Source: Methylophilus sp. (GTDB lineage Bacteria; Pseudomonadota; Gammaproteobacteria; Burkholderiales; Methylophilaceae). From it: DNA of 64,000 nt. Both the position numbers and the translations under genes were made by a program. Position 1 is the stretch's first letter, and each line of letters starts with the position of its first letter. The stretch lies in assembly GCF_008015755.1 (NCBI RefSeq), contig NZ_SSGF01000017.1, positions 1 to 64,000 on the forward strand. Direction: 5' to 3'. Of this stretch, positions 1 to 64,000 are shown one piece after another. The notes under the pieces were generated by a model. It was not told where the DNA came from, made no database searches, and was given only the letters and a program-made list of their open reading frames with translations.

Positions 1-117
1 AGGGCGAGTTTCGTGACCGCTTATTTTGTTGAGCAACGCAAGGGAGCCGAAGGCCGTGATGGCTGGGTGCCCTCTTTTTGGTTACTTTTTTGGGGCAAGC
101 AAAAAAAGTAACTCGCC
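1..117 (+). repeat. Repeat-like element with stem-loop and degenerate ORF tail
   Basis: The first frame stays open from the window edge to a TAA at 109-111 and encodes a tail reading GRDGWVPSFWLLFWGKQKK. That peptide is a shadow of a sequence found over and over between genes in many beta- and gammaproteobacteria, so it is more likely a repeated DNA element than a protein gene. GTTACTTTTTT (81-91) and its complement AAAAAAGTAAC (102-112) form a stem around a short loop. An outer pair GGCGAGTT (3-10) and AACTCGCC (110-117) frames the element. The repeat identity is from memory of the family. The inverted repeats are seen directly. From 118 to 333 nothing else is evident apart from the uppP upstream region. 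Confidence 0.45.
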
Positions 118-333
118 AACAAGGCGAAAAGGAATGCAGCAATGAAGAAAGACCTTTTGTTCTAATCACGCTTCTTTTAGATTCGGCCGATACAGTGGCC
201 TAATAATCTTGTGCATGATTTATCCCGTGCCGAAGAACGCTGCATTTATGACCAAATATTTCACGGTATGACTAATCCTGCTAATTTCCCCAACATCCCG
301 CAAGTCTTTTGCAGTGTCTGCTAGAATACAGCC

Positions 334-1137
334 ATGGATATTTATTTGATGCTGAAGGCCGTGATCATGGGCCTGGTCGAAGGCGCGACCGAGTTTATTC
401 CTGTCAGTAGTACTGGACATCTGATCATCACCGGGGAGTGGCTGGATTTTCTCTCTAAAGATAAACGCGATGTGTTTGAAATCATCATCCAGCTGGGCGC
501 GATTCTGGCCGTGTGTGTGGAATACCGCCAGCGCCTGTGGAATACCGTGCAACGTATTCAAACCGACACTAATGCGCAGCATTTTGTGCGTAACCTGATC
601 ATCGCTTTTTTACCTGCGGCGTTAATCGGCCTGGCATTTCATCATCAAATTAAAGAGCATTTGTTTTCCTCTTTCACCGTTGGCATTGCGCTGGTGGTGG
701 GTGGGGTGCTGATTTTGCTGATTGAAAAATTTGCACCTCCTGGCCAAACACGTGAGGTGGACCAGATTTCTGCCAAGCAGGCGTTGCAGATTGGGTTTGC
801 GCAAGCGCTGGCATTGGTTCCTGGCATGTCACGTTCAGGGGCTACCATTCTAGGCGGCATGTGCTTTGGCTTGAGCCGTCAAACAGCGACCGAGTTTTCG
901 TTCTTTTTGGCGCTGCCGATTATGTTTGCGGCGACCGGGCTGGATCTGTTCCAGGCGCGTGATTTGCTGTCTGCCGATGATGCGTTGATCTTTTTGATTG
1001 GCTTTGTGGTGTCATTTTTGTCTGCGCTGGTGGTGATTCGTGCCTTGATTCGCTTTGTGGCACAGCATTCGTTTGCGGTGTTTGCTTGGTACCGCATCGT
1101 ATTTGGTATTCTGATATTGGCCTTTTTTGCACATTAA
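334..1137 (+). CDS. uppP: Undecaprenyl-diphosphatase UppP (BacA)
   Basis: This integral membrane enzyme removes the terminal phosphate from undecaprenyl diphosphate, recycling the lipid carrier for peptidoglycan and other cell-surface polymers. The 267-residue length is normal. Both family signatures are present: the N-terminal EGATEFIPVSSTGHLI segment (about residues 17-32) with its Glu-rich active-site motif, and the second PGMSRSGATI motif near residues 163-172 containing the essential Ser/Arg. The rest is a series of hydrophobic helices. The ATG at 334 gives the usual N-terminus (MDIYLMLKAVIMGLVEG). The next gene follows after 19 bases in the same direction, so the pair could be cotranscribed. 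Identification is secure. Confidence 0.96.
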   Translation: MDIYLMLKAVIMGLVEGATEFIPVSSTGHLIITGEWLDFLSKDKRDVFEIIIQLGAILAVCVEYRQRLWNTVQRIQTDTNAQHFVRNLIIAFLPAALIGLAFHHQIKEHLFSSFTVGIALVVGGVLILLIEKFAPPGQTREVDQISAKQALQIGFAQALALVPGMSRSGATILGGMCFGLSRQTATEFSFFLALPIMFAATGLDLFQARDLLSADDALIFLIGFVVSFLSALVVIRALIRFVAQHSFAVFAWYRIVFGILILAFFAH

Positions 1138-1156
1138 TCTGTTTAAGGTTTGAGTC

Positions 1157-3847
1157 ATGAATCGTGCACTGTTTAAAAAAATTGCGTTGGGTATTGCCGC
1201 TGTTCTGGCCGTGTTGCTATTGCTGGTGGTTTACCTGGCGGTGACCTTTAATCCTAATGATTACAAGTCAACCGTCATCCAGTTAGTCAAAGATAAAAAA
1301 CAGCGCACGCTGGATATCAAGGGCGATATCAAGCTCAGTTTCTGGCCAAAAATCGGTGCCGACTTAGGCGAGCTCACTTTGTCTGAGCATCAATCTGACA
1401 AACAGTTTGCTGCGATTAAAAGTGCGAAAGTGGCGCTGGCGGTGTTGCCACTGCTCAAAAAGCAAATCGTCGTCGATACGGTTTACCTCGATGGCGCGCA
1501 GGTCAATGTGGTTCAGCATGCCGATGGCAGCTTTAACTTTGATGATTTGCTGAGTAAAGATGAATCAGAATCTGAGCAGATTAATTTTGATGTGCAAGGC
1601 GTCAAAGTCACCAACACGCAAGCCAGTTTTAGCAATGAAGGCACCGGGGCTCAATACAGCGTAGACCAGTTAAACCTGACCACTGGCCAAGTGGCGTTGA
1701 AAAAACCGTTTGATGTGGCGACAGATTTTCACCTGCTGGCCAATCAGCCAGCGGTGGATGCCAAAGCGGCGATTAAAGCCAATATCATGGCTGACCCTGA
1801 AGGCAAACATTTTGTGGTGAAAGGCCTGGATGCGCAATTAAAAGGCGCTCTGCTCGATGGCAAGGATGTGACCGTGACTGCGCAAGGTTCGGTAGATGTG
1901 GATGCGGCGAAAACAGCCTTGGATGTGTCTGGCCTTAAGTTGGCCATGCAAGGTGATTTTAAAGGCGTGCAGCGCGATGTCAGCGTGCAGGCACCGGCCT
2001 TGAAGGTGAACCCTAGCTTGATTAGCAGCGATAAAGTGCTGCTGTCGCTCAAGCAAAAAGATACCAATGGTGATGTAGACCTGGCAGTTGTATTGGCTGA
2101 GTTAAAAGGCAACCAGCAAGCGGTAGAAAGCAAAGGCATTACGGCCGATGTGAAGGTGAATGCTGGTGCGCGCAAGGTAGAAGGCCATTTTGCCTCGCCA
2201 GTGAAGGCTAACCTGGCTGACCTGATTTTTGAAGTGCCTGCGCTGGCTGGCAAATTTGATATTAAAGACCCTGCTCTGCCGAATGGCGCCATGCAGGGCC
2301 AGTTCAAACTGGCCGCCAATACCAACGTGAAGCAAGAGCAGGTGAAAACCAGCTTTGACTTGAGCCTGGCAGAGACCAAACTGAATGGCGATGTGAGTGT
2401 GGCCGGTTTCAGCACACCACATATCGGTTTTAAACTTCACGCCGATACCTTGAACTTAAATGCGCTGTTGGGTAATACGGGTGCTAAAAAACAAGCTGCG
2501 GCTAGCAGCACTAAAGCCAGTAGCAAGGCCGATAAGCCTGCGGATTTGAGCGCGTTAAAAACCTTGTTTTTGGATGGCAGTATCAATATTGGCAAGATTC
2601 TCTATAGTCCTTATACCTTGAGCGGCCTCAATGTCGGTATCAAAGCCGATGGCCAGAAACTTGCCTTGCAAGGGCTGGATGTCAAACTCGACGACAGCCA
2701 CATTCAAGGCAATGTCGGCGTGAGCCAGTTCAGCAAGCCGCTGTACACGTTTGATCTCAATATCGACAAGCTGGATTTGAACCGTTACTTGTCTGCCGCA
2801 GAGGCCAAGGCTGGGGATAGCCAACCTGCCGAAAAAACCGCTGATAAGGCTGAGCAACCGATTGATCTCTCTGCGTTAAAAGCGCTCAATGCGCAGGGCA
2901 ATATCCGCGTCGGCTGGTTGAAATATGGCAAAACAGAAGCCAAAAACCTCAATATTGGTTTAAAAGCGCAAGATGGCCTGGCCAGTCTGGATCCACTCAA
3001 TGTGGATGTCTACCAAGGCACAGTGCGTGGCGCTGTCAAACTGGATGCACGTGCCACGCCTGCGGTGGCGATTCAGCAAAATCTGCAAAACATCGCGGTG
3101 GGGCCATTGTTGGTCGATACCATTAATAACGACATGCTTTCAGGCAGCGGTAACTTGAATGTCAACGTCACTGCGCAAGGTAATACGGTGACGGCGCTAA
3201 AAAAGTCACTCGGCGGCTCGGTTGATTTGCGCATGGCCGAAGGCGCCGTTAAGGGCTTTGACCTCGCTGGCGCGATTCGCGATGCCAAAGGCAAGCTCAA
3301 CGTGCTTAAAGGTCAATCCAGTGCCGACGTTGATAAAAGCAAAAAAACAGACTTTAGTGAGCTGACAGCAACGTTTAATATCAAGAACGGCATTGCACAT
3401 AATGACGACCTCGCCATGAAAGCACCGGTGTTTCGCCTGACCAAAGGCGAAAGCAAAGGCGATATTGATATTGGCAAAGAGCAGATTAACTATGTCGCCA
3501 AGCCCACCCTGGTGAATTCACTCAAAGGCCAGGGCGGTAAAGATGCCGAGCAACTTGGTAGTATTGGTGTGCCAGTTAAAATCACCGGCACATTTGCGGC
3601 ACCTAAATTTGGCATCGATATGGCCGCGCTCGGGCAAGCACTGGCGAAATCTGTGGCACTCGATGCACTGACTGAGAAGCTTGGTGGTAGTAATGCCGAT
3701 GCATTAAAAGGGTTGCTCAATGGTAAATCATCGGGCGAAAGCTCTGGCGGTGATGCTGCAAAATCCGAGAGCGGGACGACAACAGAGCCAGCAAAACCTG
3801 CTGATCAGCTCAAACAAAAGGCGCTCAAAAAGCTGCTGAATTTTTAG
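1157..3847 (+). CDS. AsmA family protein
   Basis: A large (896-residue) envelope protein of the AsmA/TamB-like superfamily, thought to form a lipid-binding beta structure spanning the periplasm and to help move phospholipids or support outer-membrane assembly. Residues about 8-30 form one N-terminal membrane anchor, followed directly by the typical start of the AsmA domain (FNPNDYKSTVIQLVKDKK). The remainder is beta-rich repeats with recurrent 'LDLNRYL' and 'VKGFDLAGAIRDAK' type segments, as in the C-terminal AsmA domain. Low-complexity Ala/Ser/Lys linkers lie near residues 445-460, 550-570 and at the C-terminus. It precedes mutY by 2 bases, an arrangement common in betaproteobacteria. The exact substrate is unknown. 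Confidence 0.9.
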   Translation: MNRALFKKIALGIAAVLAVLLLLVVYLAVTFNPNDYKSTVIQLVKDKKQRTLDIKGDIKLSFWPKIGADLGELTLSEHQSDKQFAAIKSAKVALAVLPLLKKQIVVDTVYLDGAQVNVVQHADGSFNFDDLLSKDESESEQINFDVQGVKVTNTQASFSNEGTGAQYSVDQLNLTTGQVALKKPFDVATDFHLLANQPAVDAKAAIKANIMADPEGKHFVVKGLDAQLKGALLDGKDVTVTAQGSVDVDAAKTALDVSGLKLAMQGDFKGVQRDVSVQAPALKVNPSLISSDKVLLSLKQKDTNGDVDLAVVLAELKGNQQAVESKGITADVKVNAGARKVEGHFASPVKANLADLIFEVPALAGKFDIKDPALPNGAMQGQFKLAANTNVKQEQVKTSFDLSLAETKLNGDVSVAGFSTPHIGFKLHADTLNLNALLGNTGAKKQAAASSTKASSKADKPADLSALKTLFLDGSINIGKILYSPYTLSGLNVGIKADGQKLALQGLDVKLDDSHIQGNVGVSQFSKPLYTFDLNIDKLDLNRYLSAAEAKAGDSQPAEKTADKAEQPIDLSALKALNAQGNIRVGWLKYGKTEAKNLNIGLKAQDGLASLDPLNVDVYQGTVRGAVKLDARATPAVAIQQNLQNIAVGPLLVDTINNDMLSGSGNLNVNVTAQGNTVTALKKSLGGSVDLRMAEGAVKGFDLAGAIRDAKGKLNVLKGQSSADVDKSKKTDFSELTATFNIKNGIAHNDDLAMKAPVFRLTKGESKGDIDIGKEQINYVAKPTLVNSLKGQGGKDAEQLGSIGVPVKITGTFAAPKFGIDMAALGQALAKSVALDALTEKLGGSNADALKGLLNGKSSGESSGGDAAKSESGTTTEPAKPADQLKQKALKKLLNF

Positions 3848-3849
3848 CT

Positions 3850-4893
3850 GTGAGTGTATTTGCCGACAAACTCATCGCCTGGCAGCAGGTGCATGGCCGT
3901 CACGATTTGCCGTGGCAACAAACGCGCGACCCTTATGCGGTGTGGGTGTCTGAAATCATGTTGCAGCAAACCCAGGTTTCAGCCGTCATTGGTTACTATG
4001 ATCGCTTTATGCAACGGTTTCCCACCATTGCCAGCCTGGCCGAGGCCGATCAAGACGAGGTGATGCGACACTGGAGCGGGTTGGGCTATTACTCCCGCGC
4101 GCGCAATCTGCATCACGCCGCGCAGACCATCATGCGTGAGCATGGCGGTGTTTTTCCAACAGATTTCGACACTATCCAAACCCTCAAAGGCATCGGTCGC
4201 TCAACGGCGGCTGCGATCAGTGTGTTTGCTTTTAATCAACGGCAGACTATCCTCGATGGCAACGTTAAACGTGTGCTGGCCAGGCTGTATGCGGTTGACG
4301 GCTGGCCAGGCTTGCCTGAGGTAGAAAAAAAGCTTTGGCACATTGCCGAAGCGTTGTTGCCCGATGACGGCTTGCCTGCTTATGTGCAAGGCTTGATGGA
4401 TTTTGGCGCCACTTTATGTACGCGTAGCAAGCCGCGCTGTGATGGTTGTCCTATGCAGGATCAGTGTCAGGCATATCAACAACAGCGTGTGGCCCAACTG
4501 CCCGCCTCTAAGCCGCGCAAAGCATTGCCTGAAAAGCAGGTCACCATGCTGATGATTGTGGATGCGGGTGAGATTTTGCTGGAAAGGCGACCCAATAAGG
4601 GCATCTGGGGTGGTTTGTGGAGCCTGCCTGAGATCTCTGCAACACAAATTGCCGTGCCACATGCGCAGGAGAAACTAGGCCTGGAAACAGAAGCGCTAGA
4701 AGTGTTGCCTGTGCTATGGCATAGCTTTACGCACTTTAAACTTGAAATTACGCCGCAACCATTGCAACTGACAGGGCGGCGGCCTGCTCTGCCCCCCAAT
4801 ATGCAGTGGCTGTCATTGTCTGATGCAATTGGAGCCGCGCTACCAACCCCGGTGCGTACTTTAATTAAAGCGTTTAAACAGCTTGGTGGTTAA
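3850..4893 (+). CDS. mutY: A/G-specific adenine DNA glycosylase MutY
   Basis: MutY removes adenine mispaired with 8-oxoguanine or guanine and so prevents G:C to T:A transversions. The 347 residues show the EndoIII-like fold with the SEIMLQQTQV segment containing the catalytic Glu, a helix-hairpin-helix LKGIGRSTAAAI followed by the catalytic Asp in ILDGNVKRV, and the [4Fe-4S] cluster pattern C-x6-C-x2-C-x5-C (CTRSKPRCDGCPMQDQC). The C-terminal NUDIX-like domain starts at about residue 225 (KQVTMLMIVDAGEILLERRP) and recognises 8-oxoG. The start is GTG at 3850, two bases after the asmA-like stop, which implies translational coupling. It is convergent with the next gene, with only three bases between stop codons. 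Confidence 0.96.
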   Translation: MSVFADKLIAWQQVHGRHDLPWQQTRDPYAVWVSEIMLQQTQVSAVIGYYDRFMQRFPTIASLAEADQDEVMRHWSGLGYYSRARNLHHAAQTIMREHGGVFPTDFDTIQTLKGIGRSTAAAISVFAFNQRQTILDGNVKRVLARLYAVDGWPGLPEVEKKLWHIAEALLPDDGLPAYVQGLMDFGATLCTRSKPRCDGCPMQDQCQAYQQQRVAQLPASKPRKALPEKQVTMLMIVDAGEILLERRPNKGIWGGLWSLPEISATQIAVPHAQEKLGLETEALEVLPVLWHSFTHFKLEITPQPLQLTGRRPALPPNMQWLSLSDAIGAALPTPVRTLIKAFKQLGG

Positions 4894-4896
4894 CGC

Positions 4897-5379
4897 TTAG
4901 ATATTTGCGAGCCTAAACACATGGCTGGCCAGTTCGGCTTGGTTGCTTTTGAGATGCTTTAACAAAGATGATGCGCTATCAGGCTTAACCAGCGCTTTGG
5001 TGTAGATCACCGGCAATTCAAAAATGGCGATTTCCCGCTCAACAATGTTCAGGTTGGTGTGTGCCGACCCTTGAATCACATCCATGAGTTTGTCATATAC
5101 ATTGTCAGTGACGCGGGTATAAGGAAACAGAATCCAAAAGTCTGTGCCTTCCCTGCCTACCAAATCAGAGCGTCTGAAGGAGTTCTGCAGATCGTGCGTC
5201 AACGAAGATAGTTGACGCAATGCCTCTGGCGCACCGTAAGCCTCACCCAAGCTATTGTCATCGCCATACGCAATTCTCACCAAGGCGATATTAAAGTCAT
5301 CAGAGTGTCTGATCAGCACTTGGCAAATCCAGTCTAATGTATCAATAAAACGACTACATAACTGAATGTCAGAAATCAT
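4897..5379 (-). CDS. Degenerate GGDEF-domain protein
   Basis: A 160-residue soluble protein whose middle aligns by eye with a diguanylate cyclase GGDEF domain: ALVRIAYGDD, then LRQLSSLTHDLQNSFRRSDLVGREGTDFWILFPYT, where active enzymes have a RYGGDEF-type sequence. Here the signature is REGTDF, so the catalytic Gly-Gly-Asp/Glu-Glu-Phe loop is lost and cyclase activity is not expected. There is no sensor domain, membrane segment or EAL domain. It may bind a nucleotide or partner, or it may be a relic. It stands alone in its orientation, upstream of the porin control region and convergent with mutY. The family assignment is my alignment by eye. Confidence 0.65.
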   Translation of the reverse strand: MISDIQLCSRFIDTLDWICQVLIRHSDDFNIALVRIAYGDDNSLGEAYGAPEALRQLSSLTHDLQNSFRRSDLVGREGTDFWILFPYTRVTDNVYDKLMDVIQGSAHTNLNIVEREIAIFELPVIYTKALVKPDSASSLLKHLKSNQAELASHVFRLANI

Positions 5380-5747
5380 GAGAAGCCCCGGGTAAAGTCA
5401 TATATAAAGATGCAGATAGCCGTAAACACGCTGTAAACCATTACCATGCTAGCAGAAACTTTTAGATAAATTGAGTTTGAACAACCCGATAAAACCATTC
5501 CTTTTCATAATCTTGCAATTGGCCGAACTAGTCAGACTGTTGCAATTCTGCAACAAATCAAACTTGCGCTAAGCAATTTGACGTATTCACTTGCGCCAAA
5601 AGCCCTGGATTTGCAAGAATTGCTCTGACCTTGTTGGAAATGCTTTTAGTGATTCCGCAGGAGTTCTCGAGTATGTGCGTTTTTGCGCGCATCTTAAAAA
5701 GCAATATCCTTACACAAGTTGTGAAAACAACATTTTTGGAGATTCGT
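5380..5747. other. Porin upstream region without a gene
   Basis: This 368-base gap separates the divergent GGDEF-like and porin genes. It is AT-rich and probably holds the promoters for both. I found no confident -35/-10 pair. The listed ORFs here (for example the one starting at 5631) are upstream extensions in frame with the porin and lack ribosome binding sites or a signal peptide at their start. Confidence 0.4.
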
Positions 5748-7004
5748 ATGAATACAAAATTGAACGTTGCAGTTGCAGCAGCCCTGTTCGCTGCCGCTAC
5801 TGGCGCACAAGCTGGCATCACTATCCCAGCTGGTGACTGGACTCTGGACATCGGTGGCGTTGTTAACGCTTACTACACTCAAACTAGCTTCAGCGGCGAC
5901 ACTGGCGCAGGTACTTCAGCCCTAGGTTTAGGTAATGGTAATGCTGATAATAGTGCAAACATCACTACAGGTCTTCTGCCAAACTACCTGAGCGTTTCTG
6001 GTAAAACACGTCAGAACGATTTGGATGTTGGTTTCACAATCAGCATTAACCCAGGTGCATCTACTACTGGTGCTGGTGTACAAGGCTCACAACAAGAAAA
6101 CCGTCAGGCATTCTTGACATTCGGTGATGCTTCTTGGGGCTCTATCAAGCTGGGTAAAGATCTGGGTATCTTCGCTTCAGACGCTATCTTGAACGACATG
6201 ACATTGTTGGGCGTTGGTGGTGGTGCAGGTTCATTGGCTGGCAACACTACAACATTGGGCCGCATTGGTTCAGGTTTTATGTATGCTGACTGGAAATCTC
6301 AAATTGCTTACTCCTCACCAAACTGGAATGGCTTCCAGTTTACAGCTGGTTTGACTCAAGCATGGGATGCACAAAGCAGTGGTATCGGTTCATCTGTAAG
6401 CGGTAGCAACGGTACAAACAACCCTAACGCATTCAGCGGTCGTCGTGGCGGCGGTCAAACTGCATATGAAGGTAAAGCTTCTTATGAGTGGACTGGTGAT
6501 GTTGCAGGTAAAGTTTGGGTTTCTGCAATCCACCAAAAAGTCGAAGACATTACTTCACTGTCTGCAACTTCTGGTTTTACGAATGATCGTGCATATGCAT
6601 GGGATATCGGTACAACTATCAAAGTTGCTGATTTTGGTTTGACAGGTTACTACTACGATGGTAAAGGTATTGGCCAAACATTCCAATTACGTGATGGTTT
6701 TGACCTGAATGGTAACCGCCGTGACTCTAAAGGTGGTTATGTACAAGGTACATACACTGTACCAGGCGTAGCAACTAAGCTGGGCGTTAGCTGGGGTCAG
6801 TCAAAATTGGACGGCAACAGTGTTGATGCCTTCCGTGATGTAACTGACTCTATGTGGACAGTTGGTGCTTACCATCCTCTGACCAAGCACTTGAACTTGG
6901 TTGCTGAGTACTCACAAACTAAACGTGAGTTGGATAACAAAGGTGCAGCAGATTTGGATGCTAAAGCAAAAACCATCTCTCTGGGTGCGATCCTGTTCTT
7001 CTAG
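5748..7004 (+). CDS. Outer-membrane porin (major porin type)
   Basis: Encodes a 418-residue beta-barrel channel for small hydrophilic solutes. The true start is the ATG at 5748, with TTTGGAG just upstream. It produces a clear signal peptide MNTKLNVAVAAALFAAATGAQA with cleavage before GITIPAGDW. The mature protein is rich in Gly, Thr, Asn and aromatic residues in alternating strands, contains the Gram-negative porin patterns (FGDASWGSIKLGKDLGIF, AYSSPNWNGFQFTAGL), and ends in the C-terminal aromatic SLGAILFF that the Bam machinery recognises. The longer ORF beginning at 5631 adds a non-signal leader and is rejected. Codon use is strongly biased toward AAA/GGT/GCT/CTG, as in highly expressed genes. 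A strong hairpin terminator follows. Confidence 0.92.
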   Translation: MNTKLNVAVAAALFAAATGAQAGITIPAGDWTLDIGGVVNAYYTQTSFSGDTGAGTSALGLGNGNADNSANITTGLLPNYLSVSGKTRQNDLDVGFTISINPGASTTGAGVQGSQQENRQAFLTFGDASWGSIKLGKDLGIFASDAILNDMTLLGVGGGAGSLAGNTTTLGRIGSGFMYADWKSQIAYSSPNWNGFQFTAGLTQAWDAQSSGIGSSVSGSNGTNNPNAFSGRRGGGQTAYEGKASYEWTGDVAGKVWVSAIHQKVEDITSLSATSGFTNDRAYAWDIGTTIKVADFGLTGYYYDGKGIGQTFQLRDGFDLNGNRRDSKGGYVQGTYTVPGVATKLGVSWGQSKLDGNSVDAFRDVTDSMWTVGAYHPLTKHLNLVAEYSQTKRELDNKGAADLDAKAKTISLGAILFF

Positions 7005-7040
7005 TTTAATGGCAGTTTAACTGCTTAAATTAAAAGTTAG

Positions 7041-7071
7041 AAAAAACGGCAACTTCGGTTGCCGTTTTTTT
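7041..7071 (+). terminator. Rho-independent terminator of the porin gene
   Basis: AAAAAACGGCAAC, a TTCG loop region, and GTTGCCGTTTTTTT form a GC stem with a stable tetraloop and a T run, 37 bases after the porin stop. The A run on the other side would also let it work in reverse. Confidence 0.9.
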
Positions 7072-7112
7072 ATCTATATAAAAGCTTATCTGCTGATAAT
7101 GGTTAATCAATT

Positions 7113-7787
7113 ATGAATTTGTATCCTGTTACGATCGTTGAAAATTTTTATGAAGACCCGGATGCCGTACGTACTTTTGCGCTGAATCAAAAATATCAAT
7201 ATCGTCATCAGTTGAAAGATGTACCTTATGTTTTTCCTGGGGCGCGCACAAAAGATCTTTCGGTGATTAATAAGCCCTTATTTGAGAATGTGAGTACCAA
7301 AATTGTCTCACTGTTTCATAACTCTGAGTTTGAGCGTATGCGTTGGGCCATCTCTACAAACTTCCAGAGTGTGAGTGAGGATTACGGTAGAGGTGTGATT
7401 CATACCGATGGCAATGCAGTGTTTGCCGCTGTATTGTATCTGAGCCCGGATGCTCCATTGGATTCTGGTACGTCACTATTCAGGTCAAATAAGAGTTTTG
7501 ATCAAGACGCCTATGAGAAAGCATTAAAGCAAAACGATAAGCGTTTTGCGGATGGCACTGTCAAGATGGATACTTCTTATCACAGCATGTTTGATGAAAT
7601 CGTACGTATTAATAACGTCTACAACACATTAATTTTGTATGAAGGCCGACATTTTCATGCGGCAAACAATTTTTTTGGGAAAACGCTGAAAGACTCACGT
7701 TTAGCGCAAGTCTTTTTTGTCAGTAGTATCGATGCGCAAAAACATAGCTCATTTCCGCTATGGCGCAGTCAACAAGTTCATATATAA
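7113..7787 (+). CDS. DUF6445 family protein, 2OG-Fe(II) oxygenase-like
   Basis: A 224-residue protein resembling the DUF6445 family, whose fold is related to 2-oxoglutarate/Fe(II) dioxygenases. It begins with the typical VTIVENFYEDPDAVRTFAL. The candidate metal ligands are the His and Asp of GVIHTDG (near residues 90-95) and the distal His in YEGRHFHAANNFFG (about residue 183). FRSNKSFD and LAQVFFV fit the C-terminal half. The substrate is unknown. Relatives often occur in loci with tryptophan halogenases and TonB receptors, but here it sits alone, between the porin terminator and ntrC. It is convergent with ntrC with one base between stop codons. Confidence 0.7.
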   Translation: MNLYPVTIVENFYEDPDAVRTFALNQKYQYRHQLKDVPYVFPGARTKDLSVINKPLFENVSTKIVSLFHNSEFERMRWAISTNFQSVSEDYGRGVIHTDGNAVFAAVLYLSPDAPLDSGTSLFRSNKSFDQDAYEKALKQNDKRFADGTVKMDTSYHSMFDEIVRINNVYNTLILYEGRHFHAANNFFGKTLKDSRLAQVFFVSSIDAQKHSSFPLWRSQQVHI

Positions 7788-7788
7788 C

Positions 7789-9180
7789 TTAGTCGTCTAT
7801 CCCCAGCTCTTGAATCTTACGCGTCAGCGTATTGCGACCCATGCCTAACTGATTGGCTGCCTCGATGCGGCGGCCATCTGTATGGGCCAATGCGCGCGTG
7901 ATCAGGATGCGTTCGAACTCTTTGGTTTTGGCATCGAGAATATTGGTTTCACCGCGATTAAGCGCATCGGTCACTTCTTGAGCCAGAGCCTCTTGCCAAG
8001 AGCCACCGGTGTTATGTTTGCCGGTATCTTCTTTCAGTTCTGGTGGTAGGTCGTTCACATCGACGTTCTGGCCTGGTGCCATCACGGTCAACCAATGACA
8101 GACGTTCTCCAGTTGGCGGACGTTGCCGCTCCAATTGACTGACATCAGGTACTTGATCGCTGCTGCCGAGAGTTGTTTGGGCTCTACACCGAGCTGCTGT
8201 GCGCTGTGGGCGAGAAAATGTTTGGTCAGCAAGGGGATGTCTTCCCTGCGCTCGCGCAAAGGCGGCAAACGCAGGCGGATGACGTTTAAGCGGTGAAACA
8301 GGTCTTCACGGAAAAGGCCTTGTTTGACGCGTTCCTCCAGGTCCTGGTGGGTCGCCGCAATCACGCGCACATTGACTTTAATCGGTTGATGACCACCGAC
8401 GCGGTAAAATTGGCCATCAGATAACACGCGCAATAAGCGTGTTTGCAAGTCAGCAGGCATATCGCCGATTTCGTCTAAAAATAAGGTGCCATTGTCTGCC
8501 TGCTCAAAGCGCCCTCTTCTTGCCGCTGCTGCGCCGGTAAATGCGCCGCGTTCGTGGCCAAACAGTTCGGATTCGAGTAAGTCTTTAGGGATCGCTGCGG
8601 TGTTGATTGCAATAAATGGTTTATCCGCACGCGGGCTATGCCTGTGCAGCGCGCTGGCAACCAGCTCTTTACCACTGCCTGACTCACCGTTGATGAGCAC
8701 TGTGGAGTGCGAGCGACTCAAGCGGCCGATGGCGCGGAACACCTCTTGCATGGCTGGTGCCTGGCCGATAATTTCTGGCGAAGGACCGGTATCTTCAACC
8801 GCTTCTACCGATTGGCGCATGCTTTCTTCAACGGCGCGTTTGATAATTTCAATCGCTTGGTCAACATCAAAAGGTTTGGCCAAGTACTCAAAAGCACCGC
8901 CCTGAAATGCGGCGACTGCGCTTTCGAGGTCAGAGTAGGCCGTCATGATAATGACCGGGATATCCGGAAAGCGTTGTTTGACTTCTGACAGAAAGTCTAA
9001 CCCGGAGCCGTTAGGCATGCGAATATCGCTAACGATGACTTGCGGTTGCTCGCGGTTGAGGGCGTTTAGTGCTTCGGCAGGAGACGAGAAGGTTTTAAAG
9101 TCAAAGTCAGTGCGTGCCAGTGCCTTTTCAAACACCCAGCGGATGGATTTGTCGTCGTCTAAGATCCAGATTGGCTTCAT
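7789..9180 (-). CDS. ntrC: Nitrogen regulator NtrC (GlnG)
   Basis: Response regulator that, when phosphorylated by NtrB, activates sigma-54 promoters under nitrogen limitation. Order of domains over 463 residues: receiver (1-120) with acidic pocket DDD at 8-10 and the phosphoryl-accepting Asp52 in SDIRMP; AAA+ domain (about 138-380) with Walker A GESGSGKE, the sigma-54 contact loop GAFTGA and Walker [11 protein letters not shown]; and a Fis-type HTH at the C-terminus (RRIEAANQLGMGRNTLTRKI). Its gene follows ntrB with a 19-base gap. Two matching NtrC palindromes lie upstream of glnA in this window, making glnA a likely target. Confidence 0.96.
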   Translation of the reverse strand: MKPIWILDDDKSIRWVFEKALARTDFDFKTFSSPAEALNALNREQPQVIVSDIRMPNGSGLDFLSEVKQRFPDIPVIIMTAYSDLESAVAAFQGGAFEYLAKPFDVDQAIEIIKRAVEESMRQSVEAVEDTGPSPEIIGQAPAMQEVFRAIGRLSRSHSTVLINGESGSGKELVASALHRHSPRADKPFIAINTAAIPKDLLESELFGHERGAFTGAAAARRGRFEQADNGTLFLDEIGDMPADLQTRLLRVLSDGQFYRVGGHQPIKVNVRVIAATHQDLEERVKQGLFREDLFHRLNVIRLRLPPLRERREDIPLLTKHFLAHSAQQLGVEPKQLSAAAIKYLMSVNWSGNVRQLENVCHWLTVMAPGQNVDVNDLPPELKEDTGKHNTGGSWQEALAQEVTDALNRGETNILDAKTKEFERILITRALAHTDGRRIEAANQLGMGRNTLTRKIQELGIDD

Positions 9181-9199
9181 AGCTATTTCTCGTCAATTA

Positions 9200-10300
9200 T
9201 TATGCTGATGATTTTAATTGCGTGCTCTCGATGGGCAGCAATATATGGAAGATGGTTTTACCCGGCTGTGAGTCGCAATCTATCATGCCATGGTGCTGGG
9301 TAATAAATGTCTGCGCCAGCGCCAGCCCTAAGCCCGTGCCGCCTTCGCGGCCAGAAACCAGCGGGTAAAAAATACGTTCTTTGATGCCTGCTGGGATGCC
9401 GGGGCCATTATCAATAATTTCTAGATGGATCCCCACACGATAACGCTTTCTGGCCAGTGTAATCTGGCGTTCGGCGCGCGTGCGAAAGGTAATGCTGGCA
9501 TGTTCAGTCTGGCTTTGTTGCATGGCTTGCGCGGCGTTACGGGCAATATTGAGCACCGCCTGAATCAGTTTTTCGCGGTCACCAATCAGCTCGGGTAGGC
9601 TGGTATCGTAGTCGCGGATGACGCGAATATGATTGGGCGACTCTGCCAGCAGCAGGCTGCGTACACGTTCCAGTACCTCATGGATGTTGGTCGGTTCGTA
9701 TTTAGGCACGCGGTGCGGCGCCAGCAATCTATCCATCAAGCTGTGCAAACGGTCCGCTTCTTTAATGATGACCTGTGTGTATTCTTTCAGGCTGGCTTGC
9801 GGCAACTCGAACTCTAGCAATTGGGCGGCACCGCGTAAACCGCCTAGCGGATTGCGGATTTCATGCGCCAGGTTACGCAACAGCTCGGAGTTGGCTTGTT
9901 GCTGAATCAGCATGCGTTCTTCGCGCGCAATACGTAATTGCTGGTCCATTTGTACAAACTCCATGATCAGCATGTCTTCTGGCGTTTGATTGAAGGTGGC
10001 TGAAATCGGTGTCACGGTACAGGTTACCGCGGTGGTGTGCCCGCGTTGTGTGGTTAGCGTGAACTCGTGTTCTCTAAAAGGGCCTTGTGTTTGTATGGCA
10101 TTAGTCACCGCCATTTGGAGAATTTCGCAATTCACGAATACATCGTGAATGTGCAGGCCATGGATTTGGTTAGCACTAAACGCGAACAAAATCTCTGCAC
10201 TGGAGTTGGCATAAGTGACTTCCAGCTGATTATTGAGCAGAATCACTGCTGTCGCAATGTGCTCTAAACCGCTAAATCCGTTGGGAGATTTTTGAACCAT
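9200..10300 (-). CDS. ntrB: Nitrogen regulation sensor kinase NtrB (GlnL)
   Basis: Cytoplasmic histidine kinase/phosphatase that sets the phosphorylation state of NtrC in response to the PII protein. The 366 residues comprise an N-terminal PAS domain (about 10-120, VILLNNQLEVTYANSSAEILF), a dimerisation/phosphoacceptor helix with the H-box HEIRNPLGGLRGAAQLLE, an N-box NIARNAAQAM and the G boxes DNGPGIP and GGTGLGLALAQ. No membrane segments are present, as expected. It is upstream of ntrC in the same operon. glnA lies further upstream on the same strand but is separated by a DUF4124 gene and a terminator, so ntrBC probably has its own promoter within 10301-10409. Confidence 0.95.
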   Translation of the reverse strand: MVQKSPNGFSGLEHIATAVILLNNQLEVTYANSSAEILFAFSANQIHGLHIHDVFVNCEILQMAVTNAIQTQGPFREHEFTLTTQRGHTTAVTCTVTPISATFNQTPEDMLIMEFVQMDQQLRIAREERMLIQQQANSELLRNLAHEIRNPLGGLRGAAQLLEFELPQASLKEYTQVIIKEADRLHSLMDRLLAPHRVPKYEPTNIHEVLERVRSLLLAESPNHIRVIRDYDTSLPELIGDREKLIQAVLNIARNAAQAMQQSQTEHASITFRTRAERQITLARKRYRVGIHLEIIDNGPGIPAGIKERIFYPLVSGREGGTGLGLALAQTFITQHHGMIDCDSQPGKTIFHILLPIESTQLKSSA

Positions 10301-10409
10301 ATCCTAAATTTGTTAAAAAGAGTGAATCACGCCCTGTTTTAAAGCAAAAGCCAAGCCAATTCTAACTTAGTTATCAAAAATGGATTAAAGAATTCCCAAA
10401 ATGGTGCAT

Positions 10410-10901
10410 TTAGAGGTTGAGTTCTTTGTTGAGTAGCTCAATATTGCGCTCGTGCGCCTGAATTTCAGCTTCGATCAGATGTAGTTTTTCTTCGTATTTG
10501 GCGACGTTTCTAAACGTTTTTCCGTTGGCACCTCTATACACTTCTGGCGTATTTTGCGCTTCTTCATAGAGTTGTTTGGCGTTCTCAAGTGCTTGTTTTT
10601 CTTGTGCTAATTCATTCATCAGCAGTTCGCGGCGTTTTTGGTCGCGTTGATTTTGTGTCTGATTGTCGACCTTGGGGAAATTGGCCGGAGAGGGTGTTTT
10701 GGCACTAGACTTTTTTTCGCGGACGGCGGGAGGTGGTTCTGCGGTTTTCGGCCCGCTGATGACCAATTCAGCTTTACTGTGGCCCTCTGGCTTGATGTTG
10801 GTGTATGTTGTCACGCCATTGCTGTCGGTATATTTGTATATATCGGCCAGGCTGTTGTTGCATACCAGAGCAAACGCAAAAATGTAAAAAAGTCTTTTCA
10901 T
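10410..10901 (-). CDS. DUF4124 domain-containing exported protein
   Basis: A 163-residue protein with a Sec signal peptide (MKRLFYIFAFALVCNNSLA), followed at once by the DUF4124 motif (DIYKYTDSNGVTTYTNIKPEGH). Proteins of this domain are common in beta- and gammaproteobacteria, and their role is unknown. After a Pro-rich linker, residues about 85-155 form a Glu/Lys/Gln-rich coiled coil (RRELLMNELAQEKQALENAKQLYEEA). The position between glnA and ntrBC on the same strand is typical for several betaproteobacteria, but no functional link is shown. Confidence 0.85.
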   Translation of the reverse strand: MKRLFYIFAFALVCNNSLADIYKYTDSNGVTTYTNIKPEGHSKAELVISGPKTAEPPPAVREKKSSAKTPSPANFPKVDNQTQNQRDQKRRELLMNELAQEKQALENAKQLYEEAQNTPEVYRGANGKTFRNVAKYEEKLHLIEAEIQAHERNIELLNKELNL

Positions 10902-10977
10902 GGCAATAGTTTAGAGTAGATTGTTGAGGTTATCAACGTGTGTTTGCGGCAAAAGGTTGACCATGTCAAACGCCCAT

Positions 10978-11010
10978 AAAAAAACAGGGCAGCCTAAGCC
11001 GCCCTGTTTT
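10978..11010 (-). terminator. Rho-independent terminator of glnA
   Basis: Read on the minus strand, AAAACAGGGCGGC and the complementary GCTGCCCTGTTTTTTT form a GC-rich hairpin with a T run, starting 18 bases after the glnA stop codon. Confidence 0.9.
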
Positions 11011-11027
11011 AGTGCATCCTCTTGCGA

Positions 11028-12437
11028 TTAGCAGGAGTAGTACAAACCAAACTCAACTGGGTGTGGTGTTTGACGCAATTTGGTGACTTCTTCCATTTTC
11101 AATGCAATGTAAGCATCAATCCAGTCGTCAGTGAATACACCACCGCGTGTCAGGAACTCACGGTCTTTGTCCAGATACTCAAGCGCTTGCTCCAGTGAAG
11201 AACACACAGTTGGGATCAATGCATCTTCTTCTGGTGGCAGATGGTACAAGTCTTTAGTCGCTGGTTCACCTGGGTGAATCTTGTTCTGAACGCCGTCCAG
11301 GCCAGCCATCAGCAAAGCTGAGAAAGCCAGGTAAGGGTTGGCAATCGGATCTGGGAAACGCGCTTCAACACGGCGTGCTTTGTCTGAATGCACGAATGGA
11401 ATACGGATCGCAGCAGAACGGTTTTTAGCTGAGTAAGCCAGTTTTACTGGTGCTTCGTAATGTGGCACCAGGCGTTTGTATGAGTTAGTGCCTGGGTTGG
11501 TGATCGCGTTCAATGCGCGAGCATGCTTGATGATACCGCCGATGTAATACAGGGCGAAATCGCTCAAACCAGCGTAGCCGTTACCTGCAAACAGGTTTTT
11601 GCCATCTTTCCATACGGATTGGTGTACGTGCATACCAGAACCGTTATCGCCAAACATTGGTTTAGGCATAAAGGTTGCAGTTTTGCCGTAAGCATGCGCA
11701 GTGTTAGTGACCACGTATTTCAGGATTTGTGTCCAGTCAGCACGTTGTACCAAGGTGGCAAATTTAGTGCCGATTTCACATTGACCAGCAGTCGCCACTT
11801 CGTGGTGGTGCACTTCAACAGGCACGCCCAGCTCTTCCAGTGTCATCACCATGGCAGAGCGGATGTCGTGCAATGAGTCGACTGGTGGCACTGGGAAGTA
11901 GCCGCCTTTTACGCCTGGTCGGTGGCCTGTGTTGCCGCCTTCGAATTTTTCACCTGATGACCAGGCTGCTTCTTCGGAATTGATTTTAACGAAGCTACCA
12001 CCCATGGTGGCATCCCACTGTACGCTGTCAAAAATGAAGAACTCTGGCTCAGGGCCAAAGTAGGCAGTGTCGCCCAGGCCGCTGGATTTTAGGTAGGCTT
12101 CTGCGCGTTTTGCCAGTGAGCGTGGGTCACGGTCATAGCCTTTACCATCTGTAGGATCAACCACATCACAGGTCAATACTAATGTTGGCTCGTCAAAAAA
12201 CGGGTCAATGTATGCGGTGCTTGCATCAGGCATCAGTTGCATGTCAGACGCTTGAATGCCTTTCCATCCTGCGATAGATGAGCCGTCAAACGCATGGCCT
12301 TCAGTAAATTTATCTTCGTCGAAGTGAGACACTGGCACAGTCACGTGCTGCTCTTTACCTCTGGTGTCGGTAAAACGGAAATCAACAAATTTGATGTCGT
12401 TTTCCGCAACCAATTTCATTACATTAGCAACAGACAT
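11028..12437 (-). CDS. glnA: Glutamine synthetase type I (GlnA)
   Basis: Makes glutamine from glutamate, ammonia and ATP, the main ammonia-assimilating step. It acts as a dodecamer in the cytoplasm. I place the start at the ATG at 12437 ([22 protein letters not shown]), which has GAGGAGAAT just upstream and gives 469 residues, the standard length. The track's upstream extension lacks homology. Seen motifs: [11 protein letters not shown], the metal-binding GPEPEFF segment, the ATP-binding [16 protein letters not shown], and the adenylylation-site region [10 protein letters not shown], whose Tyr implies control by GlnE. The upstream region contains a sigma-54 promoter and two NtrC sites. Confidence 0.97.
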
Positions 12438-12598
12438 TACATTCTCCTCAATGATCAAGCTCAAACAGTGATTCAAGTTACGCACGTCAAAAAGGGACAT
12501 GTTGCGGATGTCCCAGAACGTACGCAAGGTAAAAAAACAATAGGTTGTTTGAATTCAGCGCAATGACTGAATCCATTAAAACTCAATGTGTAATATTA

Positions 12599-12613
12599 GC
12601 AGGAAGCATGCCA
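12599..12613 (-). promoter_or_regulatory. Sigma-54 (-24/-12) promoter of glnA
   Basis: On the minus strand the sequence TGGCATGCTTCCTGC keeps the invariant GG and GC dinucleotides at the required 12-base register and matches the consensus TGGCACGNNNNTTGC at most other positions. Transcription would begin near 12587, about 150 bases before the glnA start. Confidence 0.7.
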
Positions 12614-12674
12614 CCCCAAAATAACCATTTTGCATCCTTTTGGCGTATCTAGCATAAAATCATCATATCCACAT

Positions 12675-12689
12675 GCACCTTTAATGTGC
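12675..12689. promoter_or_regulatory. NtrC binding site (glnA-proximal)
   Basis: GCACCTTTAATGTGC is a GCAC-N7-GTGC palindrome matching the NtrC consensus. It lies about 70 bases upstream of the -24/-12 element. Confidence 0.7.
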
Positions 12690-12704
12690 GATGCAACAAA
12701 TTAA

Positions 12705-12719
12705 GCACCAATATGGTGC
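12705..12719. promoter_or_regulatory. NtrC binding site (glnA-distal)
   Basis: GCACCAATATGGTGC is a perfect palindrome of the NtrC type (GCACCA/TGGTGC). Its centre is 30 bases, about three helical turns, from the first site, so two NtrC dimers would sit on the same DNA face. This is the classical enhancer arrangement of glnA. Confidence 0.8.
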
Positions 12720-12791
12720 ATAGTGATTTTGCATGGCTTTCGCAGGTATACTCGCCGTTTTAGAAGTGTTGATTAAGAATGAAGGTGTGAT

Positions 12792-13241
12792 TTGGAAAGC
12801 GTAGAGAATATCTTAACCCAGGCACGGGCTCGCGCCTCACAAACCGGCTTGTCATATGCAGGTGCCGTGACGCCACAAGAGGCTTATGCGGTGATTAGCC
12901 AGGATAGCAGCGCGGTGTTGGTCGATGTGCGTTCGCGCGCCGAGCTGGAGCTGGTCGGCCGCGTGCCAGTCGCGACACATGTGGAATGGGCATTTTATCC
13001 AGGCATGGTGGCAAACGCCGATTTTGCGGCGCAATTGCAGGCGCAAGTGGACAAATCCCGCACGGTGATTTTTATGTGCCGCACTGGCGGGCGTAGCCAT
13101 AATGCAGCCTTGCTGGCGCAGCAATTAGGCTACAGCCATGCTTATAACATGGTGGAAGGGTTTGAAGGCGAGGCCAATGCGCTTAAGCAACGAACCCTGA
13201 TGAATGGCTGGAAACATGCCGGATTGCCCTGGACTAACTAA
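12792..13241 (+). CDS. Rhodanese-like sulfurtransferase
   Basis: A single-domain rhodanese of 149 residues. The active-site loop MCRTGGRSHNAA carries the catalytic Cys96 that would bear the persulfide sulfur. LVDVRSRAEL is the conserved CH2A-like motif. No signal peptide is seen, so it is cytoplasmic. The start appears to be TTG at 12792: GTG codons upstream run into stop codons or lie out of frame, and GAAGG precedes the TTG at good distance. It begins only about 70 bases after the distal NtrC site and reads away from glnA. aroE and mtgA follow closely and may share transcription. The physiological acceptor is unknown. Confidence 0.88.
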   Translation: MESVENILTQARARASQTGLSYAGAVTPQEAYAVISQDSSAVLVDVRSRAELELVGRVPVATHVEWAFYPGMVANADFAAQLQAQVDKSRTVIFMCRTGGRSHNAALLAQQLGYSHAYNMVEGFEGEANALKQRTLMNGWKHAGLPWTN

Positions 13242-13271
13242 GTATTGAAATGAGTGGAAGCACCGCCGCGT

Positions 13272-14096
13272 ATGACCGTTGAAAAGTATGCCGTGATTGG
13301 TCATCCAATCGAACACAGTAAATCGCCACTCATCCATCAGGCCTTTGCACAGCAATTCAATCAATCCATCGTTTACGACAAAGTGCTGGCACCGCTGGAT
13401 GGCTTTGCTGCAACGCTTACACGTTTGCGCGCCGAGGGGTATGTGGGTGCGAATGTGACGGTGCCATTCAAGTTTGAGGCATTTGATGCTTGCCACGAGT
13501 TGTCTGCGCGCGCGCAAGCCGCAGGCGCGGTGAATACCCTTAGCTTCAAAGCGGCACAGTTGCTTGGTGACAATACCGACGGCTGTGGCCTGGTCAATGA
13601 TATTCTCAAGCATCAACAGACCTCGTTGGCAGGCAAAAAAATCCTGTTGCTCGGTGCGGGCGGTGCGGCACAAGGGGTGATGTTGCCCTTGCTTGAGCAG
13701 CAACCTTTACAACTGACCGTCGCCAATCGTAGCCTCGATAAAGCGCAGGTCATGGCAGGCAGATTTGCCGCACAGGCGGCAAGTAAACAGGTTGTCTTGC
13801 AGGTGCAGACGTTTGCGGATTTAGCGCAGGGCTATGACGTGGTGATTAATGCCACTTCGGCCGGGTTGACTGAGAGTGCCTTGCAAATGCCAGCGCTGGT
13901 CTTCCAGCAAAACACGTTGGCCTATGACATGATGTATGGCCGCGACACGCCATTTATGCAGCAGGCGCGTGCTGCGGGTGCGCGCGTGGCAGATGGCCTG
14001 GGCATGCTGGTAGAGCAAGCCGCTGAGGCATTTTATCTGTGGCATGGTGTGCGCCCCGACACCGCGCCTGTCATCCAGTCTTTCCGCCAGCCCTAG
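13272..14096 (+). CDS. aroE: Shikimate dehydrogenase (NADP+)
   Basis: Reduces 3-dehydroshikimate to shikimate with NADPH in aromatic amino acid biosynthesis. Starting at the ATG at 13272 gives 274 residues with the usual N-terminus (MTVEKYAVIGHPIEHSKSP). The track's GTG at 13254 adds six residues with no family support, but it cannot be excluded because neither start has a strong Shine-Dalgarno sequence. The substrate-binding HSKSPLIH and GANVTVPFK (catalytic Lys), the NADP-binding GAGGAAQGV and the downstream ANRSLDKA specificity loop are all visible. It lies between the rhodanese and mtgA genes with short gaps. Confidence 0.95.
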   Translation: MTVEKYAVIGHPIEHSKSPLIHQAFAQQFNQSIVYDKVLAPLDGFAATLTRLRAEGYVGANVTVPFKFEAFDACHELSARAQAAGAVNTLSFKAAQLLGDNTDGCGLVNDILKHQQTSLAGKKILLLGAGGAAQGVMLPLLEQQPLQLTVANRSLDKAQVMAGRFAAQAASKQVVLQVQTFADLAQGYDVVINATSAGLTESALQMPALVFQQNTLAYDMMYGRDTPFMQQARAAGARVADGLGMLVEQAAEAFYLWHGVRPDTAPVIQSFRQP

Positions 14097-14106
14097 TTTT
14101 TTTGCC

Positions 14107-14793
14107 ATGAAACAAGCCATTAAACTGTTTTTTGGCCTCTTGCTACTGTGGGTGTGCCTGTATCAGGTGTGGGTGCTAATACACATTTTATGGTGGGTTG
14201 AGCATAACCCTGATTCAACCGCCTTTATGGCGGCGCGCCTCGAGATCATGCAGGAGAGTCACCCTGATGCAAAGTTGCAGCAGCAGTGGGTGCCATATGC
14301 CAAGATCAGCAGCCACTTAAAGCATGCCGTGATTGCGGCCGAAGACAGCAAGTTTGTCGATCACGAAGGGTTTGACTGGGTGGGCATAGAAACCGCATTC
14401 GAGAAGAATCTGAAAAAAGGCAAAATTGTGGCAGGTGGCTCGACCATTAGCCAGCAATTAGCCAAGAATCTTTTTTTATCCGGGCATCGAACACCGTGGC
14501 GCAAAGCGCAAGAGGCAGTCATCACCTTTATGCTGGAAAAACTACTCAGCAAGCGTCGTATTCTGGAGATTTACCTGAATGTGATTGAGTGGGGCGATGG
14601 CGTATTTGGTGCCGAAGCCGCGGCTCGCCACTATTTTCATGGCAGTGCCAAGTCACTCGGCCCGGCGCAGGCTGCCAGGCTAGCGGCCATGATCCCTAAT
14701 CCGCGCTTTTATGATGTGCATCGCAGTACGCGCTATCTGAGTCGCCATGCGGGCACCATACAGGCGCGCATGCGATTGGTGAAAATACCCTGA
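14107..14793 (+). CDS. mtgA: Monofunctional peptidoglycan glycosyltransferase MtgA
   Basis: Polymerises glycan strands from lipid II (family GT51) without a transpeptidase domain. The ATG at 14107 gives 228 residues with a single N-terminal membrane anchor (LFFGLLLLWVCLYQVWVLI), normal for the family. The catalytic Glu region AAEDSKFVDHEGFDW and the conserved GGSTISQQLAKNLFL and RRILEIYLNVIEWGDG motifs are complete. The ORF-track start at 14044 lies inside aroE and is rejected. The gene follows aroE after 10 bases, a common betaproteobacterial arrangement. Confidence 0.94.
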   Translation: MKQAIKLFFGLLLLWVCLYQVWVLIHILWWVEHNPDSTAFMAARLEIMQESHPDAKLQQQWVPYAKISSHLKHAVIAAEDSKFVDHEGFDWVGIETAFEKNLKKGKIVAGGSTISQQLAKNLFLSGHRTPWRKAQEAVITFMLEKLLSKRRILEIYLNVIEWGDGVFGAEAAARHYFHGSAKSLGPAQAARLAAMIPNPRFYDVHRSTRYLSRHAGTIQARMRLVKIP

Positions 14794-14830
14794 TTTTAAC
14801 GGTTTGTTTCAGCGATCAAACCCTCACGCC

Positions 14831-14868
14831 GCCACATACAATGTTTTATATAAATATATGTATGTGGC
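14831..14868. repeat. Inverted repeat between mtgA and uvrA
   Basis: GCCACATACA and TGTATGTGGC form a perfect 10-bp stem around an 18-base AT-only loop, between two convergent genes. It could act as a weak bidirectional terminator, although there is no long T run. Confidence 0.4.
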
Positions 14869-14955
14869 TTTACCACATCCGTATGCGATGCAGCCACATT
14901 AAAAATCACTGATTAGCAATGAGGGCGCATCTTGGGGACAGGTTGCATGTTGACC

Positions 14956-17790
14956 TTAGCCCTTGACAGCGAGATGTTCTAATAAGGGTGTGAGGTAACG
15001 GCCAGTATAACTGGCCGTATTTTTTGCCAGTTCCTCAGGCGCACCTACGCCGACCACCAAACCACCGCCATCACCACCCTCGGGGCCCATGTCGATCAGC
15101 CAGTCTGCGGTTTTAATTACATCTAGATTGTGTTCGATAATCACCACCGTATTACCTGAGTCACGGAGTCTGTGAATCACATCCAGCAATAATTGAATAT
15201 CGGCAAAGTGCAAGCCGGTAGTCGGTTCGTCCAGAATATACAGTGTGCGGCCGGTATCACGTTTGCTGAGTTCGAGTGACAGCTTGACGCGTTGCGCCTC
15301 ACCACCAGACAGTGTGGTGGCGGATTGCCCCAAGGTAATGTAGCCTAGGCCCACATCGAGCAAGGTTTTCAGTTTGCGCTCGATGACGGGTTGCGCACTA
15401 AAAAACTGATGTGCTTGCTCTACGGTCATGGCCAGCACCTGGTGAATATTTTTGCCTTTAAACTGGATCTCTAATGTTTCGCGGTTATAACGCTGGCCTT
15501 TGCACACATCACAAGGCACATACACGTCAGGCAAAAAGTGCATTTCAACGCGTAGCACGCCGTCACCCTGGCAAGCCTCGCAACGGCCACCCTTAACGTT
15601 AAATGAGTAGCGGCCAGGGCCGTAACCACGGGCGCGGCTTTCGGGCACGCTGGCGAATAAATCGCGAATAGGGGTGAACAAGCCAGTATACGTCGCCGGG
15701 TTAGAGCGCGGGGTGCGGCCAATCGGGCTTTGGTCGACGTCGACCACCTTATCAAAAAACTCCAGGCCATCAATGCTGCCATGCGGCGCCGCTTCAGTGC
15801 TGCTGCCATACAAATGGGTGGCAACCACGCGGTAAAGCGTATCGTTAATCAGCGTCGATTTGCCGCTACCAGAGACGCCGGTGACGCAGGTGAGCAGGCC
15901 GACCGGGATTTCGATGCTGACATTTTTCAGGTTATTGCCGGTGGCATTGTTGAGTTTGATCCAACGCGCTGGATCAGGCCGCGTACGCGGCAATTTAAAG
16001 GTGATCTGTTTTTTACCACTGATATATTGCCCGGTCAGTGAGTTAGGGTCGGCTTCGATTTCTGCAGGCGTGCCAAAAGAAACAATATTGCCGCCATGCT
16101 CGCCAGCCCCTGGGCCAATGTCGACCACAAAATCAGCCAGTTGAATTGCATCCTGGTCATGCTCGACCACAATGACGCTATTGCCAATATCGCGCAGACG
16201 TTTCAGGGTCTCCAGCAAACGGTCGTTATCGCGTTGGTGCAAACCAATTGAAGGCTCATCCAGCACGTACATCACGCCCGTCAGGCCGCTACCGATTTGT
16301 GACGCCAGGCGGATACGCTGCGCTTCACCGCCAGACAGGGTTTCGGCTGAGCGTGATAATGACAAGTAATCCAGCCCCACATTGGTCAAAAACTTGAGGC
16401 GGTTTTCAATCTCTTTGACGATTTTGTCAGCAATGGCCAGCTTTTGGCCGCTGAGTTGCAGCGTTTCAAAAAAGTGCAGCGCCTGTTTTAGTGGTACTTC
16501 ACAAATCTGGTGGATATTACGATCGCCCACTTTGACGTGGCGCGCTTCTTTACGCAAACGTGTGCCCGCGCAATCGGGGCAACTGGTCGCATTGATATAT
16601 TTGGCCAACTCGTCGCGCACCGCCGTCGAGTCACTCTCGCGGTAACGACGCTGCAGATTGTTGATAATGCCTTCAAACGTATGTGACTTGCTGAAAAACG
16701 TGCCACGCTCATTGAGGTATTTAAACGTGATTTGTTCGCGGCCAGAGCCAAACAGCAAAATTTGCTGGGTTTCTTCTGGCAGGCTTTCAAAAGGTGCTTC
16801 GAGGTCAAAACTATAATGCTGGCTCAGGCTGGCCAGCATCTGAAAATAAAACTGGTTGCGTTTGTCCCAGCCTTTAATGGCGCCGCTCGCCAGTGACAAA
16901 TGCGGAAAAGCCACCACGCGTTTTGGGTCAAAAAACGTGACCTGGCCCAGGCCATCACATTTAGGGCAGGCGCCCATCGGGTTGTTAAAACTGAATAAGC
17001 GCGGCTCGAGCTCCACCAGTGAGTAATCACACACCGGGCAAGAAAACTTAGCCGAAAAGAGATGCTCTTTGTCAGTGTCCATTTCGAGGGCAATCGCCTT
17101 GCCATCGGCTAGGCGCAGTGCCGTTTCAAAGGACTCAGCAATACGCTGCTTCATGTCTTCGCGCACTTTGAGGCGGTCTACCACCACATCCACGCTGTGC
17201 TTGGTGGTTTTGGCGAGTTGCGGCAGGCTGTCCATTTCGTAGATCTTGCCGTCAATGCGCAAACGCACAAAGCCTTGGGCTTTCAGCGTATCAAATAAAT
17301 CTAGCTGTTCGCCTTTGCGGTTAGAGACCACCGGCGCCAGAATCATCAGCTTGGTGTCTTCTGGCAATTTGAGAATGCTGTCTACCATCTGGCTGACGGT
17401 TTGCGCTTCAAGCTTGATGCCATGATCCGGGCACTCCGGGTCACCGGCGCGCGCGTACAGCAAACGCAAATAGTCGTGAATTTCAGTCACGGTGCCCACG
17501 GTTGAGCGAGGGTTGTGCGAGGTAGATTTTTGTTCGATGGAAATCGCTGGCGACAAGCCTTCGATCAGGTCGACATCCGGTTTGTCCATACGCGCCAAAA
17601 ACTGGCGGGCATAGGCCGATAAACTTTCGACATAGCGGCGCTGTCCTTCTGCATAGAGCGTATCAAAGGCCAGTGAAGATTTTCCAGAGCCGGAGAGGCC
17701 AGTCACCACAACCAGTTGGTTGCGTGGAATATCCAGATTGATGTTCTTCAGATTATGGGTGCGCGCCCCGCGAATTTTGATAAATTCCAT
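14956..17790 (-). CDS. uvrA: Excinuclease ABC subunit A (UvrA)
   Basis: Damage-recognition ATPase of nucleotide excision repair. It forms a dimer and loads UvrB. The ATG at 17790 gives 944 residues ([17 protein letters not shown]), equal to the family norm. The extra 14 residues in the track are not conserved. Two ABC modules are present: Walker [13 protein letters not shown] near the N-terminus and [12 protein letters not shown] in the second half, each with an [10 protein letters not shown] signature. Zinc-finger cysteines occur in [13 protein letters not shown]...CPKCDG and CEACQGDG...CDVCKG. It is divergent from the downstream MFS gene, and the 77-base gap must contain both promoters. Confidence 0.97.
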
Positions 17791-17867
17791 GATACTTTCA
17801 CGAACAGACAGCCAACCTGATAATATACGCAATTATTCAAAATTAAGCCAAGATTTCTTACAGATTC

Positions 17868-19259
17868 ATGCAGTTCTCCGAAAAAATGACCCAAATAGAA
17901 ACACGTGCCACGGCGGCGCTGGCGTCTATCTATGGGCTGCGTATGCTGGGCATGTTTTTAATCCTGCCTATTTTTGCGATTTATGCTGAAACCCTGCAGG
18001 GCGGTGACAACCACGCCTTGATTGGTCTGGCACTGGGTGCCTACGGTTTTATGCAGGTGATTTTCCAGCTGCCGTTTGGCATGGCCTCAGACCGGTTTGG
18101 CCGCAAAAAACTGATTTACCTTGGCTTGATCATGTTTGCCGTGGGCAGTGTGTTTGCCGCCACCGCGCAGGATATCTATATGGTAATTGTCGGCCGTGCG
18201 ATTCAGGGTGCCGGTGCGATTTCTGCCGTGGTCACCGCACTGGTGGCTGATTCTACGCGTGAAGAGCACCGCACGCAGGCGATGGCCATGATAGGCGCCA
18301 CCATCGGCGTGACATTCGCCGTGTCGTTGGTGGCAGGGCCGATTTTAAACCAGTGGATAGGCGTCTCGGGCATTTTCTGGCTGACGGCGGTGTTATCAAT
18401 TGTGGCGATTGCGGTGGTGAAATTTGCCGTGCCCGAGCCATTGCATGCGCACTTTCACTCCGACGCGCAGGCGGCGCCGGCCAAAATACGTGAAGTGTTG
18501 CGCGACACCCAGTTATTGCGCCTGAACTTTGGTACGTTTTGCCTGCATGGCGCGCAAATGGCCATGTTTATGGTGGTGCCGTTTGCCATTAAACACAGCA
18601 CCGGCATGAATGAAAACGCACACTGGAAGATTTACCTGCCAGTGCTGGTATTGTCGTTTATTCTCATGGTGCCTGCCATTATTTACGCCGAGAAAAAGGC
18701 TAAATTAAAACCCGTCTTTATCAGTGCTGTCGGCTTGATGCTGTTGACGCAAATTGCTTTCATGTTCAGCCTGAACAGCCTGTGGGGCATTGTCGCCACT
18801 TTGTTTTCTTACTTTGTCGCATTTAATGTGCTTGAAGCCTCTTTACCGTCACTGATCTCAAAAATGGCGCCTGCCGCCGCCAAAGGCACGGCCATGGGTA
18901 TCCACAATACCGCGCAATCATTTGGCATGTTTTTAGGCGCCGCGCTCGGTGGCTGGTTATCGCACAGCTATGGTAGTGCGACGGTATTTGTGTTCTGCGC
19001 TACCTTGATGGTGATCTGGTTTGGCCTGGCCATGGGCATGCAAGCACCGCCCAGTGTCAAAACCAAAATGTTCCATATACAAGGGTATAATGACGAGCAG
19101 GCCGCTCAGCTGGTGCAAGATATTCGCGCCATGGAAGGTGTGTATGAAGTGGTCGCCATTCCTTCCGAAACCATGCTCATGGTAAAGTTGGAAAATCAGC
19201 GCAGCAAAGCATTTCAGGCGGCATTGTCGCAAGCAATTATGAATCGAATAGGGGAGTAG
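17868..19259 (+). CDS. MFS transporter, YajR-like
   Basis: A 463-residue inner-membrane transporter with twelve predicted helices and the MFS motif A between helices 2 and 3 ([16 protein letters not shown]). After the last helix (about residue 385) there is a soluble C-terminal domain of roughly 70 residues ([29 protein letters not shown]), which resembles the ferredoxin-like YAM domain of Escherichia coli YajR. The substrate is not known. The ATG at 17868 is adopted. A second ATG at 17886 ([20 protein letters not shown]) fits family alignments equally well. The gene order uvrA (divergent)-MFS-ssb recurs in many betaproteobacteria. It ends 7 bases before ssb, so the two may be cotranscribed. 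Confidence 0.85.
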
Positions 19260-19266
19260 TGACACC

Positions 19267-19803
19267 ATGGCATCAGTCAATAAAGTGATTTTGATGGGCA
19301 ATCTGGGACGTGACCCGGAAGTGCGCTATATGCCAAACGGTGAGGCAGTCGCAAACTTCAGTATTGCCACCACCGAAAACTGGAAAGACAAATCCGGCGC
19401 ACGCCAGGAAAAAACCGAATGGCACAACATTGTCATGTATCGTCGCTTGGCCGAAATCGCTGGCGAATACCTGAAAAAAGGTCGCCCGGTATACATTGAA
19501 GGTCGTTTGCAAACCCGCAAATGGGAAAAAGACGGCGTGACCCGTTATAGCACCGAGATCGTGGCGGACCAGATGCAAATGCTCGGCACCGGCCGTGAAG
19601 GTGGTAGTGCCCCTTATGAAGGCGGCGAGATGGACCAAGGCGGTGGCATGGACGATTACAACCAGGCGCCACCACGCCAGCAACCTGCTGCCATGGGCGG
19701 CGGTAACAATGCCGGTGGTGGCAACCGCAACGCCTTCCAGCCCGCGCCAGCGAGCAAGCCCGCAGGCAACTTTGATGATTTTGATGACGATATTCCATTT
19801 TAG
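19267..19803 (+). CDS. ssb: Single-stranded DNA-binding protein SSB
   Basis: Coats single-stranded DNA as a tetramer in replication and repair. The 178 residues consist of an OB fold (about 1-110; [35 protein letters not shown]), a Gly/Gln/Asn/Pro-rich flexible linker, and the acidic tip DDFDDDIPF that binds partner proteins. Length and motifs are standard. The last codons and the following terminator are duplicated imperfectly at 22.3 kb, which marks this 3' end as the insertion point of the accessory island. The island insertion leaves the coding sequence intact. Confidence 0.97.
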
Positions 19804-19952
19804 CCCTTATAAAGATGATTCTGTAAAGAATAAGATTATTAAATGAAGTAACAGTCTTCACTAATCAGATAGTTACAATAAATCAGGCCCTCTTCTTTCT
19901 GTTAAGAAATTAGAGGGCTTTTTTCATTCTAAAAAAATGTGAAGTTATAAGT
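19795..19952 (+). repeat. Direct repeat copy A: ssb 3' end plus terminator
   Basis: The block starts at CCATTTTAGCCC (last ssb codons) and runs through the terminator to GTGAAG...TAAGT. A diverged copy occurs at 22285-22415. Long identical pieces include AATAAATCAGGCCCTCT, CTGTTAAGAAATTA and GGCTTTTTTCATTCT. It is read as one end (att-like site) of an integrated element. Confidence 0.7.
19887..19925 (+). terminator. Rho-independent terminator of ssb
   Basis: GCCCTCT and AGAGGGC form a stem around an 18-base loop, followed by a T run, about 80 bases after the ssb stop. The corresponding stem in copy B is damaged (AAAAGGC). Confidence 0.8.
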
Positions 19953-20420
19953 CCTGACAAAGGAAATCTGTAAAGATAGTAATTTCAAAATAGATTTTGT
20001 AAAACAAGTACAAAAATAGAAGAAATAGAAATATTGAATGATATTGACTGATGAAATTGCGAGAATTGATAAAACCACAATTGAAATATGGCATCTTTGA
20101 TGAAAACAGAAATATTGCCCTTGTTCTTTGGATTTAAAGTTTGCGCACAATTTTATTGGTTATTAATATATTGAAAAAATGTGAAAAATTATAAATAAAA
20201 CAATGCGGGCAGCGATGTTGAAGATCTTCCGCATTTGGTTATGCCAAGAGTTCATACATGCATGATTCTACTTATTTCAAGAAGTATGGGTACAACGCAT
20301 AACGTACTCTCTTAGTTTTTAACTGGCATTGAATGGGTAGCACTCCTGCTTACCATTATTTAATGGACTACACATGATCTGCAGTGCGGAAGAAACTGGG
20401 CATTTAGTGTGTGCGTTAAA
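19953..20420. other. AT-rich region without a recognisable gene
   Basis: About 470 bases of AT-rich sequence. Only a weak inverted repeat (AATGCGG ... CCGCATT, near 20202-20236) stands out. No gene or clear promoter was identified. Confidence 0.4.
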
Positions 20421-20552
20421 ATGGTAACTAAATACAATCTTGCAGCTTTTCCAGAGCAGCAGGAACGCGATTTGGTTGGCTTTATAGAAGGGTCAACACA
20501 CTCTACTAAATTCCAGTCACCTAATTCGATGAAGCGGCTTTCTACCAGATGA
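20421..20552 (+). CDS. Possible small ORF coupled to lipoprotein gene
   Basis: A 43-residue reading frame (MVTKYNLAAFPEQQERD...) whose TGA overlaps the ATG of the next gene in an ATGA junction. The next two genes share the same kind of overlap, which suggests translational coupling and is the only argument that this frame is real. No domain is recognised and no convincing ribosome binding site is present. Confidence 0.3.
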   Translation: MVTKYNLAAFPEQQERDLVGFIEGSTHSTKFQSPNSMKRLSTR

Positions 20553-20953
20553 AGCCGTATACATATTATGCTTCTGCGCTGTTGGCTCGACTCGTCTGGC
20601 TTGCAGTGTTATTGGCGATAGGCGGCTGTGCCACAGACGCCACTGTTCAGCCAGATGGAACGCTTGTTCGACATTATATAGGCTATGTCCGAGTGGCCGT
20701 GCCTCAAGCCGAGGCTAAACAACCAGTTTACGTTTCTGATGTTTCTACCATCGGAATCCGCGTGGGCGATGGCATGGGTATAGGTTACTCACGCGATAAG
20801 AGCCTTGTAATTCCTTTGGACTGCAGGCTTGTCGTACTTGTGGCAACCCAAGAGCAGCTTGATGACGCGGTTAGGAAGTTGTCTTTTTTCAAAGGAATGC
20901 CAGGATTTTGTGCTGCAGTAAGTCCAACCCTTCAGTCTGGAGATGCTAAATGA
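20549..20953 (+). CDS. Putative lipoprotein
   Basis: Encodes 134 residues with a lipoprotein signal peptide: a hydrophobic stretch LVWLAVLLAIGGC ends in a lipobox whose Cys is at about residue 28, so the product is probably anchored to the outer membrane or inner-membrane face. The mature part is short, beta-rich and without a recognised domain. A GIRVGDGMGIGYSRD segment is Gly-rich, and two further Cys residues (LDCRLVV, GFCAAV) could form a disulfide. The gene overlaps the next lipoprotein gene by four bases (ATGA), implying a common function. It belongs to the small element stacked behind ssb. Confidence 0.65.
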   Translation: MKPYTYYASALLARLVWLAVLLAIGGCATDATVQPDGTLVRHYIGYVRVAVPQAEAKQPVYVSDVSTIGIRVGDGMGIGYSRDKSLVIPLDCRLVVLVATQEQLDDAVRKLSFFKGMPGFCAAVSPTLQSGDAK

Positions 20954-21723
20954 AAAGTTTGCTGAATTCTTTTAGTTTTACTAAACATACGATTCCCATA
21001 GTCTTATTGCCTGTGTTATTTGGTTGTACTGCAACTCCCAAACACACAAATGTTTTGATATTCGGTACAAATACTAAAGTGGCTCTTGATGTATCTCAAG
21101 ATGCAACAGCAAGTGTTGGCGTCACGCTAGGCTATAAGCGACAGGAAGCTGTATGGATGCCACTTCTGCCAAATCAAGCTACCACTACAGAGGATGGTTT
21201 GAAACCTTCTACTTGTACAACCGCAGATTGCCCAAAGTTTGAAGGAGTTGATGGGGTGCAGAGGGATACCTACTCTGTACTAGCTAGTTTTGGCTCCAAG
21301 CTAGGTGGCGGCATTGATTCAGAAGGTAAGAAAGCACAAGTTACTGGGGAAATTGCTCAGTATTTTGCCACCGGCTTAGCAGCAAGAATGCTCGCACAAA
21401 ATGGCGGAGCAGGACTCGTTAATACAAATGGTAACGGTGCGTTGACCGCTGCTCAACAAGCAGAAATAGCAGACAAGGTGAAAGTGATGGATAACGAGTT
21501 CAATGAATTGTTGATAGAGCTGATGGACTCGAAAGATCCAAACAAAGTCAATACAGCTCGTCGAGATCAGGCACTTGCGAAGCCGCCTGGAATCAATATT
21601 GCAGAGAGTCGGCGAAAACGAATAGTGGCCGCAAACTCAATGGATGAGCTCAAAAAGGTTATTACAGCCTACCCCCATGAAAGCATTGCTAAGCCCATGC
21701 TAGATACATTAAACGCTAAATAA
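20950..21723 (+). CDS. Putative lipoprotein of unknown function
   Basis: A 257-residue protein with signal peptide and lipobox (IVLLPVLFGC, Cys at about residue 26). The mature N-terminal part contains IFGTNTKVALDVSQDATASVGVTLGYKRQEAVWMPLLPN, a pattern I recall from widespread uncharacterised proteobacterial exported proteins. The central part (about 155-185) is Ala/Gln-rich and may be helical. A conserved Cys pair lies in STCTTADCPKF. It starts within the stop of the preceding lipoprotein gene, so the two are likely made together. No enzymatic motif is visible. Confidence 0.65.
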   Translation: MKSLLNSFSFTKHTIPIVLLPVLFGCTATPKHTNVLIFGTNTKVALDVSQDATASVGVTLGYKRQEAVWMPLLPNQATTTEDGLKPSTCTTADCPKFEGVDGVQRDTYSVLASFGSKLGGGIDSEGKKAQVTGEIAQYFATGLAARMLAQNGGAGLVNTNGNGALTAAQQAEIADKVKVMDNEFNELLIELMDSKDPNKVNTARRDQALAKPPGINIAESRRKRIVAANSMDELKKVITAYPHESIAKPMLDTLNAK

Positions 21724-21734
21724 AGGAGCTAAGT

Positions 21735-22224
21735 ATGTCTGCACAAGAAGTTTCAATCGCTGTGTTCTCTACAATTGTTGATGCAAATGCTCATATCAAA
21801 TCCAAAGAAGGTCAAGGTTTTGTGTTGGAAAAAAATATCGAAACATTTGAAAATGTTTCCTACGACAATCTGACTAGGCGCAATCAGGTAAGTGATGATG
21901 CAAGTGGGCATACTTGGGCTGTAATAATGCGTAGATAGCCGTATCGACATTGCAATCAAAGCAAAAACAGCATGTTATTTTGCTATGCCCTCAGGCGATC
22001 TTTGGAAGCTATCCGTGCCTGGTTCTCCACTATATGTAATCGAACACTTCAACGATGGATTAATTACGTTTCCAGGTTGACTTCCAATAGTCGATAAGGA
22101 CGGTATGCTTATTGGTGCAATTGGTGTGAGCGGAGACGCAGTGGAGAATGATCATCTGGTTGCTCAAGCTGGAGTGAATGTAGCTGGTGTTTGCGACGTT
22201 CCTAAACACCCATGGCGTACATAA
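21735..22224 (+). pseudogene. Broken GlcG/HbpS-family (heme-binding-like) gene
   Basis: The first part is the 67-residue ORF at 21735-21938, which has a strong AAAGGAG ribosome site. Its tail [14 protein letters not shown] matches the 'VVDASGHL...MRMD' start of the GlcG/HbpS (DUF336) domain. Directly after its TAG the sequence continues in another frame as [18 protein letters not shown], ...[18 protein letters not shown], an in-frame TGA at 22078-22080, then LPIVDKDGMLIGAIGVSG and ...HLVAQAGVNVAGV up to a TAA at 22224. Family members read FPGGLPI at the TGA, so one G-to-T change explains the stop. The 5' end does not resemble the family. The gene therefore carries a frameshift and a nonsense change and is probably dead. 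Confidence 0.7.
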
Positions 22225-22284
22225 GCTTCCTACAGACTAATATAAGAAAAAATTAAGATTTAATGGACACGATTGTGACTATCA

Positions 22285-22415
22285 CCATTCTAGCCCATGT
22301 GAAGATGATTAAATAAAGTAGTAATCTTTAAGTTAGTTGCAATAAATCAGGCCCTCTCCATTCTGTTAAGAAATTAAAAGGCTTTTTTCATTCTACAAAA
22401 TGTGAAGCTGTAAGT
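22285..22415 (+). repeat. Direct repeat copy B of the ssb 3' end/terminator
   Basis: Begins with CACCATTCTAGCCC, which corresponds to ssb codons for the C-terminal tip and stop, then AAGATGATT and the terminator region (AATAAATCAGGCCCTCT, TTCTGTTAAGAAATTA, GGCTTTTTTCATTCTAC, AAAATGTGAAG). Relative to copy A it lacks about 20 bases after GATGATT and a few more further on. It separates the small lipoprotein element from the tyrosine-recombinase element. Confidence 0.7.
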
Positions 22416-22847
22416 TTCCCTAAAGTAAGCCTTCGGTTTCTTCAAAACTCATTCGGTTGTTTCATTCACAAAAGTTATGAGTTCAAAGTGATTTCTATTT
22501 CATACATTTATAGAGGAGTGTTCTACCAAAGATTTTTTAATATTTACGTTTGTCATGAGTGTCATTTTGAAAGACATTTTGTACTTTAAAAAACTTTACA
22601 CATAGCTTTTTCATATCTCTGATGATTAGTATTATCAATATAATTAAGAATTGAGAAACGCAACACTGAATTATACGATTTGTTAATTTTAATTATTAAT
22701 TATATTTATAATCAATGATTTATAAATTTTTCGGTTTATATTCATGGTAAACCACCACACCTTCCATTCCTTTTTCAGATATGCAAGTATGTAATAACAA
22801 TGTAAAGAAATCACTTGTTAACTTGCATCTTATTTGGAAAATACCCC
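22416..22847. other. AT-rich region upstream of the integrase module
   Basis: About 430 bases of very AT-rich DNA between repeat copy B and the first recombinase. It presumably contains the recombinase promoter and recombinase-binding sites. I could not identify a specific motif. Confidence 0.4.
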
Positions 22848-24017
22848 ATGAGAATTTTGAGAGTTATGCATGAAACGGGCGAGTCACTGCCTATTTTAGT
22901 GGATGAAGATGGATTGCCTATCCCGTCTCCAAATGAGTTTGTTTTCTTTCGGAGACACAAAAGTTACAACACGATTACGCGAAATCTAAGAGAGTTGGCG
23001 GTCTTCTATAAGTGGTTATCAGACAGGGATATCGACTTAGAGGAACGAATAACTTCAGGAAAGCTTCTCACAGAGGCGGAGACCAGTACAAGCTTAGTTG
23101 GGTTTTTAAGAAAAAACCTTGAAGTGGGGCACAAACCGGTTTCACCGAAAGTTTTTAATCTTCGATTAATCACAGTCCGTCTTTATCTTTTATGGAAAAT
23201 AGATGTGCAGATGTCCTCTTTGATATTTTCGGATCCTCGATACAGCTTTATTTCATCTGCTAGATACCGCTTAATTTCCAGATTTGAAAGATTGTTTATT
23301 AATTCCCCAACGAATACCGGGGATATAGTTAGCAAATCGTTGACCCAGGATCAAGCACAATTCTTGTTGAATTGCTTGAATCCCAGAAATACAGAATCGT
23401 TCGGATTTTTTGAACCTGTTAAGTATAGAAATTTCACTGCAATATACTTGATGCTAGCTTGTGGGATTAGACCTGGCGAATTGCTTAGTCTTCGCCTAGA
23501 GGATCTGAAGCTGAATGGTATTCCATCGTTAACGATCATGCGCAGAGATCCAGATCCAAATGACTCAAGAAATCCTAAACCTAGTATAAAGCGGAATGGA
23601 AGAATTCTCAGACTATCGAATATTAGTCATTTAAGAGTAATAGATTCTTATTGCACCGTTTATCGTGAGAAGCTTGTTGATAGATCGATTGCAAGTTCGG
23701 ATTACTTAATTCTGAATGATGAGGGTGGACCTTTATCGCATGGCTCTCTAACACAATTATTTATTCGACTTAGAAATGTATATCCGCATGCATTACCAAA
23801 AATATTGTCGCCAAAGGCATTAAGACATACTTACTCTATCGAACTAGAAAGGGAGCTAGAGGCTTCCGGCATGGAATATGAGCGTAGACAGCAGGCTTTA
23901 GCATATGCAAGAGGTGACTCAAGTTTGGAGTCACAAAGAGTTTACACGGATGAAGAAATCCATCGGCAAGTTAGAGAAGCCTCTGCCAACTATCAAAAAA
24001 AATTATTAGGGGAGTAG
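22848..24017 (+). CDS. Tyrosine recombinase/integrase, first of three
   Basis: A 389-residue site-specific recombinase. The ATG at 22848 has GGAAA upstream; the track's start adds 11 unsupported residues. The N-terminal SAM-like core-binding region lies at about 25-125. The catalytic domain shows the first Arg in ACGIRPGELLSLR, the box II region SPKALRHTYSIELE with His and Arg, and a candidate nucleophile Tyr in SQRVYTDEEI. It is followed within 8 bases by a second recombinase, then a third and a small protein, a fixed four-gene mobility module. Known multi-recombinase modules of this kind (GInt-type islands, Tn554-like elements) integrate at defined sites, which fits the location behind ssb. 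Confidence 0.88.
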   Translation: MRILRVMHETGESLPILVDEDGLPIPSPNEFVFFRRHKSYNTITRNLRELAVFYKWLSDRDIDLEERITSGKLLTEAETSTSLVGFLRKNLEVGHKPVSPKVFNLRLITVRLYLLWKIDVQMSSLIFSDPRYSFISSARYRLISRFERLFINSPTNTGDIVSKSLTQDQAQFLLNCLNPRNTESFGFFEPVKYRNFTAIYLMLACGIRPGELLSLRLEDLKLNGIPSLTIMRRDPDPNDSRNPKPSIKRNGRILRLSNISHLRVIDSYCTVYREKLVDRSIASSDYLILNDEGGPLSHGSLTQLFIRLRNVYPHALPKILSPKALRHTYSIELERELEASGMEYERRQQALAYARGDSSLESQRVYTDEEIHRQVREASANYQKKLLGE

Positions 24018-24025
24018 GTGAGTAC

Positions 24026-25624
24026 ATGGTATCCCCAATTAGCATAGACAACATTTTTCCGTTCGAAGGAAAAAATCTCCTTGAGTTTTATACGCGTGAG
24101 GGATTCAGTGTAAACATCGAATCTGATATCTGGGTTTTGCCAGTTACTAATAGAGCCAGCAGAATTAACTTCTCAAATATCCAAAATTTGAATCTCAAAG
24201 GTTTAATTAAAGACTTTATTGTTGATCAGGCTTCACGAGTGTCAAGTACCTCCGCGTTGAATTATTTTTTTGAAATATCGAGGTTCATCATCTCTCGTGA
24301 AAGAGATTTCAAGCTTTTTAATGATATCTCATCTAAGGAGTTTGAAGAGAGATTAATCTCATTAATCGAGGATGTTATCAATGCAGTAAGAAGAAAACAC
24401 AAGCTTCATGATTTTTACAGGATACGGGAGTGGTATGTCTGGTGCAGTGAAGTTTATCCAGAAGTAGGGTTTTCTGAATTATATGCAAACCAGTTAGATG
24501 CGATGACTATCCCAGGTAATCCTAAAGGGGAAGCTGTACGCATGCAAGATCCTGAATCAGGACCGCTAGACCGGGTGTTGGAATTACCGCTTTTGATTAA
24601 TGCTTTGAAAGAGGACAAGAGTAATCTTTATATCCATTTACAGCAAAAGGCAGTAATCGCATTATCTTTAGCCTTTGGAAGAAATCCCTCAAACCTTACT
24701 TATTTACTAGAGTCGGATCTTGAGGATAAAACCTTGGGAATAGGGGGTGAACCTTGTTATTGCCTAAAAATGCCTAGGATAAAAAAAGGGTTACTTAATC
24801 CAAGAGACGACTTTATTGAAGAGTACTTGAATTCCACATTTGCTGCCCATGTCAAAGCTCTCATTAACGCGCCTAAACCAATACAAATTAAATATGGTGA
24901 TGAAGAGGATTCAAAAGTAACCATTAACCCGTTATTCATTAACTTGAGCGGGAATAGTTACGCCATAGCTTCAGGTCGTATCGACTGTAAATACAATATG
25001 CTTTCAACAGGAATTGGTAAGCTTATTAAGGATTTTATTAAACGGCACAATTTAGTTTCACCCCTTACCCAAAAATTGTTACACATCACACCACGGAGGT
25101 TGAGATACACCTTTGCTACTGGGCTTGTCCTTGAAGGTATTTCATCCAGAGAGTTGGCGAGAGCTCTCGATCACACTGATACACAAAACACGACTGTTTA
25201 TTTTGAGCTTGGTGAAAAAATTGTTGCCCCTTTAGACCGGGCTATTGAGAAAGGTTTTTCTAAAAATCTAAATTATTTCAAAGGAAAAATAGTGGAAAGT
25301 GAAGATGAGGCTATTAATGGGAAAAGAAATGACAAATCTGTTTTCTTTTTTGATGAAAGAAATATTGAAAATCAAGAAATGATTGGAATTTGTGGGGAAA
25401 AGCAGCTTTGCCGACTTGATCCACCCTATTCTTGTTATCTTTGTCCGAAATTTCAACCATACCGTCAAGCGGATCATGAACATGTTCTTAATTGTCTTAT
25501 AGCAGGTAGAGAAGAAAAACTTAAGAAGTATGAAAATGCTCGATTAGGAATCCAGTTGGATGAAGTGATCGCTGCTGTATCTCAAGTTGCTAGGGAGTGT
25601 GAAAGGCTAGGGAAAAATGACTGA
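24026..25624 (+). CDS. Tyrosine recombinase-like protein, second of three
   Basis: A 532-residue protein, longer than simple integrases. The catalytic domain contains the first Arg in LSLAFGRNPSNLTYL, box II TPRRLRYTFATGLVLEG, HTDTQNT, and the candidate Tyr in NTTVYFELG. The C-terminal extension has a Cys/His cluster (CGEKQLCRLDPPYSCYLCPKF, then HVLNC) that looks like a metal-binding module. GGAGTAGGTGAG supplies the ribosome site. Its stop overlaps the start of the third recombinase by 8 bases. The low G+C and codon use match the rest of the island and differ from the flanking chromosome. Confidence 0.85.
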   Translation: MVSPISIDNIFPFEGKNLLEFYTREGFSVNIESDIWVLPVTNRASRINFSNIQNLNLKGLIKDFIVDQASRVSSTSALNYFFEISRFIISRERDFKLFNDISSKEFEERLISLIEDVINAVRRKHKLHDFYRIREWYVWCSEVYPEVGFSELYANQLDAMTIPGNPKGEAVRMQDPESGPLDRVLELPLLINALKEDKSNLYIHLQQKAVIALSLAFGRNPSNLTYLLESDLEDKTLGIGGEPCYCLKMPRIKKGLLNPRDDFIEEYLNSTFAAHVKALINAPKPIQIKYGDEEDSKVTINPLFINLSGNSYAIASGRIDCKYNMLSTGIGKLIKDFIKRHNLVSPLTQKLLHITPRRLRYTFATGLVLEGISSRELARALDHTDTQNTTVYFELGEKIVAPLDRAIEKGFSKNLNYFKGKIVESEDEAINGKRNDKSVFFFDERNIENQEMIGICGEKQLCRLDPPYSCYLCPKFQPYRQADHEHVLNCLIAGREEKLKKYENARLGIQLDEVIAAVSQVARECERLGKND

Positions 25625-27641
25625 TGGACGATCTTTTAGACAAGCCAAAGTGGTTGCATTTCTTAGCAAGTTTGATAAGGATAGGGTCAAGAATTTTAAT
25701 GAGCTGATCAAAGTCGCTAAGTGTTTCGAGTTTACTGGTTTTGAAAATGTGAATTGGGAAGATGATCTTTGGACAGTAACAGGAGGGCGCTTAACTAAAC
25801 TTCCAGGTAGAAAAGTTAAGAGTATTAGTATTAAGTTCAAACCGCCAGAAAAATTATGCTTCGATATGACTTCTGAATGGAAAGATGTCATTAAGGCACT
25901 ATTTCTACATCGGTTTCATGAGAAAAATCAGTCACTAACGAGCCAGAGGTTCTTTATTACTGCCGTTGTATATATAGCTAACGCTTCAAATGAGTTAGGG
26001 AAAAGTTTAATCTCATTAACGCCAGAGGTGCTCGACAATGCCTGTGTTCTTATTTCGAAACATTACTCGGAAACCACAGCTTATAGTCTTCATAAAAATG
26101 TCTGTGAATTTGCCGCGCATTGCGACAGTAACAAATTATGCAAAACTTTATTTAAATATAAATATGCAGGTATGAAGCGACCTTCAAAGGTTGGAGGCTT
26201 GGGCGGTGCGATTGACAATGGTATTGACTATGAAGACGCTCAGGATACCGCAGGAGAAAAAATAGTAGCACCAGAGGTATATGCAGTCATTGGTGAGCTT
26301 CATAGAAATGTCCCAAAATTACATAAATACCGGTTATATGTTTTGATGCTAACTTTATTCGCTTGTTTAGGAAGAAGGTTTAGTGAAATTTCACTTTTGC
26401 CAAATCAATCAATTTCAAGAAATGCCAAGGCATTAGCCTATATAGAATACTTTCCAGAAAAGCAGTATCAAGGCGACACCTTAACTCCAAAACGAAAACT
26501 CTACTTATATTCTCAAGTAGTTGGCGTTGTTGAGGAGGTTCTTTCTGAGTTAGAAACCTTAACAGCGGCGTCTCGTTCTACAGCGATACAAATGCATAAA
26601 AATAATGCGGCCGATTTGCGATTTTTGGAAAATATAAATGAGAACCAAAAGTTATATCCTGCCGATCTTAGAGCGCTTGGAATCTCCGATACACTTTTGA
26701 CCTCGACTGGTTGGCTGAGGCAGAAAGATCGTGCTTGGCCTGATTACGACGCAAAGACACTCCAGGGAATAGTTCCTGCTAATGCCATTCACTTTACCTA
26801 CGTGAAACATCTGCGAGAATATTGCTCGAAGTATTATGAGGAAACCAGTACATCAGTAATAAGAGTAGATCAATTTGGAAAAGAATATTTTACTAAGGAT
26901 TTTTTATTCATAAGGCCACTAGGAATTTCTAGTGGAACTTATGCACCTTGGTTGGCTACTATTTGCACCCACTCCATGTTTTCAACATTTCAAAGATATT
27001 TAGAAAATCTAGTCAAGGAGTTTGCTTCAAAAAGTTTGAGTGTAAGCTTCACAAGCCACCATTTCCGTCATACCTTGAATACCTTACTTGATGAGGGTGG
27101 TTTGAGTGATTTGATGCAAACACATTGGTTTGCAAGATCTAATCCAGGAGACACCAAAGCGTATCAGCATACTCCCCCGGCAAAGAGGGCTTTAATGCTA
27201 CACGAAGCAATTAAAGGTGGGAAGGTGGGTGGGAGATTAGCTGAACAAATTGAAATTTTACCAGTTGAGCTTCATGACGCAATTTTAAAGGCACGGATTC
27301 AAGCCGTGCATGATGTTGGTCCTGGCCTTTGCATACATCCATTTTCGCAGATTCCTTGTGAAAAGCATTTAGAGTGCTCTGCAGACTGTAAGGATTATTT
27401 ATGGGTTAAGGACGATAAGGCTCGCCTTTCAGAGCAAAAGCGACAATACGCTATTAACTCCTTGGCTTTAGAAACTGCTGAAGCTATACAAAAATCCACT
27501 AAACCTAAGAAAAGTATTGACTGGATTAATCACACGAAAAAGAAGTTGAAAACGTTAGGCGCACAATTAAATGACAATGGTGTTTTCGACTTTAACCCTA
27601 TAGAGTATTTAAAAGAAATTGGTTATGGCAAAGAACTTTAG
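25617..27641 (+). CDS. Tyrosine recombinase-like protein, third of three
   Basis: The largest of the set, 674 residues. The catalytic region shows the first Arg in FACLGRRFSEISLLPN, box II TSHHFRHTLNTLL, and the candidate Tyr in DTKAYQHTPPAKRA. After it come a Cys-containing segment (LCIHPFSQIPCEKHLECSADCKDYLW) and a Lys/Gln-rich helical tail. The long N-terminal part (1-220) has no domain that I recognise. It begins eight bases inside the preceding gene and overlaps the next small gene at its 3' end, so all four are probably one translationally coupled operon. Confidence 0.83.
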   Translation: MTDGRSFRQAKVVAFLSKFDKDRVKNFNELIKVAKCFEFTGFENVNWEDDLWTVTGGRLTKLPGRKVKSISIKFKPPEKLCFDMTSEWKDVIKALFLHRFHEKNQSLTSQRFFITAVVYIANASNELGKSLISLTPEVLDNACVLISKHYSETTAYSLHKNVCEFAAHCDSNKLCKTLFKYKYAGMKRPSKVGGLGGAIDNGIDYEDAQDTAGEKIVAPEVYAVIGELHRNVPKLHKYRLYVLMLTLFACLGRRFSEISLLPNQSISRNAKALAYIEYFPEKQYQGDTLTPKRKLYLYSQVVGVVEEVLSELETLTAASRSTAIQMHKNNAADLRFLENINENQKLYPADLRALGISDTLLTSTGWLRQKDRAWPDYDAKTLQGIVPANAIHFTYVKHLREYCSKYYEETSTSVIRVDQFGKEYFTKDFLFIRPLGISSGTYAPWLATICTHSMFSTFQRYLENLVKEFASKSLSVSFTSHHFRHTLNTLLDEGGLSDLMQTHWFARSNPGDTKAYQHTPPAKRALMLHEAIKGGKVGGRLAEQIEILPVELHDAILKARIQAVHDVGPGLCIHPFSQIPCEKHLECSADCKDYLWVKDDKARLSEQKRQYAINSLALETAEAIQKSTKPKKSIDWINHTKKKLKTLGAQLNDNGVFDFNPIEYLKEIGYGKEL

Positions 27642-28092
27642 ACGCATGACAGATCGAGATGTTGCACAAGTTGTTGCCGAGCTTGACCGTTGGGCATTAG
27701 GGGCATTGGGTTCAAAACTCACGTGGAGTGCGTTAGAGGAAAGATTCCAGTTTAGTCGCCAGTCTTTACAAGCAAAGTCTGCAATTAAGGCCGCATATTT
27801 AGAGGCAAAACAAGCCTTGTCCGGAGGGCTTGTTAAAACAAAGGATCAGGCTATAAAACAAGCTGAAGATTTGCAAGTTGAAATTCGGAGGCTGAAGTCT
27901 GAAGTTGAGGCTAGTAGTCGTAGGGAGAAGATATGGTTGCTAAGGTGGCAGACAATTGCTTTTAACATTCGCAATCAGGGTATACAAATGACTAATGTAG
28001 ATAAAAAGCTAAACGGAAAAGTTAACCTGCCGTCAAAAACTGAAACGGCAAAGATACTTAAGCCATTTGAAAAACCCTTGGGTGAGAAATAA
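27625..28092 (+). CDS. Small coiled-coil partner of the integrase module
   Basis: 155 residues from the ATG at 27625; the track begins two codons earlier at TTG. The N-terminal part (about 10-60) looks like a helix-turn-helix (TWSALEERFQFSRQSLQAKSAIKAAY), and residues about 70-105 form a coiled coil (DQAIKQAEDLQVEIRRLKSEVEAS). A short protein of this type follows three recombinases in comparable modules (ginD in GInt islands, and functionally TnpC of Tn554). I assign it as the accessory DNA-binding or orientation factor on context alone. It overlaps the third recombinase gene by 17 bases. Confidence 0.7.
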   Translation: MAKNFRRMTDRDVAQVVAELDRWALGALGSKLTWSALEERFQFSRQSLQAKSAIKAAYLEAKQALSGGLVKTKDQAIKQAEDLQVEIRRLKSEVEASSRREKIWLLRWQTIAFNIRNQGIQMTNVDKKLNGKVNLPSKTETAKILKPFEKPLGEK

Positions 28093-28135
28093 AAGTTGCC
28101 AAAAGATATGCTTTTAATTGATTAATATTTCGTAA

Positions 28136-28432
28136 GCGCCAATTTCCCCACGCATTACAATTAGCCTCAATATACTTAATACTACCTCATTTCTGGATGG
28201 TATAGAACATGATGCCGCGGATTTAGGCTTAGCGATCGAGCTTTACAATGGTCATTTATTAACTGATGAAACATTACGTCTACGCAATATCATGGCAGCT
28301 GCTGCAGCCCATTTTGAGTCTAGAGAAGCAATAGATCCACTGAATTTACTAACCCAAGCACAGCCAATGTCGCTGAGCCTAAACATAAGCTCTAATCAGC
28401 GTAACTCTGGAAGAGATTATTACGAAGGATAA
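28136..28432 (+). pseudogene. Possible truncated ORF ending in QRNSGRDYYEG
   Basis: An open frame not in the track, running from a TAA at 28133 to a TAA at 28430. It translates convincingly (FLDGIEHDAADLGLAIELYN, then LRLRNIMAAAAAHFESREAI) but lacks an ATG until 28292 and has no ribosome site, so the gene has probably lost its 5' end. Its last residues NQRNSGRDYYEG echo QQRNANRDYYEL at the start of the next ORF, suggesting shared ancestry or a shared motif. Function unknown. Confidence 0.35.
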
Positions 28433-28463
28433 TCATTTCAATCTCAAAAGCAGTATATCCATC

Positions 28464-28817
28464 ATGACCAATCAAGCCCAAAATACAAATATCAATATCG
28501 CTGATCAGCAAAGAAATGCTAACCGAGATTACTATGAGCTTAGTTCGGCACCATCCATGAGAGTGTATATGGCAACTCGTTCAGATGATGATTTAGACCG
28601 GGTAGCAGTGACGAATCAGCGGATGTTCAAGTATCGCTTTGGATTGACCACTAATGCGACGGTGCGCTCAAAGATAATTGCAATCAAGAATCGGTACAAT
28701 TTAACCGACCTGGAGGTCGAAAAATTGATTAGTTCTGGTCAAATCAGAGTTAAACAGAATCAAGTTTTTGTGATGCCTGACAGTTTATCGCCTATTTTGG
28801 TTATGTTATTTTACTAG
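28464..28817 (+). CDS. Hypothetical protein with QRNANRDYYE motif
   Basis: A 117-residue protein that I do not recognise. The N-terminus is polar (MTNQAQNTNINIADQQRNANRDYYEL) and shares the QRN-x2-RDYYE motif with the end of the preceding open frame. The central region is basic and probably helical (TVRSKIIAIKNRYNLTDLEVEKLISSGQIRVKQNQVFV). No signal peptide or membrane helix is seen. It lies between the integrase module and the metal-efflux operon. Confidence 0.5.
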   Translation: MTNQAQNTNINIADQQRNANRDYYELSSAPSMRVYMATRSDDDLDRVAVTNQRMFKYRFGLTTNATVRSKIIAIKNRYNLTDLEVEKLISSGQIRVKQNQVFVMPDSLSPILVMLFY

Positions 28818-28837
28818 TCATCAGTTTTGTTTGTGGG

Positions 28838-29074
28838 TTGAATATACTCGCTGTCAGCGAAGCCCCCTCATCTCCATGGAAAGTTCTTATAGCGCTTAGT
28901 ATGATATTTAGCGTCTGGAGTATATGCATCTACTACACAAAGAAGTTTATGGTGTCGCCTTGGCGAATTCTGAAGCGCTCCGGGATTCTTAGTGACATAC
29001 CAGAAATCAATATCTTGGATAGTCTACTAATGCGCTCGTTTGTTGTGGATACAAGTACACATAGTCACAATTAG
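28838..29074 (+). CDS. Small membrane protein, hypothetical
   Basis: A 78-residue ORF starting at TTG (28838), with one clear transmembrane helix at about 14-34 (WKVLIALSMIFSVWSICIYY) followed by a basic segment, giving a predicted inner-membrane protein. It begins 20 bases after the previous stop. No family is recognised, the start codon is unusual and there is no strong ribosome site, so it may not be expressed. Confidence 0.35.
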   Translation: MNILAVSEAPSSPWKVLIALSMIFSVWSICIYYTKKFMVSPWRILKRSGILSDIPEINILDSLLMRSFVVDTSTHSHN

Positions 29075-29206
29075 GTGTAATACGAATAATAGAATTTCGC
29101 CATTAGTTGTTACACACTAGAGTTTTATAATTTATTCAAATTGAATAATAAATCTATTAACTACTTACTAACATACCCTTATTCTTAGTAGAATGAGGAT
29201 TGAATC

Positions 29207-29578
29207 ATGAAAAACCTTTTCCTTTTACTACTGATATCAATAGTGACACTGCAACCGCTCTATGCGGCTACGGCAGATTTCGCACATATGTTGAGTTCGG
29301 AGAGTACAGAGGACAAAACTATCAATCATATGATTGAGCATTTTGATCATGTTGCACATCACCATGATGAGGATGGCGACTCTCATGAAGATGAGTCTCA
29401 ACAATCTGTGGCTCACATGATAGATTTTGAGCACGGCTTGAATTTGGTATCAATACCAATGGCGGCTCCAAAAGTATTACTCAATCAACTGGTAAGTGCG
29501 GTTCCGCTTTACTTCCCAGTGGTTTACTTTAATCCATCTAATTCCCCGCCCTTAAAGCCCCCTTATAAAGCCCTCTAA
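29207..29578 (+). CDS. CzcI-like His-rich periplasmic protein
   Basis: A 123-residue exported protein with signal peptide MKNLFLLLLISIVTLQPLYA. The mature part is rich in His, Asp and Glu (HFDHVAHHHDEDGDSHEDES) and ends with a Pro-rich tail (SPPLKPPYKAL). Its position just upstream of a CzcCBA-type efflux operon and its composition match CzcI-type proteins, thought to bind metal and modulate induction of the pump. The function is inferred from this context. The gap to the outer-membrane gene is 67 bases, so one operon is likely. Confidence 0.72.
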   Translation: MKNLFLLLLISIVTLQPLYAATADFAHMLSSESTEDKTINHMIEHFDHVAHHHDEDGDSHEDESQQSVAHMIDFEHGLNLVSIPMAAPKVLLNQLVSAVPLYFPVVYFNPSNSPPLKPPYKAL

Positions 29579-29645
29579 GTGCCTGGCAAGTAATTCTTGC
29601 TGGGCGCTTTGCACGTTTATTTAATCAACATGCAGGGGCTTTTCC

Positions 29646-30902
29646 ATGATTTTTTCTTCAAAGGTACTGTGCCAATATCGGCTCAGAGCATATAACTTAC
29701 TCATCCATGCAAGCTTGCTTTGCTTCATACAAGCACATGCTGAAGATGTGCCATCATTTGGTGTATTACTGCGCCAAGGACTCTCTCAAGCGCCTATCTT
29801 ACTTGAGCAGTCAGCAAATATTCGTGCAGCAACCGCGAATATTCAGCAAGCTAAAGCTTACTTAAATCCTTCTATCAGCGGTCTCAGCGAAAACCTAAAC
29901 ACAAGAGCCGACTACATCCAGCATACAGTTCTCTTAACTCAGCCATTCGAAATTGGTGGTAAGCGTGCTGCACGAATCGAAGCAAGATCAAAAGATTTAT
30001 TAGTAGCTGAAACACGTGACCAGGAAATACAAGTCTTGTATGCAGCGGAACTCGCTACTGCTTATGCCATGACAGAGGCGATGCATGAGCGAATGAAAGT
30101 GGCAGAGAATGATATTTCCAGAGCCAACGACGATACCAATGCTGCAAAAACATTAGTTGAGTCTGGTAGGGAAGCAAGCTTACGCGTCTCTCAAGCTCAG
30201 GCAAATCTTTCAGCAGCAGAAGCTGCGTTTCAAGCCGCGGAAGCTAACTTCATAGAAGCAATGGTGCGATTATCCGCATTGGCAGGTTCAACTTCGACAT
30301 ATACAGGGCTGGGTGAAAGTTTTACCTCAAAAATACTTTCTGAAAATCGTGCAAGAAAAGATGATTCAGAAACTTCACCAGCAATTCGCAGAGCGCAGGC
30401 TGAACATGAGGCCCTACTTTCCCAAGTTACAGTCGAAGAAAAAAGAAGTATTCCAAATATTGAGGTAAGTGCTGGTGTTAGGCACTTCGAGGGTATCAGC
30501 AGCCAGGCTTTTGTGATCGGATTTGGGTCTGCAATCCCGATATTTGACCAGAATAAAGGTGGTATTGCTGCGGCTAATGAAAGAGCCATTGCGGCGGAAG
30601 CTCGCTTGAATGCCACAAAACTTCAAGTTAATGCAAACCTACAGGCAGCCACTGCTCAAGTCAACGCATCAGAGAGGCGACTTAAGGCAGCCCGAGAAGG
30701 TGAGCGCGCAGCTACACAAGCATATCAACTCGCAAAAACTGGGTACGAAGCGGGCAAAACTCCTCTTATAGAGTTGCTCTTTACCCGCAAATCTCTGACT
30801 GACGCAAAACTATCCACCATTGATGCGAGTTTTACATTCGTCAAATCATTGGCAACCCTAGCTACCGCCGAAGGGCGCATCGCATTTGGAGATTTTAAAT
30901 GA
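29646..30902 (+). CDS. czcC: Outer-membrane efflux protein, CzcC/TolC family
   Basis: Forms the outer-membrane exit duct of a heavy-metal RND pump. The 418 residues start with a long signal region (about 1-35, cleaved after IQAHA) and contain the two repeated helical-barrel segments of outer membrane factors (LEQSANIRAATANIQQAKAYLNPSISG and its later counterpart ATQAYQLAKTGYEAGKTPLIELLFTRKSL). AGGGG precedes the ATG. It overlaps the adaptor gene by four bases (ATGA). Gene symbol by analogy: this could equally be called cnrC or nccC because the metal cannot be told from the sequence. Confidence 0.85.
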   Translation: MIFSSKVLCQYRLRAYNLLIHASLLCFIQAHAEDVPSFGVLLRQGLSQAPILLEQSANIRAATANIQQAKAYLNPSISGLSENLNTRADYIQHTVLLTQPFEIGGKRAARIEARSKDLLVAETRDQEIQVLYAAELATAYAMTEAMHERMKVAENDISRANDDTNAAKTLVESGREASLRVSQAQANLSAAEAAFQAAEANFIEAMVRLSALAGSTSTYTGLGESFTSKILSENRARKDDSETSPAIRRAQAEHEALLSQVTVEEKRSIPNIEVSAGVRHFEGISSQAFVIGFGSAIPIFDQNKGGIAAANERAIAAEARLNATKLQVNANLQAATAQVNASERRLKAAREGERAATQAYQLAKTGYEAGKTPLIELLFTRKSLTDAKLSTIDASFTFVKSLATLATAEGRIAFGDFK

Positions 30903-32080
30903 GTTTCTCTAAGACAATAAAGATCGGTGCTTTACTGGGGCTGACAGCGATTGCTTTTCTATTAGTCGGCTACAAGCTGGCAAGTTGGCAAAATCAAAAC
31001 GTGCCTGCTAAACAAGAAAAAGAGTCGGTGAATTCCAAAGAATCACCCATTGAAACGCCGCTTGAAAAAGAAATTGTGATTCAAGATCAATTTATCGAAT
31101 CATCCGGTATAAAAGTCTCTAAGGCAGATGTGGGACAGGTAAGTAATGAGATATTAGCTCCAGCGCTTGTTTCCACACCTCCCGGCGCTGAAGCCATTGT
31201 CATTGCCAGAGTTGCTGGCACTATCAAGCAAATCTATAAACGCTTGGGAGATACCGTTAAAGCAGGTGAAACCGTCGCGATTGTAGATAGCCTGGAAGCC
31301 ACTCGCATGACCGCAGAAAGAAAGTCTGCTATTGCGAAACTAGAACTCGCCAAGAAAGTGTTTGCGAGAGAGTCGATGTTGTTTGAAAAAGGGGTAACAC
31401 CTCGCCAGGACTTGGAAGCTGCTCAATCTGAATTAAGTGTTGCTGAAGCTGAGGCCTCAGAAGCTCAGATGCTAATACGAGCTGCGCATATTGCTCCAGA
31501 TGGCCATTCAGTCCTTGTTGTTAGCGCGGTGGATGGGAAAATCACTGCTGAGACTGCAACAGTGGGAGCATTTGTACAACCTGAAACATCACTATTCAGT
31601 ATAGCCAACGACAAACAGATCCAAATTAATGCGTTCATCACTGCGCAAGATTTCTCGAAAGTCAAAGTCGGTGACTCTGCCACAATTTTGAGTCGTAATG
31701 ATCAAGAGTACAGCGCCAAAGTAAGGTCTATCACTCCGTCAGTCAATGGCTCTAATCAAACAGCCACGGCGATATTAACGCTTGAAGATAAAAACACATC
31801 GCTAGTCATCGGCGAAGGCGTGCAAGTAAGACTGCATACCGTGTCAGCCAATCAAAGTGACATGATTGTGCCTGAAGATGCTATCCAGAATATCGAAGGT
31901 AGGGATGTGGTGTTTATAAAAACAAAAGTCGGCTTTAAACCCCATCCAGTAGTCGTTAGCCAACGAGGCAATGGATATGCTCAGATTCTGTCTGGACTGG
32001 ACCGTAACCTTTTGGTTGCTACTAAAAATGCTTTCTTGATTAAAGCTGAGATGATTAAAAACGCACCGGAGGAAGATTGA
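30899..32080 (+). CDS. czcB: RND periplasmic adaptor, CzcB family
   Basis: Membrane-fusion protein linking the inner-membrane pump to the outer duct, 393 residues. An N-terminal anchor (KIGALLGLTAIAFLLVGYKLA) is followed by the barrel-sandwich/lipoyl hybrid (PGAEAIVIARVAGTIKQIYKRLGDTVKAGETVAIVDS), a helical hairpin (about 135-195, KLELAKKVFARESMLFEKGV) and beta-barrel domains (QINAFITAQDFSKVKVGDSATI). No Cys-rich or His-rich metal-binding extension is visible. It overlaps both neighbours by four bases, consistent with a tight operon. Confidence 0.87.
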   Translation: MSFSKTIKIGALLGLTAIAFLLVGYKLASWQNQNVPAKQEKESVNSKESPIETPLEKEIVIQDQFIESSGIKVSKADVGQVSNEILAPALVSTPPGAEAIVIARVAGTIKQIYKRLGDTVKAGETVAIVDSLEATRMTAERKSAIAKLELAKKVFARESMLFEKGVTPRQDLEAAQSELSVAEAEASEAQMLIRAAHIAPDGHSVLVVSAVDGKITAETATVGAFVQPETSLFSIANDKQIQINAFITAQDFSKVKVGDSATILSRNDQEYSAKVRSITPSVNGSNQTATAILTLEDKNTSLVIGEGVQVRLHTVSANQSDMIVPEDAIQNIEGRDVVFIKTKVGFKPHPVVVSQRGNGYAQILSGLDRNLLVATKNAFLIKAEMIKNAPEED

Positions 32081-35000
32081 TGAATAGCATCTTGAGCTTT
32101 GCAGTCAACTTCCGGTGGCTGGTAATTTTTCTTACATTCATTATGACTGGGATCGGTGCCTGGCAACTCAATCTACTACCGATTGATGTGACGCCTGACA
32201 TTACTAATAAACAGGTACAAATCAATACGGTAGTGCCAACATTAACGCCGGTGGAAGTTGAAAAACGCGTGACGTATCCCATTGAAACCGCGATTGCCGG
32301 TTTGAATGGCGTTGAGAATTTCCGTTCGTTTTCAAGAAATGGTTTTAGCCAAGTCACGGTCATTTTTAAAGAAAGTGCCAACCTCTACTTTATGCGGCAG
32401 CAGGTTGCAGAGCGACTATCACTCGCTAGGGCCAACTTGCCAGACGGTGCCGAACCGATCATGGGTCCTGTATCAACTGGTCTTGGAGAAGTGTTTCATT
32501 ACAGTGTTGAATTCGCATTTCCTGATGGAAAGAATGCCCCCAGAATAGATGGAAAACCAGGCTGGCAAACAGACGGAAGTTTCCTCACTGATGAAGGTCA
32601 GCGTCTTTACGGTCGTATCTCACAATTAGCTTATCTACGCACCGTTCAGGATTGGATTATTCGACCACAACTACGAACAACGGCTGGGGTTGCTGATGTT
32701 GATAGTCTGGGTGGATATGTGAAGCAATACGTGGTTGAACCCGAGCCTAATAAGTTATCAGTTTATGGCATATCCCTACAGCAGCTAGGCAAAGCGCTGG
32801 AAGAAAACAACACATCGGTTGGAGGTAATTATATTCAACGGTCAGGTGAAGCTTATCTTGTCCGAGCAGATGGTCGAATCAAAACGATTGAAGATATATC
32901 GCATGCAGTAGTCACCACTAAACAAGGTGTACCAATCAGTGTTGAGCAAGTAGCCAAGGTAAGTATCGGCGGAGAACTTCGGACTGGCGCCGCAAGCCGG
33001 GATGGCTATGAAACAGTGGTTGGTAGTGCGTTAATGCTTGTGGGTGCCAATAGCAGGATCGTTGCCGGTGCTGTAGGAGAGAAGCTAAAAGTAATCGGTA
33101 ATACTCTCCCACCAGGCATTGTCATTGTTCCAACGTTAGACAGATCTCAGCTTGTGATTGCAACCATCTCCACAGTCTCTAAAAACCTTGTTGAAGGCGC
33201 TTTGCTTGTTGTAGTGGTTCTGTTTGTTTTACTTGGTAATTGGCGCGCAGCATTGATTGCGGCGCTTGTTATCCCGATTTCATTTATGTTGAGTGCCATT
33301 GGGATGAACTCGCTCAATATATCCGGTAATTTAATGAGCTTGGGGGCATTGGACTTTGGCCTGATTATAGATGGCGCAGTCATCGTTGTAGAAAATGCTT
33401 TACGCAGACTCTCTGAGCGACAAAAACATCTTGGCCGCCGACTTGAATTAAATGAGCGGTTAGAGGAAGTGATTGCATCATCCAAAGAAATGGTTCGGCC
33501 TTCGGTATATGGTCAAGCAGTCATTTTTCTAGTGTTTTTGCCTTGCCTGACATTCCAAGGGGTTGAAGGCAAAATGTTCTCACCTATGGTAATCACCCTT
33601 ATGTTGGCTTTGGCATGTGCGTTTGCACTTTCCATGACATTTGTACCTGCATTAATAGCCATATTTCTCAAAGGCGATTACCAGGAGAAAGAAACATTCC
33701 TCGTAAAGAAAACAAAGCATTTATACGAACCTCTTTTGCATCGAGTAATGGCGTCTCCACGCATGTGTATTGCCATTGCGGCGCTCGTTTTAGTCGCAGC
33801 AGGATTCACCTTTAAAAATGTAGGTAGCGAATTTATGCCTACATTGGATGAGCAAAATCTCAATCTGTCTTCAGTGCGGATTGCCTCTACATCCATTGAG
33901 CAATCTGTGGCACTGGATCTGCTTTTAGAAAAAGCATTGCTGAAGTTGCCAGAGGTCGAAACTGTTTACTCAAAAGCAGGTACGGCCAGTTTAGCTGCCG
34001 ACCCTATGCCGCCTAATGCTTCAGATAACTACATCATTCTTAAACCTAAATCAGAGTGGCCTGAAGGCATTACCACTAAACAGCAAGTCATTGATCGTAT
34101 TAGAACAGCTACGGAGCCTATTATTGGCAACAATTATGATGTAACTCAACCAATTGAGATGCGCTTTAACGAATTGATTGGTGGGGTTCGAAGCGACGTG
34201 GCAGTAAAACTATATGGCGATGATGTAGACCAACTGGCGCTCGCTGCTAAACATATCTCAAATGTGTTGCGTAAAACACCCGGAGCTATTGATACACGGG
34301 TTGCCCAGACAAGTGGATTCCCAACGTTTGAAATCACCTTTGACCGTGCAGCTATTGCTCGCTATGGATTAACTGTCAAAGAGGTTGCTGATACAGTTTC
34401 TGCGGCGTTGGCCGGGTTACCTTCAGGCCAGATATTTGAAGGAGATAAACGTTTTGATGTGACGATCAGGATGCCACTTGAACAGCGTAATAATCTGGAT
34501 ATTATCGGTTCATTGCCAATCGTAACTTCTGTTGGGGGTGAGCAATTCTCAGTGCCTCTTAGGCAGTTGGTGCAGTTCAAGTTTACCCAAGGCATGAATG
34601 AAGTAAGCCGTGATAACGGCAAGCGACGTATTTACATTGAAGCTAATGTGGAAGGTCGAGACTTAGGTAGTTTTGTCGCTGATGCACAGAAACGCATAGA
34701 ACGAGAGGTCAAATTACCCACTGGCTCCTGGATTGAATGGGGTGGACAGTTCCAAAACCTTCAAGAAGCCACCGAACGTCTTTCAATGATTGTACCCATA
34801 TGCCTGTTATTGATCGCAGCGGCTATTTACCTTGCAATTGGCAATATTGGACTATCAGCAATCGTGATGACGACGGTTCCGCTAGCTATGGCCGGCGGGG
34901 TATTCGCATTGGCACTCAGAGGTATTCCGTTCTCGATCTCGGCTGCCGTTGGATTTATCGCAGTTTCGGGTGTAGCTGTTTTAAATGGCTTGGTATTGAT

Positions 35001-35265
35001 CTCTGCTATTAAAAAACGTATTGATGCCGGTATACCTGTAGAAGAAGCTGTGAGTGAAGGCTCCATGGAACGATTCAGACCAGTAATGATGACAGCATTG
35101 GTAGCGATACTTGGGTTTATTCCAATGGCGATCGCCACCACTACAGGAGCTGAAGTTCAAAAGCCTCTTGCGACGGTGGTTATTGGCGGGCTAATGTCTG
35201 CCACAGCCTTAACTCTCTTAGTTTTGCCGGCATTAACCACCATGCTTCTTAAGCGTAATAAATAG
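32077..35265 (+). CDS. czcA: Heavy-metal RND efflux pump, CzcA/CnrA family
   Basis: Proton-driven inner-membrane pump of 1062 residues expelling divalent cations (Co, Zn, Cd or Ni) from the periplasm or cytoplasm. Both RND halves are present, each with a large periplasmic loop and six membrane helices. The HME signature DVTPDITNKQVQINT follows helix 1, and helix 4 has the proton-relay motif ALDFGLIIDGAVIVVENAL typical of the Czc/Cnr/Ncc branch (a DFG-x3-D-x6-E pattern) rather than the Cus branch. The SVGGNYIQRSGEAYLVR porter region is also conserved. Which metal is transported cannot be decided by eye. It starts inside the czcB stop. Confidence 0.92.
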   Translation: MMNSILSFAVNFRWLVIFLTFIMTGIGAWQLNLLPIDVTPDITNKQVQINTVVPTLTPVEVEKRVTYPIETAIAGLNGVENFRSFSRNGFSQVTVIFKESANLYFMRQQVAERLSLARANLPDGAEPIMGPVSTGLGEVFHYSVEFAFPDGKNAPRIDGKPGWQTDGSFLTDEGQRLYGRISQLAYLRTVQDWIIRPQLRTTAGVADVDSLGGYVKQYVVEPEPNKLSVYGISLQQLGKALEENNTSVGGNYIQRSGEAYLVRADGRIKTIEDISHAVVTTKQGVPISVEQVAKVSIGGELRTGAASRDGYETVVGSALMLVGANSRIVAGAVGEKLKVIGNTLPPGIVIVPTLDRSQLVIATISTVSKNLVEGALLVVVVLFVLLGNWRAALIAALVIPISFMLSAIGMNSLNISGNLMSLGALDFGLIIDGAVIVVENALRRLSERQKHLGRRLELNERLEEVIASSKEMVRPSVYGQAVIFLVFLPCLTFQGVEGKMFSPMVITLMLALACAFALSMTFVPALIAIFLKGDYQEKETFLVKKTKHLYEPLLHRVMASPRMCIAIAALVLVAAGFTFKNVGSEFMPTLDEQNLNLSSVRIASTSIEQSVALDLLLEKALLKLPEVETVYSKAGTASLAADPMPPNASDNYIILKPKSEWPEGITTKQQVIDRIRTATEPIIGNNYDVTQPIEMRFNELIGGVRSDVAVKLYGDDVDQLALAAKHISNVLRKTPGAIDTRVAQTSGFPTFEITFDRAAIARYGLTVKEVADTVSAALAGLPSGQIFEGDKRFDVTIRMPLEQRNNLDIIGSLPIVTSVGGEQFSVPLRQLVQFKFTQGMNEVSRDNGKRRIYIEANVEGRDLGSFVADAQKRIEREVKLPTGSWIEWGGQFQNLQEATERLSMIVPICLLLIAAAIYLAIGNIGLSAIVMTTVPLAMAGGVFALALRGIPFSISAAVGFIAVSGVAVLNGLVLISAIKKRIDAGIPVEEAVSEGSMERFRPVMMTALVAILGFIPMAIATTTGAEVQKPLATVVIGGLMSATALTLLVLPALTTMLLKRNK

Positions 35266-35275
35266 GGAGATTTCG

Positions 35276-36598
35276 ATGTTTTCAGTATTAGAAAATCGCA
35301 CTTATCGTCATCTGTTTCTAGCCCAAGTTGTTGCTTTACTCGGGACGGGGTTAGCTACAGTTGCTCTTGGATTCCTGGCTTTTGATTTGTCGGGAGGTAA
35401 TGCTGGCGAAATACTTGGCACTGCCCTCGCCATTAAAATGGTTGCTTATATTTTGGTCGCTCCGATTGCTAGTGCAGTAGCAATCAATTTTCCTCGAAGA
35501 AAACTGTTGGTAACGCTTGATTTAATTAGAGCAGTGGTAGCGTTAGCGTTGCCATTCGTCACTCAAGCTTGGCAGGTATATGTGCTGATATTTGTTCTGC
35601 AATCAGCCTCTGCTGCCTTCACACCAATATTTCAGGCGACGATCCCTGATATTCTCCCGGAAGAAAAAGACTACATAAAAGCGTTGTCACTTTCCAGACT
35701 GGCTTACGACTTAGAGAGCGTCGCCAGCCCGATGATTGCGGCAGCACTTATAACAGTCGTCAGTTTTCATGGGATATTTGTTGGCACTACGATTGGATTC
35801 ATTGCATCAGCGGCGCTCATCGTTTCGGTAATATTACCGAAGAACTTACCACTCATTCAACGTAGTATTTATGAAAGAACCACCAGAGGCATTCGAATCT
35901 ATTTGTTAACTCCCCGGTTAAGAGGGTTGCTGGCTCTAAACTTGGTGGCGGCTTTCGCAAGTGCCATGGTAATTATCAATACAGTAGTGTTGGTGCAAGG
36001 CCAATTTAGATTAAGTCAAACATTCACCGCGATAGCGTTTGCTGTGTATGGGGCGGGATCTATGTTATCTGCGGTATTAATCCCACGGTTACTCATTAAT
36101 AAAACAGATAGAAGTGTCATGCTCACCGGAGCATGGATGATGAGCCTGTGCTTACCTTTTGGAGCGTTTGCTGATCAATATAATTTGATGCTACCAATGT
36201 GGTTTGTTTTAGGTGTCGGGTATTCATTAATGCAGACACCTTCAGGTCGATTGCTGCGACGTTCATCGCACGATGAAGATCGACCAAGTTTATTTGCAGC
36301 ACAGTTTGCCCTGTCGCATTCATGTTGGCTAATTGCATATCCGATGGCAGGATGGCTTGGAAGTGGTGCTGGGTTACCCATGACATTCATCACCATGGGA
36401 GTTTTAGCGGGAGTAGCCACCCTGGCAAGTATTCTGTTCTGGCCCAGACAAGATTTAGAAGTGATTCCTCATCAGCACACTGAATTAGCATCGGATGACC
36501 CTCACATGCAACTAGTAAATGCTTCTGGAGTCCATGAGCATTTATATTTCATCGATGATATACATTCCGAATGGCCTAAAGAAATACAAAAGTTCTAA
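35276..36598 (+). CDS. MFS transporter, NreB-like metal exporter
   Basis: A 440-residue transporter of the MFS_3 (EntS-like) type with about twelve helices. It starts 10 bases after czcA behind GGGAGA, so it belongs to the metal operon. The tail after the last helix contains scattered His residues (VIPHQHTELASDDPHMQLVNASGVHEHLYF), as in NreB-type nickel exporters. Together with a CzcA-type pump this suggests nickel or cobalt resistance, a contextual inference. The MFS_3 pattern is seen in FQATIPDILPEEKDYIKALSLSRLAYDLESVASP. A hairpin terminator follows directly. Confidence 0.75.
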   Translation: MFSVLENRTYRHLFLAQVVALLGTGLATVALGFLAFDLSGGNAGEILGTALAIKMVAYILVAPIASAVAINFPRRKLLVTLDLIRAVVALALPFVTQAWQVYVLIFVLQSASAAFTPIFQATIPDILPEEKDYIKALSLSRLAYDLESVASPMIAAALITVVSFHGIFVGTTIGFIASAALIVSVILPKNLPLIQRSIYERTTRGIRIYLLTPRLRGLLALNLVAAFASAMVIINTVVLVQGQFRLSQTFTAIAFAVYGAGSMLSAVLIPRLLINKTDRSVMLTGAWMMSLCLPFGAFADQYNLMLPMWFVLGVGYSLMQTPSGRLLRRSSHDEDRPSLFAAQFALSHSCWLIAYPMAGWLGSGAGLPMTFITMGVLAGVATLASILFWPRQDLEVIPHQHTELASDDPHMQLVNASGVHEHLYFIDDIHSEWPKEIQKF

Positions 36599-36606
36599 TC
36601 ATCAAT

Positions 36607-36640
36607 AAAAAAGCGGCCAGCAAGGTGCTGAGCCGCTTTT
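36607..36640 (+). terminator. Terminator at end of the czc operon
   Basis: AAAAGCGGC and GCCGCTTTT form a perfect 9-bp stem 9 bases after the MFS stop, usable in both directions between convergent units. Confidence 0.85.
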
Positions 36641-36655
36641 CATCACTCGATAAGA

Positions 36656-36832
36656 TCATTTACTCCAGTGACCAAGAACCCATTGCCATTGATGAGTCCC
36701 GTAATCCCATCTCCAATGTGCTTTTACCCATTTAGTTTTTCCTAGTGGGCGCATCGTCTGCATATTCTGCATGCGATCTATGGGCTTAGGTGGTTTGGGT
36801 GGTTTTGGGCTTTTAATTTTAAAAGTAACCAT
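36656..36832 (-). CDS. Small protein with W-x-W/GHW repeats
   Basis: A 58-residue protein too short for the ORF track. It starts at the ATG at 36832 behind GGAGGAGTAG, a near-ideal ribosome site. The sequence has a basic Pro/Lys stretch (KSPKPPKPPKPIDRMQ) and a Trp/His-rich end (WVKAHWRWDYGTHQWQWVLGHW) like the YXWQ/VWVPGHW repeats of small envelope-associated proteins. There is no signal peptide. It stands before another tiny His-rich gene on the same strand and beside metal-resistance genes. Function unknown. Confidence 0.6.
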   Translation of the reverse strand: MVTFKIKSPKPPKPPKPIDRMQNMQTMRPLGKTKWVKAHWRWDYGTHQWQWVLGHWSK

Positions 36833-36855
36833 CTACTCCTCCAGTCTCAGCCTAT

Positions 36856-36987
36856 TCAATGACAATGATAATCGCCAGTTTTTCGATCATGATGACACCC
36901 ATCTTTGTCAGTTCCCCCAGAATGCGCATGAGCAAAACTAGATCCAATGGTAAAGACCATAACTACTAAAGCAATAATTCCTTTCAT
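36856..36987 (-). CDS. Small exported YHCH-type His/Cys-rich protein
   Basis: A 43-residue product preceded by AAAGGGGG. It has a short signal peptide (MKGIIALVVMVFTIGSSFAHA) and the motif HSGGTDKDGCHHDRKTGDYHCH, which recurs at the C-terminus of many small periplasmic proteins (YHYH/YHCH type). With six His and two Cys in the mature 22 residues it could bind metal. The next small gene on the same strand begins 24 bases downstream, so they may be one unit. Too short for the track, yet the motif is clear. Confidence 0.65.
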   Translation of the reverse strand: MKGIIALVVMVFTIGSSFAHAHSGGTDKDGCHHDRKTGDYHCH

Positions 36988-37164
36988 AACCAACCCCCTT
37001 TAGGACTGTATTACATTAATGGAATCATTCACTAATCAATAGTAAATGCTTTTGAAGCATACTCCTTTCGGCATGAAGCTGCTGGAAAAGCTCAGTGGCT
37101 GGTGTATCCCTGTCCACCAGGCCTTCACTTTCAAAATATGATTACGTTAACGATGATTGAAAAC

Positions 37165-38064
37165 TCATGGACTTTGAGTCTTCATCGCTTTTTGTATTGT
37201 TTTGGCTAAGTCGGCAGCTCGTCCTTTGCCCCAGTAATGCATGAACAGATAATGCGGCTCTTCATCAGTCATATGTTGATGAATAGCAACTACGTTAATT
37301 CCGCCCCCACGCATCGTTTTTAGAACACCTTGCAATTCATTAGGAAGCATCGCGAAATCACCATCTACAACGGCCTTGTCATCGGTGCCGGCAAAAGCCG
37401 CCCAAGTATTTACACCCATGGCATTCGCAATCGGTTTCCCGTGCATGGAAGATGCTCTACCGAATGAAATTTTGAACATGCCGTCTTTGCTTTCCCCCTT
37501 TTTTCCAAAAAGCTCTTCAAGTGGTGGGGCAGAAATTGTACTGATTGATGGGATTTCACCGTCGAAGGACTTCTGTGGTTCAGGCTTTGCCTTCCTAATG
37601 GCATCAATCGTCTCGTAAACATGCTTTACACCATTGGCCAACGTAATTTCGTTTCCCATCCCGCCAATATGCATGAAATACACTTTGGGATTATCAAAGA
37701 AGAAGTGATTATGAAGCGCTGTCACTTCCAGCCCTGACTCAAATGCTGCACTCATAACCGGGTTAACTTCATCTTCGAACAGAACAGTATCGCCCATCAT
37801 CATAAGGTGATTCTGTCCCGGAGTGAACGCTGCCCAAGAGGTCAATCCCATAAAAGGTGGCATCTTCCAATTATCGACATTAACCTGAACATCCGTGCGA
37901 GGGCGAGATATCTTGAATACCTGTTCTGTTTCGGTGTACTGACCTTTTAAACCCGTAATTTTCTCGATTGAAGCTGTATCAAACGATGGCCCAGCAACGA
38001 TTGCCGTAGAAGTGAAAAGAGACATCGCAGTTGCGATACCCAGTGTTTTAAGTCGTTGCATCAT
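37165..38064 (-). CDS. DUF1259 (LppY/LpqO family) exported protein
   Basis: The preferred start is the ATG at 38064, behind AAGGAAA, giving 299 residues (a second ATG follows at once); the GTG at 38076 in the track is less likely. There is a signal peptide (LGIATAMSLFTSTAIVAG). The protein contains two copies of the DUF1259 fold: LTSWAAFTPGQNHLMMMGDTVLF with EVTALHNHFFFDNPKVYFMHIGG, and NTWAAFAGTDDKAVVDGDFAML with NVVAIHQHMTDEEPHYLFMHYWG. The repeated HNH/HQH and MH motifs may be metal ligands. It follows chrA by 15 bases, so it is probably cotranscribed. The function is unknown; a role in chromate resistance is inferred from context only. Confidence 0.85.
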   Translation of the reverse strand: MMQRLKTLGIATAMSLFTSTAIVAGPSFDTASIEKITGLKGQYTETEQVFKISRPRTDVQVNVDNWKMPPFMGLTSWAAFTPGQNHLMMMGDTVLFEDEVNPVMSAAFESGLEVTALHNHFFFDNPKVYFMHIGGMGNEITLANGVKHVYETIDAIRKAKPEPQKSFDGEIPSISTISAPPLEELFGKKGESKDGMFKISFGRASSMHGKPIANAMGVNTWAAFAGTDDKAVVDGDFAMLPNELQGVLKTMRGGGINVVAIHQHMTDEEPHYLFMHYWGKGRAADLAKTIQKAMKTQSP

Positions 38065-38079
38065 TTTTCCTTTCACAAA

Positions 38080-39429
38080 TCAAAAGCTAAGTTTCAACAA
38101 CATGCCCAGTAGGCCTGATGCAAGAATCACGGCAATAACACCGACCTTAAATCTGAAGATCGCTATTAAAGACAGGGCAGCGAGAACGAGGGAAAGCCAA
38201 TCAATACCACTGCTAAAGCCGGTAGGCCAAAATACGTGATAGGCAAAGAAAAATGCCAGATTAAGAATGACTCCGACAACCGCAGCGGTAATTGCAGTCA
38301 ACGGCGCAGTGAACTTTAGGTTGCCATGCGTAGTTTCTATGAAAGGGCCGCCCATCAGGATGAAGACAAAACTAGGGAGAAAAGTAAAGAAGGTTACGAT
38401 GGAAGCAGCAACGAAAGCGGAACCAAATACGGCATTTACGCCAAACACCTGACTTACCCATCCCCCTACAAAGCCAACAAATGTCACAACCATGATCAAT
38501 GGCCCTGGTGTGGTCTCTCCCAAGGCCAAACCATCAATCATTTGGACCGGTGTTAGCCAGTTGTAATGCTCCACCGCACCCTGATATACGTAAGGTAAAA
38601 CGGCATAAGCCCCACCAAAGGTAAGCAGTGCTGCTTTTGTGAAAAACCAACCCATCTGAGTGAAAGCGGAATCCCAGCCATAAACAGTTGCCAATGCTGA
38701 AATTGTTACAGCCCATATTCCTAACCCAATTGCTAGTACAAGGCCAAATTTTTGCCATGTGAATAAAGCATGGTCAGGAGTTGGCGTGTCATCATCGATC
38801 AACGCTTTGCCATATTCATGTTTGCTGGCGCTATGTCCGCCTCCGCCCTGGAAATATTGAGGATGATATTTGCCACCTAGATATCCAATCACACCAGCAG
38901 TGAGAACGATGATAGGAAATGGCAATTTGATGGCAAAGATTGCTATGAATGCAAGGGCAGCTATGCCCCATAGCACTTTGTTCTTAAGTGCACGTGACCC
39001 TATTCGGTATGAAGCGAATAAAACAATGGCAACAACTGCAGGTTTGATCCCATATAGAATTCCTGCTACTGCAGGCAAAGAACCATATGCCATATATACA
39101 AAGGCTAGGCCAATAAGAATAAAAAATGAGGGCAAAACAAAAAGAACACCAGCAGCAATACCTCCCCATGTCCGGTGCATGAGCCAGCCAATATATGTAG
39201 CTAATTGTTGAGCCTCAGGGCCTGGAAGTAACATGCAGTAGTTGAGAGCATGCAGGAACCGTTTTTCAGATATCCAACGTTTTTTCTCAACCAGGTCGTG
39301 ATGCATGATGGCGATTTGTCCTGCAGGGCCTCCAAAACTGATAAAGCCCAACTTGAGCCAATACAAGAAAGCCTCTTTGAAGGAAATAGGGGTATTGGGG
39401 GAAGAGGTATTATTATTTGTCGCGTCCAT
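38080..39429 (-). CDS. chrA: Chromate transporter ChrA (two-domain)
   Basis: A 449-residue CHR-family protein, the long form with two homologous halves. It exports chromate from the cytoplasm. The first half shows FGGPAGQIAIMHHDLV and LPGPEAQQLATYIGW. The second shows TFGGAYAVLPYVYQGAVEHYNWL and ALGETTPGPLIMVVTFVGFVGG. About ten to thirteen hydrophobic segments are visible. A hydrophilic linker with His residues (GGGGHSASKHEYGKALIDDDT) joins the halves. There is no chrB regulator in the window. The DUF1259 gene lies immediately downstream. Confidence 0.93.
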   Translation of the reverse strand: MDATNNNTSSPNTPISFKEAFLYWLKLGFISFGGPAGQIAIMHHDLVEKKRWISEKRFLHALNYCMLLPGPEAQQLATYIGWLMHRTWGGIAAGVLFVLPSFFILIGLAFVYMAYGSLPAVAGILYGIKPAVVAIVLFASYRIGSRALKNKVLWGIAALAFIAIFAIKLPFPIIVLTAGVIGYLGGKYHPQYFQGGGGHSASKHEYGKALIDDDTPTPDHALFTWQKFGLVLAIGLGIWAVTISALATVYGWDSAFTQMGWFFTKAALLTFGGAYAVLPYVYQGAVEHYNWLTPVQMIDGLALGETTPGPLIMVVTFVGFVGGWVSQVFGVNAVFGSAFVAASIVTFFTFLPSFVFILMGGPFIETTHGNLKFTAPLTAITAAVVGVILNLAFFFAYHVFWPTGFSSGIDWLSLVLAALSLIAIFRFKVGVIAVILASGLLGMLLKLSF

Positions 39430-39568
39430 AAGCTCTCATTTCGTGGGAATTCCCAAGATTTGAGCAGACCTTGGACGGAAATCGTCTTGAAACGGGGAGG
39501 CTGCTTAATCCCCATGCCTTCATTATAATTTTATTCTAGTGACATGACAATATCTAAAAAATGCTTTT

Positions 39569-40885
39569 TCAGTGAGTATTTGTTTGTGGCTGATTTTTAG
39601 GATAAACACGAACGAGCAAAACTTTAGGCCCAAGCATTTTTTTGACTACAACATCGAATTTCTCGAAAGGAATACGCTGTCCTTCTTCTGGTAATTCAGC
39701 TAACTTCCACAAAATTAGACCAGCAACCGTATCAGCCTCTACCGATTCAATATCGATGCCTAAAGTACGCTCTAAAGTATTGATAGACAAAGTTCCTTTA
39801 CCCAAAAGCGAACCATCATCAAGCTTTGTCCATTCACTTTGAGACTGGCGGAATTCATCTCGGATATCTCCTACCAACGCAGATAGCAAATTATCTAATG
39901 TGATAAATCCAATTGGGGGATAGCCCTCATGACCAACTATTGTTAGATGCGGAGCACCCTTTTGAAGGCGTCGGAACAGCTCATTTGCTGAGGTGTCTGG
40001 CTTGACGAGAGTCACTGGCCTTAATATCTTATGTATAGCGTTAAAATCTGGATTTTTGCTGAAGGTAATAAACAAATCTTTGATATGCACTATCCCCTGA
40101 ACTTGGCCCTCATTTGAGACTAGTGGATATCGGCTATAACGATGTTGGGCAATACGTTCCATATGTGCTTTGAACGTATCACCTTCCAATAACACCGCCG
40201 CTTCCTGGAATGGATGCATAAGATCAGAGACTTTAAGTTGCCGGAAATCAATTGCCTGCGCTAATACTTTCAATTCCGATGCGCTAAACTCAGCACTAGG
40301 TCGAGAGCTTCTTAGAATGATCTTTAGCTCTTCAGGGGAGTAATGTGTATCGTGTCCTTCTTTAGGCTCTAATTTCAAAGCCTTAATGACCAGATTAGAA
40401 CTTTTATTTAATACCCAAATGGCAGGAAACATTACCCAATAAAAAGTGAAGAGGCCCGGAGAAGTCAACAAACCTATGCGCTCAGCCATACGAATGGCTA
40501 AGGACTTTGGCACTAATTCACCGACCACAATGTGTAAATATGAAATGGTGAAAAAAGCAGTGACGAAGGCAATGCCATGTATCCACTGTTGATTTGTTAC
40601 TCCAATACTTACCAATGCAGGTTCAACTAAAGCGGCAAAAGCGGGCTCACCTACCCAGCCCAAACCTAACGAAGCTAACGTGATGCCCAATTGGCAAGCG
40701 GATAAATAAGCATCTAAATCACTATGTACCTTTGCCAGCATCCGGCCGCGCCATCCCAGATTCTTTGCAATGGCATTCACACGCGTGCTGCGCAATTTAA
40801 CCAGGCTAAATTCAGCGGCTACAAAAAAACCATTTAAAAGCACGAGCAAGAATGCCCAGAAAACTAATAATAAATTACTACTCAC
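39569..40885 (-). CDS. Hemolysin-like CNNM/CorC-domain membrane protein
   Basis: A 438-residue inner-membrane protein of the DUF21-CBS-CorC_HlyC family (YtfL/CNNM type), thought to move or sense divalent cations such as Mg2+ or Co2+. The order is a DUF21 domain with about four helices (1-180, NGFFVAAEFSLVKLRSTRVNAIAKN and LSACQLGITLASLGLGWVGEPAFA), a CBS pair (about 205-330, VSDLMHPFQEAAVLLEG), and the C-terminal CorC_HlyC domain (LDDGSLLGKGTLSINTLERTLG ... EADTVAGLILWKLAELPEEGQRI). It carries no toxin features despite the name. It lies alone between chrA and the XRE gene. Confidence 0.88.
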   Translation of the reverse strand: MSSNLLLVFWAFLLVLLNGFFVAAEFSLVKLRSTRVNAIAKNLGWRGRMLAKVHSDLDAYLSACQLGITLASLGLGWVGEPAFAALVEPALVSIGVTNQQWIHGIAFVTAFFTISYLHIVVGELVPKSLAIRMAERIGLLTSPGLFTFYWVMFPAIWVLNKSSNLVIKALKLEPKEGHDTHYSPEELKIILRSSRPSAEFSASELKVLAQAIDFRQLKVSDLMHPFQEAAVLLEGDTFKAHMERIAQHRYSRYPLVSNEGQVQGIVHIKDLFITFSKNPDFNAIHKILRPVTLVKPDTSANELFRRLQKGAPHLTIVGHEGYPPIGFITLDNLLSALVGDIRDEFRQSQSEWTKLDDGSLLGKGTLSINTLERTLGIDIESVEADTVAGLILWKLAELPEEGQRIPFEKFDVVVKKMLGPKVLLVRVYPKNQPQTNTH

Positions 40886-41033
40886 GAATAATGCCTTAAT
40901 TCCCTTGTCAGCTGAAATGCAATTTGAGGGATTTGTAGTTTATATCTAGAACAGGTGGAATACCAATTGAACTGCTGAGACTCAACTGATTGTATTTCAA
41001 TGAATCAATTGATTGGATGAATAGGAATGTAGC

Positions 41034-41300
41034 TTAAGTGCGATTAATTTCTTTTAATTCATCGTATATTTTTTTTTGCAGATCATCTAACTTTAGCTCT
41101 TCATTTGCGATTAGATACGATAAAGTTAGTATCGTTAAGGGGTGAACTCCAATAGCATTTGCCAGGCTATCAACTTTCTCAACACTCGGTCTTTTTTTCC
41201 CATTCTCTAAAACTGACATATAAGTTCTGCTGGATATGTCGCTAAAAAACTCTTGCGTCAATTCTTTGCTTAGTCGGATTTCTTTAATGGCTTTGGCCAT
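41034..41300 (-). CDS. XRE-family transcriptional regulator
   Basis: A small helix-turn-helix protein, 88 residues from the ATG at 41300 (MAKAIKEIRLSKELTQEFF); the track's longer start is probably spurious. The HTH is LSKELTQEFFSDISSRTYMSVLENGKKRPSVEKVDSLANAIGVH, followed by a helical tail. It is clearly related to the XRE protein at 53.6 kb (same LTQE-F, SR-Y-S-LE-G and GVH positions). The start codon lies exactly at the left limit of the umuC remnant, so the promoter and ribosome site must be inside former umuC sequence. Its target is unknown. Confidence 0.7.
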   Translation of the reverse strand: MAKAIKEIRLSKELTQEFFSDISSRTYMSVLENGKKRPSVEKVDSLANAIGVHPLTILTLSYLIANEELKLDDLQKKIYDELKEINRT

Positions 41301-41806
41301 AGCAAGACCTTGGCAAAACTGGCCAATCATTGCGCCAAAAAGCAGCCTCAGTGGAACGGAGTATGCGATTTCACCTCCCTTTCAGAAACTGAAGTGGATG
41401 CCATCCTTGCTGATTTGCCTGTCTCTAAAGTCTGGGGCGTGGGTAGACGGCTTGAGGCAAAATTAAATGAGGTAGGTGTCTTTAGCGCACTGCGGTTAAA
41501 GAAAGCGGATCTAAAGCGAATCCGCGACAAGTTTGGGGTGCTACTGGAGCGTACTGCACGAGAGTTGAGTGGTGAAATTTGGATTGAAATGGAAGATGAG
41601 CTTCCTGAAGCCAAACAAGTCATGAGTTCACGTTCATTCGGCGTACGAGCTTCTACTATGGCAGATCTCAGCCAGGCGGTTGCTTTTCATGCGGGGATCG
41701 CTGCAGAAAGGATGCGGCGTAAAGGATTATATGCGAACGGAGTCTATGTCTTTGCTCAGAATAGCCCGCATGATAAAGCTGAGTATTACTCAGGTCAGCT
41801 TTCAAT
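41301..41806 (+). pseudogene. umuC: umuC remnant, central fragment
   Basis: Recognisable as the middle of a Y-family DNA polymerase V catalytic subunit: SKTLAKLANHCAKK, the helix-hairpin-helix region VSKVWGVGRRLEAKLNEVGVFSALRLKKAD, and the little-finger domain SRSFGVRASTMADLSQAVAFHAGIAAERMRRKG. The N-terminal catalytic Asp region is missing (the XRE gene is there instead). After YYSGQLS the UmuC similarity stops at the TCAAT boundary. The sequence resumes at 49013, 7.2 kb downstream. The ORF itself runs on to a stop at 41822 through unrelated bases. Confidence 0.85.
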
Positions 41807-41823
41807 CGACCAGTTTCATTAAA

Positions 41824-41835
41824 TTGATCACCTAA
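41824..41835 (+). repeat. Left short inverted repeat of the inserted segment
   Basis: TTGATCACCTAA matches, with one difference, the reverse complement of TTAGGTGAGCAA at 48983-48994 near the opposite end of the inserted segment. Confidence 0.5.
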
Positions 41836-42150
41836 TTTCTAAATGAAGTGCTCGCCAAAGTCGACTTGGTTGCTCACACTGTTTTTTTAATGATGAATAT
41901 TGTTAACTATTGCCAAATGCTCATACAACTCCTGCCTAAAGTATAAGTTCATTGAATTGTATGAATCATAAAATTGCATTTATATTGCATAGATGCGGCA
42001 CAATTAGAAAAGGCCACAAACTTTACACGGCATTAACCAACTCTGAGGACCAGGTGTGGTAAGTAAGATTTATGGCCTATCTAAATTATAAAGTAAAGAT
42101 TACATTGATTTTCCAATGTTACTTTCAGTATTAAATAACAAATATTTCAA
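41836..42150. other. Non-coding flank downstream of merA
   Basis: AT-rich sequence with two TTGCAT words near 41974-41990 and a further TTGCTCAC near 41870. No gene or clear terminator for merA was found. Confidence 0.35.
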
Positions 42151-43803
42151 TTACCCTGCACAGCAAGACAACTGTTTAACATCCTTAAAGAAGGTCAAAG
42201 CACATAGCTTCAGTCCTTCCACCATCGTTAGGTATGGGAATAATTCTTGGCTTATGCCTTGTACAGTCATGCGATGACGGATTGCAAGCACCGCTGTTTG
42301 AATCATTTCACTTGCTTCTGCCGCTAATATCTGCACACCAACAATGCGGCCAGTTTCTTGTTCAGCGACGATTTTAATAAATCCCGTGGTTTCAAAGTTA
42401 GCCAGTGCACGTGGCACATTTTCTAGGCCTAATTTGCGGCTTTCAACCTGTAAACCCTGTGCTTGCGCCTGTTGTTCTGTCAGGCCTACAGTCGCCACCT
42501 GTGGGTCGGTAAAAATCACCGCAGGCATAGCCGCAAGATCTAATGTGGCTTCATTCCCTGTCATATTGCGCGCCGCTGTTTTCCCAGAGGCCGCGGCTAC
42601 ATAGACGTATTGCGGTAATGCGGTGCAGTCACCTGCGGCAAAGATATTCGGTAATGAAGAGCGCATCTGTGCATCGACAATGATTTCACCCTGTGAGGTC
42701 ATATTCAATTCAATATTTTCTAAGCCAAGATCTCTCGTATTGGGTGTGCGCCCAGCTGCAACAAGCAGCTGATGGCCTCTTATCGTCTCGTCACCCACAG
42801 TCAAATGAAACAAATTGTCTTCATGCTTAACATGATTAACAATCGCGTGTGACATGACGACCATCCCTTCAGCAACTAGTGCTTGTTGCAAGCCGTCTGC
42901 AATGTCTGGGTCTTCTTTAGAGAGCAGAGTTGAACGGGCAAGCATGGTTACTTTAGCGCCTAGTCGTAAAAATGCCTGTGCAATCTCAACCGCCACTACG
43001 GATGCCCCCAACACAATCAGATGTTGAGGTATTTCTGTGGCGATAAGTGCCGTGGTAGACGTCCAGTAAGGCTTATCCGCTAAGCCAGCAATTGGAGGTA
43101 ACGCTGGGCTACGCCCTGTGGCGATTAGAAAGCGATCTGCTGTCATTATTTGCTTAGCGCCGTCTTCTTTTGTAACAATGACAGTATTGGCGTCTTTGAA
43201 ACGTGCACGTCCTTTGACCAGATTAATCTCGGGATTACTCTCAAGAATAGATTCATACTTCTCATGACGCAGTGCATCAACCCTTGCCTGTTGCTGTGTG
43301 ACCAGTTTTTCACGGTCAATGCCAGGTGTGTGTGTTTCAATGCCAGAGAACGGATGATGTGCTTGTTGGTGCGCCATTTGTGCAGCACGAATCATGATTT
43401 TGGAGGGTACACAGCCTACATTGACGCAAGTACCCCCAATCGTGCCAGCTTCAATCATGGTGACTTGAGCGCCCAGATCTTTTGCTTCCAGTGCTGCTGC
43501 AAATGCGGCGGATCCACTACCGATGATGACGATATTGAGTGGCTTATTATGTGATTTTACTGTTACTGGTAAAGCTGGTGATTGCGTGTCATCCAATTGA
43601 GCACTATAGCCAGTAGCTTGGACGGTTTTGATCAATGTTTCAATATTAAGATCCGTTTCAGGTTTTACTGTTATTTGTGCTAATTTTTCAGCATAAGATA
43701 CTGAGACTTTATCCACCCCTGCTACTTTTGTTAAAGCGGCTTCAAGGGTACCTGCACAGTGATCACAGGTCATTCCACTAATGTTGAGATTGATTGTATT
43801 CAT
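42151..43803 (-). CDS. merA: Mercuric reductase MerA
   Basis: Cytoplasmic flavoenzyme that reduces Hg(II) to volatile Hg(0) with NADPH. The 550 residues begin with an N-terminal heavy-metal-associated domain (GMTCDHCAG, about residues 10-18), then the FAD-binding GSGSAAFAAALEAKDLGA, the redox-active GGTCVNVGCVPSK, an NAD-binding GASVVAVEIAQAF, the FAD motif IFAAGDCT, and the essential C-terminal Cys pair LSCCAG that hands Hg(II) to the active site. All catalytic elements are intact. It is the last gene of merTPA and starts one base after merP ends. Confidence 0.97.
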   Translation of the reverse strand: MNTINLNISGMTCDHCAGTLEAALTKVAGVDKVSVSYAEKLAQITVKPETDLNIETLIKTVQATGYSAQLDDTQSPALPVTVKSHNKPLNIVIIGSGSAAFAAALEAKDLGAQVTMIEAGTIGGTCVNVGCVPSKIMIRAAQMAHQQAHHPFSGIETHTPGIDREKLVTQQQARVDALRHEKYESILESNPEINLVKGRARFKDANTVIVTKEDGAKQIMTADRFLIATGRSPALPPIAGLADKPYWTSTTALIATEIPQHLIVLGASVVAVEIAQAFLRLGAKVTMLARSTLLSKEDPDIADGLQQALVAEGMVVMSHAIVNHVKHEDNLFHLTVGDETIRGHQLLVAAGRTPNTRDLGLENIELNMTSQGEIIVDAQMRSSLPNIFAAGDCTALPQYVYVAAASGKTAARNMTGNEATLDLAAMPAVIFTDPQVATVGLTEQQAQAQGLQVESRKLGLENVPRALANFETTGFIKIVAEQETGRIVGVQILAAEASEMIQTAVLAIRHRMTVQGISQELFPYLTMVEGLKLCALTFFKDVKQLSCCAG

Positions 43804-43804
43804 A

Positions 43805-44113
43805 TTAAGGCGTCTTTTTTAATGATGTGTTTTTTATTTTAGAGGGGTAACCAGCATTCGCTGTGGCATCGGTAAGCTTTTGCAAGGTAGTTTGGGTATC
43901 ATCGAAGCGAACAACTGCTTGCTTATGTTTAAAGTCGGTTGTGACCTGTTGCACACCCTTCACTTTACTAAGCGCTTTCTTGACAGTGATAGGGCAGGAA
44001 GAACATGTCATGCCAGCAACCTCAAGCGTCACGTTCTGAATTGCCGCATATGCAAAGATTGAAGTGCTCAACGCGGTCACAAATGAGGTAGTTAAAATAA
44101 TGGATTTCAACAT
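43805..44113 (-). CDS. merP: Periplasmic mercury-binding protein MerP
   Basis: Binds Hg(II) in the periplasm and passes it to MerT. The ATG at 44113 with AGGAAA upstream gives 102 residues; the longer track version adds 17 residues with no homology. There is a signal peptide (MLKSIILTTSFVTALSTSIFAYA) and an HMA domain with the paired Cys GMTCSSCP. The C-terminal tail is basic (KIKNTSLKKTP). It lies 10 bases after merT. Confidence 0.93.
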   Translation of the reverse strand: MLKSIILTTSFVTALSTSIFAYAAIQNVTLEVAGMTCSSCPITVKKALSKVKGVQQVTTDFKHKQAVVRFDDTQTTLQKLTDATANAGYPSKIKNTSLKKTP

Positions 44114-44123
44114 GGACAATTTC

Positions 44124-44480
44124 CTATTCAAGTAAAGTAACAAAGTAAGGGTAAAGTAAAGCAATCAACACCAGCGCTGACACTACCAAGAACATTACTC
44201 GATAGTTTCTATTGGTCTGTGGTTTAGCACACAATGTATTCGGTACACATGCATTTGCAGGTTTAGCTGAGTAGATTTTGCGATAGGCCAAAGCCATGCA
44301 GATCAAAGCAATGCCGATGAAAATGGGTCTATAGGGTTCAAGCATCGTCAGATTCGATATCCAAGCGCCGCCAACACCTAAGCTGATTAAAATCAGCGGT
44401 CCTAAACAACAAGCGGAAGCTGCAATCGCGGCTATTGCACCGCCAATGAGCGTGGTATTCGCTAGTTTATCTTGTGCCAT
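44124..44480 (-). CDS. merT: Mercuric ion transporter MerT
   Basis: Inner-membrane protein that takes Hg(II) from MerP into the cytoplasm for MerA. The 118 residues contain three hydrophobic helices, the vicinal Cys pair in the first (SACCLGPLILISLG), and a second pair in the cytoplasmic loop (ACVPNTLCAK). It is the first gene of the operon, downstream of the MerR-type promoter. Confidence 0.94.
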   Translation of the reverse strand: MAQDKLANTTLIGGAIAAIAASACCLGPLILISLGVGGAWISNLTMLEPYRPIFIGIALICMALAYRKIYSAKPANACVPNTLCAKPQTNRNYRVMFLVVSALVLIALLYPYFVTLLE

Positions 44481-44510
44481 AAAATCTCCATCTATAGAGT
44501 TAAAAGCGTA

Positions 44511-44541
44511 CTATAAAGGCTGTACTATAGTACGATGTCAA
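44511..44541 (-). promoter_or_regulatory. merT promoter and MerR operator
   Basis: Minus-strand -35 TTGACA and -10 TTATAG are separated by 19 bases, the overlong spacing that MerR untwists when it binds mercury. The spacer contains the perfect palindrome GTACTATAGTAC (44522-44533) as operator. The promoter is shared with the divergent merR. Confidence 0.85.
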
Positions 44542-44571
44542 TCTGTTTTAAAATTTATTCAAGGTGATGTG

Positions 44572-44970
44572 ATGCAATCAAAACTAACCATCGGCAAAGT
44601 GGCCAAAGCGGCTTCTGTCAATATTGAAACGATCAGGTTTTATCAACGTAAAGGTTTGATAGCCGAGCCTGCTAAAGCCTTAGGTGGCTTTCGTTATTAC
44701 TCAGAAAAGTGCATTGAGGAGATACACTTTATTAAACGCGCCCAGGCGATAGGGTTCACGCTTGAGGATATTAAAGAGTTATTAGCCATGGAAGCTTGTG
44801 ATGCTTGCCAGCAAACGCATGATGCTTCATTGATAAAATTAAATATGGTGAATGCCAGAATCGCTGAACTTGAACGTATCCGCGAAACGCTTCGAGAACT
44901 GATTGGAAAATGCGAAAAAGAGAATTACGAAACAGCATGTCCAATCATTGATTCTCTGCACAAGCACTAA
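44572..44970 (+). CDS. merR: Mercury-responsive regulator MerR
   Basis: Represses the mer operon without mercury and activates it with mercury. The ATG at 44572 behind AAGGTGATGT gives 132 residues; the track's extension enters the promoter. The N-terminal winged HTH (LTIGKVAKAASVNIETIRFYQRKGLI) and long dimer helix are typical. The three Hg ligands correspond to Cys79, Cys114 and Cys123 (EACDACQQ, GKCEKEN, TACP), and Cys76 is extra. Its gene is divergent from merT. Confidence 0.95.
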   Translation: MQSKLTIGKVAKAASVNIETIRFYQRKGLIAEPAKALGGFRYYSEKCIEEIHFIKRAQAIGFTLEDIKELLAMEACDACQQTHDASLIKLNMVNARIAELERIRETLRELIGKCEKENYETACPIIDSLHKH

Positions 44971-45079
44971 ATAGTTAGCTACATTAATTGGCTGATCGTA
45001 TATCAATATAACCATATACTTCAAGCGATGCACATTGAATATCGTAGACCCTTAGAGCAACAACAATATTGATCTTAGT

Positions 45080-45895
45080 TTATAGGAGATCAAGCGAGAA
45101 CAACTGCTCTCCGGAAATGGAATTTATCAACTCGTTAGGAAGGATTGGCCAAGTCCCGATAGTTTCAATGTATCCGAAGCCATAAGGTGGTCGTTCCAAC
45201 ATGTCAAGCCTAAGGTGTTGAAGCGTATGAATTGCATCTGTGTAGTATGTTAGATGCAATTCCAGCGAGAAATAGTGGCTAAAAAAATGATCTAATTGCT
45301 TGTCAGCTATCGATTCGAGTATTTCTCGAAACCGCCAATTATGGGAGGGCTCAGTCTGCAAGTACAACAGCCAGACCAAAGCCATGGCCGACAGATTGTC
45401 CATTCTCCTCAATGACAGCATCAAACAGCGATCAAAGATTTGTTCCCGACCATATTTTTCGATCAACTTGGTAATTTCTACAACAGAGTCAGGATTAATT
45501 CTAACTAGGCCATAAGCTTGTAGAAGTTGATCTACACGCCTTTGAACAAGACTAGGTGTGGATGTTTGCTCCTGTAGAATAGCCCAAAATTCAGCTTGGT
45601 ATAGTGCCTGTGTACCATGAAATAAAGGGAACTGATCAACGGCTGTAACCAGCGAATTCATATCGCGCCAGCGCGGATCTTGCCCTGCAGGTTTTCGGGC
45701 GACTTTGCGTATCCATTCAAACATTCTTGGCCTGTGGTCAATCGAACGAGAAGGCATGCCATTATCCGTCCAAGCAAACTCATAATCTAAAACATAATCT
45801 GACCAATTGCAGCGCCGTTTAATTTCTCGATACCAAGCCCACACTCTGGCTTTTTCTGCCCAATGTGTCCTTTGTCCTCCGCGCTTCTTTTTCAT
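45080..45895 (-). CDS. Conserved hypothetical protein (RTHWAEKARVWAWY type)
   Basis: I do not recognise a function. From the ATG at 45895 it has 271 residues (MKKKRGGQRTHWAEKARVWAWYREIKRR); a GTG at 45922 in the track would add nine residues and neither start has a good ribosome site. The N-terminus is highly basic with many Trp residues, and the rest is predicted mostly helical (FEWIRKVARKPAG, TEPSHNWRFREILESIADKQLDHFF). There is no signal peptide. It is divergent from a small basic protein gene at 45988, inside the mer/IS21 segment. The two may be relics of another mobile element. Confidence 0.55.
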   Translation of the reverse strand: MKKKRGGQRTHWAEKARVWAWYREIKRRCNWSDYVLDYEFAWTDNGMPSRSIDHRPRMFEWIRKVARKPAGQDPRWRDMNSLVTAVDQFPLFHGTQALYQAEFWAILQEQTSTPSLVQRRVDQLLQAYGLVRINPDSVVEITKLIEKYGREQIFDRCLMLSLRRMDNLSAMALVWLLYLQTEPSHNWRFREILESIADKQLDHFFSHYFSLELHLTYYTDAIHTLQHLRLDMLERPPYGFGYIETIGTWPILPNELINSISGEQLFSLDLL

Positions 45896-45987
45896 GGTGT
45901 CACTTGAATAGGGGTTCAGCACATCCTAGAACATTTATGTAAATGCAGTCAAGATTAGCCCTAATTAACTTAATTCAAGGTTCAGCT

Positions 45988-46227
45988 ATGACCCACAACC
46001 CTCTGGCCGATTTGTCGAAGCAGCTAATATTAAGGTTTGGCCCGACTATGGGTGGTCAAGATCTCTATGCGGCACTAGGGTTCAAAACTTACGCTGCTTT
46101 TCACCGCAGTCAGCAGAGACAAGCATTAGGTGTACACGTTTTTAAATTGCCAGGACGAAGAGGTTGGTTTGCGTTAACCGTTGATATTGCAACATGGCTC
46201 ATGAAGCAATCGAACATTCAAAGCTAA
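45988..46227 (+). CDS. Small putative DNA-binding protein
   Basis: From the ATG at 45988 (AAGG upstream) it has 79 residues. The core GGQDLYAALGFKTYAAFHRSQQRQALGVHVFKLPGRRGWFALTVDIATWL resembles small winged-helix or excisionase-like proteins of plasmids and mobile elements: an initial helix pair, a basic wing (LPGRRGWFAL) and a C-terminal helix. No specific family can be assigned. It is divergent from the 271-residue hypothetical gene, with about 90 bases between starts. Confidence 0.5.
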   Translation: MTHNPLADLSKQLILRFGPTMGGQDLYAALGFKTYAAFHRSQQRQALGVHVFKLPGRRGWFALTVDIATWLMKQSNIQS

Positions 46228-46308
46228 ACAATGGGATTCGATGAAATGATGAAAGGAAAACACATGGGACCTTAGTTGCAATCGATTGCGAGATTCCACA
46301 AAGCGCAA

Positions 46309-46338
46309 AAGGCTTGGGTTATGTATGACCCAAGCCTT
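46309..46338. repeat. Hairpin AAGGCTTGGGT/ACCCAAGCCTT before istA
   Basis: Perfect 11-bp arms with an 8-base loop. Read on the minus strand it is followed by TTTTG, so it may be a weak terminator. It lies in the 270-base gap between the small DNA-binding gene and istA. Confidence 0.5.
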
Positions 46339-46499
46339 CTGACAAAACATCAAGATCGCACCCTTGAGATTTGAATTGTCTACTCTCCTGTATCGGCTGT
46401 CAAGGTCGACGTCTCGCTTTGTCCATTACCAGAATTTAACCATTCAATTATTTAGCCTGCCTTACTATGCTTGCAGGCGGTTTTTACAGGAGTTTATTC

Positions 46500-48056
46500 A
46501 TGGCAATACCTATATTCAAACGTAGAGAAATCGTGCGTTTATTATGCGCGGGTGGAGATTTGTCTAACCGCCAGATCGCTAATTTGGTTGGCGTTGCATC
46601 GGGCTCTATCAATAAGATCGCATCACAGTTACCAACACTGGGTGTAACTTGGGAGCAACTTAAAGCATTTGGAGATGATGCATTTCTTGCAGCTTTTATC
46701 AAAAAGCCAGAACTTGCAGCATCCAATCGTTCGCATCCAGATTGCCTGCTTTGGCATAGAGAAATGGAGCGTGACAAAGATGTGACTCTACGTTTACTCT
46801 GGGAGGAGTGGCATATAGAGCATATAGATGGCGTTTCATACACACAAGCAACACGCATATATAAAAATTGGTTAAAGAAGCAGCGTGTAAGTATGCGCAA
46901 GATTCATCATCCTGGCGAAACCATATTTGTTGATTTTGCTGGGCGCAGGCTGCCAATCTATAACCGTGACGATAATAGTGTACGGTATGCCCAGGTATTC
47001 GTGGCGACATTGGGCGCATCAAGTTATTCATTTTGCATTGCTGTTTGGTCGCAGGCGATACCGGACTGGATATTCTGTAATGTCAAGATGCTAGAATATT
47101 TCGGTGGTGTTCCACGTATCATTACTCCAGACAATCTCAAGTCTGCAGTGTCGAAAGTCACTCGAAATGGTCCGCATATTAATCCAACTTATGCAGAGTT
47201 TGCAGAGTATTACGACACTGCCATCGTGCCAGCACGGGTACGCAAGCCAAATGACAAAGGTTTAGTTGAAGTAGCTGTGCTCATAATCCAACGCTGGATT
47301 CTTGCAGCATTGCGTCACCGCCAGTTCTATTCTCTGGAAGAAGCGAATGCGGAAATTCTGCATCTATTGGATATTTTTAATAGCAAAGAAATGAAAGCCT
47401 ACAAGGCGTCACGCCGCCAACGTTATGAGATGCTGGATCAATTAGCTTTAAAACCCCTACCAGATCAGGCCTACGAATATGCCGCTTGGCGGCTCAAGGT
47501 GCGTGTTGGAGACAATTACCATGTACAGCATGAAGGGCACTATTACTCGCTGCCCTATGCTATAGCGCATGCATTCGTCGATATCCGTACAGGGCCTAAA
47601 ACTATCGAGATAATACACAATGGTATGCGGGTAGCTACGCACATTTTATCCAATATTATAGGTGGATATACAACTAACCCAGCGCATCTGTCACCAAACC
47701 ACTTGCAGTATGCCGAGGGCAGCCCCGATCAATTGTTGCAATGGGCAATGGCTGTCGGTGCGGCCACAGAAAAAGTATTCCAGCATCATTTGCTGGAGAA
47801 TCGTCATTTAGCAAATGGGATCCGGGCTGCGTGTGCAATCCAGAAGCTGGGACGGCAATATGGAGCGCACCGGCTGGAAGAAGTCTGTGAGTACGCGGTG
47901 AGTATCCATTCTATGACTCATACCAGCATTCTTTCAATATTTCGTAGTAAGGCAGATAAACGACCTAGACCGGATGCAGAAGCCGAACCTTTGGTAAGTC
48001 ACGCCAATGTGCGTGGCAGTAAATACTACAAACAAATAACTGGAGAAGAAGAATGA
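46500..48056 (+). CDS. istA: IS21-family transposase IstA
   Basis: A DDE-type transposase of 518 residues. The start ATG at 46500 has ACAGGAG upstream. It has an N-terminal HTH (LLCAGGDLSNRQIANLVGVASGSINK) and a second DNA-binding part, then the catalytic core with FVDFAGRRLPIY (first Asp), ITPDNLKSAV (second Asp) and KPNDKGLVEVAVLIIQRW (Glu). The C-terminal domain contains EGHYYSLPYAIAHAFVDIR. No frameshift or internal stop is present, so the protein could be active. Its stop overlaps the istB start (ATGA). Confidence 0.93.
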   Translation: MAIPIFKRREIVRLLCAGGDLSNRQIANLVGVASGSINKIASQLPTLGVTWEQLKAFGDDAFLAAFIKKPELAASNRSHPDCLLWHREMERDKDVTLRLLWEEWHIEHIDGVSYTQATRIYKNWLKKQRVSMRKIHHPGETIFVDFAGRRLPIYNRDDNSVRYAQVFVATLGASSYSFCIAVWSQAIPDWIFCNVKMLEYFGGVPRIITPDNLKSAVSKVTRNGPHINPTYAEFAEYYDTAIVPARVRKPNDKGLVEVAVLIIQRWILAALRHRQFYSLEEANAEILHLLDIFNSKEMKAYKASRRQRYEMLDQLALKPLPDQAYEYAAWRLKVRVGDNYHVQHEGHYYSLPYAIAHAFVDIRTGPKTIEIIHNGMRVATHILSNIIGGYTTNPAHLSPNHLQYAEGSPDQLLQWAMAVGAATEKVFQHHLLENRHLANGIRAACAIQKLGRQYGAHRLEEVCEYAVSIHSMTHTSILSIFRSKADKRPRPDAEAEPLVSHANVRGSKYYKQITGEEE

Positions 48057-48796
48057 TGATGCAACAAACCATCTCTAAACTGAGAGAGCTAAAACTCCTT
48101 GGCATGGCCGATGCTCTGCAGGCTAATGTTGGACAACCAGCATTTCGTGGCCTGTCATTTGAAGAGCAGTTTGGTATTCTGGTTGACAGTGAAGTGTCAT
48201 CGCGTGATAGTCGCCGTCTCAACCGTCTGCTCAAAATGGCCAGACTACGCTACCCCTCAGCTTGTCTGGAGGATGTGGATTTCAGGCAGTCTCGTGGCCT
48301 GGAAAAACCGTTATTTGCTTTACTGGCGGTTTGCGACTGGGTGCGTCAACCAAAGCATATCGTTTTTACTGGGGCGACTGGAACAGGTAAGAGCTGGGTG
48401 GCCTGTGCACTTGGAGTTCAAGCATGTCGCCTTGGATTGTCTGTTATTTATAGATCTTCCAGCCAGATCGCTGAAGAAATCTCAACTGCAGCTGCAGATG
48501 GTTCGTTACCGCAATTAAAAGGTAGGCTGATCAAAGCTGCAGTACTAATTATTGATGATTTGGGACTGATGCCATTTGATTCTTTGGTGGCTAGAACCTT
48601 GCTGGATGTTGTCGATGAGCGTGATCGATTGCGTGTTGGTGCACTGGTTCTTACTAGCCAGTATCCCATTGATCACTGGCATGCATTTCTGGGGGATCCT
48701 ACGATTGCCGATGCCATTCTGGATCGCATGGTGCATGCTGCTTATTATATCGATTTGAAGGGAGGCTCCTTACGTAAAGGTAGGTCAAAAGAATAA
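48053..48796 (+). CDS. istB: IS21-family helper ATPase IstB
   Basis: An AAA+ ATPase of 247 residues related to DnaC, which assists IstA and selects target DNA. It has Walker A GATGTGKSWVACALG, Walker B AAVLIIDDLGL and the conserved Arg-containing HTH-like ends (LDRMVHAAYYIDLKGGSLRK). Intact. Overlap with istA by four bases points to translational coupling. After it come a hairpin (TGGTAGTGG/CCACTACCA, 48805-48841) and the TGCAA array of the right end. Confidence 0.93.
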   Translation: MMMQQTISKLRELKLLGMADALQANVGQPAFRGLSFEEQFGILVDSEVSSRDSRRLNRLLKMARLRYPSACLEDVDFRQSRGLEKPLFALLAVCDWVRQPKHIVFTGATGTGKSWVACALGVQACRLGLSVIYRSSSQIAEEISTAAADGSLPQLKGRLIKAAVLIIDDLGLMPFDSLVARTLLDVVDERDRLRVGALVLTSQYPIDHWHAFLGDPTIADAILDRMVHAAYYIDLKGGSLRKGRSKE

Positions 48797-48867
48797 TTAG
48801 GGTATGGTAGTGGTACCAAATCCATCTTGTTGCCACTACCAAAAAATTGTAATTAGGGGATTGCTCA

Positions 48868-48982
48868 TGCAACTAGTGCGCATTTCATTGCAAACGCTGG
48901 ACACTGCTATGCAATTCCCGAATATAGGCTTTGCAATTGCTGGTCAGAACGTCATGCAACTTCTGAGTAGTGTGGGATGCAT
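48868..48982. repeat. Periodic TGCAA array at the IS21 right end
   Basis: Six TGCAA/TGCAT words occur at 48868, 48889, 48910, 48932, 48955 and 48978, spaced 21, 21, 22, 23 and 23 bases. They are on one face of the helix at two-turn spacing. IS21-type elements are known to carry repeated transposase-binding sites near their ends, which is the most likely meaning. Confidence 0.6.
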
Positions 48983-48994
48983 TTAGGTGAGCAA
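48983..48994 (-). repeat. Right short inverted repeat of the inserted segment
   Basis: TTAGGTGAGCAA, the complement of TTGCTCACCTAA, pairs with TTGATCACCTAA at 41824. It sits just outside the TGCAA array and 18 bases inside the right umuC remnant. Confidence 0.5.
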
Positions 48995-49012
48995 TGAAGA
49001 TGAAATTTTGCG

Positions 49013-49357
49013 TCAATAGATTTCCCAGCACCCACGAATTCGACAACCAAGATCACTAAAACTGCTCTATGGCTTTTAAAGAAGTTATATCGACCAGGTG
49101 TGTATTATCAAAAGTGTGGGGTGATGCTACTAGAGACCTTATCTAGAGGTGGTTTGCAGAGCGATATGTTTGGCTTTAGTAAAAGTGATTCAAAATCCGA
49201 ATCATTAATGGATGTGATGGACAGGATCAAACATAAATATCCAAACAATCCTGTTAAGTCGGCTGCTGAAGGCAATATTCAAGAGTGGAGGATGCAACGA
49301 AATTATCTCAGTCCCAATTACACTGGCGACTGGTCCCAGTTACTACAAATAAAATAG
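49013..49357 (+). pseudogene. umuC: umuC remnant, C-terminal fragment
   Basis: The frame read from 49004 gives SIDFPAPTNSTTKITKTALWLLKKLYRPGVYYQKCGVMLLE, then QSDMFGF, SESLMDVMDRIKHKYPNNPVKSAAEG and WRMQRNYLSPNYTGDWSQLL, the C-terminal end of UmuC (DNA polymerase V). The ORF track shows only its last 85 codons from a GTG. It continues exactly where the fragment at 41301-41806 stops, so both were one gene before the insertion. Confidence 0.85.
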
Positions 49358-49551
49358 TTTTTCTTGGATAATGTAAAACGCACACCCTGATTTGGAAGCC
49401 CTATAAAGAGGCGAATATCTTCTCGAAAACCATGTACTATTCGTGGGCATCAATTATTGATGGAACAACGACACCTCGGTTATGTACTGTTTATGGTCGA
49501 TTGTTTATAATCAACTGGGCATTGTGTATCAAAGAATTTTTTGGAAGCCGT

Positions 49552-50277
49552 ATGTTTAATTTATCTAGCTCGCCTTTCAGGAAAGAAAAAGCCTTCGACA
49601 TTAAAATCGATGTTGAACAGCCAATTTCATTTTCATCTGAAAGTGAGTTAGTCCAAACTTTCACCACAAACTCACATAAAAATATATTTAACCACTTGGA
49701 GTGGACTAGTGAGTTAAATGCTGGAAATGGCATTGCAGATATTGTTTTGTACAATACAAGAAAAGATTGGAAAAATAACTCTTCGCTTGCACTGATCCGG
49801 CCACAAATGGCTAATTCATTGGTGGCTTTACCCTACAGAAAAGCATTTGATGTTGAGTATTTTTCCTCTCTTGCATGTATATCAAAAAGTACATCAGAGA
49901 GAGTGTTAAAAGAATTTTCCTTGGCAGGCTATTGTGACAAGTCAGCATCTGGCTGGATAAAGTTGAAGCAACCAAGGCCCCCTATAGCTAATATTTATGC
50001 GATTGAAGCAAAGCTTAAAGATTGGAGGCGGGCTTTATTGCAAGCAACAAGCTATCAAGAGTTTGCTAACCAATCATGGGTTCTGATGGATAGTAAGTTT
50101 TGCAAAAAAGCGATGGAAAATAAGCTTGAGTTTACAAAGCGTAATGTTGGTTTGATTTCTATTTCGCCTGATGGGAAATTAAATCCCTTGATCGGATGCA
50201 GCACGATAATACCAAAATCTCAATATCGTTTTTGGTATGCGAACGTCCTACTTTTGGCCTCTACACTCAAGCTATAA
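49552..50277 (+). CDS. PD-(D/E)XK nuclease-like protein, hypothetical
   Basis: From the ATG at 49552 (TTGGAAG upstream) it has 241 residues; the track's earlier start lacks a ribosome site. The core contains GIADIVLYN and IYAIEAKLKDWRRALLQATSYQEFANQSWVL, the arrangement of a PD-(D/E)XK fold (Asp, then E-A-K), as seen in nuclease-like uncharacterised proteins with the EAKL-DWR-AL-QA motif. A short HTH-like segment (SKSTSERVLKEFSLAGYCDKS) lies between. Whether it cuts DNA is unknown. Its end overlaps the convergent 393-residue gene by 11 bases. It follows the umuC remnant. Confidence 0.55.
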   Translation: MFNLSSSPFRKEKAFDIKIDVEQPISFSSESELVQTFTTNSHKNIFNHLEWTSELNAGNGIADIVLYNTRKDWKNNSSLALIRPQMANSLVALPYRKAFDVEYFSSLACISKSTSERVLKEFSLAGYCDKSASGWIKLKQPRPPIANIYAIEAKLKDWRRALLQATSYQEFANQSWVLMDSKFCKKAMENKLEFTKRNVGLISISPDGKLNPLIGCSTIIPKSQYRFWYANVLLLASTLKL

Positions 50278-51448
50278 ACTCTCTGTAGAACCAGTTGATG
50301 GCATCAAGCCAAGGCTTAATATGATCGCCGTTTCCATGTCTCTCCAAATCTAGAGGCCAGTCTTTTATTTGTTGATAGAAGCTTCCAGCTTGATTTAGCC
50401 TCTCTCGAAGGAATCGATATCGTTCTGAGATCGTCAACTCTGAGAGTTGATCAACTTGAGATTGATAAGAAATAAAGAAGTGTTTATACAATCCAGGGTA
50501 GTTGAATGAAGGCTCAGCAGCAGCGTCAAGGGCTTGATTCCCGTAAGGCGTCTCCCAATACACTTCGCTCCATATCTCTGGTAAGCCTGCACGAATTTGT
50601 TGTGCATCAGAATATAAAATCCAATTATAAAGACCTGGAAGATATAACCTTGCCCTCGGCCCACGTCTTTCCTCGTCTACAACCACAAACTTGTCGATTG
50701 AGAACATTCTAGTATTCTCGTAGGCACCAAAAGTTAATTCAGTGCCATCTATTAAGCTAAATAGGAGACCTTCTGTATTTGCGTGGCCAATAGTAACTTT
50801 CAAACCAACATCAGCCAACTCTTTCACCATGCATAAATAGGCTTTGAGCAGCTCAAAGTCTTGTATTTGTTTGGTTTTGCTTTGTGCGTCCATTAAAATG
50901 TAGACGCCATTGATTCTGGGGTATTTAGTGACCCAATTTAGTATATTTGTTCTGTAACCCTCATGTTTAATCATCCCCTGAGTAAGGGGGAGCGTTAAGA
51001 ACACATCACCATCGTACCCTGATTCTTCAATTGCCTGAAGAAACGGGTGAACTGTATAAATATCTTGTTTTTCACAGTAATCTGGAACCATATCTGCAAA
51101 GTACCTTGCAGGAATAATTACTCTATTAAACTGTTGGTTTACTTGAAATTGAACGCATTGTCGGGCTGCTTCCAAAGCAAGCATAGTAAAGTCAACGGTT
51201 GAGAATCCTTTGGAGATGGTTTCAGGAAAGAAATCATACGTTTTAAGTTTTACCTTTTGAGAGCTTGGCAAGTAGAACTGAGGATCAAAAAAAGACTGCT
51301 GTCTTAGCTCCAGGTCCATGCTTTCAACTGCATCCTTTGCTTGATGGATTGGGCTTAAAATCAGTCCATTACCGCAGAGATCTCTCTGTAGAGAGTCTTT
51401 GTTCCAAACTGTGTTGTGACCGCACTGATGAAATAGATTTATTTTCAT
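50267..51448 (-). CDS. Unknown protein paired with a Ser/Thr kinase
   Basis: From the ATG at 51448 (GGAGATAAAAAC upstream, inside the kinase's last codons) it has 393 residues. I do not recognise a named family. Conserved-looking stretches are FHQCGHNTVWN, GNGLILSPIHQAKD, FDPQFYLPSSQKVKLKTYDFFPET, VIIPARYFADMVPD, DVFLTLPLTQGMI, LNWVTKYPRINGVYILMD, TIGHANTEGLLFSLIDG, LTFGAYENTRMFSIDKFVV and RRGPRARLYLPGLYNWI. The alternation of strands and helices suggests a TIM-barrel, faintly like tRNA-guanine transglycosylase-type proteins, but no Zn-binding Cys triad is seen. It starts five bases after the kinase stop, so the two proteins are made together. Confidence 0.6.
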   Translation of the reverse strand: MKINLFHQCGHNTVWNKDSLQRDLCGNGLILSPIHQAKDAVESMDLELRQQSFFDPQFYLPSSQKVKLKTYDFFPETISKGFSTVDFTMLALEAARQCVQFQVNQQFNRVIIPARYFADMVPDYCEKQDIYTVHPFLQAIEESGYDGDVFLTLPLTQGMIKHEGYRTNILNWVTKYPRINGVYILMDAQSKTKQIQDFELLKAYLCMVKELADVGLKVTIGHANTEGLLFSLIDGTELTFGAYENTRMFSIDKFVVVDEERRGPRARLYLPGLYNWILYSDAQQIRAGLPEIWSEVYWETPYGNQALDAAAEPSFNYPGLYKHFFISYQSQVDQLSELTISERYRFLRERLNQAGSFYQQIKDWPLDLERHGNGDHIKPWLDAINWFYREFIA

Positions 51449-51453
51449 TGTTT

Positions 51454-52365
51454 TTATCTCCGAGGGCATGCTTCTAATGCAGCGGTAAGATCTACTATTC
51501 TGCGAAACCTTTTGTACGGTTCTTTTTCCATTATCTTTTGTATGATGTTTGAAAACTCAGCTGAACATAATCCTAAGTCATGTAAAGGTTTCGCCTTATT
51601 AGTAACGACATTATGTAGGACTGTATATAAATCAGAAGCTCCGTCATCAAAAGGGTTGAAACCAGCCAGTAATTCATAGCATAAAGTGCCTAATGAGAAA
51701 AAATCGCTTTTGAATGATATATTCAATTTGTCATTTCGTGCTTGCTCTGGGCTAGCATACTTGGGAGTGCAGGGGCCAAAGTCTCCAATGGTTAATGTAA
51801 CTCCAGCTACTCCCTCCACCCTTACGATGCCCAAGTCGATGATCACAACTTCTCCATCAGGTCGAATCAATATGTTTTGAGGCTTAATGTCGCGATGTAT
51901 TAGTGGAGGTTTAGACTCCCAAAGTGGTTGCAGTGCAATTACCAACTTTTTGATAAGATCTAAAACAGCTGATTCGGAGATGTAATTACCTCTGAGTTGG
52001 TCTAGTGGTTCAGCTTGTACTCGCTCTTCAATTGTTATAAAGAGTTTGGACGATAGCGGTTCTTCGGTAGCAGGGTCTTGAACGAACGTTTCAGAATAAA
52101 TCAGTCTGGGATAGTGAGGAGTTGCGAGTGAGGATAATATTTGAATTTCTCGCTGAATGTAGCTTACTGTTTGCGGTGAATCTCCGCACGCTACTTTTAA
52201 GACGACTTCTTCCCACTGTGTATGATCAGGTATCCAATCAGCATTTTCAGGATTGCAAAAATATACTACTCTTTGACCTGAAGGAGATGCAACTGCTTGG
52301 ATAGTTAGTCCCGGAAGTAAACGAGCCAATAAATCCCTCAGATCAGGAGTATCAAATAGTTTCAT
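51454..52365 (-). CDS. Serine/threonine protein kinase
   Basis: A Hanks-type kinase of 303 residues consisting of the kinase domain alone, without membrane helix or PASTA domains. Key residues are complete: Lys57 in VVLKVA, Glu73 in QREIQIL, the catalytic loop HRDIKPQN (Asp159, Asn164), Asp177 in IDLG (DLG in place of DFG), and the SPEQAR activation-segment end. The Gly-rich loop (SPSGQRVVYF) is poorly conserved. It should be an active cytoplasmic kinase. The 393-residue gene follows in the same operon and may be its substrate or effector (inference). Confidence 0.85.
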   Translation of the reverse strand: MKLFDTPDLRDLLARLLPGLTIQAVASPSGQRVVYFCNPENADWIPDHTQWEEVVLKVACGDSPQTVSYIQREIQILSSLATPHYPRLIYSETFVQDPATEEPLSSKLFITIEERVQAEPLDQLRGNYISESAVLDLIKKLVIALQPLWESKPPLIHRDIKPQNILIRPDGEVVIIDLGIVRVEGVAGVTLTIGDFGPCTPKYASPEQARNDKLNISFKSDFFSLGTLCYELLAGFNPFDDGASDLYTVLHNVVTNKAKPLHDLGLCSAEFSNIIQKIMEKEPYKRFRRIVDLTAALEACPRR

Positions 52366-52403
52366 TCTTATTAGTTATAGCTTTATCAAGAAACATACTG
52401 AAT

Positions 52404-52433
52404 ATAGTACAAATTTGTAAATATAGCAGTCAA
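52404..52433 (-). promoter_or_regulatory. Candidate promoter/operator of the kinase operon
   Basis: On the minus strand TTGACT and TACTAT are 18 bases apart. The palindrome TACAAATTTGTA (52408-52419) overlaps the -10 side and could be an operator. It lies about 40 bases upstream of the kinase ATG. The match is moderate. Confidence 0.35.
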
Positions 52434-52538
52434 TATTTATAAACCTGAGTCTATGGTATTTGGTCAATAAAGAATGGTGTTGGAAGTAGTGCATTAGATG
52501 GTCATCTCATCGATGCACCTTACTATATTCAACGCAGA

Positions 52539-52991
52539 TTAATAGTAAATTTCTGGTATACCGAAGTGAGTACCCCACCCATCTCGGTGGGCAACATGGC
52601 AAATGTGTAGTAGAAGAGTGGAATCGGTCTGCCTGGTATCAGCAAAGCTAGAAATCATGTAATGAGAGCCTGAAGCTGTGACGATAATTTTTTGGTCGTT
52701 GTCCACGCCTACGACTCGCGAAGTATGGAAAGCTACTTTTCCAGACTCAGTAATCAAATACCCGACTGCACAGATCGGTTCAACCTCACTTAGTTTTGTA
52801 AGTCTTTTATATAAGAAGGCTTCAACTAATGTGCCTTTGAAGTTTGTGTTTTGTATGCGTGTGGCTAACCTTGATAGGTCTTCTGAATTTGCATATTCAA
52901 GCTTGAGCAGATCTCTATTTATTCTGACAATTTCATCTAAGCTTTCAGGAATTAAATCTTGCGCCTGTTGTATGAGATTTGAGGAATTCAT
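52539..52991 (-). CDS. Hypothetical protein, 150 aa
   Basis: I do not recognise this protein. It is soluble, with a helical N-terminal half (IQQAQDLIPESLDEIVRINRDLLKLEYANSEDLSRLATRI) and a C-terminal part with several His residues (HYMISSF, LLLHICHVAHRDGWGTHFG). It starts 8 bases after the stop of the 162-residue gene upstream, so the two form an operon controlled from the region of the 14-bp palindrome. It may belong to a conflict or toxin-like pair, but nothing in the sequence proves that. Confidence 0.5.
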   Translation of the reverse strand: MNSSNLIQQAQDLIPESLDEIVRINRDLLKLEYANSEDLSRLATRIQNTNFKGTLVEAFLYKRLTKLSEVEPICAVGYLITESGKVAFHTSRVVGVDNDQKIIVTASGSHYMISSFADTRQTDSTLLLHICHVAHRDGWGTHFGIPEIYY

Positions 52992-52999
52992 AAATCGAG

Positions 53000-53488
53000 C
53001 TAAGCTAATTTTAATATGGTCTCAAAAATCAGTTCGTTTTGATTTTTATTAAGTCCGTTTAGGTCGTGTAGTATGAAACTCCCATTATCTAGATCATAAC
53101 GATAAACATAGCCGCTGCAGCCTTCATGAAAATATTCTGCTTTTCTAATTTGTACCAAACGATGAAGAGCCCATTTTTCAGACTTATTCAAATGACCTGG
53201 ACTAAGGAGATATGCATCCTTTAGTTTGTGGGATTCAGCAATACTGGCAAGGCTCTCAAAATTAGAAACAAGTTTTTGAGTAACGCATGAAGGTTTCCTT
53301 CCTTCATCCTCAAACTCTTGTATTTCGCACATAAACAATGGGTCAAGCACGGGTAATTCAACGATAGCTAATGAAACCATGCTTATATCTTGTTCGTGAA
53401 TGACTATGTTCTTTTTCTTAGCGTTAAACATATAGATAGCGGTAAAAATGAATGATATATCATTACATAAAAAATCTACTTTATTCAT
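53000..53488 (-). CDS. Hypothetical protein, 162 aa
   Basis: Unrecognised. It is taken from the track start ATG at 53488; an ATG at 53431 is an alternative, and neither has a clear ribosome site. Residues about 30-100 contain strands and helices (IVIHEQDISMVSLAIVELPVL, CVTQKLVSNFESLASIAESHK), and the C-terminal part shows GYVYRYDLDNGSFILHDLNGL. It is divergent from an XRE regulator across a perfect inverted repeat and cotranscribed with the 150-residue gene. Confidence 0.5.
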   Translation of the reverse strand: MNKVDFLCNDISFIFTAIYMFNAKKKNIVIHEQDISMVSLAIVELPVLDPLFMCEIQEFEDEGRKPSCVTQKLVSNFESLASIAESHKLKDAYLLSPGHLNKSEKWALHRLVQIRKAEYFHEGCSGYVYRYDLDNGSFILHDLNGLNKNQNELIFETILKLA

Positions 53489-53523
53489 ATATTAACTTAA
53501 AAATTTATAGTTTTTTAAAACAA

Positions 53524-53560
53524 AATGACTGATATATCGTGTAGTTATATATCAGTCATT
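53524..53560. promoter_or_regulatory. Perfect 14-bp inverted repeat, likely XRE operator
   Basis: AATGACTGATATAT (53524-53537) and ATATATCAGTCATT (53547-53560) are exact complements around a 9-base spacer. The site lies in the 112-base divergent gap between the 162-residue gene and the XRE gene, where a regulator would control both directions. Confidence 0.7.
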
Positions 53561-53600
53561 ACTGAAGAATGTGATTTTCTGAGCTGAGAGATATCACAAA

Positions 53601-53900
53601 ATGGAACTTAAAGGAGCGTTAGGTGAGGTATTCGCTCAAGCGCGAAAATCAGTAAAGCTGACACAGGAAGATTTCGAGACAATTTCCCCTAGAAGCTACA
53701 TTAGCCATCTGGAGCGCGGCCTCAGCTCCCCAACCATTGATAAATTGGATCAGTTGGCAGGGTTGATGGGTGTTCATGCTGTTTCATTGTTATTCCAAGC
53801 CTACCTTATACATGATAAAAGTCTTGATGCCTTGCAGCTAATGACCAAGATATTGGAGGACTCAAAAACCATAAATGAGTCTCAGGTTAAATTAACCTAA
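53601..53900 (+). CDS. XRE-family transcriptional regulator
   Basis: A 99-residue regulator with an HTH at about 20-70 (KLTQEDFETISPRSYISHLERGLSSPTIDKLDQLAGLMGVHAVSLL) and a helical tail. It resembles the XRE protein at 41.0 kb over the same region. The perfect palindrome 40 bases upstream is the obvious binding site, making it autoregulated and controlling the divergent small genes. The 221-residue gene follows 46 bases downstream and may be cotranscribed. Confidence 0.75.
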   Translation: MELKGALGEVFAQARKSVKLTQEDFETISPRSYISHLERGLSSPTIDKLDQLAGLMGVHAVSLLFQAYLIHDKSLDALQLMTKILEDSKTINESQVKLT

Positions 53901-53946
53901 CTTCATTGCCGAGTCGGATTACGCTGAATTACTAGAAAGATTCTTC

Positions 53947-54612
53947 ATGAGCCCTCCCAACTTCAGAAACCGATCTCCAAAGGAAATATTGAATGATTCA
54001 AATTTCTACGAATCCTCGGGACGAGTATTCAAAGCTTTATCCTGGTTGGATATTGCGGTAAAGACAAAAACTGTTAGTGCTTTGGAGTATGCTGCGCTTG
54101 AAGTTAGATTGGCCATAGAACAATTAGTATTTGAAGAGTTAATAGTTGGCGTGGGCACTACTCTTGACCGGAAAGATTATAAAAAATGCAAAGGTGATGT
54201 CGTCAAGTTAACTAAGGTTATAAATAGACTGATTCCAAAGTATGAAATGCTTGTTGATTTCAGTAAAGCAATGATGCCTCCGAATTTTCCCATTACTAAA
54301 TGGGACAACAAAAAACTAAATTCTCACCATGGCAGAGTGTCTCAATACCTTCATTGGTCAGGAGGATTGGATGTGACTATACACTCAGAAAAGTGGTTCC
54401 AACGAGGTGTAGATTTAGTCACAGAAGTTGCAAATTATATGTGGAATGGCCTAACAACTGGAAACACTGCGGTGATGAATTTGGAGAAGCTTGAGCCTGA
54501 AATTTTGGAACTATGGGAATTGTTCTCCACTGGGGAAATTTCGCTAGAAACTGCAGTCCTTCGAGCGGAAATTTTAGAGCCATTGTTAATGGCCAGAATT
54601 AATAATCGCTAA
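53947..54612 (+). CDS. Hypothetical protein, 221 aa, helical
   Basis: Not recognised. The N-terminal half is predicted all-helical with a pattern (SWLDIAVKTKTVSALEYAALEVRLAIEQLVFEELIV) reminiscent of HEPN or AbiV-type helical bundles, but without a clear R-x4-6-H motif. The middle contains SHHGRVSQYLHWSGGLDVTIHSEKWFQRG. It follows the XRE regulator on the same strand and precedes the zinc-ribbon protein gene by 155 bases. Confidence 0.45.
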   Translation: MSPPNFRNRSPKEILNDSNFYESSGRVFKALSWLDIAVKTKTVSALEYAALEVRLAIEQLVFEELIVGVGTTLDRKDYKKCKGDVVKLTKVINRLIPKYEMLVDFSKAMMPPNFPITKWDNKKLNSHHGRVSQYLHWSGGLDVTIHSEKWFQRGVDLVTEVANYMWNGLTTGNTAVMNLEKLEPEILELWELFSTGEISLETAVLRAEILEPLLMARINNR

Positions 54613-54767
54613 TCTCTGATCATTAAATAGGTTTTGGATGCCTGTTCCCGACTTATTAAATAGAGGTCAATAAAAGCTTAATATTGAATAATGAGTTGAT
54701 ACTAAGTCGAATAACTTGTAATTGGATGTACTCGCAGGTATGAACAATATTTTGAAAGGGCGAAGAG

Positions 54768-55796
54768 GTGCCATTATTAGATGCAGAAAAATTAAAGGAA
54801 AATGCGCTGACTTCCATTCGATTAGGAATTGAGGACTTTCAGCGCAGTCAGATTCCATTTGATCAAGGGGGTGATCCTGAACGAGCCCTTTCAGCTATTC
54901 GGAATTTATTTGCAGGAGTATTACTACTCTTTAAATATAAAATTGCTACATCCGTAGATGATCCTGAACATGCAGCTACTTTGATATTTAATCCCCCTGA
55001 AGTATTACCTCAAGCGGATGGTCACGGCGGAGTTGAGTGGCAACCTGTAGGAAACTTCAAAAAAACGACTATCGATGTTACAACGATAAAAAAGCGCTTC
55101 GATGGTTTCGGCATTGAAATGGATTGGGAAACTATCGATAAGCTCCAAGAGTGCCGCAATCATTTGGAACATTTGCATCCGGCTAATACACTCGGTGAAG
55201 TCGCAGACTTTGTCGCTGAGCTGTTCCCGATATTACGTGATTTTGTACATTCTGAGATGAACGAACAACCTGCGGACCTATTGGGTGGGGCTTGGCCGAT
55301 AATGCTCAAACATCACACATTTTTTATTGACACAATTAAAGAGTGTGCAGAAGCCTGGACTGAAGCCGCCGTGCCAAAGCTAATCCAACCTTGGTTGGAA
55401 AAATGCCAATGCGAGGCTTGTGGCTCATCTCTTATACGTCCAGATAGTGATGACCTTGACGATGGGTTGCAAGTAGATGAGGACGATATAACATTCAGGT
55501 ATGAATGTGTAGCTTGTGGATACAGAGACCTCATTGCACCTTTGATTATCAAAAGTCTAAGTAATGACTTTGATTATGATCCACGTGATGGTGGTGAGCC
55601 TAGTGTAGAGCGCTGCGATGAATGTCAGCGTGACACGTTCGTCATTCATGAGCAACAGTGCTTATGGTGTGAAGTGGAGCTCGATTACAAAGAGTGTAAC
55701 GTTTGTGAAGAACCGTTGCGCCAGGATGATCAGGCAAACGGAGGACTTTGTGGATACCACCACCACGTATATGAAAAGGTTATGCGAGAAGATTGA
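54768..55796 (+). CDS. HEPN-like domain plus zinc-ribbon protein
   Basis: A 342-residue protein starting at GTG (54768) behind GAAGAG. The N-terminal 170 residues are helical (ERALSAIRNLFAGVLLLFKYKIA) and end in a possible HEPN ribonuclease motif, R130-N-H-L-E-H135 (an R-x4-H pattern). The C-terminal half has zinc-ribbon Cys pairs: CQCEACGS with CVACGY, and CDECQRD with CLWCEVE and CNVCEEP, plus a His-rich end (GYHHHVYEKV). Such an arrangement fits an RNA-targeting protein. The domain call is by eye. Confidence 0.55.
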   Translation: MPLLDAEKLKENALTSIRLGIEDFQRSQIPFDQGGDPERALSAIRNLFAGVLLLFKYKIATSVDDPEHAATLIFNPPEVLPQADGHGGVEWQPVGNFKKTTIDVTTIKKRFDGFGIEMDWETIDKLQECRNHLEHLHPANTLGEVADFVAELFPILRDFVHSEMNEQPADLLGGAWPIMLKHHTFFIDTIKECAEAWTEAAVPKLIQPWLEKCQCEACGSSLIRPDSDDLDDGLQVDEDDITFRYECVACGYRDLIAPLIIKSLSNDFDYDPRDGGEPSVERCDECQRDTFVIHEQQCLWCEVELDYKECNVCEEPLRQDDQANGGLCGYHHHVYEKVMRED

Positions 55797-56673
55797 ATGA
55801 AGATTGTGTATATTTTCTCATATCACCTTGATGGGCATAAGGCCCTTAGTGAACTCTGACATTAATTGATCAGCCTCACAGCATACTCATTATGCTAAAT
55901 ACAAAAGTCTCAAGGTTGCTATCAGGGTCAGTTAACAGTCCTTTTGATATCAGCAAACAAGTTGACGATGTTATAAAAAGTCTATGATTGGAAGAGGAAA
56001 ACTTAAACAGTTAATTCAAGCAGCGTTGCTGATTCGTAATCATTCTATATGAGGGCTTTCAAGTATGAGAGATATTTTTGTAAAGATATTATCTTTACAC
56101 TCAAAAACTCCAAGCTCATTTCAAAGCACTTTTCCTCCCAAAAAAGGAGCATAACTTAACATTTATTTGTGTAAGCGTCATGATGTCGTTATTTATGAAT
56201 CGTTTTAAGTAGGAAATCTCCCCTTTATAAGTACTACCGTTTTGACAGTCACCAAATCAATTATTGTAGATTTAATAAAGCCTTGTTTTTACAGGGCTTT
56301 ATTATTTTGTGCATCAACAAAATGTGTGATTGAGATGTAGAAATAGAAAATGATGTGGTTCTGCTTAATAAGAAAAACCAGGCTAGTGCATGTGGGAGAG
56401 TGAGCAGGCATAATCTGCCTCGCAGATAGCGTCAGATCGGAATCTGCCACCTCTTGAATCTATACACCTAGTCAATGATAAACGCTGGCTGGGGTGCTTC
56501 AGTCAAAAACTAACATTGTTTTAGGCAAGAATTTAATAAATTTAAGACTTGATTCGACATTTAAATTAATTCATTCTTGGCGGTGTTCATGAGTTTATTT
56601 ATTTAAATGAATCATGCGTACATTCATGTCAGTCACCCGTTGTAATGCGCTTTTCTAGGAAGGACCCCCACTC
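55797..56673. other. Long intergenic region at the island's right side
   Basis: 877 bases with no ORF that looks coding. It contains a terminator-like hairpin at 56274 and a segment (about 56222-56335) with patchy similarity to the ssb-tail repeats (CCCTTTATAA, ACAGTC, AATAAAGCC and ACAAAATGTG). The last 60 bases hold the promoter and AGGAAGGA ribosome site of the dehydrogenase operon. Confidence 0.4.
56274..56303. terminator. Hairpin AATAAAGCC/GGCTTTATT
   Basis: A perfect 9-bp stem with an ATTATTTTG tail, about 480 bases after the zinc-ribbon gene. It may belong to the chromosomal junction and not to that gene. Confidence 0.6.
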
Positions 56674-57132
56674 ATGGCAACCCTCAATATCAATGGTACC
56701 ACTCACCAAGTAGATGCCCCGGATGATATGCCCCTGCTATGGGCGATCAGAGATATTATCGGCCTGACAGGCACCAAGTTTGGCTGTGGCATTGCGCAAT
56801 GCGGCGCATGCACGATTCATGTGGATGGTCAGGCGACGCGTTCTTGTGTCTTACCGATTTCGGCCGTGAGTGGTAAAAAAATTACGACCATAGAGGCGGT
56901 TGGCGAAACCGCAGCTGGTCAGTCAATTCAAAAAGCCTGGTTAGACCAGGAGGTGATGCAATGTGGTTATTGTCAGTCCGGTCAGATCATGTCAGCTTGT
57001 GCTTTGCTTAGCCAACACCCGCAGCCGAATGATGCGCAAATCGATGCTGCCATGTCAGGCAATATTTGCCGCTGTGGCACTTATCCACGTATACGTGCGG
57101 CGATCAAGTTAGCTGCCAAGGAAGGAGTCTGA
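56674..57132 (+). CDS. [2Fe-2S] subunit of molybdenum aldehyde/isoquinoline dehydrogenase
   Basis: Small iron-sulfur subunit of 152 residues, of the isoquinoline 1-oxidoreductase alpha type. The N-terminal plant-type ferredoxin cluster is bound by [14 protein letters not shown] and the following RSC. The C-terminal helical [2Fe-2S] cluster uses [15 protein letters not shown] and [20 protein letters not shown] precedes the ATG. It forms an operon with the molybdopterin subunit and a triheme cytochrome c and probably passes electrons from the Mo site to the cytochrome. The substrate is likely an aldehyde or N-heterocycle and cannot be fixed. Confidence 0.92.
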
Positions 57133-57134
57133 TC

Positions 57135-59351
57135 ATGTCACAAGGGCTTATTCAAGCATTAGCCGATCAATACACGGTGGCGAATCCTCCTCGACGTCAG
57201 TTTCTTAAAATAGCCGCCTCAGTCAGTGCAACCGCGGCTGGCGGTATGGTGTTAAGTATCAGTTTGCCGGCCTTGAGCCAAAGCAAGCAAACCCAGGCCT
57301 ATAGTGAGTTGGACAACGGCAAGGGCGTGCTGGCGCCTAATGGATTTATCAGGATTGATAAAACAGGCGAGGTCACCATGATTATGCCCAAGGTTGAAAT
57401 GGGACAGGGGGTGTATACCTCTATTCCTATGCTATTAGCAGAAGAGCTAGAGGTGGATCTGCACACGGTGAAGCTGGAGCATGCCCCGCCCAATGAGAAG
57501 CTTTATGCAGATGCGTTGTTGGGCGCGCAGGTCACAGGCGGATCAACCTCCATCCGTGCACTGTGGGAGCCGATGCGTCAGGCGGGCGCCGTGTGTCGAT
57601 CATTGCTCGTGACTGCCGCTGCACAGAAATGGAAAGTGGCTGCAGCGAGCTGTTATGCAAAATCGGGCGTGGTTTACCACGATGCATCAAGGCGAACACT
57701 GAGCTACGGTGCGCTAGTCGCTGCTGCCAGTCAATTGCCGGTGCCCAAGAGCGTCGTGCTCAAAGACCCTAAAGACTTTAAACTGATCGGGACTTCTGCC
57801 AAGCGTTTGGATACCCCTGACAAAGCAAATGGTCAGGCCAAGTTTGGCATTGATGCGCGTCCAAACAATGTGAAGTTCGCGGTGATTGCCACCTGTCCTG
57901 TGTTTGGTGGCAAGCTCGCCAGTGTGGATGATAGCCGCGCCCTGACAATGCCGAGCGTGCTGCAAGTCGTCAAGGTGGATAATGCGGTTGCGGTGATTGG
58001 CACGAATACCTGGGCCGCCAAACGTGGCCTGGGCGCGTTAGAGATCACATGGGATGAAGGCAAAAGCGCTGCGGTCAACACCCGTGATTTGATTCAAGAC
58101 TTGCGTGAAGCAGCCAAAAAGCCAGGTGCCGTGGCTAAAAAAACAGGCAATGCTGCCAGTGCTTATAAAAAAGCTGATAAAACGCTCAGTGTTGAGTATG
58201 AGCAACCATTTTTGGCACATGCCACGATGGAACCTATGAACTGCACGGTAGAAGTCAGCGCTTTTGGCTGCGATATTTGGGTGGGGACGCAAATCCCTAC
58301 CTTTGCGCAGGGCATGGCAGCCAAAATACTCAACATGCCGGTTGAAAAAGTCAGGTTACATAACTTCCTGATTGGCGGTGGTTTTGGCAGACGGCTAGAG
58401 TTTGATGGCGTTGTGCAGGCGGTGAAAGTGGCCAAGCAAGTGAAGGGGCCAGTCAAAGTGATCTGGACCCGGGAAGAAGATATCCAGCATGATATGTTCC
58501 GCCCTTATTACTTTGATCGCATCTCTGCCGGGCTGGATGCTCAAGGGAAACCGGTTGCATGGTCACACCGTATTGTCGGCTCGTCTATCATGGCGCGCTT
58601 TGCGCCGCCATTAGTCAAAAACGGCGTAGACCCGGATGCAGTAGAAGTCTCGGCGGAACTGCCGTATGCCTTACCGAATGTGTATGTTGATTACGTACGG
58701 GTAGAGCCGCGAGATGTGCCCACCGCATTTTGGCGCGGCGTTGGCCCGACGCGTGGTACGTTTGTGGTGGAAAGCTTTATCGATGAACTGGCGCACTTGG
58801 CGCACATCGATCCAGTGAAATACCGGCTGGATTTGCTCAGTCCAAGCCCTAGACTGAAAAACGCTTTGCAAACGGCGGTGAGCAAGAGTGACTGGGGTAA
58901 GCCACTCGCAAAAGGGCAGGGCCGCGGTGTGTCTGTGATGCATGCGTTTGGCACCTTCTTGGCGATGGTGGTCGATGTCACGGTGAATGATCAGGGTGAG
59001 GTGAAAATTAACCGCGTGGTCTCTGCGGTGGATTGCGGCATGACAGTGAATCCGGATACCGTGATTGCGCAAATTCAAGGTGGCGTTATTTTTGGCCTGA
59101 CCGCTGTTTTATTCAACGAAATTACCATTGAACATGGCCGGGTGCAGCAAACGAACTTTAATGATTACCGCATGCTACGCATGAATGAATCACCGGCGAT
59201 TGACGTGCACCTGATTAAAAGTGCCGAGGCACCAGGCGGCATTGGTGAACCTGGCACTGCCGCCATCGGCGCTGCATTAACCAATGCCGTGTTCTCGGCC
59301 ACGGGCAAACGCATTCGCAAACTGCCGATTGGTCAACAACTGAAAGCATAA
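57135..59351 (+). CDS. Molybdopterin-binding subunit, isoquinoline oxidoreductase type
   Basis: The ATG at 57135 with AAGGAGTCT upstream gives 738 residues; the track's start lies inside the previous gene. The N-terminus has a twin-arginine motif (RRQFLKIAASVSATAAGG), so the enzyme is exported folded, with its partner, to the periplasm. The xanthine-oxidase fold shows MIMPKVEMGQGVYTSI, GGGFGRRLEFDG, AFWRGVGPTRGTFVVESFIDE and the catalytic-Glu region GGIGEPGTAAIGAAL. No FAD subunit is encoded, which is typical of the periplasmic branch that uses cytochrome c. Confidence 0.92.
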   Translation: MSQGLIQALADQYTVANPPRRQFLKIAASVSATAAGGMVLSISLPALSQSKQTQAYSELDNGKGVLAPNGFIRIDKTGEVTMIMPKVEMGQGVYTSIPMLLAEELEVDLHTVKLEHAPPNEKLYADALLGAQVTGGSTSIRALWEPMRQAGAVCRSLLVTAAAQKWKVAAASCYAKSGVVYHDASRRTLSYGALVAAASQLPVPKSVVLKDPKDFKLIGTSAKRLDTPDKANGQAKFGIDARPNNVKFAVIATCPVFGGKLASVDDSRALTMPSVLQVVKVDNAVAVIGTNTWAAKRGLGALEITWDEGKSAAVNTRDLIQDLREAAKKPGAVAKKTGNAASAYKKADKTLSVEYEQPFLAHATMEPMNCTVEVSAFGCDIWVGTQIPTFAQGMAAKILNMPVEKVRLHNFLIGGGFGRRLEFDGVVQAVKVAKQVKGPVKVIWTREEDIQHDMFRPYYFDRISAGLDAQGKPVAWSHRIVGSSIMARFAPPLVKNGVDPDAVEVSAELPYALPNVYVDYVRVEPRDVPTAFWRGVGPTRGTFVVESFIDELAHLAHIDPVKYRLDLLSPSPRLKNALQTAVSKSDWGKPLAKGQGRGVSVMHAFGTFLAMVVDVTVNDQGEVKINRVVSAVDCGMTVNPDTVIAQIQGGVIFGLTAVLFNEITIEHGRVQQTNFNDYRMLRMNESPAIDVHLIKSAEAPGGIGEPGTAAIGAALTNAVFSATGKRIRKLPIGQQLKA

Positions 59352-59360
59352 GGAGCCGCA

Positions 59361-60638
59361 ATGAATCTGGCATCAGGGTTGATGAAATTAGGTCTCTCAG
59401 TGATCACGTTTACTTACTCTTTGAGTGTGTTTGCCGTCAATCTGGCAGAGGTCAAAAAAGGGGAGTATCTGGCCCGGGTCGGGGATTGTATCTCCTGTCA
59501 CACTGCACCGCATGGTAAACCCTACGCGGGTGGCCTGCCCATGCTGACGCCAGTGGGCGCTATTTATACAACCAATATCACGCCTGATGCCGAAACAGGC
59601 ATTGGTCGATACACTGAATCCGAGTTTGCTCACGCCCTGCGGCGCGGGGTGGCCAAAGATGGCCATCATCTTTATCCGGCCATGCCCTATCCGTCTTATG
59701 CCAAAGTCAGTGACGCCGACATTCACTATCTTTATTTGTACTTTATGCATGGCGTTAAACCTGTGCGCCAATCAAACAAGGCGAGCGAGATTCCCTGGCC
59801 CTTAAATTACAGGTTTCCTTTGGCTGTTTGGAATCGCATTTTTCTGGATAAGCAGACATATCAGGCAGATGCCTCAAAAGATGCCAGCTGGAATCGTGGC
59901 GCTTACTTGGTGCAGGGGCTGGGGCATTGTGGCGCTTGCCACACACCGCGTGGTCTGGCGTTTCAAGAAAAAGGGCTGACGCATGCCTCGGATCACTTTT
60001 TAAGTGGCGAAACCCTCGAAGGATGGTCGGCCACCAATTTACGTGGTGACCACAATACTGGCCTTGGCCGATGGTCTGAGGCAGATATTCTGGTCTATCT
60101 CAAATCTGGGGCGAATCAGCATAGTTCTGCGTTTGGCACCATGACCACCGTGATTAACAACAGCACAGAAGGCATGACAACAGAGGATTTAAGCGGTATC
60201 GCGACTTATTTGAAAACAATCAAAGGGACCAACGACAAGCATCAAAAACCTTATCAATATGATCCGAACGCGACTCAGGCTCAATTTAAAACCGTCACAA
60301 GTTATCCAGGCGCCAGGTTGTATCAACAATATTGCGTAGCCTGTCATGGTCAGGATGGTAAAGGGGTGGCGCCTTATTTATCACCGCTGGCTGGCAACCC
60401 TGCTGTTATGGACCCGGATCCATCATCACTGATTAACGTGATTTTGAATGGGTCGCCGCAGCTTAAAGCGCAAGGCGTGGCGGCACCGTTCAATATGCCG
60501 AAATTCCGCCACATGCTGAATGACACGGAGGTAGCGCAGCTCGTCAGTTTTATGCAGACGGCGTGGAATCATCCGCTGGAGGCGACCAGCGCGCAGGACG
60601 TCGCCAAGATTCGCAAACTGGCGCCTTCGGCTCATTAA
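59361..60638 (+). CDS. Triheme cytochrome c electron acceptor
   Basis: A 425-residue secreted cytochrome with a signal peptide (LGLSVITFTYSLSVFA) and three heme-binding CxxCH motifs: CISCHTA, CGACHTP and CVACHGQ. Each is followed by a distal Met-containing segment (for example AMPYPSYAKVSDADIHYLYLY). Related proteins are the cytochrome subunits of membrane alcohol/aldehyde dehydrogenases, passing electrons to the quinol or oxidase chain. It is 9 bases behind the molybdenum subunit and closes the operon. Confidence 0.93.
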   Translation: MNLASGLMKLGLSVITFTYSLSVFAVNLAEVKKGEYLARVGDCISCHTAPHGKPYAGGLPMLTPVGAIYTTNITPDAETGIGRYTESEFAHALRRGVAKDGHHLYPAMPYPSYAKVSDADIHYLYLYFMHGVKPVRQSNKASEIPWPLNYRFPLAVWNRIFLDKQTYQADASKDASWNRGAYLVQGLGHCGACHTPRGLAFQEKGLTHASDHFLSGETLEGWSATNLRGDHNTGLGRWSEADILVYLKSGANQHSSAFGTMTTVINNSTEGMTTEDLSGIATYLKTIKGTNDKHQKPYQYDPNATQAQFKTVTSYPGARLYQQYCVACHGQDGKGVAPYLSPLAGNPAVMDPDPSSLINVILNGSPQLKAQGVAAPFNMPKFRHMLNDTEVAQLVSFMQTAWNHPLEATSAQDVAKIRKLAPSAH

Positions 60639-60726
60639 GCTATATTTGCAAGATGTGCGCAGGCTGATTTCATGGGCAATCTTGTGAATTGAGCCCTTTC
60701 AAAACGTGGACTGCATCATTAGTATC

Positions 60727-60760
60727 AATCGCCCGAGTGATTCACTCGGGCGATTTTTTT
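60727..60760 (+). terminator. Terminator of the dehydrogenase operon
   Basis: AATCGCCCGAGTGA and TCACTCGGGCGATT form a long GC-rich stem followed by seven T residues, about 90 bases after the cytochrome gene. Confidence 0.92.
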
Positions 60761-60779
60761 GATGACGTCTGAAAGGTAA

Positions 60780-61403
60780 ATGATGCCATGGATGCAGCCC
60801 CGGCAGGGATGCCGTCATGTGTTATTTGTTTGTATCGCCCTGTTATTGCTATGTGTGAGTGCAGTCCATGCGCGGCCAGCCCCAAAAACAGCGCATGTGC
60901 CGCAGTTAACCACTAAACAGGCCGTGAGCGCACATACCGAAGACCTGCGCGCGTTGATGCAGGCCTTATACACTGCATACCCAGCCGAACTGGCCAAGAG
61001 CACCCAGGTGGGGCCGCGCGAAATGACCGAGTGGGTGTTTGATGGCAAAGCGAATTGGCGTTTTGAGGGTATTCGTCGTTTGCAAGGACAAGAGGCCTTA
61101 GCCTTGCTGTTTGATCAAGCATTTGCCGGTGACCATATTTTGGCGCTGGTGGTTGGTTTGGAAACGTTGGTGTTTGAGGCTTATGGCAGCCATAACGAAT
61201 TTGATATTCCAGCCGAACGTGACCAGCGAAGGCTCGCAATGCTGCTATGCGAGCTGCAAGCGTTGCCGCTGCGTTTGCAGGCTAACACGCAGATGAATAC
61301 GGTGTTGCGTCAGCCCGTTGCGCAGCAGCATATTTCTACAACCCTGCAAACATTGATGCTGCGCCTACGAGATCGTGAGCAGGTGGCTGCGGCATGCCAT
61401 TGA
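60780..61403 (+). CDS. Exported protein of unknown function
   Basis: A 207-residue protein with a signal peptide (RHVLFVCIALLLLCVSAVHA), so it is periplasmic or outer-membrane associated. AAAGG precedes the ATG pair. The mature part is helical (EDLRALMQALYTAYPAELAKS; LLFDQAFAGDHILALVVGLETLVFEAYGSHNEFDI). Small proteins of this kind are common in methylotroph and betaproteobacterial genomes, but I do not know a function. It lies just after the dehydrogenase terminator and convergent to ribA. Confidence 0.65.
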   Translation: MMPWMQPRQGCRHVLFVCIALLLLCVSAVHARPAPKTAHVPQLTTKQAVSAHTEDLRALMQALYTAYPAELAKSTQVGPREMTEWVFDGKANWRFEGIRRLQGQEALALLFDQAFAGDHILALVVGLETLVFEAYGSHNEFDIPAERDQRRLAMLLCELQALPLRLQANTQMNTVLRQPVAQQHISTTLQTLMLRLRDREQVAAACH

Positions 61404-61419
61404 TGTTTATGCGCGGACT

Positions 61420-62070
61420 TTAGTCTGCAACCAGGTCAAGCTGATGCCCCAATTTGTGCTTTTTGGTCGCCAGATACTGTGCATTGTGTGGATTGCTTTC
61501 CACTTCAAGTGGCGCCACGGTTTCAACCAGCACGCCCCAGGCGCTGAGTGCGGCAGATTTGTCGGGGTTGTTGCTCAATAAGCGTATGGAGCCAACCTGC
61601 AAATGTTGCAGCATGCCAGCGGCAATGTCGTAATTACGCTGGTCCACGGGCAGGTTTAAGGCGAGGTTGGCCTGCACGGTATCCAGCCCTTGCTCTTGCA
61701 AGGCATAAGCGCGGACTTTATTGGTGAGCCCGATACCGCGCCCTTCGTGGCCACGCAAATACAAAATCACCCCTTGCCCCTGTTGTTGTATCAGCCGCTG
61801 CGCCTGCTTGAATTGCTCACCGCAATCGCAGCGTTGAGAGCCAAACACGTCGCCGGTCAGGCACTCGGAGTGCACGCGCGTAAGCACGTTGGCCTGGCCG
61901 CTCACATCCCCTAGCTCCAGTGCGATATGTTCAATGCCGGTTCTGTGATCAACAAACGCATGCAGGCGGTAGCTGCCATACTCCGTGGCCAGGTTGGCGC
62001 TGGCCTGTGGCGTGATCAGCGCCTGCAATGCGGGCGGGGCTGGTTTGATGGCCAGATTACTTGAGGGCAT
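61420..62070 (-). CDS. ribA: GTP cyclohydrolase II (RibA)
   Basis: Opens GTP and releases pyrophosphate and formate in the first step of riboflavin synthesis. The 216 residues show the Zn-binding [20 protein letters not shown], the catalytic [19 protein letters not shown] and the C-terminal [12 protein letters not shown]. This is the stand-alone form without RibB fusion. It overlaps the end of the sigma-54 regulator gene by 14 bases, an unusual partner, and may be translated from the same message. Confidence 0.94.
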
Positions 62071-63181
62071 TAATGGCCCCCATTTTAATCAGCTTGGCGC
62101 GCAGCACATTGCGGCTTAAACCAAGCAGTTTGGCCGTTTGCACCTGGTTGTGGTGGCAATGCTGATACGCAGCGCGCACTAGGGCGTCTTCCACATAATC
62201 ATAGAGCTGGGCTTTGCCGGACTCAAACAGTTGCTGCAAGGCGTCTTCGAGCAAATCTGGCGCATGGCCGCCTGCGTGTTGTGTGTACTCTTGTTTAGGG
62301 CGGTGCAGCGAAATAGACGATAAGTGTAAGTCTTCACTACGCACCAGGTTATTGCGGCATATCAACAGTGAGTGATGAATGACGTTTTCGAGTTCACGGA
62401 TATTGCCCGGCCAGCTATGTTGCAATAGCTTTTGTTTGGCGCTGTCGTCGAGACTGATTTCTGCGTAGCCAAGGCGACGCGTATATTCGCCGACAAAGTA
62501 TTCGGCCAGCGGCAAAATATCGCCAGGGCGGTTTCTCAAGGTCGGCAGTTCGAGGTGAGCCACGCGCAAACGGTAAAACAGGTCTTCCCGGAAATTGCTT
62601 GCCTGTACGGCTTCTTCCAGGCGCACATTGGTGGCAGCAACTAGTCTGACATCAATCGGCGTGGATTTTCTGGCCCCCAGGCGCACCACTTCGCGTTCTT
62701 GTAGCACGCGTAGCAGCTTGACCTGAATGCTCAGTGGCAAGTCACCGATTTCATCCAAAAATAAGGTGCCGCCGTTAGCGGCTTCGAACCAGCCTGCCTT
62801 GGCGACAAACGCTCCGGTAAAAGCGCCTTTTTCGTGGCCAAACAATTCGCTTTCTACCAAGGTCTCAGAGAACGCGCCGCAGTTGACCGCGACAAACGGC
62901 TTGCCTTTACGGTTGCTTAAGGCATGCACATGGCGCGCGATCAGCTCTTTGCCGGTGCCGGTTTCACCAATAATCAGCACATTGGCGTCGCTAGGCGCAA
63001 TCTGCTGAATGCGGCTGAGCAAGGCGATAGATTTGGGATCCTCAAACACTTGCGCAGTGGCGCGGATAGAGGTGGTCAGCGTGCGTGAATTCGGCAGCGT
63101 GAGCAGCTTTTTTTGATTGCTTTGATAATCCACGTCGTCCGCTGTGTCCAGATGCTCGATAAATTTGTCCATAATATTCAT
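62057..63181 (-). CDS. Sigma-54-dependent activator, SfnR-like
   Basis: An NtrC-family activator without a receiver domain. The ATG at 63181 overlaps the upstream gene's TGA in ATGA and gives 374 residues; the track's start lies inside that gene. The AAA+ domain has Walker [14 protein letters not shown], the GAFTGAF sigma-54 loop and Walker [11 protein letters not shown]. The C-terminal Fis-type HTH is [20 protein letters not shown]. With no receiver it is probably constitutive or controlled by its own expression, like SfnR, which governs sulfone use. The neighbouring SfnB/DszC-like gene supports this link. Confidence 0.8.
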
Positions 63182-64000
63182 GAGTAAAATGTAGGGTGTG
63201 GAAAGCTGCCAGTCAGCGCCCATTCACCCAGCTCCTTAATTTTGTAATCTAGTGGATCATGCAAGGTATGCGTCCGCAGGTTGCGCCAGTGGCGGTCTAA
63301 CCTTAGCCCGGCATGCGTTGCCCTGGAACCTGCAACCTCAAACATGCGGCTGGTGAGGTCCAGTCCGGTGCGGGTGGCCAGTACTTTGGCCGTGCTGATG
63401 CTGGTGGCCAGCAGGCCGCGATCTTCTTCTGTCAGCCTTAGGCCTTTGGCCCAGGCCGCATCCAGCTTTTCTGCCGCCTGGTTGGTCAGCGCGCGCGTGG
63501 CTTCCAGGCCGACCCAAAACTCGCCGTAATGGGCCAGGATATAAGGGTCATGGCTGGTGATATCAACCTTGGCATTTTGCCACGGCCGCGCTTCACGCAA
63601 AGTGTAGTGCTGGGCGTCATTAAAAGCGCCTTCGGCAATCCCCAAGTAGATATTGGTCAGAATCAGTTGCGCGATGAGTGGCCGCAGGCAGGCAAACGGG
63701 TTGCTCAGCGGGCCGGGCTCAGTCAGCAACTCGTTCTGCTCTATCCTGACTTTTTCAAAGTTGACCGTACCGCTATCCGTCTGGCGCTGGCCGATATTAT
63801 CCCAGTCATCCAAAATCGTGATGCCTGTGCGCAACGTAGGGATGGCAGCAATCACCAACTGCCCATCGGTTTTTTTAATGGCCGAAGCAATCAGCATCTC
63901 TGAATCTAGTGCGCCCGAGCAAAAACTTTTTTTGCCGGAGAATTCATGCCAGTGGTCGTGGCTTTTGCACAGCGTGCGCTCATCCAGTGGGTTGAGTGCA
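63178..64000 (-). CDS. SfnB/DszC-like flavin monooxygenase (partial)
   Basis: The frame continues past the window end (from [27 protein letters not shown]), so only the 3' part, about 270 codons, is seen. The track's ATG at 63897 is internal. It is an acyl-CoA-dehydrogenase-fold enzyme: [19 protein letters not shown] in the middle domain, then the helical domain with [19 protein letters not shown] and [39 protein letters not shown]. The THTLHDP motif fits the DszC/SfnB group that uses reduced flavin to oxidise organosulfur compounds, and not CoA esters. It is cotranscribed with the sigma-54 activator. Confidence 0.8.

Follow-up and report, generated by a model that had tools for sequence, protein, structure and literature searches.

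The window, by which we mean the whole stretch of 64,000 nucleotides of Methylophilus sp. DNA that was analysed, very probably carries a GInt (Tn6571-type) island, which has its insertion point in the final codons of ssb, consists of two units in tandem, and would be joined to its target by the Gin proteins across a core encoding Pro-Phe-stop. The genes, the ends, the target, the empty sites of relatives and the tandem order were all read from sequence (Table 1). The GInt-type pattern proposed by the original prediction was borne out by the order of the operon, the ssb site and the ends. In fact the gin operon stands at the 5' end (counted from attM, with unit A preceding) and is followed by the cargo and a short AT-rich 3' end, as in the GInt layout, and two of the features by which GInts are defined, namely three tyrosine-recombinase-like genes with a small HTH/HLH gene and a site-specific insertion between short imperfect direct repeats, are both present. 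What is unusual is a second, shorter unit that shares the island's left end, lacks recombinase genes and sits between ssb and the island; for it we propose a tentative mechanism.

Table 1. Positions in the window of the island, its two units and its target
Feature	Position	Strand	Remark
ssb (target gene)	19267..19803	+	tail DDDIPF-stop overlaps attachment core
attL	19795..19806	+	CCATTTTAGCCC; agrees with left-end breakpoint of relatives
Unit A	19802..22285	+	2.49 kb, gin-less, canonical GInt left end; core at 19796
Left-end hairpin	19880..19925	+	GGCCCTC..TGTTAAG..GAGGGC then T6; repeat in its loop; relatives share the design
Unit A cargo	20549..21723	+	ORFs of 134 and 257 aa, both predicted lipoprotein-like and outside known families
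attM	22285..22296	+	CCATTCTAGCCC; junction of unit A and unit B
Unit B	22292..56243	+	33.95 kb, gin operon and cargo; left-end core at 22286
ginA	22848..24017	+	tyrosine recombinase, 389 aa from ATG; R208, K248, K323xxR326, D357, Y366
ginB	24026..25624	+	tyrosine recombinase, 532 aa; R219, K254, R357xxR360, H383, Y392
ginC	25617..27641	+	large recombinase-fold protein, 674 aa; R253/R254, H481xxR484, R507, Y516
ginD	27625..28092	+	small HTH and long-helix protein; 155 aa from ATG, 157 from TTG
Unit B cargo	28464..55796		RND metal efflux set, MFS, chromate transporter, CNNM/CBS protein, mer genes, IS21-type IstAB, Ser/Thr kinase, PDC-S64-like protein
Right-end palindrome	56079..56099	+	TGTAAAGATATTATCTTTACA; 157 bp before attR core; same place in six relatives
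attR	56237..56249	+	CCGTTTTGACAGT; same as ssb end of G008
Putative displaced ssb terminator	56273..56304	+	from terminator scan; directly 3' of ssb in G008

The gin operon

Three recombinase-fold proteins and a small HTH/coiled-coil protein had been predicted from overlapping or near-adjacent genes, and this reading held: the four ORFs at 22848-28092 are open on the + strand in the gin order, with an overlap of 8 nt between ginB and ginC, and the domain matches and the models of GinC and GinD agree with it. All four genes are intact and keep the conserved motifs, whose residues were assigned from alignments of 18-25 sequences. With the Pfam Phage_integrase model, GinA scores above the cut-off (3.5e-9), GinB slightly under it (1.8e-5) and GinC merely 0.015, while GinB is matched end to end by NCBIfam NF041502 integrase_1 at 1.4e-72, yet below the cut-off of that model. 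In GinA a lysine and an aspartate replace the usual histidines, the first replacement being in register with Tn1549 Int in the alignment. No PDB chain was matched by sequence with the GinC and GinB profiles; the GinC model, built from 25 sequences, has its best fold matches in Cre, integron integrase and XerH (E 2e-3 to 2e-2), with a probability of about 1 and TM scores that are low overall, GinC having twice the length of the matched proteins. The GinD model shows an HTH bundle that leads into a single 46-residue helix. Profile comparison by hhalign against the remote gin operon behind ssb in the P. aeruginosa plasmid pTROUS1 gave 99.5% for GinC and 97.1% for GinD. The GinC gene is present once in the genome.

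The first arginine has been reported missing from GinC (PMC5385486). In the branch studied here it is present, and GinC may therefore be catalytic; the residues listed for GinC in Table 1 are invariant in 25/25 aligned sequences, the model having low confidence around 496-519.

Insertion at the end of ssb

Read as codons, the core CC(R)TT(Y)T(R) spells the Pro-Phe-stop of the SSB tail, with its ambiguous positions at the codon wobble positions, so that insertion leaves the tail intact, and SSB indeed still ends in Pro-Phe-stop after insertion. This suggests that unrelated GInts choose ssb since the core is the DNA pattern of a nearly invariant protein end; ssb was found in 22/22 genomes of the genus. 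Compared as imperfect direct repeats, attL, attM and attR read CCATTTTA, CCATTCTA and CCGTTTTG, respectively. The cores of attL and attR are intact, and they have in common a stretch of about 8 nt, two of them mismatched, which falls short of the 10-17 nt given in the GInt literature; the empty site predicted from attL x attR is GATATTCCATTTTGACAGTC. The left flank of attM, TTGTGACTATCACC, looks like GInt right termini, and the right end in the window reads CTACC-GTTTTG-ACAGTC, its middle six bases occupying 56239-56244.

From the agreement of attR with the ssb end of a relative of the same genus (G008), the terminator behind it and the ssb-iorA linkage in another (G003, iorA 370 bp after ssb), the island is placed between ssb and iorA at 19802-56243 (36.4 kb), and the GC content falls from about 51% to 37-46% over 19.8-56.6 kb, matching this extent. 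The same terminator serves as left end to an intact but different GInt in a third genome (G010), and the copy at 56273 may be native or a left-end remnant of an older island. Altogether, the site-specific insertion at ssb suggested earlier was supported by gene content and order, the ssb linkage in relatives, exact breakpoints, the empty sites of relatives, and the right end with attR.

In the genus of about 3-Mb genomes, the closest relatives searched are mostly without this GInt family, and there are genus members in which ssb is followed by its native end or directly by iorA. Across the genus, the ssb site has the look of a hot spot whose contents turn over. Other observations were made at this site. 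In G010 (L080 and L094) the same ssb site is taken by a GInt of about 34 kb from a second family that is distantly related (about 25-30% identity), with attR near position 16690 of the L094 reverse complement. GInt-like left ends without a detectable gin operon stand behind ssb in L084/L096 (G007), L083 (G005) and L078/L079 (G015, G002). Between ssb and iorA of G008 (L081 13504-17394), a putative ThiF/E1-like protein, small partners and a HigA/HigB-like pair, all named from sequence reading, are possibly a defence set.

Relatives, linkage and breakpoints

Relatives of GinC at 33-60% identity occur in many genera, on plasmids and on one P1-type phage-plasmid. In the plasmid search the identity was 41-60% on plasmids of E. 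coli, Serratia, Citrobacter and Pseudomonas, and ssb followed by ginABCD was seen in each plasmid record opened (IncF, IncC, P1-like IncY and two Pseudomonas plasmids). Genome contigs queried with the GinC sequence of the window alone gave zero matches, while a scan with a GinC alignment including the plasmid relatives gave 35 operon-bearing loci, most of them behind ssb (Providencia, Photorhabdus, Yersinia, Acinetobacter, Pseudoalteromonas, Advenella, Phormidium and others). No GinA relative was found in phage records, and the viral contigs gave a single GinC relative. Relatives with the same module away from ssb, which the original prediction had named as evidence against itself, were looked for in the loci with more than 600 bp ahead of the detected ginA and enough contig: ssb lies upstream in 26 of these 27, and immediately so in 25, two extra ORFs separating it from ginA in L063. 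In the lone exception, from Thorsellia, the insertion is in a repeat-protein gene that ends in KDEMPF-stop; its DNA there, GATGAAATGCCGTTTTAA, mimics the SSB tail, and from this one case the target seems to be a DNA pattern and not ssb as such. Thorsellia anophelis (L049, L047, L050, L071) has several near-identical GInt copies in a single genome, one of them outside ssb in a gene ending MPF-stop.

The breakpoints are sharp. From the core inwards, the left ends of relatives are 95-99.8% identical over 5 kb, and outside the identity is about 30% (E. coli plasmid, Providencia chromosome, Chelonobacter, Advenella). The joined flanks of the Serratia plasmid island are contiguous in about 300 plasmid records, and this empty site, found in Klebsiella plasmids, was checked base by base in one record, GATCCCCTTTTGATGACG; phage P1 holds the empty site of the P1-like plasmid island, GATATTCCGTTTTGAATGTG. 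In both natural insertions attL retains the core in its target version (CTTTT, GTTTT), and attR differs (GTTCT). The opposite assignment, with the original target version in the attR core, was ruled out by the Klebsiella empty site, which showed the reverse. A GInt with a type I restriction system (L101 15531-34570) stands at ssb of a P1-like IncY phage-plasmid, and a GInt on such a replicon would open transduction as a route of GInt transfer.

Anatomy of the ends

In their 2017 GInt paper, Bardaji and colleagues identified no common 3'-end feature for self-recognition (PMC5385486). Two fixed elements were found here. The left ends of relatives have TGTNAA repeats near +24/+103/+173/+205 from the core, 57 being observed versus 15 in shuffles over 17 ends, which are related and not independent. 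At the right end, all 7/7 matches of a 21-bp palindrome pattern in 240 kb lie 157-159 bp before attR, the pattern having been drawn up from these ends; the palindrome is perfect in the window and missing from one attR (L067). Most likely the repeats and the palindrome would be the binding sites of the Gin proteins. Together they make a sequence signature of GInt ends, by which ends can be recognised even where no empty-site genome is at hand, and the signature is worth reporting. The left-end hairpin is likely the replacement terminator of ssb; such hairpins were not reported by the simple terminator scan, the loop being probably beyond its limit.

Two units in tandem

The segment at 19867-19936 is 90% identical over 70 nt to that at 22331-22400, and the likeness extends leftwards to CCATTYTAGCCC. 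The duplication noticed in the original prediction is thus real, while its identity as an ssb tail did not stand: the segment is a GInt left end, with core and replacement terminator, and marks a second, gin-less unit. Two copies of a GInt left end mean two units in tandem. In unit A the TGTNAA repeats are at +26, +104, +142, +173 and +202 from the core, canonical as in complete GInts, and unit A has neither a gin gene in the ORF list nor a right-end palindrome. In unit B they are at +12, +78, +115, +395, +515 and +530, the first repeat region being shortened, and the distance from core to ginA is 562 bp versus the usual 224 bp or so (about 340 bp extra); a left end so altered may leave unit B crippled on its own. 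Unit A and its cargo were in no other genome searched, and for the 257-aa protein a search of other genomes from the class gave no relative. A fragment at the right-hand margin of unit A (22081-22224), VDKDGMLIGAIGVSGDAVENDHLVAQAG, may resemble the end of GlcG/HbpS-type proteins. In another genome of the genus (G021, L085 1408-1807), a gene-less unit of about 0.39 kb with repeated AAATTTTGTATAGTAAA inside stands between two cores behind ssb and looks like a miniature GInt derivative.

The cargo of unit B includes metal resistance genes at 29646-35265, 38080-39429 and 42151-44970, with RND heavy-metal efflux, a chromate transporter and mercury genes (MerR, MerT, MerP-like, MerA-like), and the island is an added metal-resistance-carrying member of the ssb-type GInts. 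Moreover, a Ser/Thr kinase like the PD-T4-6 defence kinases and a match to the PADLOC candidate PDC-S64 (2e-37) were seen at 51454-52365 and 54768-55796, with uncharacterised partners adjoining; this pair and its partners are a possible anti-phage set.

Mechanism and alternative readings

Mobility, a circular intermediate and the roles of the Gin proteins are what we infer. Most likely, GinA and GinB would join the element circle to ssb across the core CC(R)TTYT, together with a third recombinase-fold partner, GinC, and with GinD in a helper role, and the island would supply a new terminator for ssb. Since the canonical left end is in unit A and the canonical right end in unit B, the outer pair attL x attR would be the best substrate. 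As a speculation that we consider doubtful, GInts may gain cargo through successive insertions into one ssb core, where gin-less units with complete left ends would enter in trans beside a GInt already in place and the resulting array would move as a composite by its outer ends (the left of unit A, the right of unit B); the tandem array makes this a testable route of cargo gain.

Concerning unit A only, and compatible with the GInt reading, it could be a non-autonomous GInt derivative that entered ssb in trans, with the gin proteins supplied by unit B or by some other GInt, which we regard as unlikely. The canonical left end with five repeats in canonical places, the absence of gin genes and the GInt-like right terminus speak for it, as does the gene-less unit of G021, whose right terminus, TTGTGAATATCACC, is nearly identical to that of unit A. 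However, past the last 15 nt the two right ends are no more similar than shuffles, the palindrome is absent, the unit was in none of the other genomes searched, and deletion of the gin genes from a once complete GInt accounts for unit A equally well. As for present activity, the island may be an old GInt insertion with decayed ends that is now immobile, which again is compatible with the GInt reading and seems rather less probable than an island that still moves: the altered left end of unit B and the IS21-type insertion in the cargo agree with decay, whereas the intact gin genes with their motifs, the intact cores of attL and attR and the perfect palindrome argue against it.

It is very improbable that the island is instead a strand-biased circularizing element (SE), with the four genes being IntA, Tfp, IntB and Srap and movement by single-strand copy-out. 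The polarity of the two natural insertions, from the attB version of the core to attL and from the element version to attR, is that of SEs (PMC10214605). However, the large non-canonical protein is third, after the two recombinases, as in GInts, whereas SEs have it second; the order intA-tfp-intB-srap was not found in the module, and SEs are described solely from Gammaproteobacteria (PMC10214605).

Comparison with known systems

SEs share with the island four genes for two recombinases, a recombinase-fold protein and a small helper, as well as the core polarity from attB to attL (PMC10214605), but differ in gene order, host range and target. RIT elements likewise have three adjacent tyrosine recombinases, but their proteins are of 315-410 aa, they have 34-bp terminal inverted repeats, and GinD is absent (PMC10214605); in the window the recombinases are of 389, 532 and 674 aa, and no long inverted repeats were found at the island ends. 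Tn554 resembles the island in its recombinases with a small helper, its site specificity and its 6-bp footprint (per PMC10214605), but Tn554 sensu stricto has just two recombinases with TnpC and lacks a counterpart of GinC, whereas three recombinase-fold genes are found here. In the literature GInts are also named the Tn6571 family (PMC10121019), Tn6488/Tn6571 are placed within the Tn554 family as ginABCD subfamilies (PMC8865565), and the transfer of GInts between cells so far lacks laboratory demonstration (PMC5385486). With GInts the island shares the ginABCD order, the operon at the left, variable cargo, an AT-rich right end and insertion at the end of ssb with SSB unchanged. It differs in the gin-less second unit between ssb and the gin unit, in a GinC that keeps the arginine, HxxR and tyrosine, and in the conserved end repeats and palindrome recognised here; of these, the fixed end repeats with the palindrome, and the gin-less unit with a canonical left end beside a gin unit with an altered one, seem to be undescribed.

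Follow-up and report, generated by a model that had tools for sequence, protein, structure and literature searches.

Kinases are frequent in prokaryotic defence, where their switches and substrates are mostly open questions, and they also serve many roles outside defence. Among the systems with a Hanks-type Ser/Thr kinase, PD-T4-6 is a single-gene system and MADS comprises about eight genes. A further point of comparison is given by the Dpd and BREX-related capture (BRC) systems, in which TGT homologues lie in conflict operons together with nucleases (PMC12839542). The BRC systems contain HerA/FtsK, GNAT and PglZ, and the Dpd systems contain DpdB/C and others; a kinase is not reported among the defining components (PMC12839542).

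Here we describe a trio of genes in the window, by which we mean the whole 64,000-nucleotide stretch of Methylophilus DNA that was analysed. It comprises a Hanks-type kinase, a protein with a predicted TIM barrel (the partner) and a protein resembling PD-(D/E)XK nucleases. The window kinase is of the Hanks type and is carried in a mobile defence setting, as are PD-T4-6 and the MADS kinase MAD6. A pairing with this barrel or with this nuclease family is, to our knowledge, known for neither PD-T4-6 nor MADS.

Gene content and co-occurrence of the trio

The features of the window are collected in Table 1. The stop codon of the kinase gene is separated from the ATG of the partner gene by a gap of five bases; an alternative in-frame ATG upstream, at 51469, would give a partner of 400 aa. 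The open reading frame of the nuclease-like protein opens at 49432, with the tabulated start being the likely one by homology (residue numbers of this protein below count from 49432), and the gene is convergent with that of the partner, the two overlapping by 11 bases. The two small genes upstream of the kinase were considered as extra members of the module and rejected, as none was seen in the other loci.

Table 1. Features of the window in and around the three-gene module
Feature	Position	Strand	Remarks
IS21-type istA/istB pair	46467-48796	plus	Next to the island, on its left
PD-(D/E)XK nuclease-like protein with inserted winged helix-turn-helix (wHTH)	49552..50277	plus	About 241 aa
Partner, predicted TIM-barrel protein of an unregistered family	50267..51448	minus	393 aa; complete ORF, ATG 51448, stop 50267
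GGAGA, Shine-Dalgarno-like site of partner gene	51457..51461	minus	Within the end of the kinase gene; read directly from the sequence
Hanks-type Ser/Thr protein kinase, cytoplasmic	51454..52365	minus	303 aa; complete ORF
Two small genes, 150 and 162 aa	52539-53488	minus	Upstream of kinase; no family match
XRE regulator	53601-53900	plus	HTH_3, E 3e-9
HEPN-like protein, 221 aa	53947-54612	plus	Behind XRE regulator; no family match
PDC-S64 homologue (PADLOC candidate defence family)	54768-55796	plus	Full-length match, E 2e-37; same low-GC island

Homologues of the partner, with identities of 13-53%, were found in Pseudomonadota, Actinomycetota, Bacillota, a haloarchaeon and viral contigs. A tblastn-type search gave a partner of equal length and 53% identity in a Methylococcaceae MAG (L002), and one of 22% identity in the haloarchaeon Natribaculum breve, on a plasmid (L003); next to both partners lie a kinase and a gene homologous to the convergent one of the window. 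The convergent gene (49432-50277) was then used as an independent bait against plasmids. This search brought up plasmids of Arthrobacter, Kineococcus, Priestia and Polaromonas on which the gene is again next to a kinase and to a protein labelled 'hypothetical', and alignment identified these hypothetical proteins as divergent partners. The Priestia kinase and partner are fused into one protein of 677 aa. Nine further partner loci came from viral contigs and genomes; no relatives of the Priestia partner were found in the viral contigs.

When all open reading frames were searched with profiles, every locus whose partner is intact (16 loci) proved to have a kinase and the nuclease-like gene adjacent, the kinase frame of one (L010) lacking its 5' part. 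A reading made from the sequence alone had proposed a two-gene module of kinase and partner and had named homologues occurring mostly without the kinase as evidence against it. No intact partner lacking a kinase was found, and the pairing is conserved; the unit, however, has three genes, since the PD-(D/E)XK-like gene, treated in that reading as mere context, is no less strict than the kinase in its co-occurrence. Two layouts are seen: either kinase and partner are followed by a convergent, overlapping nuclease gene, as in the window, or nuclease, kinase and partner genes stand in a row (L003, L008, L013, L020, L026 and L027). One further locus (L016:4890-6246) holds an apparent remnant of a module, with the C-terminal part of a partner containing CTCPYC, a split nuclease gene and no kinase.

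The partner profile matched 4 of the 399 genomes of the host's order, namely the host, G506, G585 and G730. In a separate run against 399 genomes of the order, the nuclease profile found the core of that protein (E <1e-19) in the same four, on the same contigs and at neighbouring coordinates, while its matches in 35 other genomes were to the wHTH segment only. Leaving the host aside, the probability that chance alone would single out the same three of the 398 genomes is about 1e-7. A class-wide sample of 369 genomes contained no additional module; the module is rare and scattered. Across 15 loci, the pairwise identities of the three proteins correlate with one another (r of 0.92, 0.84 and 0.78; permutation p of 0.0002 each), which indicates that they have been inherited together. 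The kinase, the partner and the nuclease-like gene very probably form one functional unit.

Properties of the three proteins

The kinase matches Pkinase (PF00069, E 7.2e-25) in Pfam and contains the elements expected of a Hanks-type kinase, that is, the Lys, the Glu, HRDxKxxN (HRDxKPxN in the window) and DxG (usually DFG). K57, E73, HRD157-159, K161, N164, D177 and G179 are invariant in all the loci that cover that kinase region. The closest PADLOC models are PD-T4-6 and MAD6 of MADS (E 2e-32 and 4e-32, respectively). The NCBIfam cut-off for MAD6 lies far above the score of the kinase (66 of 460 bits), and the PglW model gave 36 of 990 bits. The complete Hanks-type kinase followed after five bases by its partner, as described in the sequence-only reading, is borne out by the reading frames, the Pkinase match and the catalytic residues.

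That reading could not assign the 393-residue partner, saw in its patterned segments a hint of a real conserved enzyme, perhaps a TIM barrel, and pointed to a match with a housekeeping family as grounds for abandoning the proposal. No such match was found. None of the 16 members gave a family match in Pfam, NCBIfam, PHROG or PADLOC, alignments of the partner had no match among PDB profiles, and the partner defines a protein family missing from Pfam, NCBIfam, PHROGs and PADLOC. Judging from the equal-length homologue with 53% identity and the 14 more intact homologues that could be aligned, it is a real gene. An AlphaFold2 model built from seven sequences (pLDDT 84, pTM 0.85) confidently predicts a TIM barrel, (b/a)8, with a helical C-terminal part, in agreement with the earlier suggestion. 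In a Foldseek comparison of this model with the PDB, the best overlap was with the TGT 6rkt (E 7e-4, TM 0.52/0.55); xylanases and deaminases scored far lower, mostly <0.4 by query length. Several TGTs were also near the top when viral structure models were compared.

Five residues of the partner are invariant in the 16-member alignment: D55, P56, P113, Y183 and G241. D55 lies in the FDPQ motif, at the end of strand 3 and at the barrel mouth, and by hand alignment its counterpart in TGT would be the Asp in the motif DSGGFQ. At columns 239-240 (the end of strand 8, where the TGT nucleophile is placed) the members have T, A, S, G, F, V, I or N, and an Asp at that position, as located by hand alignment rather than superposition, is present in 0 of 16; the nucleophile therefore seems, from these sequences, to have been lost. 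The Priestia, Kineococcus and Arthrobacter partners and the L016 remnant (L004, L005, L006 and L016) contain CxCxxC followed about 18 residues on by His, an arrangement which is reminiscent of the TGT zinc site and is missing from the window partner and most other members.

No partner member matched TGT (PF01702) or DpdA in Pfam, PADLOC or NCBIfam, and one member gave a weak match to the ArcS model (E 0.019-0.04). When the partner was compared, profile to profile, with a set of 20 bacterial Tgt proteins, there was no match; this set was narrow (Neff 2.3), and a remote homology may have escaped it. Collecting divergent phage TGTs yielded Tgt-like sequences only. The housekeeping Tgt of the host is encoded by a separate gene. 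The partner is at most a TGT-like barrel that would bind without that nucleophile, and membership of the TGT family is not established.

In the nuclease-like protein, E70, E94, D103, E192-x-K194, W198 and Q204 do not vary among the 16 members. Its AlphaFold2 model (pLDDT 85.8) has the predicted topology a-b-b-[wHTH]-b-a-b, and E70, D103, E192, K194 and Q204 fall on the elements expected for the PD-(D/E)XK motif. The PD-(D/E)XK core runs a-b-b-b-a-b and carries D…ExK, accompanied in many families by an N-terminal Glu and by a Gln in the next helix. Motif and modelled topology together point to this arrangement, the D and the ExK being separated here by an inserted wHTH, which matches wHTH regulators from archaea and bacteria (2d1h, E 1.2e-5). 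Foldseek matched only the wHTH of the model and no PD-(D/E)XK structure; PDB profile matches were likewise confined to the wHTH, and the profile of the members without a wHTH gave none. The L008 protein had weak matches to NucS (E 0.04-0.18).

Distant relatives of the nuclease, with neither kinase nor partner, were seen on haloarchaeal plasmids and a viral contig (L007:4446-5495, L009:4401-5345 and L015:5860-6390). These loci were left out of the module count, as they hold only a distant nuclease relative. Since these relatives stand alone, the nuclease family is wider than the three-gene module.

Genomic settings of the module

The window module has a GC content of 39.8%, lower than the 53.2% of the chromosomal genes next to it, which indicates that the module was acquired. 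The mobile setting proposed from the sequence is also that of the homologues, which lie in mobile and defence-rich surroundings. Modules occur on plasmids, one of them conjugative. The L011 and L012 modules have XRE/ImmA-type genes on one side and a tyrosine-integrase-like gene on the other, the types of these genes being judged from their sequence, and the settings include prophage cargo slots. The L026 and L027 modules adjoin TnsB, TnsC and TniQ-like genes of Tn7-like elements, TnsB being backed by Pfam and the other two being read from sequence. A type IIG restriction enzyme adjoins the module in L003 and an E1-like gene adjoins that in L010, while the L016 remnant is next to a PDC-S06 ATPase. 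In its carriage by mobile elements and defence islands and its sporadic spread (4 of 399 genomes of the order), the module has the pattern looked for in a defence system.

Two observations concern particular loci. A strong DpdH match (L025:5474-6346, minus strand; PADLOC, E 4e-63) lies within a few hundred bases of one module; it is interesting given the TGT-like partner, and is possibly a coincidence. Phosphatase genes stand directly beside two other modules, PP2C at L013:4990-5733 and a calcineurin-like metallophosphatase at L014:238-996, and these are possible counterparts of the kinase.

A possible route from barrel to nuclease

From this context we infer a defence or conflict role for the trio, which we consider probable. 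On balance, we lean towards reading the three genes as a mobile conflict (defence) module, one that is not described in the sources covered by the search. No description of the trio was found in open papers; subscription papers and preprints were largely outside the scope of the search, and a prior description is possible.

The partner barrel would bind a nucleobase or a nucleic-acid feature of invading DNA or RNA, a type of ligand that we infer. Occupancy of the barrel would switch the Hanks kinase, which is coupled to it in translation or, as in Priestia, fused to it. The kinase would then phosphorylate the PD-(D/E)XK-wHTH protein, or the barrel if this restrains that protein, and phosphorylation would license the nuclease to cut the DNA of the invader (or of the cell). 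With the barrel as sensor, the kinase as switch and the nuclease as effector, this is the most economical account; we offer its exact order, from sensing by the barrel through the kinase to licensing of the nuclease, tentatively. No neighbour is constant enough across the loci for a trigger to be named.

The toxin-antitoxin or abortive infection type of system provides a different, and in our judgement unlikely, account, with the kinase (or the barrel) as a growth inhibitor that the other proteins of the trio hold in check until infection frees it, and the nuclease-like protein as the sensor. Such systems typically take the form of small operons with overlapping genes carried by mobile elements, and the best PADLOC matches of the kinase are to a single-gene defence kinase and to MAD6. 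These kinase models, however, largely reflect general kinase similarity, all three genes are always there and are of enzyme size, and there is no conserved small antitoxin-like gene. A role of the PD-(D/E)XK-wHTH protein chiefly as a kinase-controlled regulator that binds DNA, with the trio as a signalling or stress-response circuit through which mobile elements control themselves, is also rather improbable. The wHTH is the sole part of that protein with a clear sequence match, and the phosphatase genes beside two modules are as in ordinary signalling cassettes. Against this, the short members in L008, L020, L026 and L027, all from loci of the nuclease-kinase-partner layout, are without the wHTH and yet keep E, D, ExK and Q, so that the constant part is the nuclease-type site and not the DNA reader.

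The TGT-like barrel, the CxCxxC and His in four members and the one invariant Asp at the barrel mouth might instead suggest restriction based on base modification or excision. The barrel would in this case be an active TGT-like transglycosylase or glycosylase on DNA with D55 as the catalytic residue, and, as in Dpd, the nuclease would cut where the barrel had acted or where self-marking was missing. We consider both parts of this proposal very unlikely, as the aligned position of the TGT nucleophile is Ala/Ser/Thr/Gly and has no Asp, most members have lost the zinc motif and genes of the preQ0 pathway are not conserved beside the module.

Returning to the defence module that we favour, the trio represents a minimal self-contained set of a trigger candidate, a kinase and a nuclease. 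The kinase substrate is likely to be one of its two neighbours, which makes the substrate question directly testable. The partner family may put the TGT barrel to a new use. We speculate that a TGT-like barrel, catalytically repurposed, recognises a signature in a base or nucleic acid and that a Hanks kinase relays the signal to a dedicated PD-(D/E)XK nuclease; if true, this would be a new class of nucleic-acid immunity common to bacteria and archaea.

Compared with known systems, the trio resembles BREX/Pgl with PglW in having a Ser/Thr kinase in an operon like those of restriction-modification defence. It differs from BREX/Pgl in having neither PglZ nor PglX, and a type IIG enzyme adjoins the module in L003 only. 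The partner is like Tgt (PF01702) in the overlap of fold and in the CxCxxC and His of some members, and unlike it in sequence profile and nucleophile; it likewise has no profile match to DpdA and seems to be without the TGT nucleophile. A TGT-like barrel and a nuclease are common to the trio and to the Dpd and BRC systems, whereas the trio adds a kinase, which is not reported among the defining parts of those systems.
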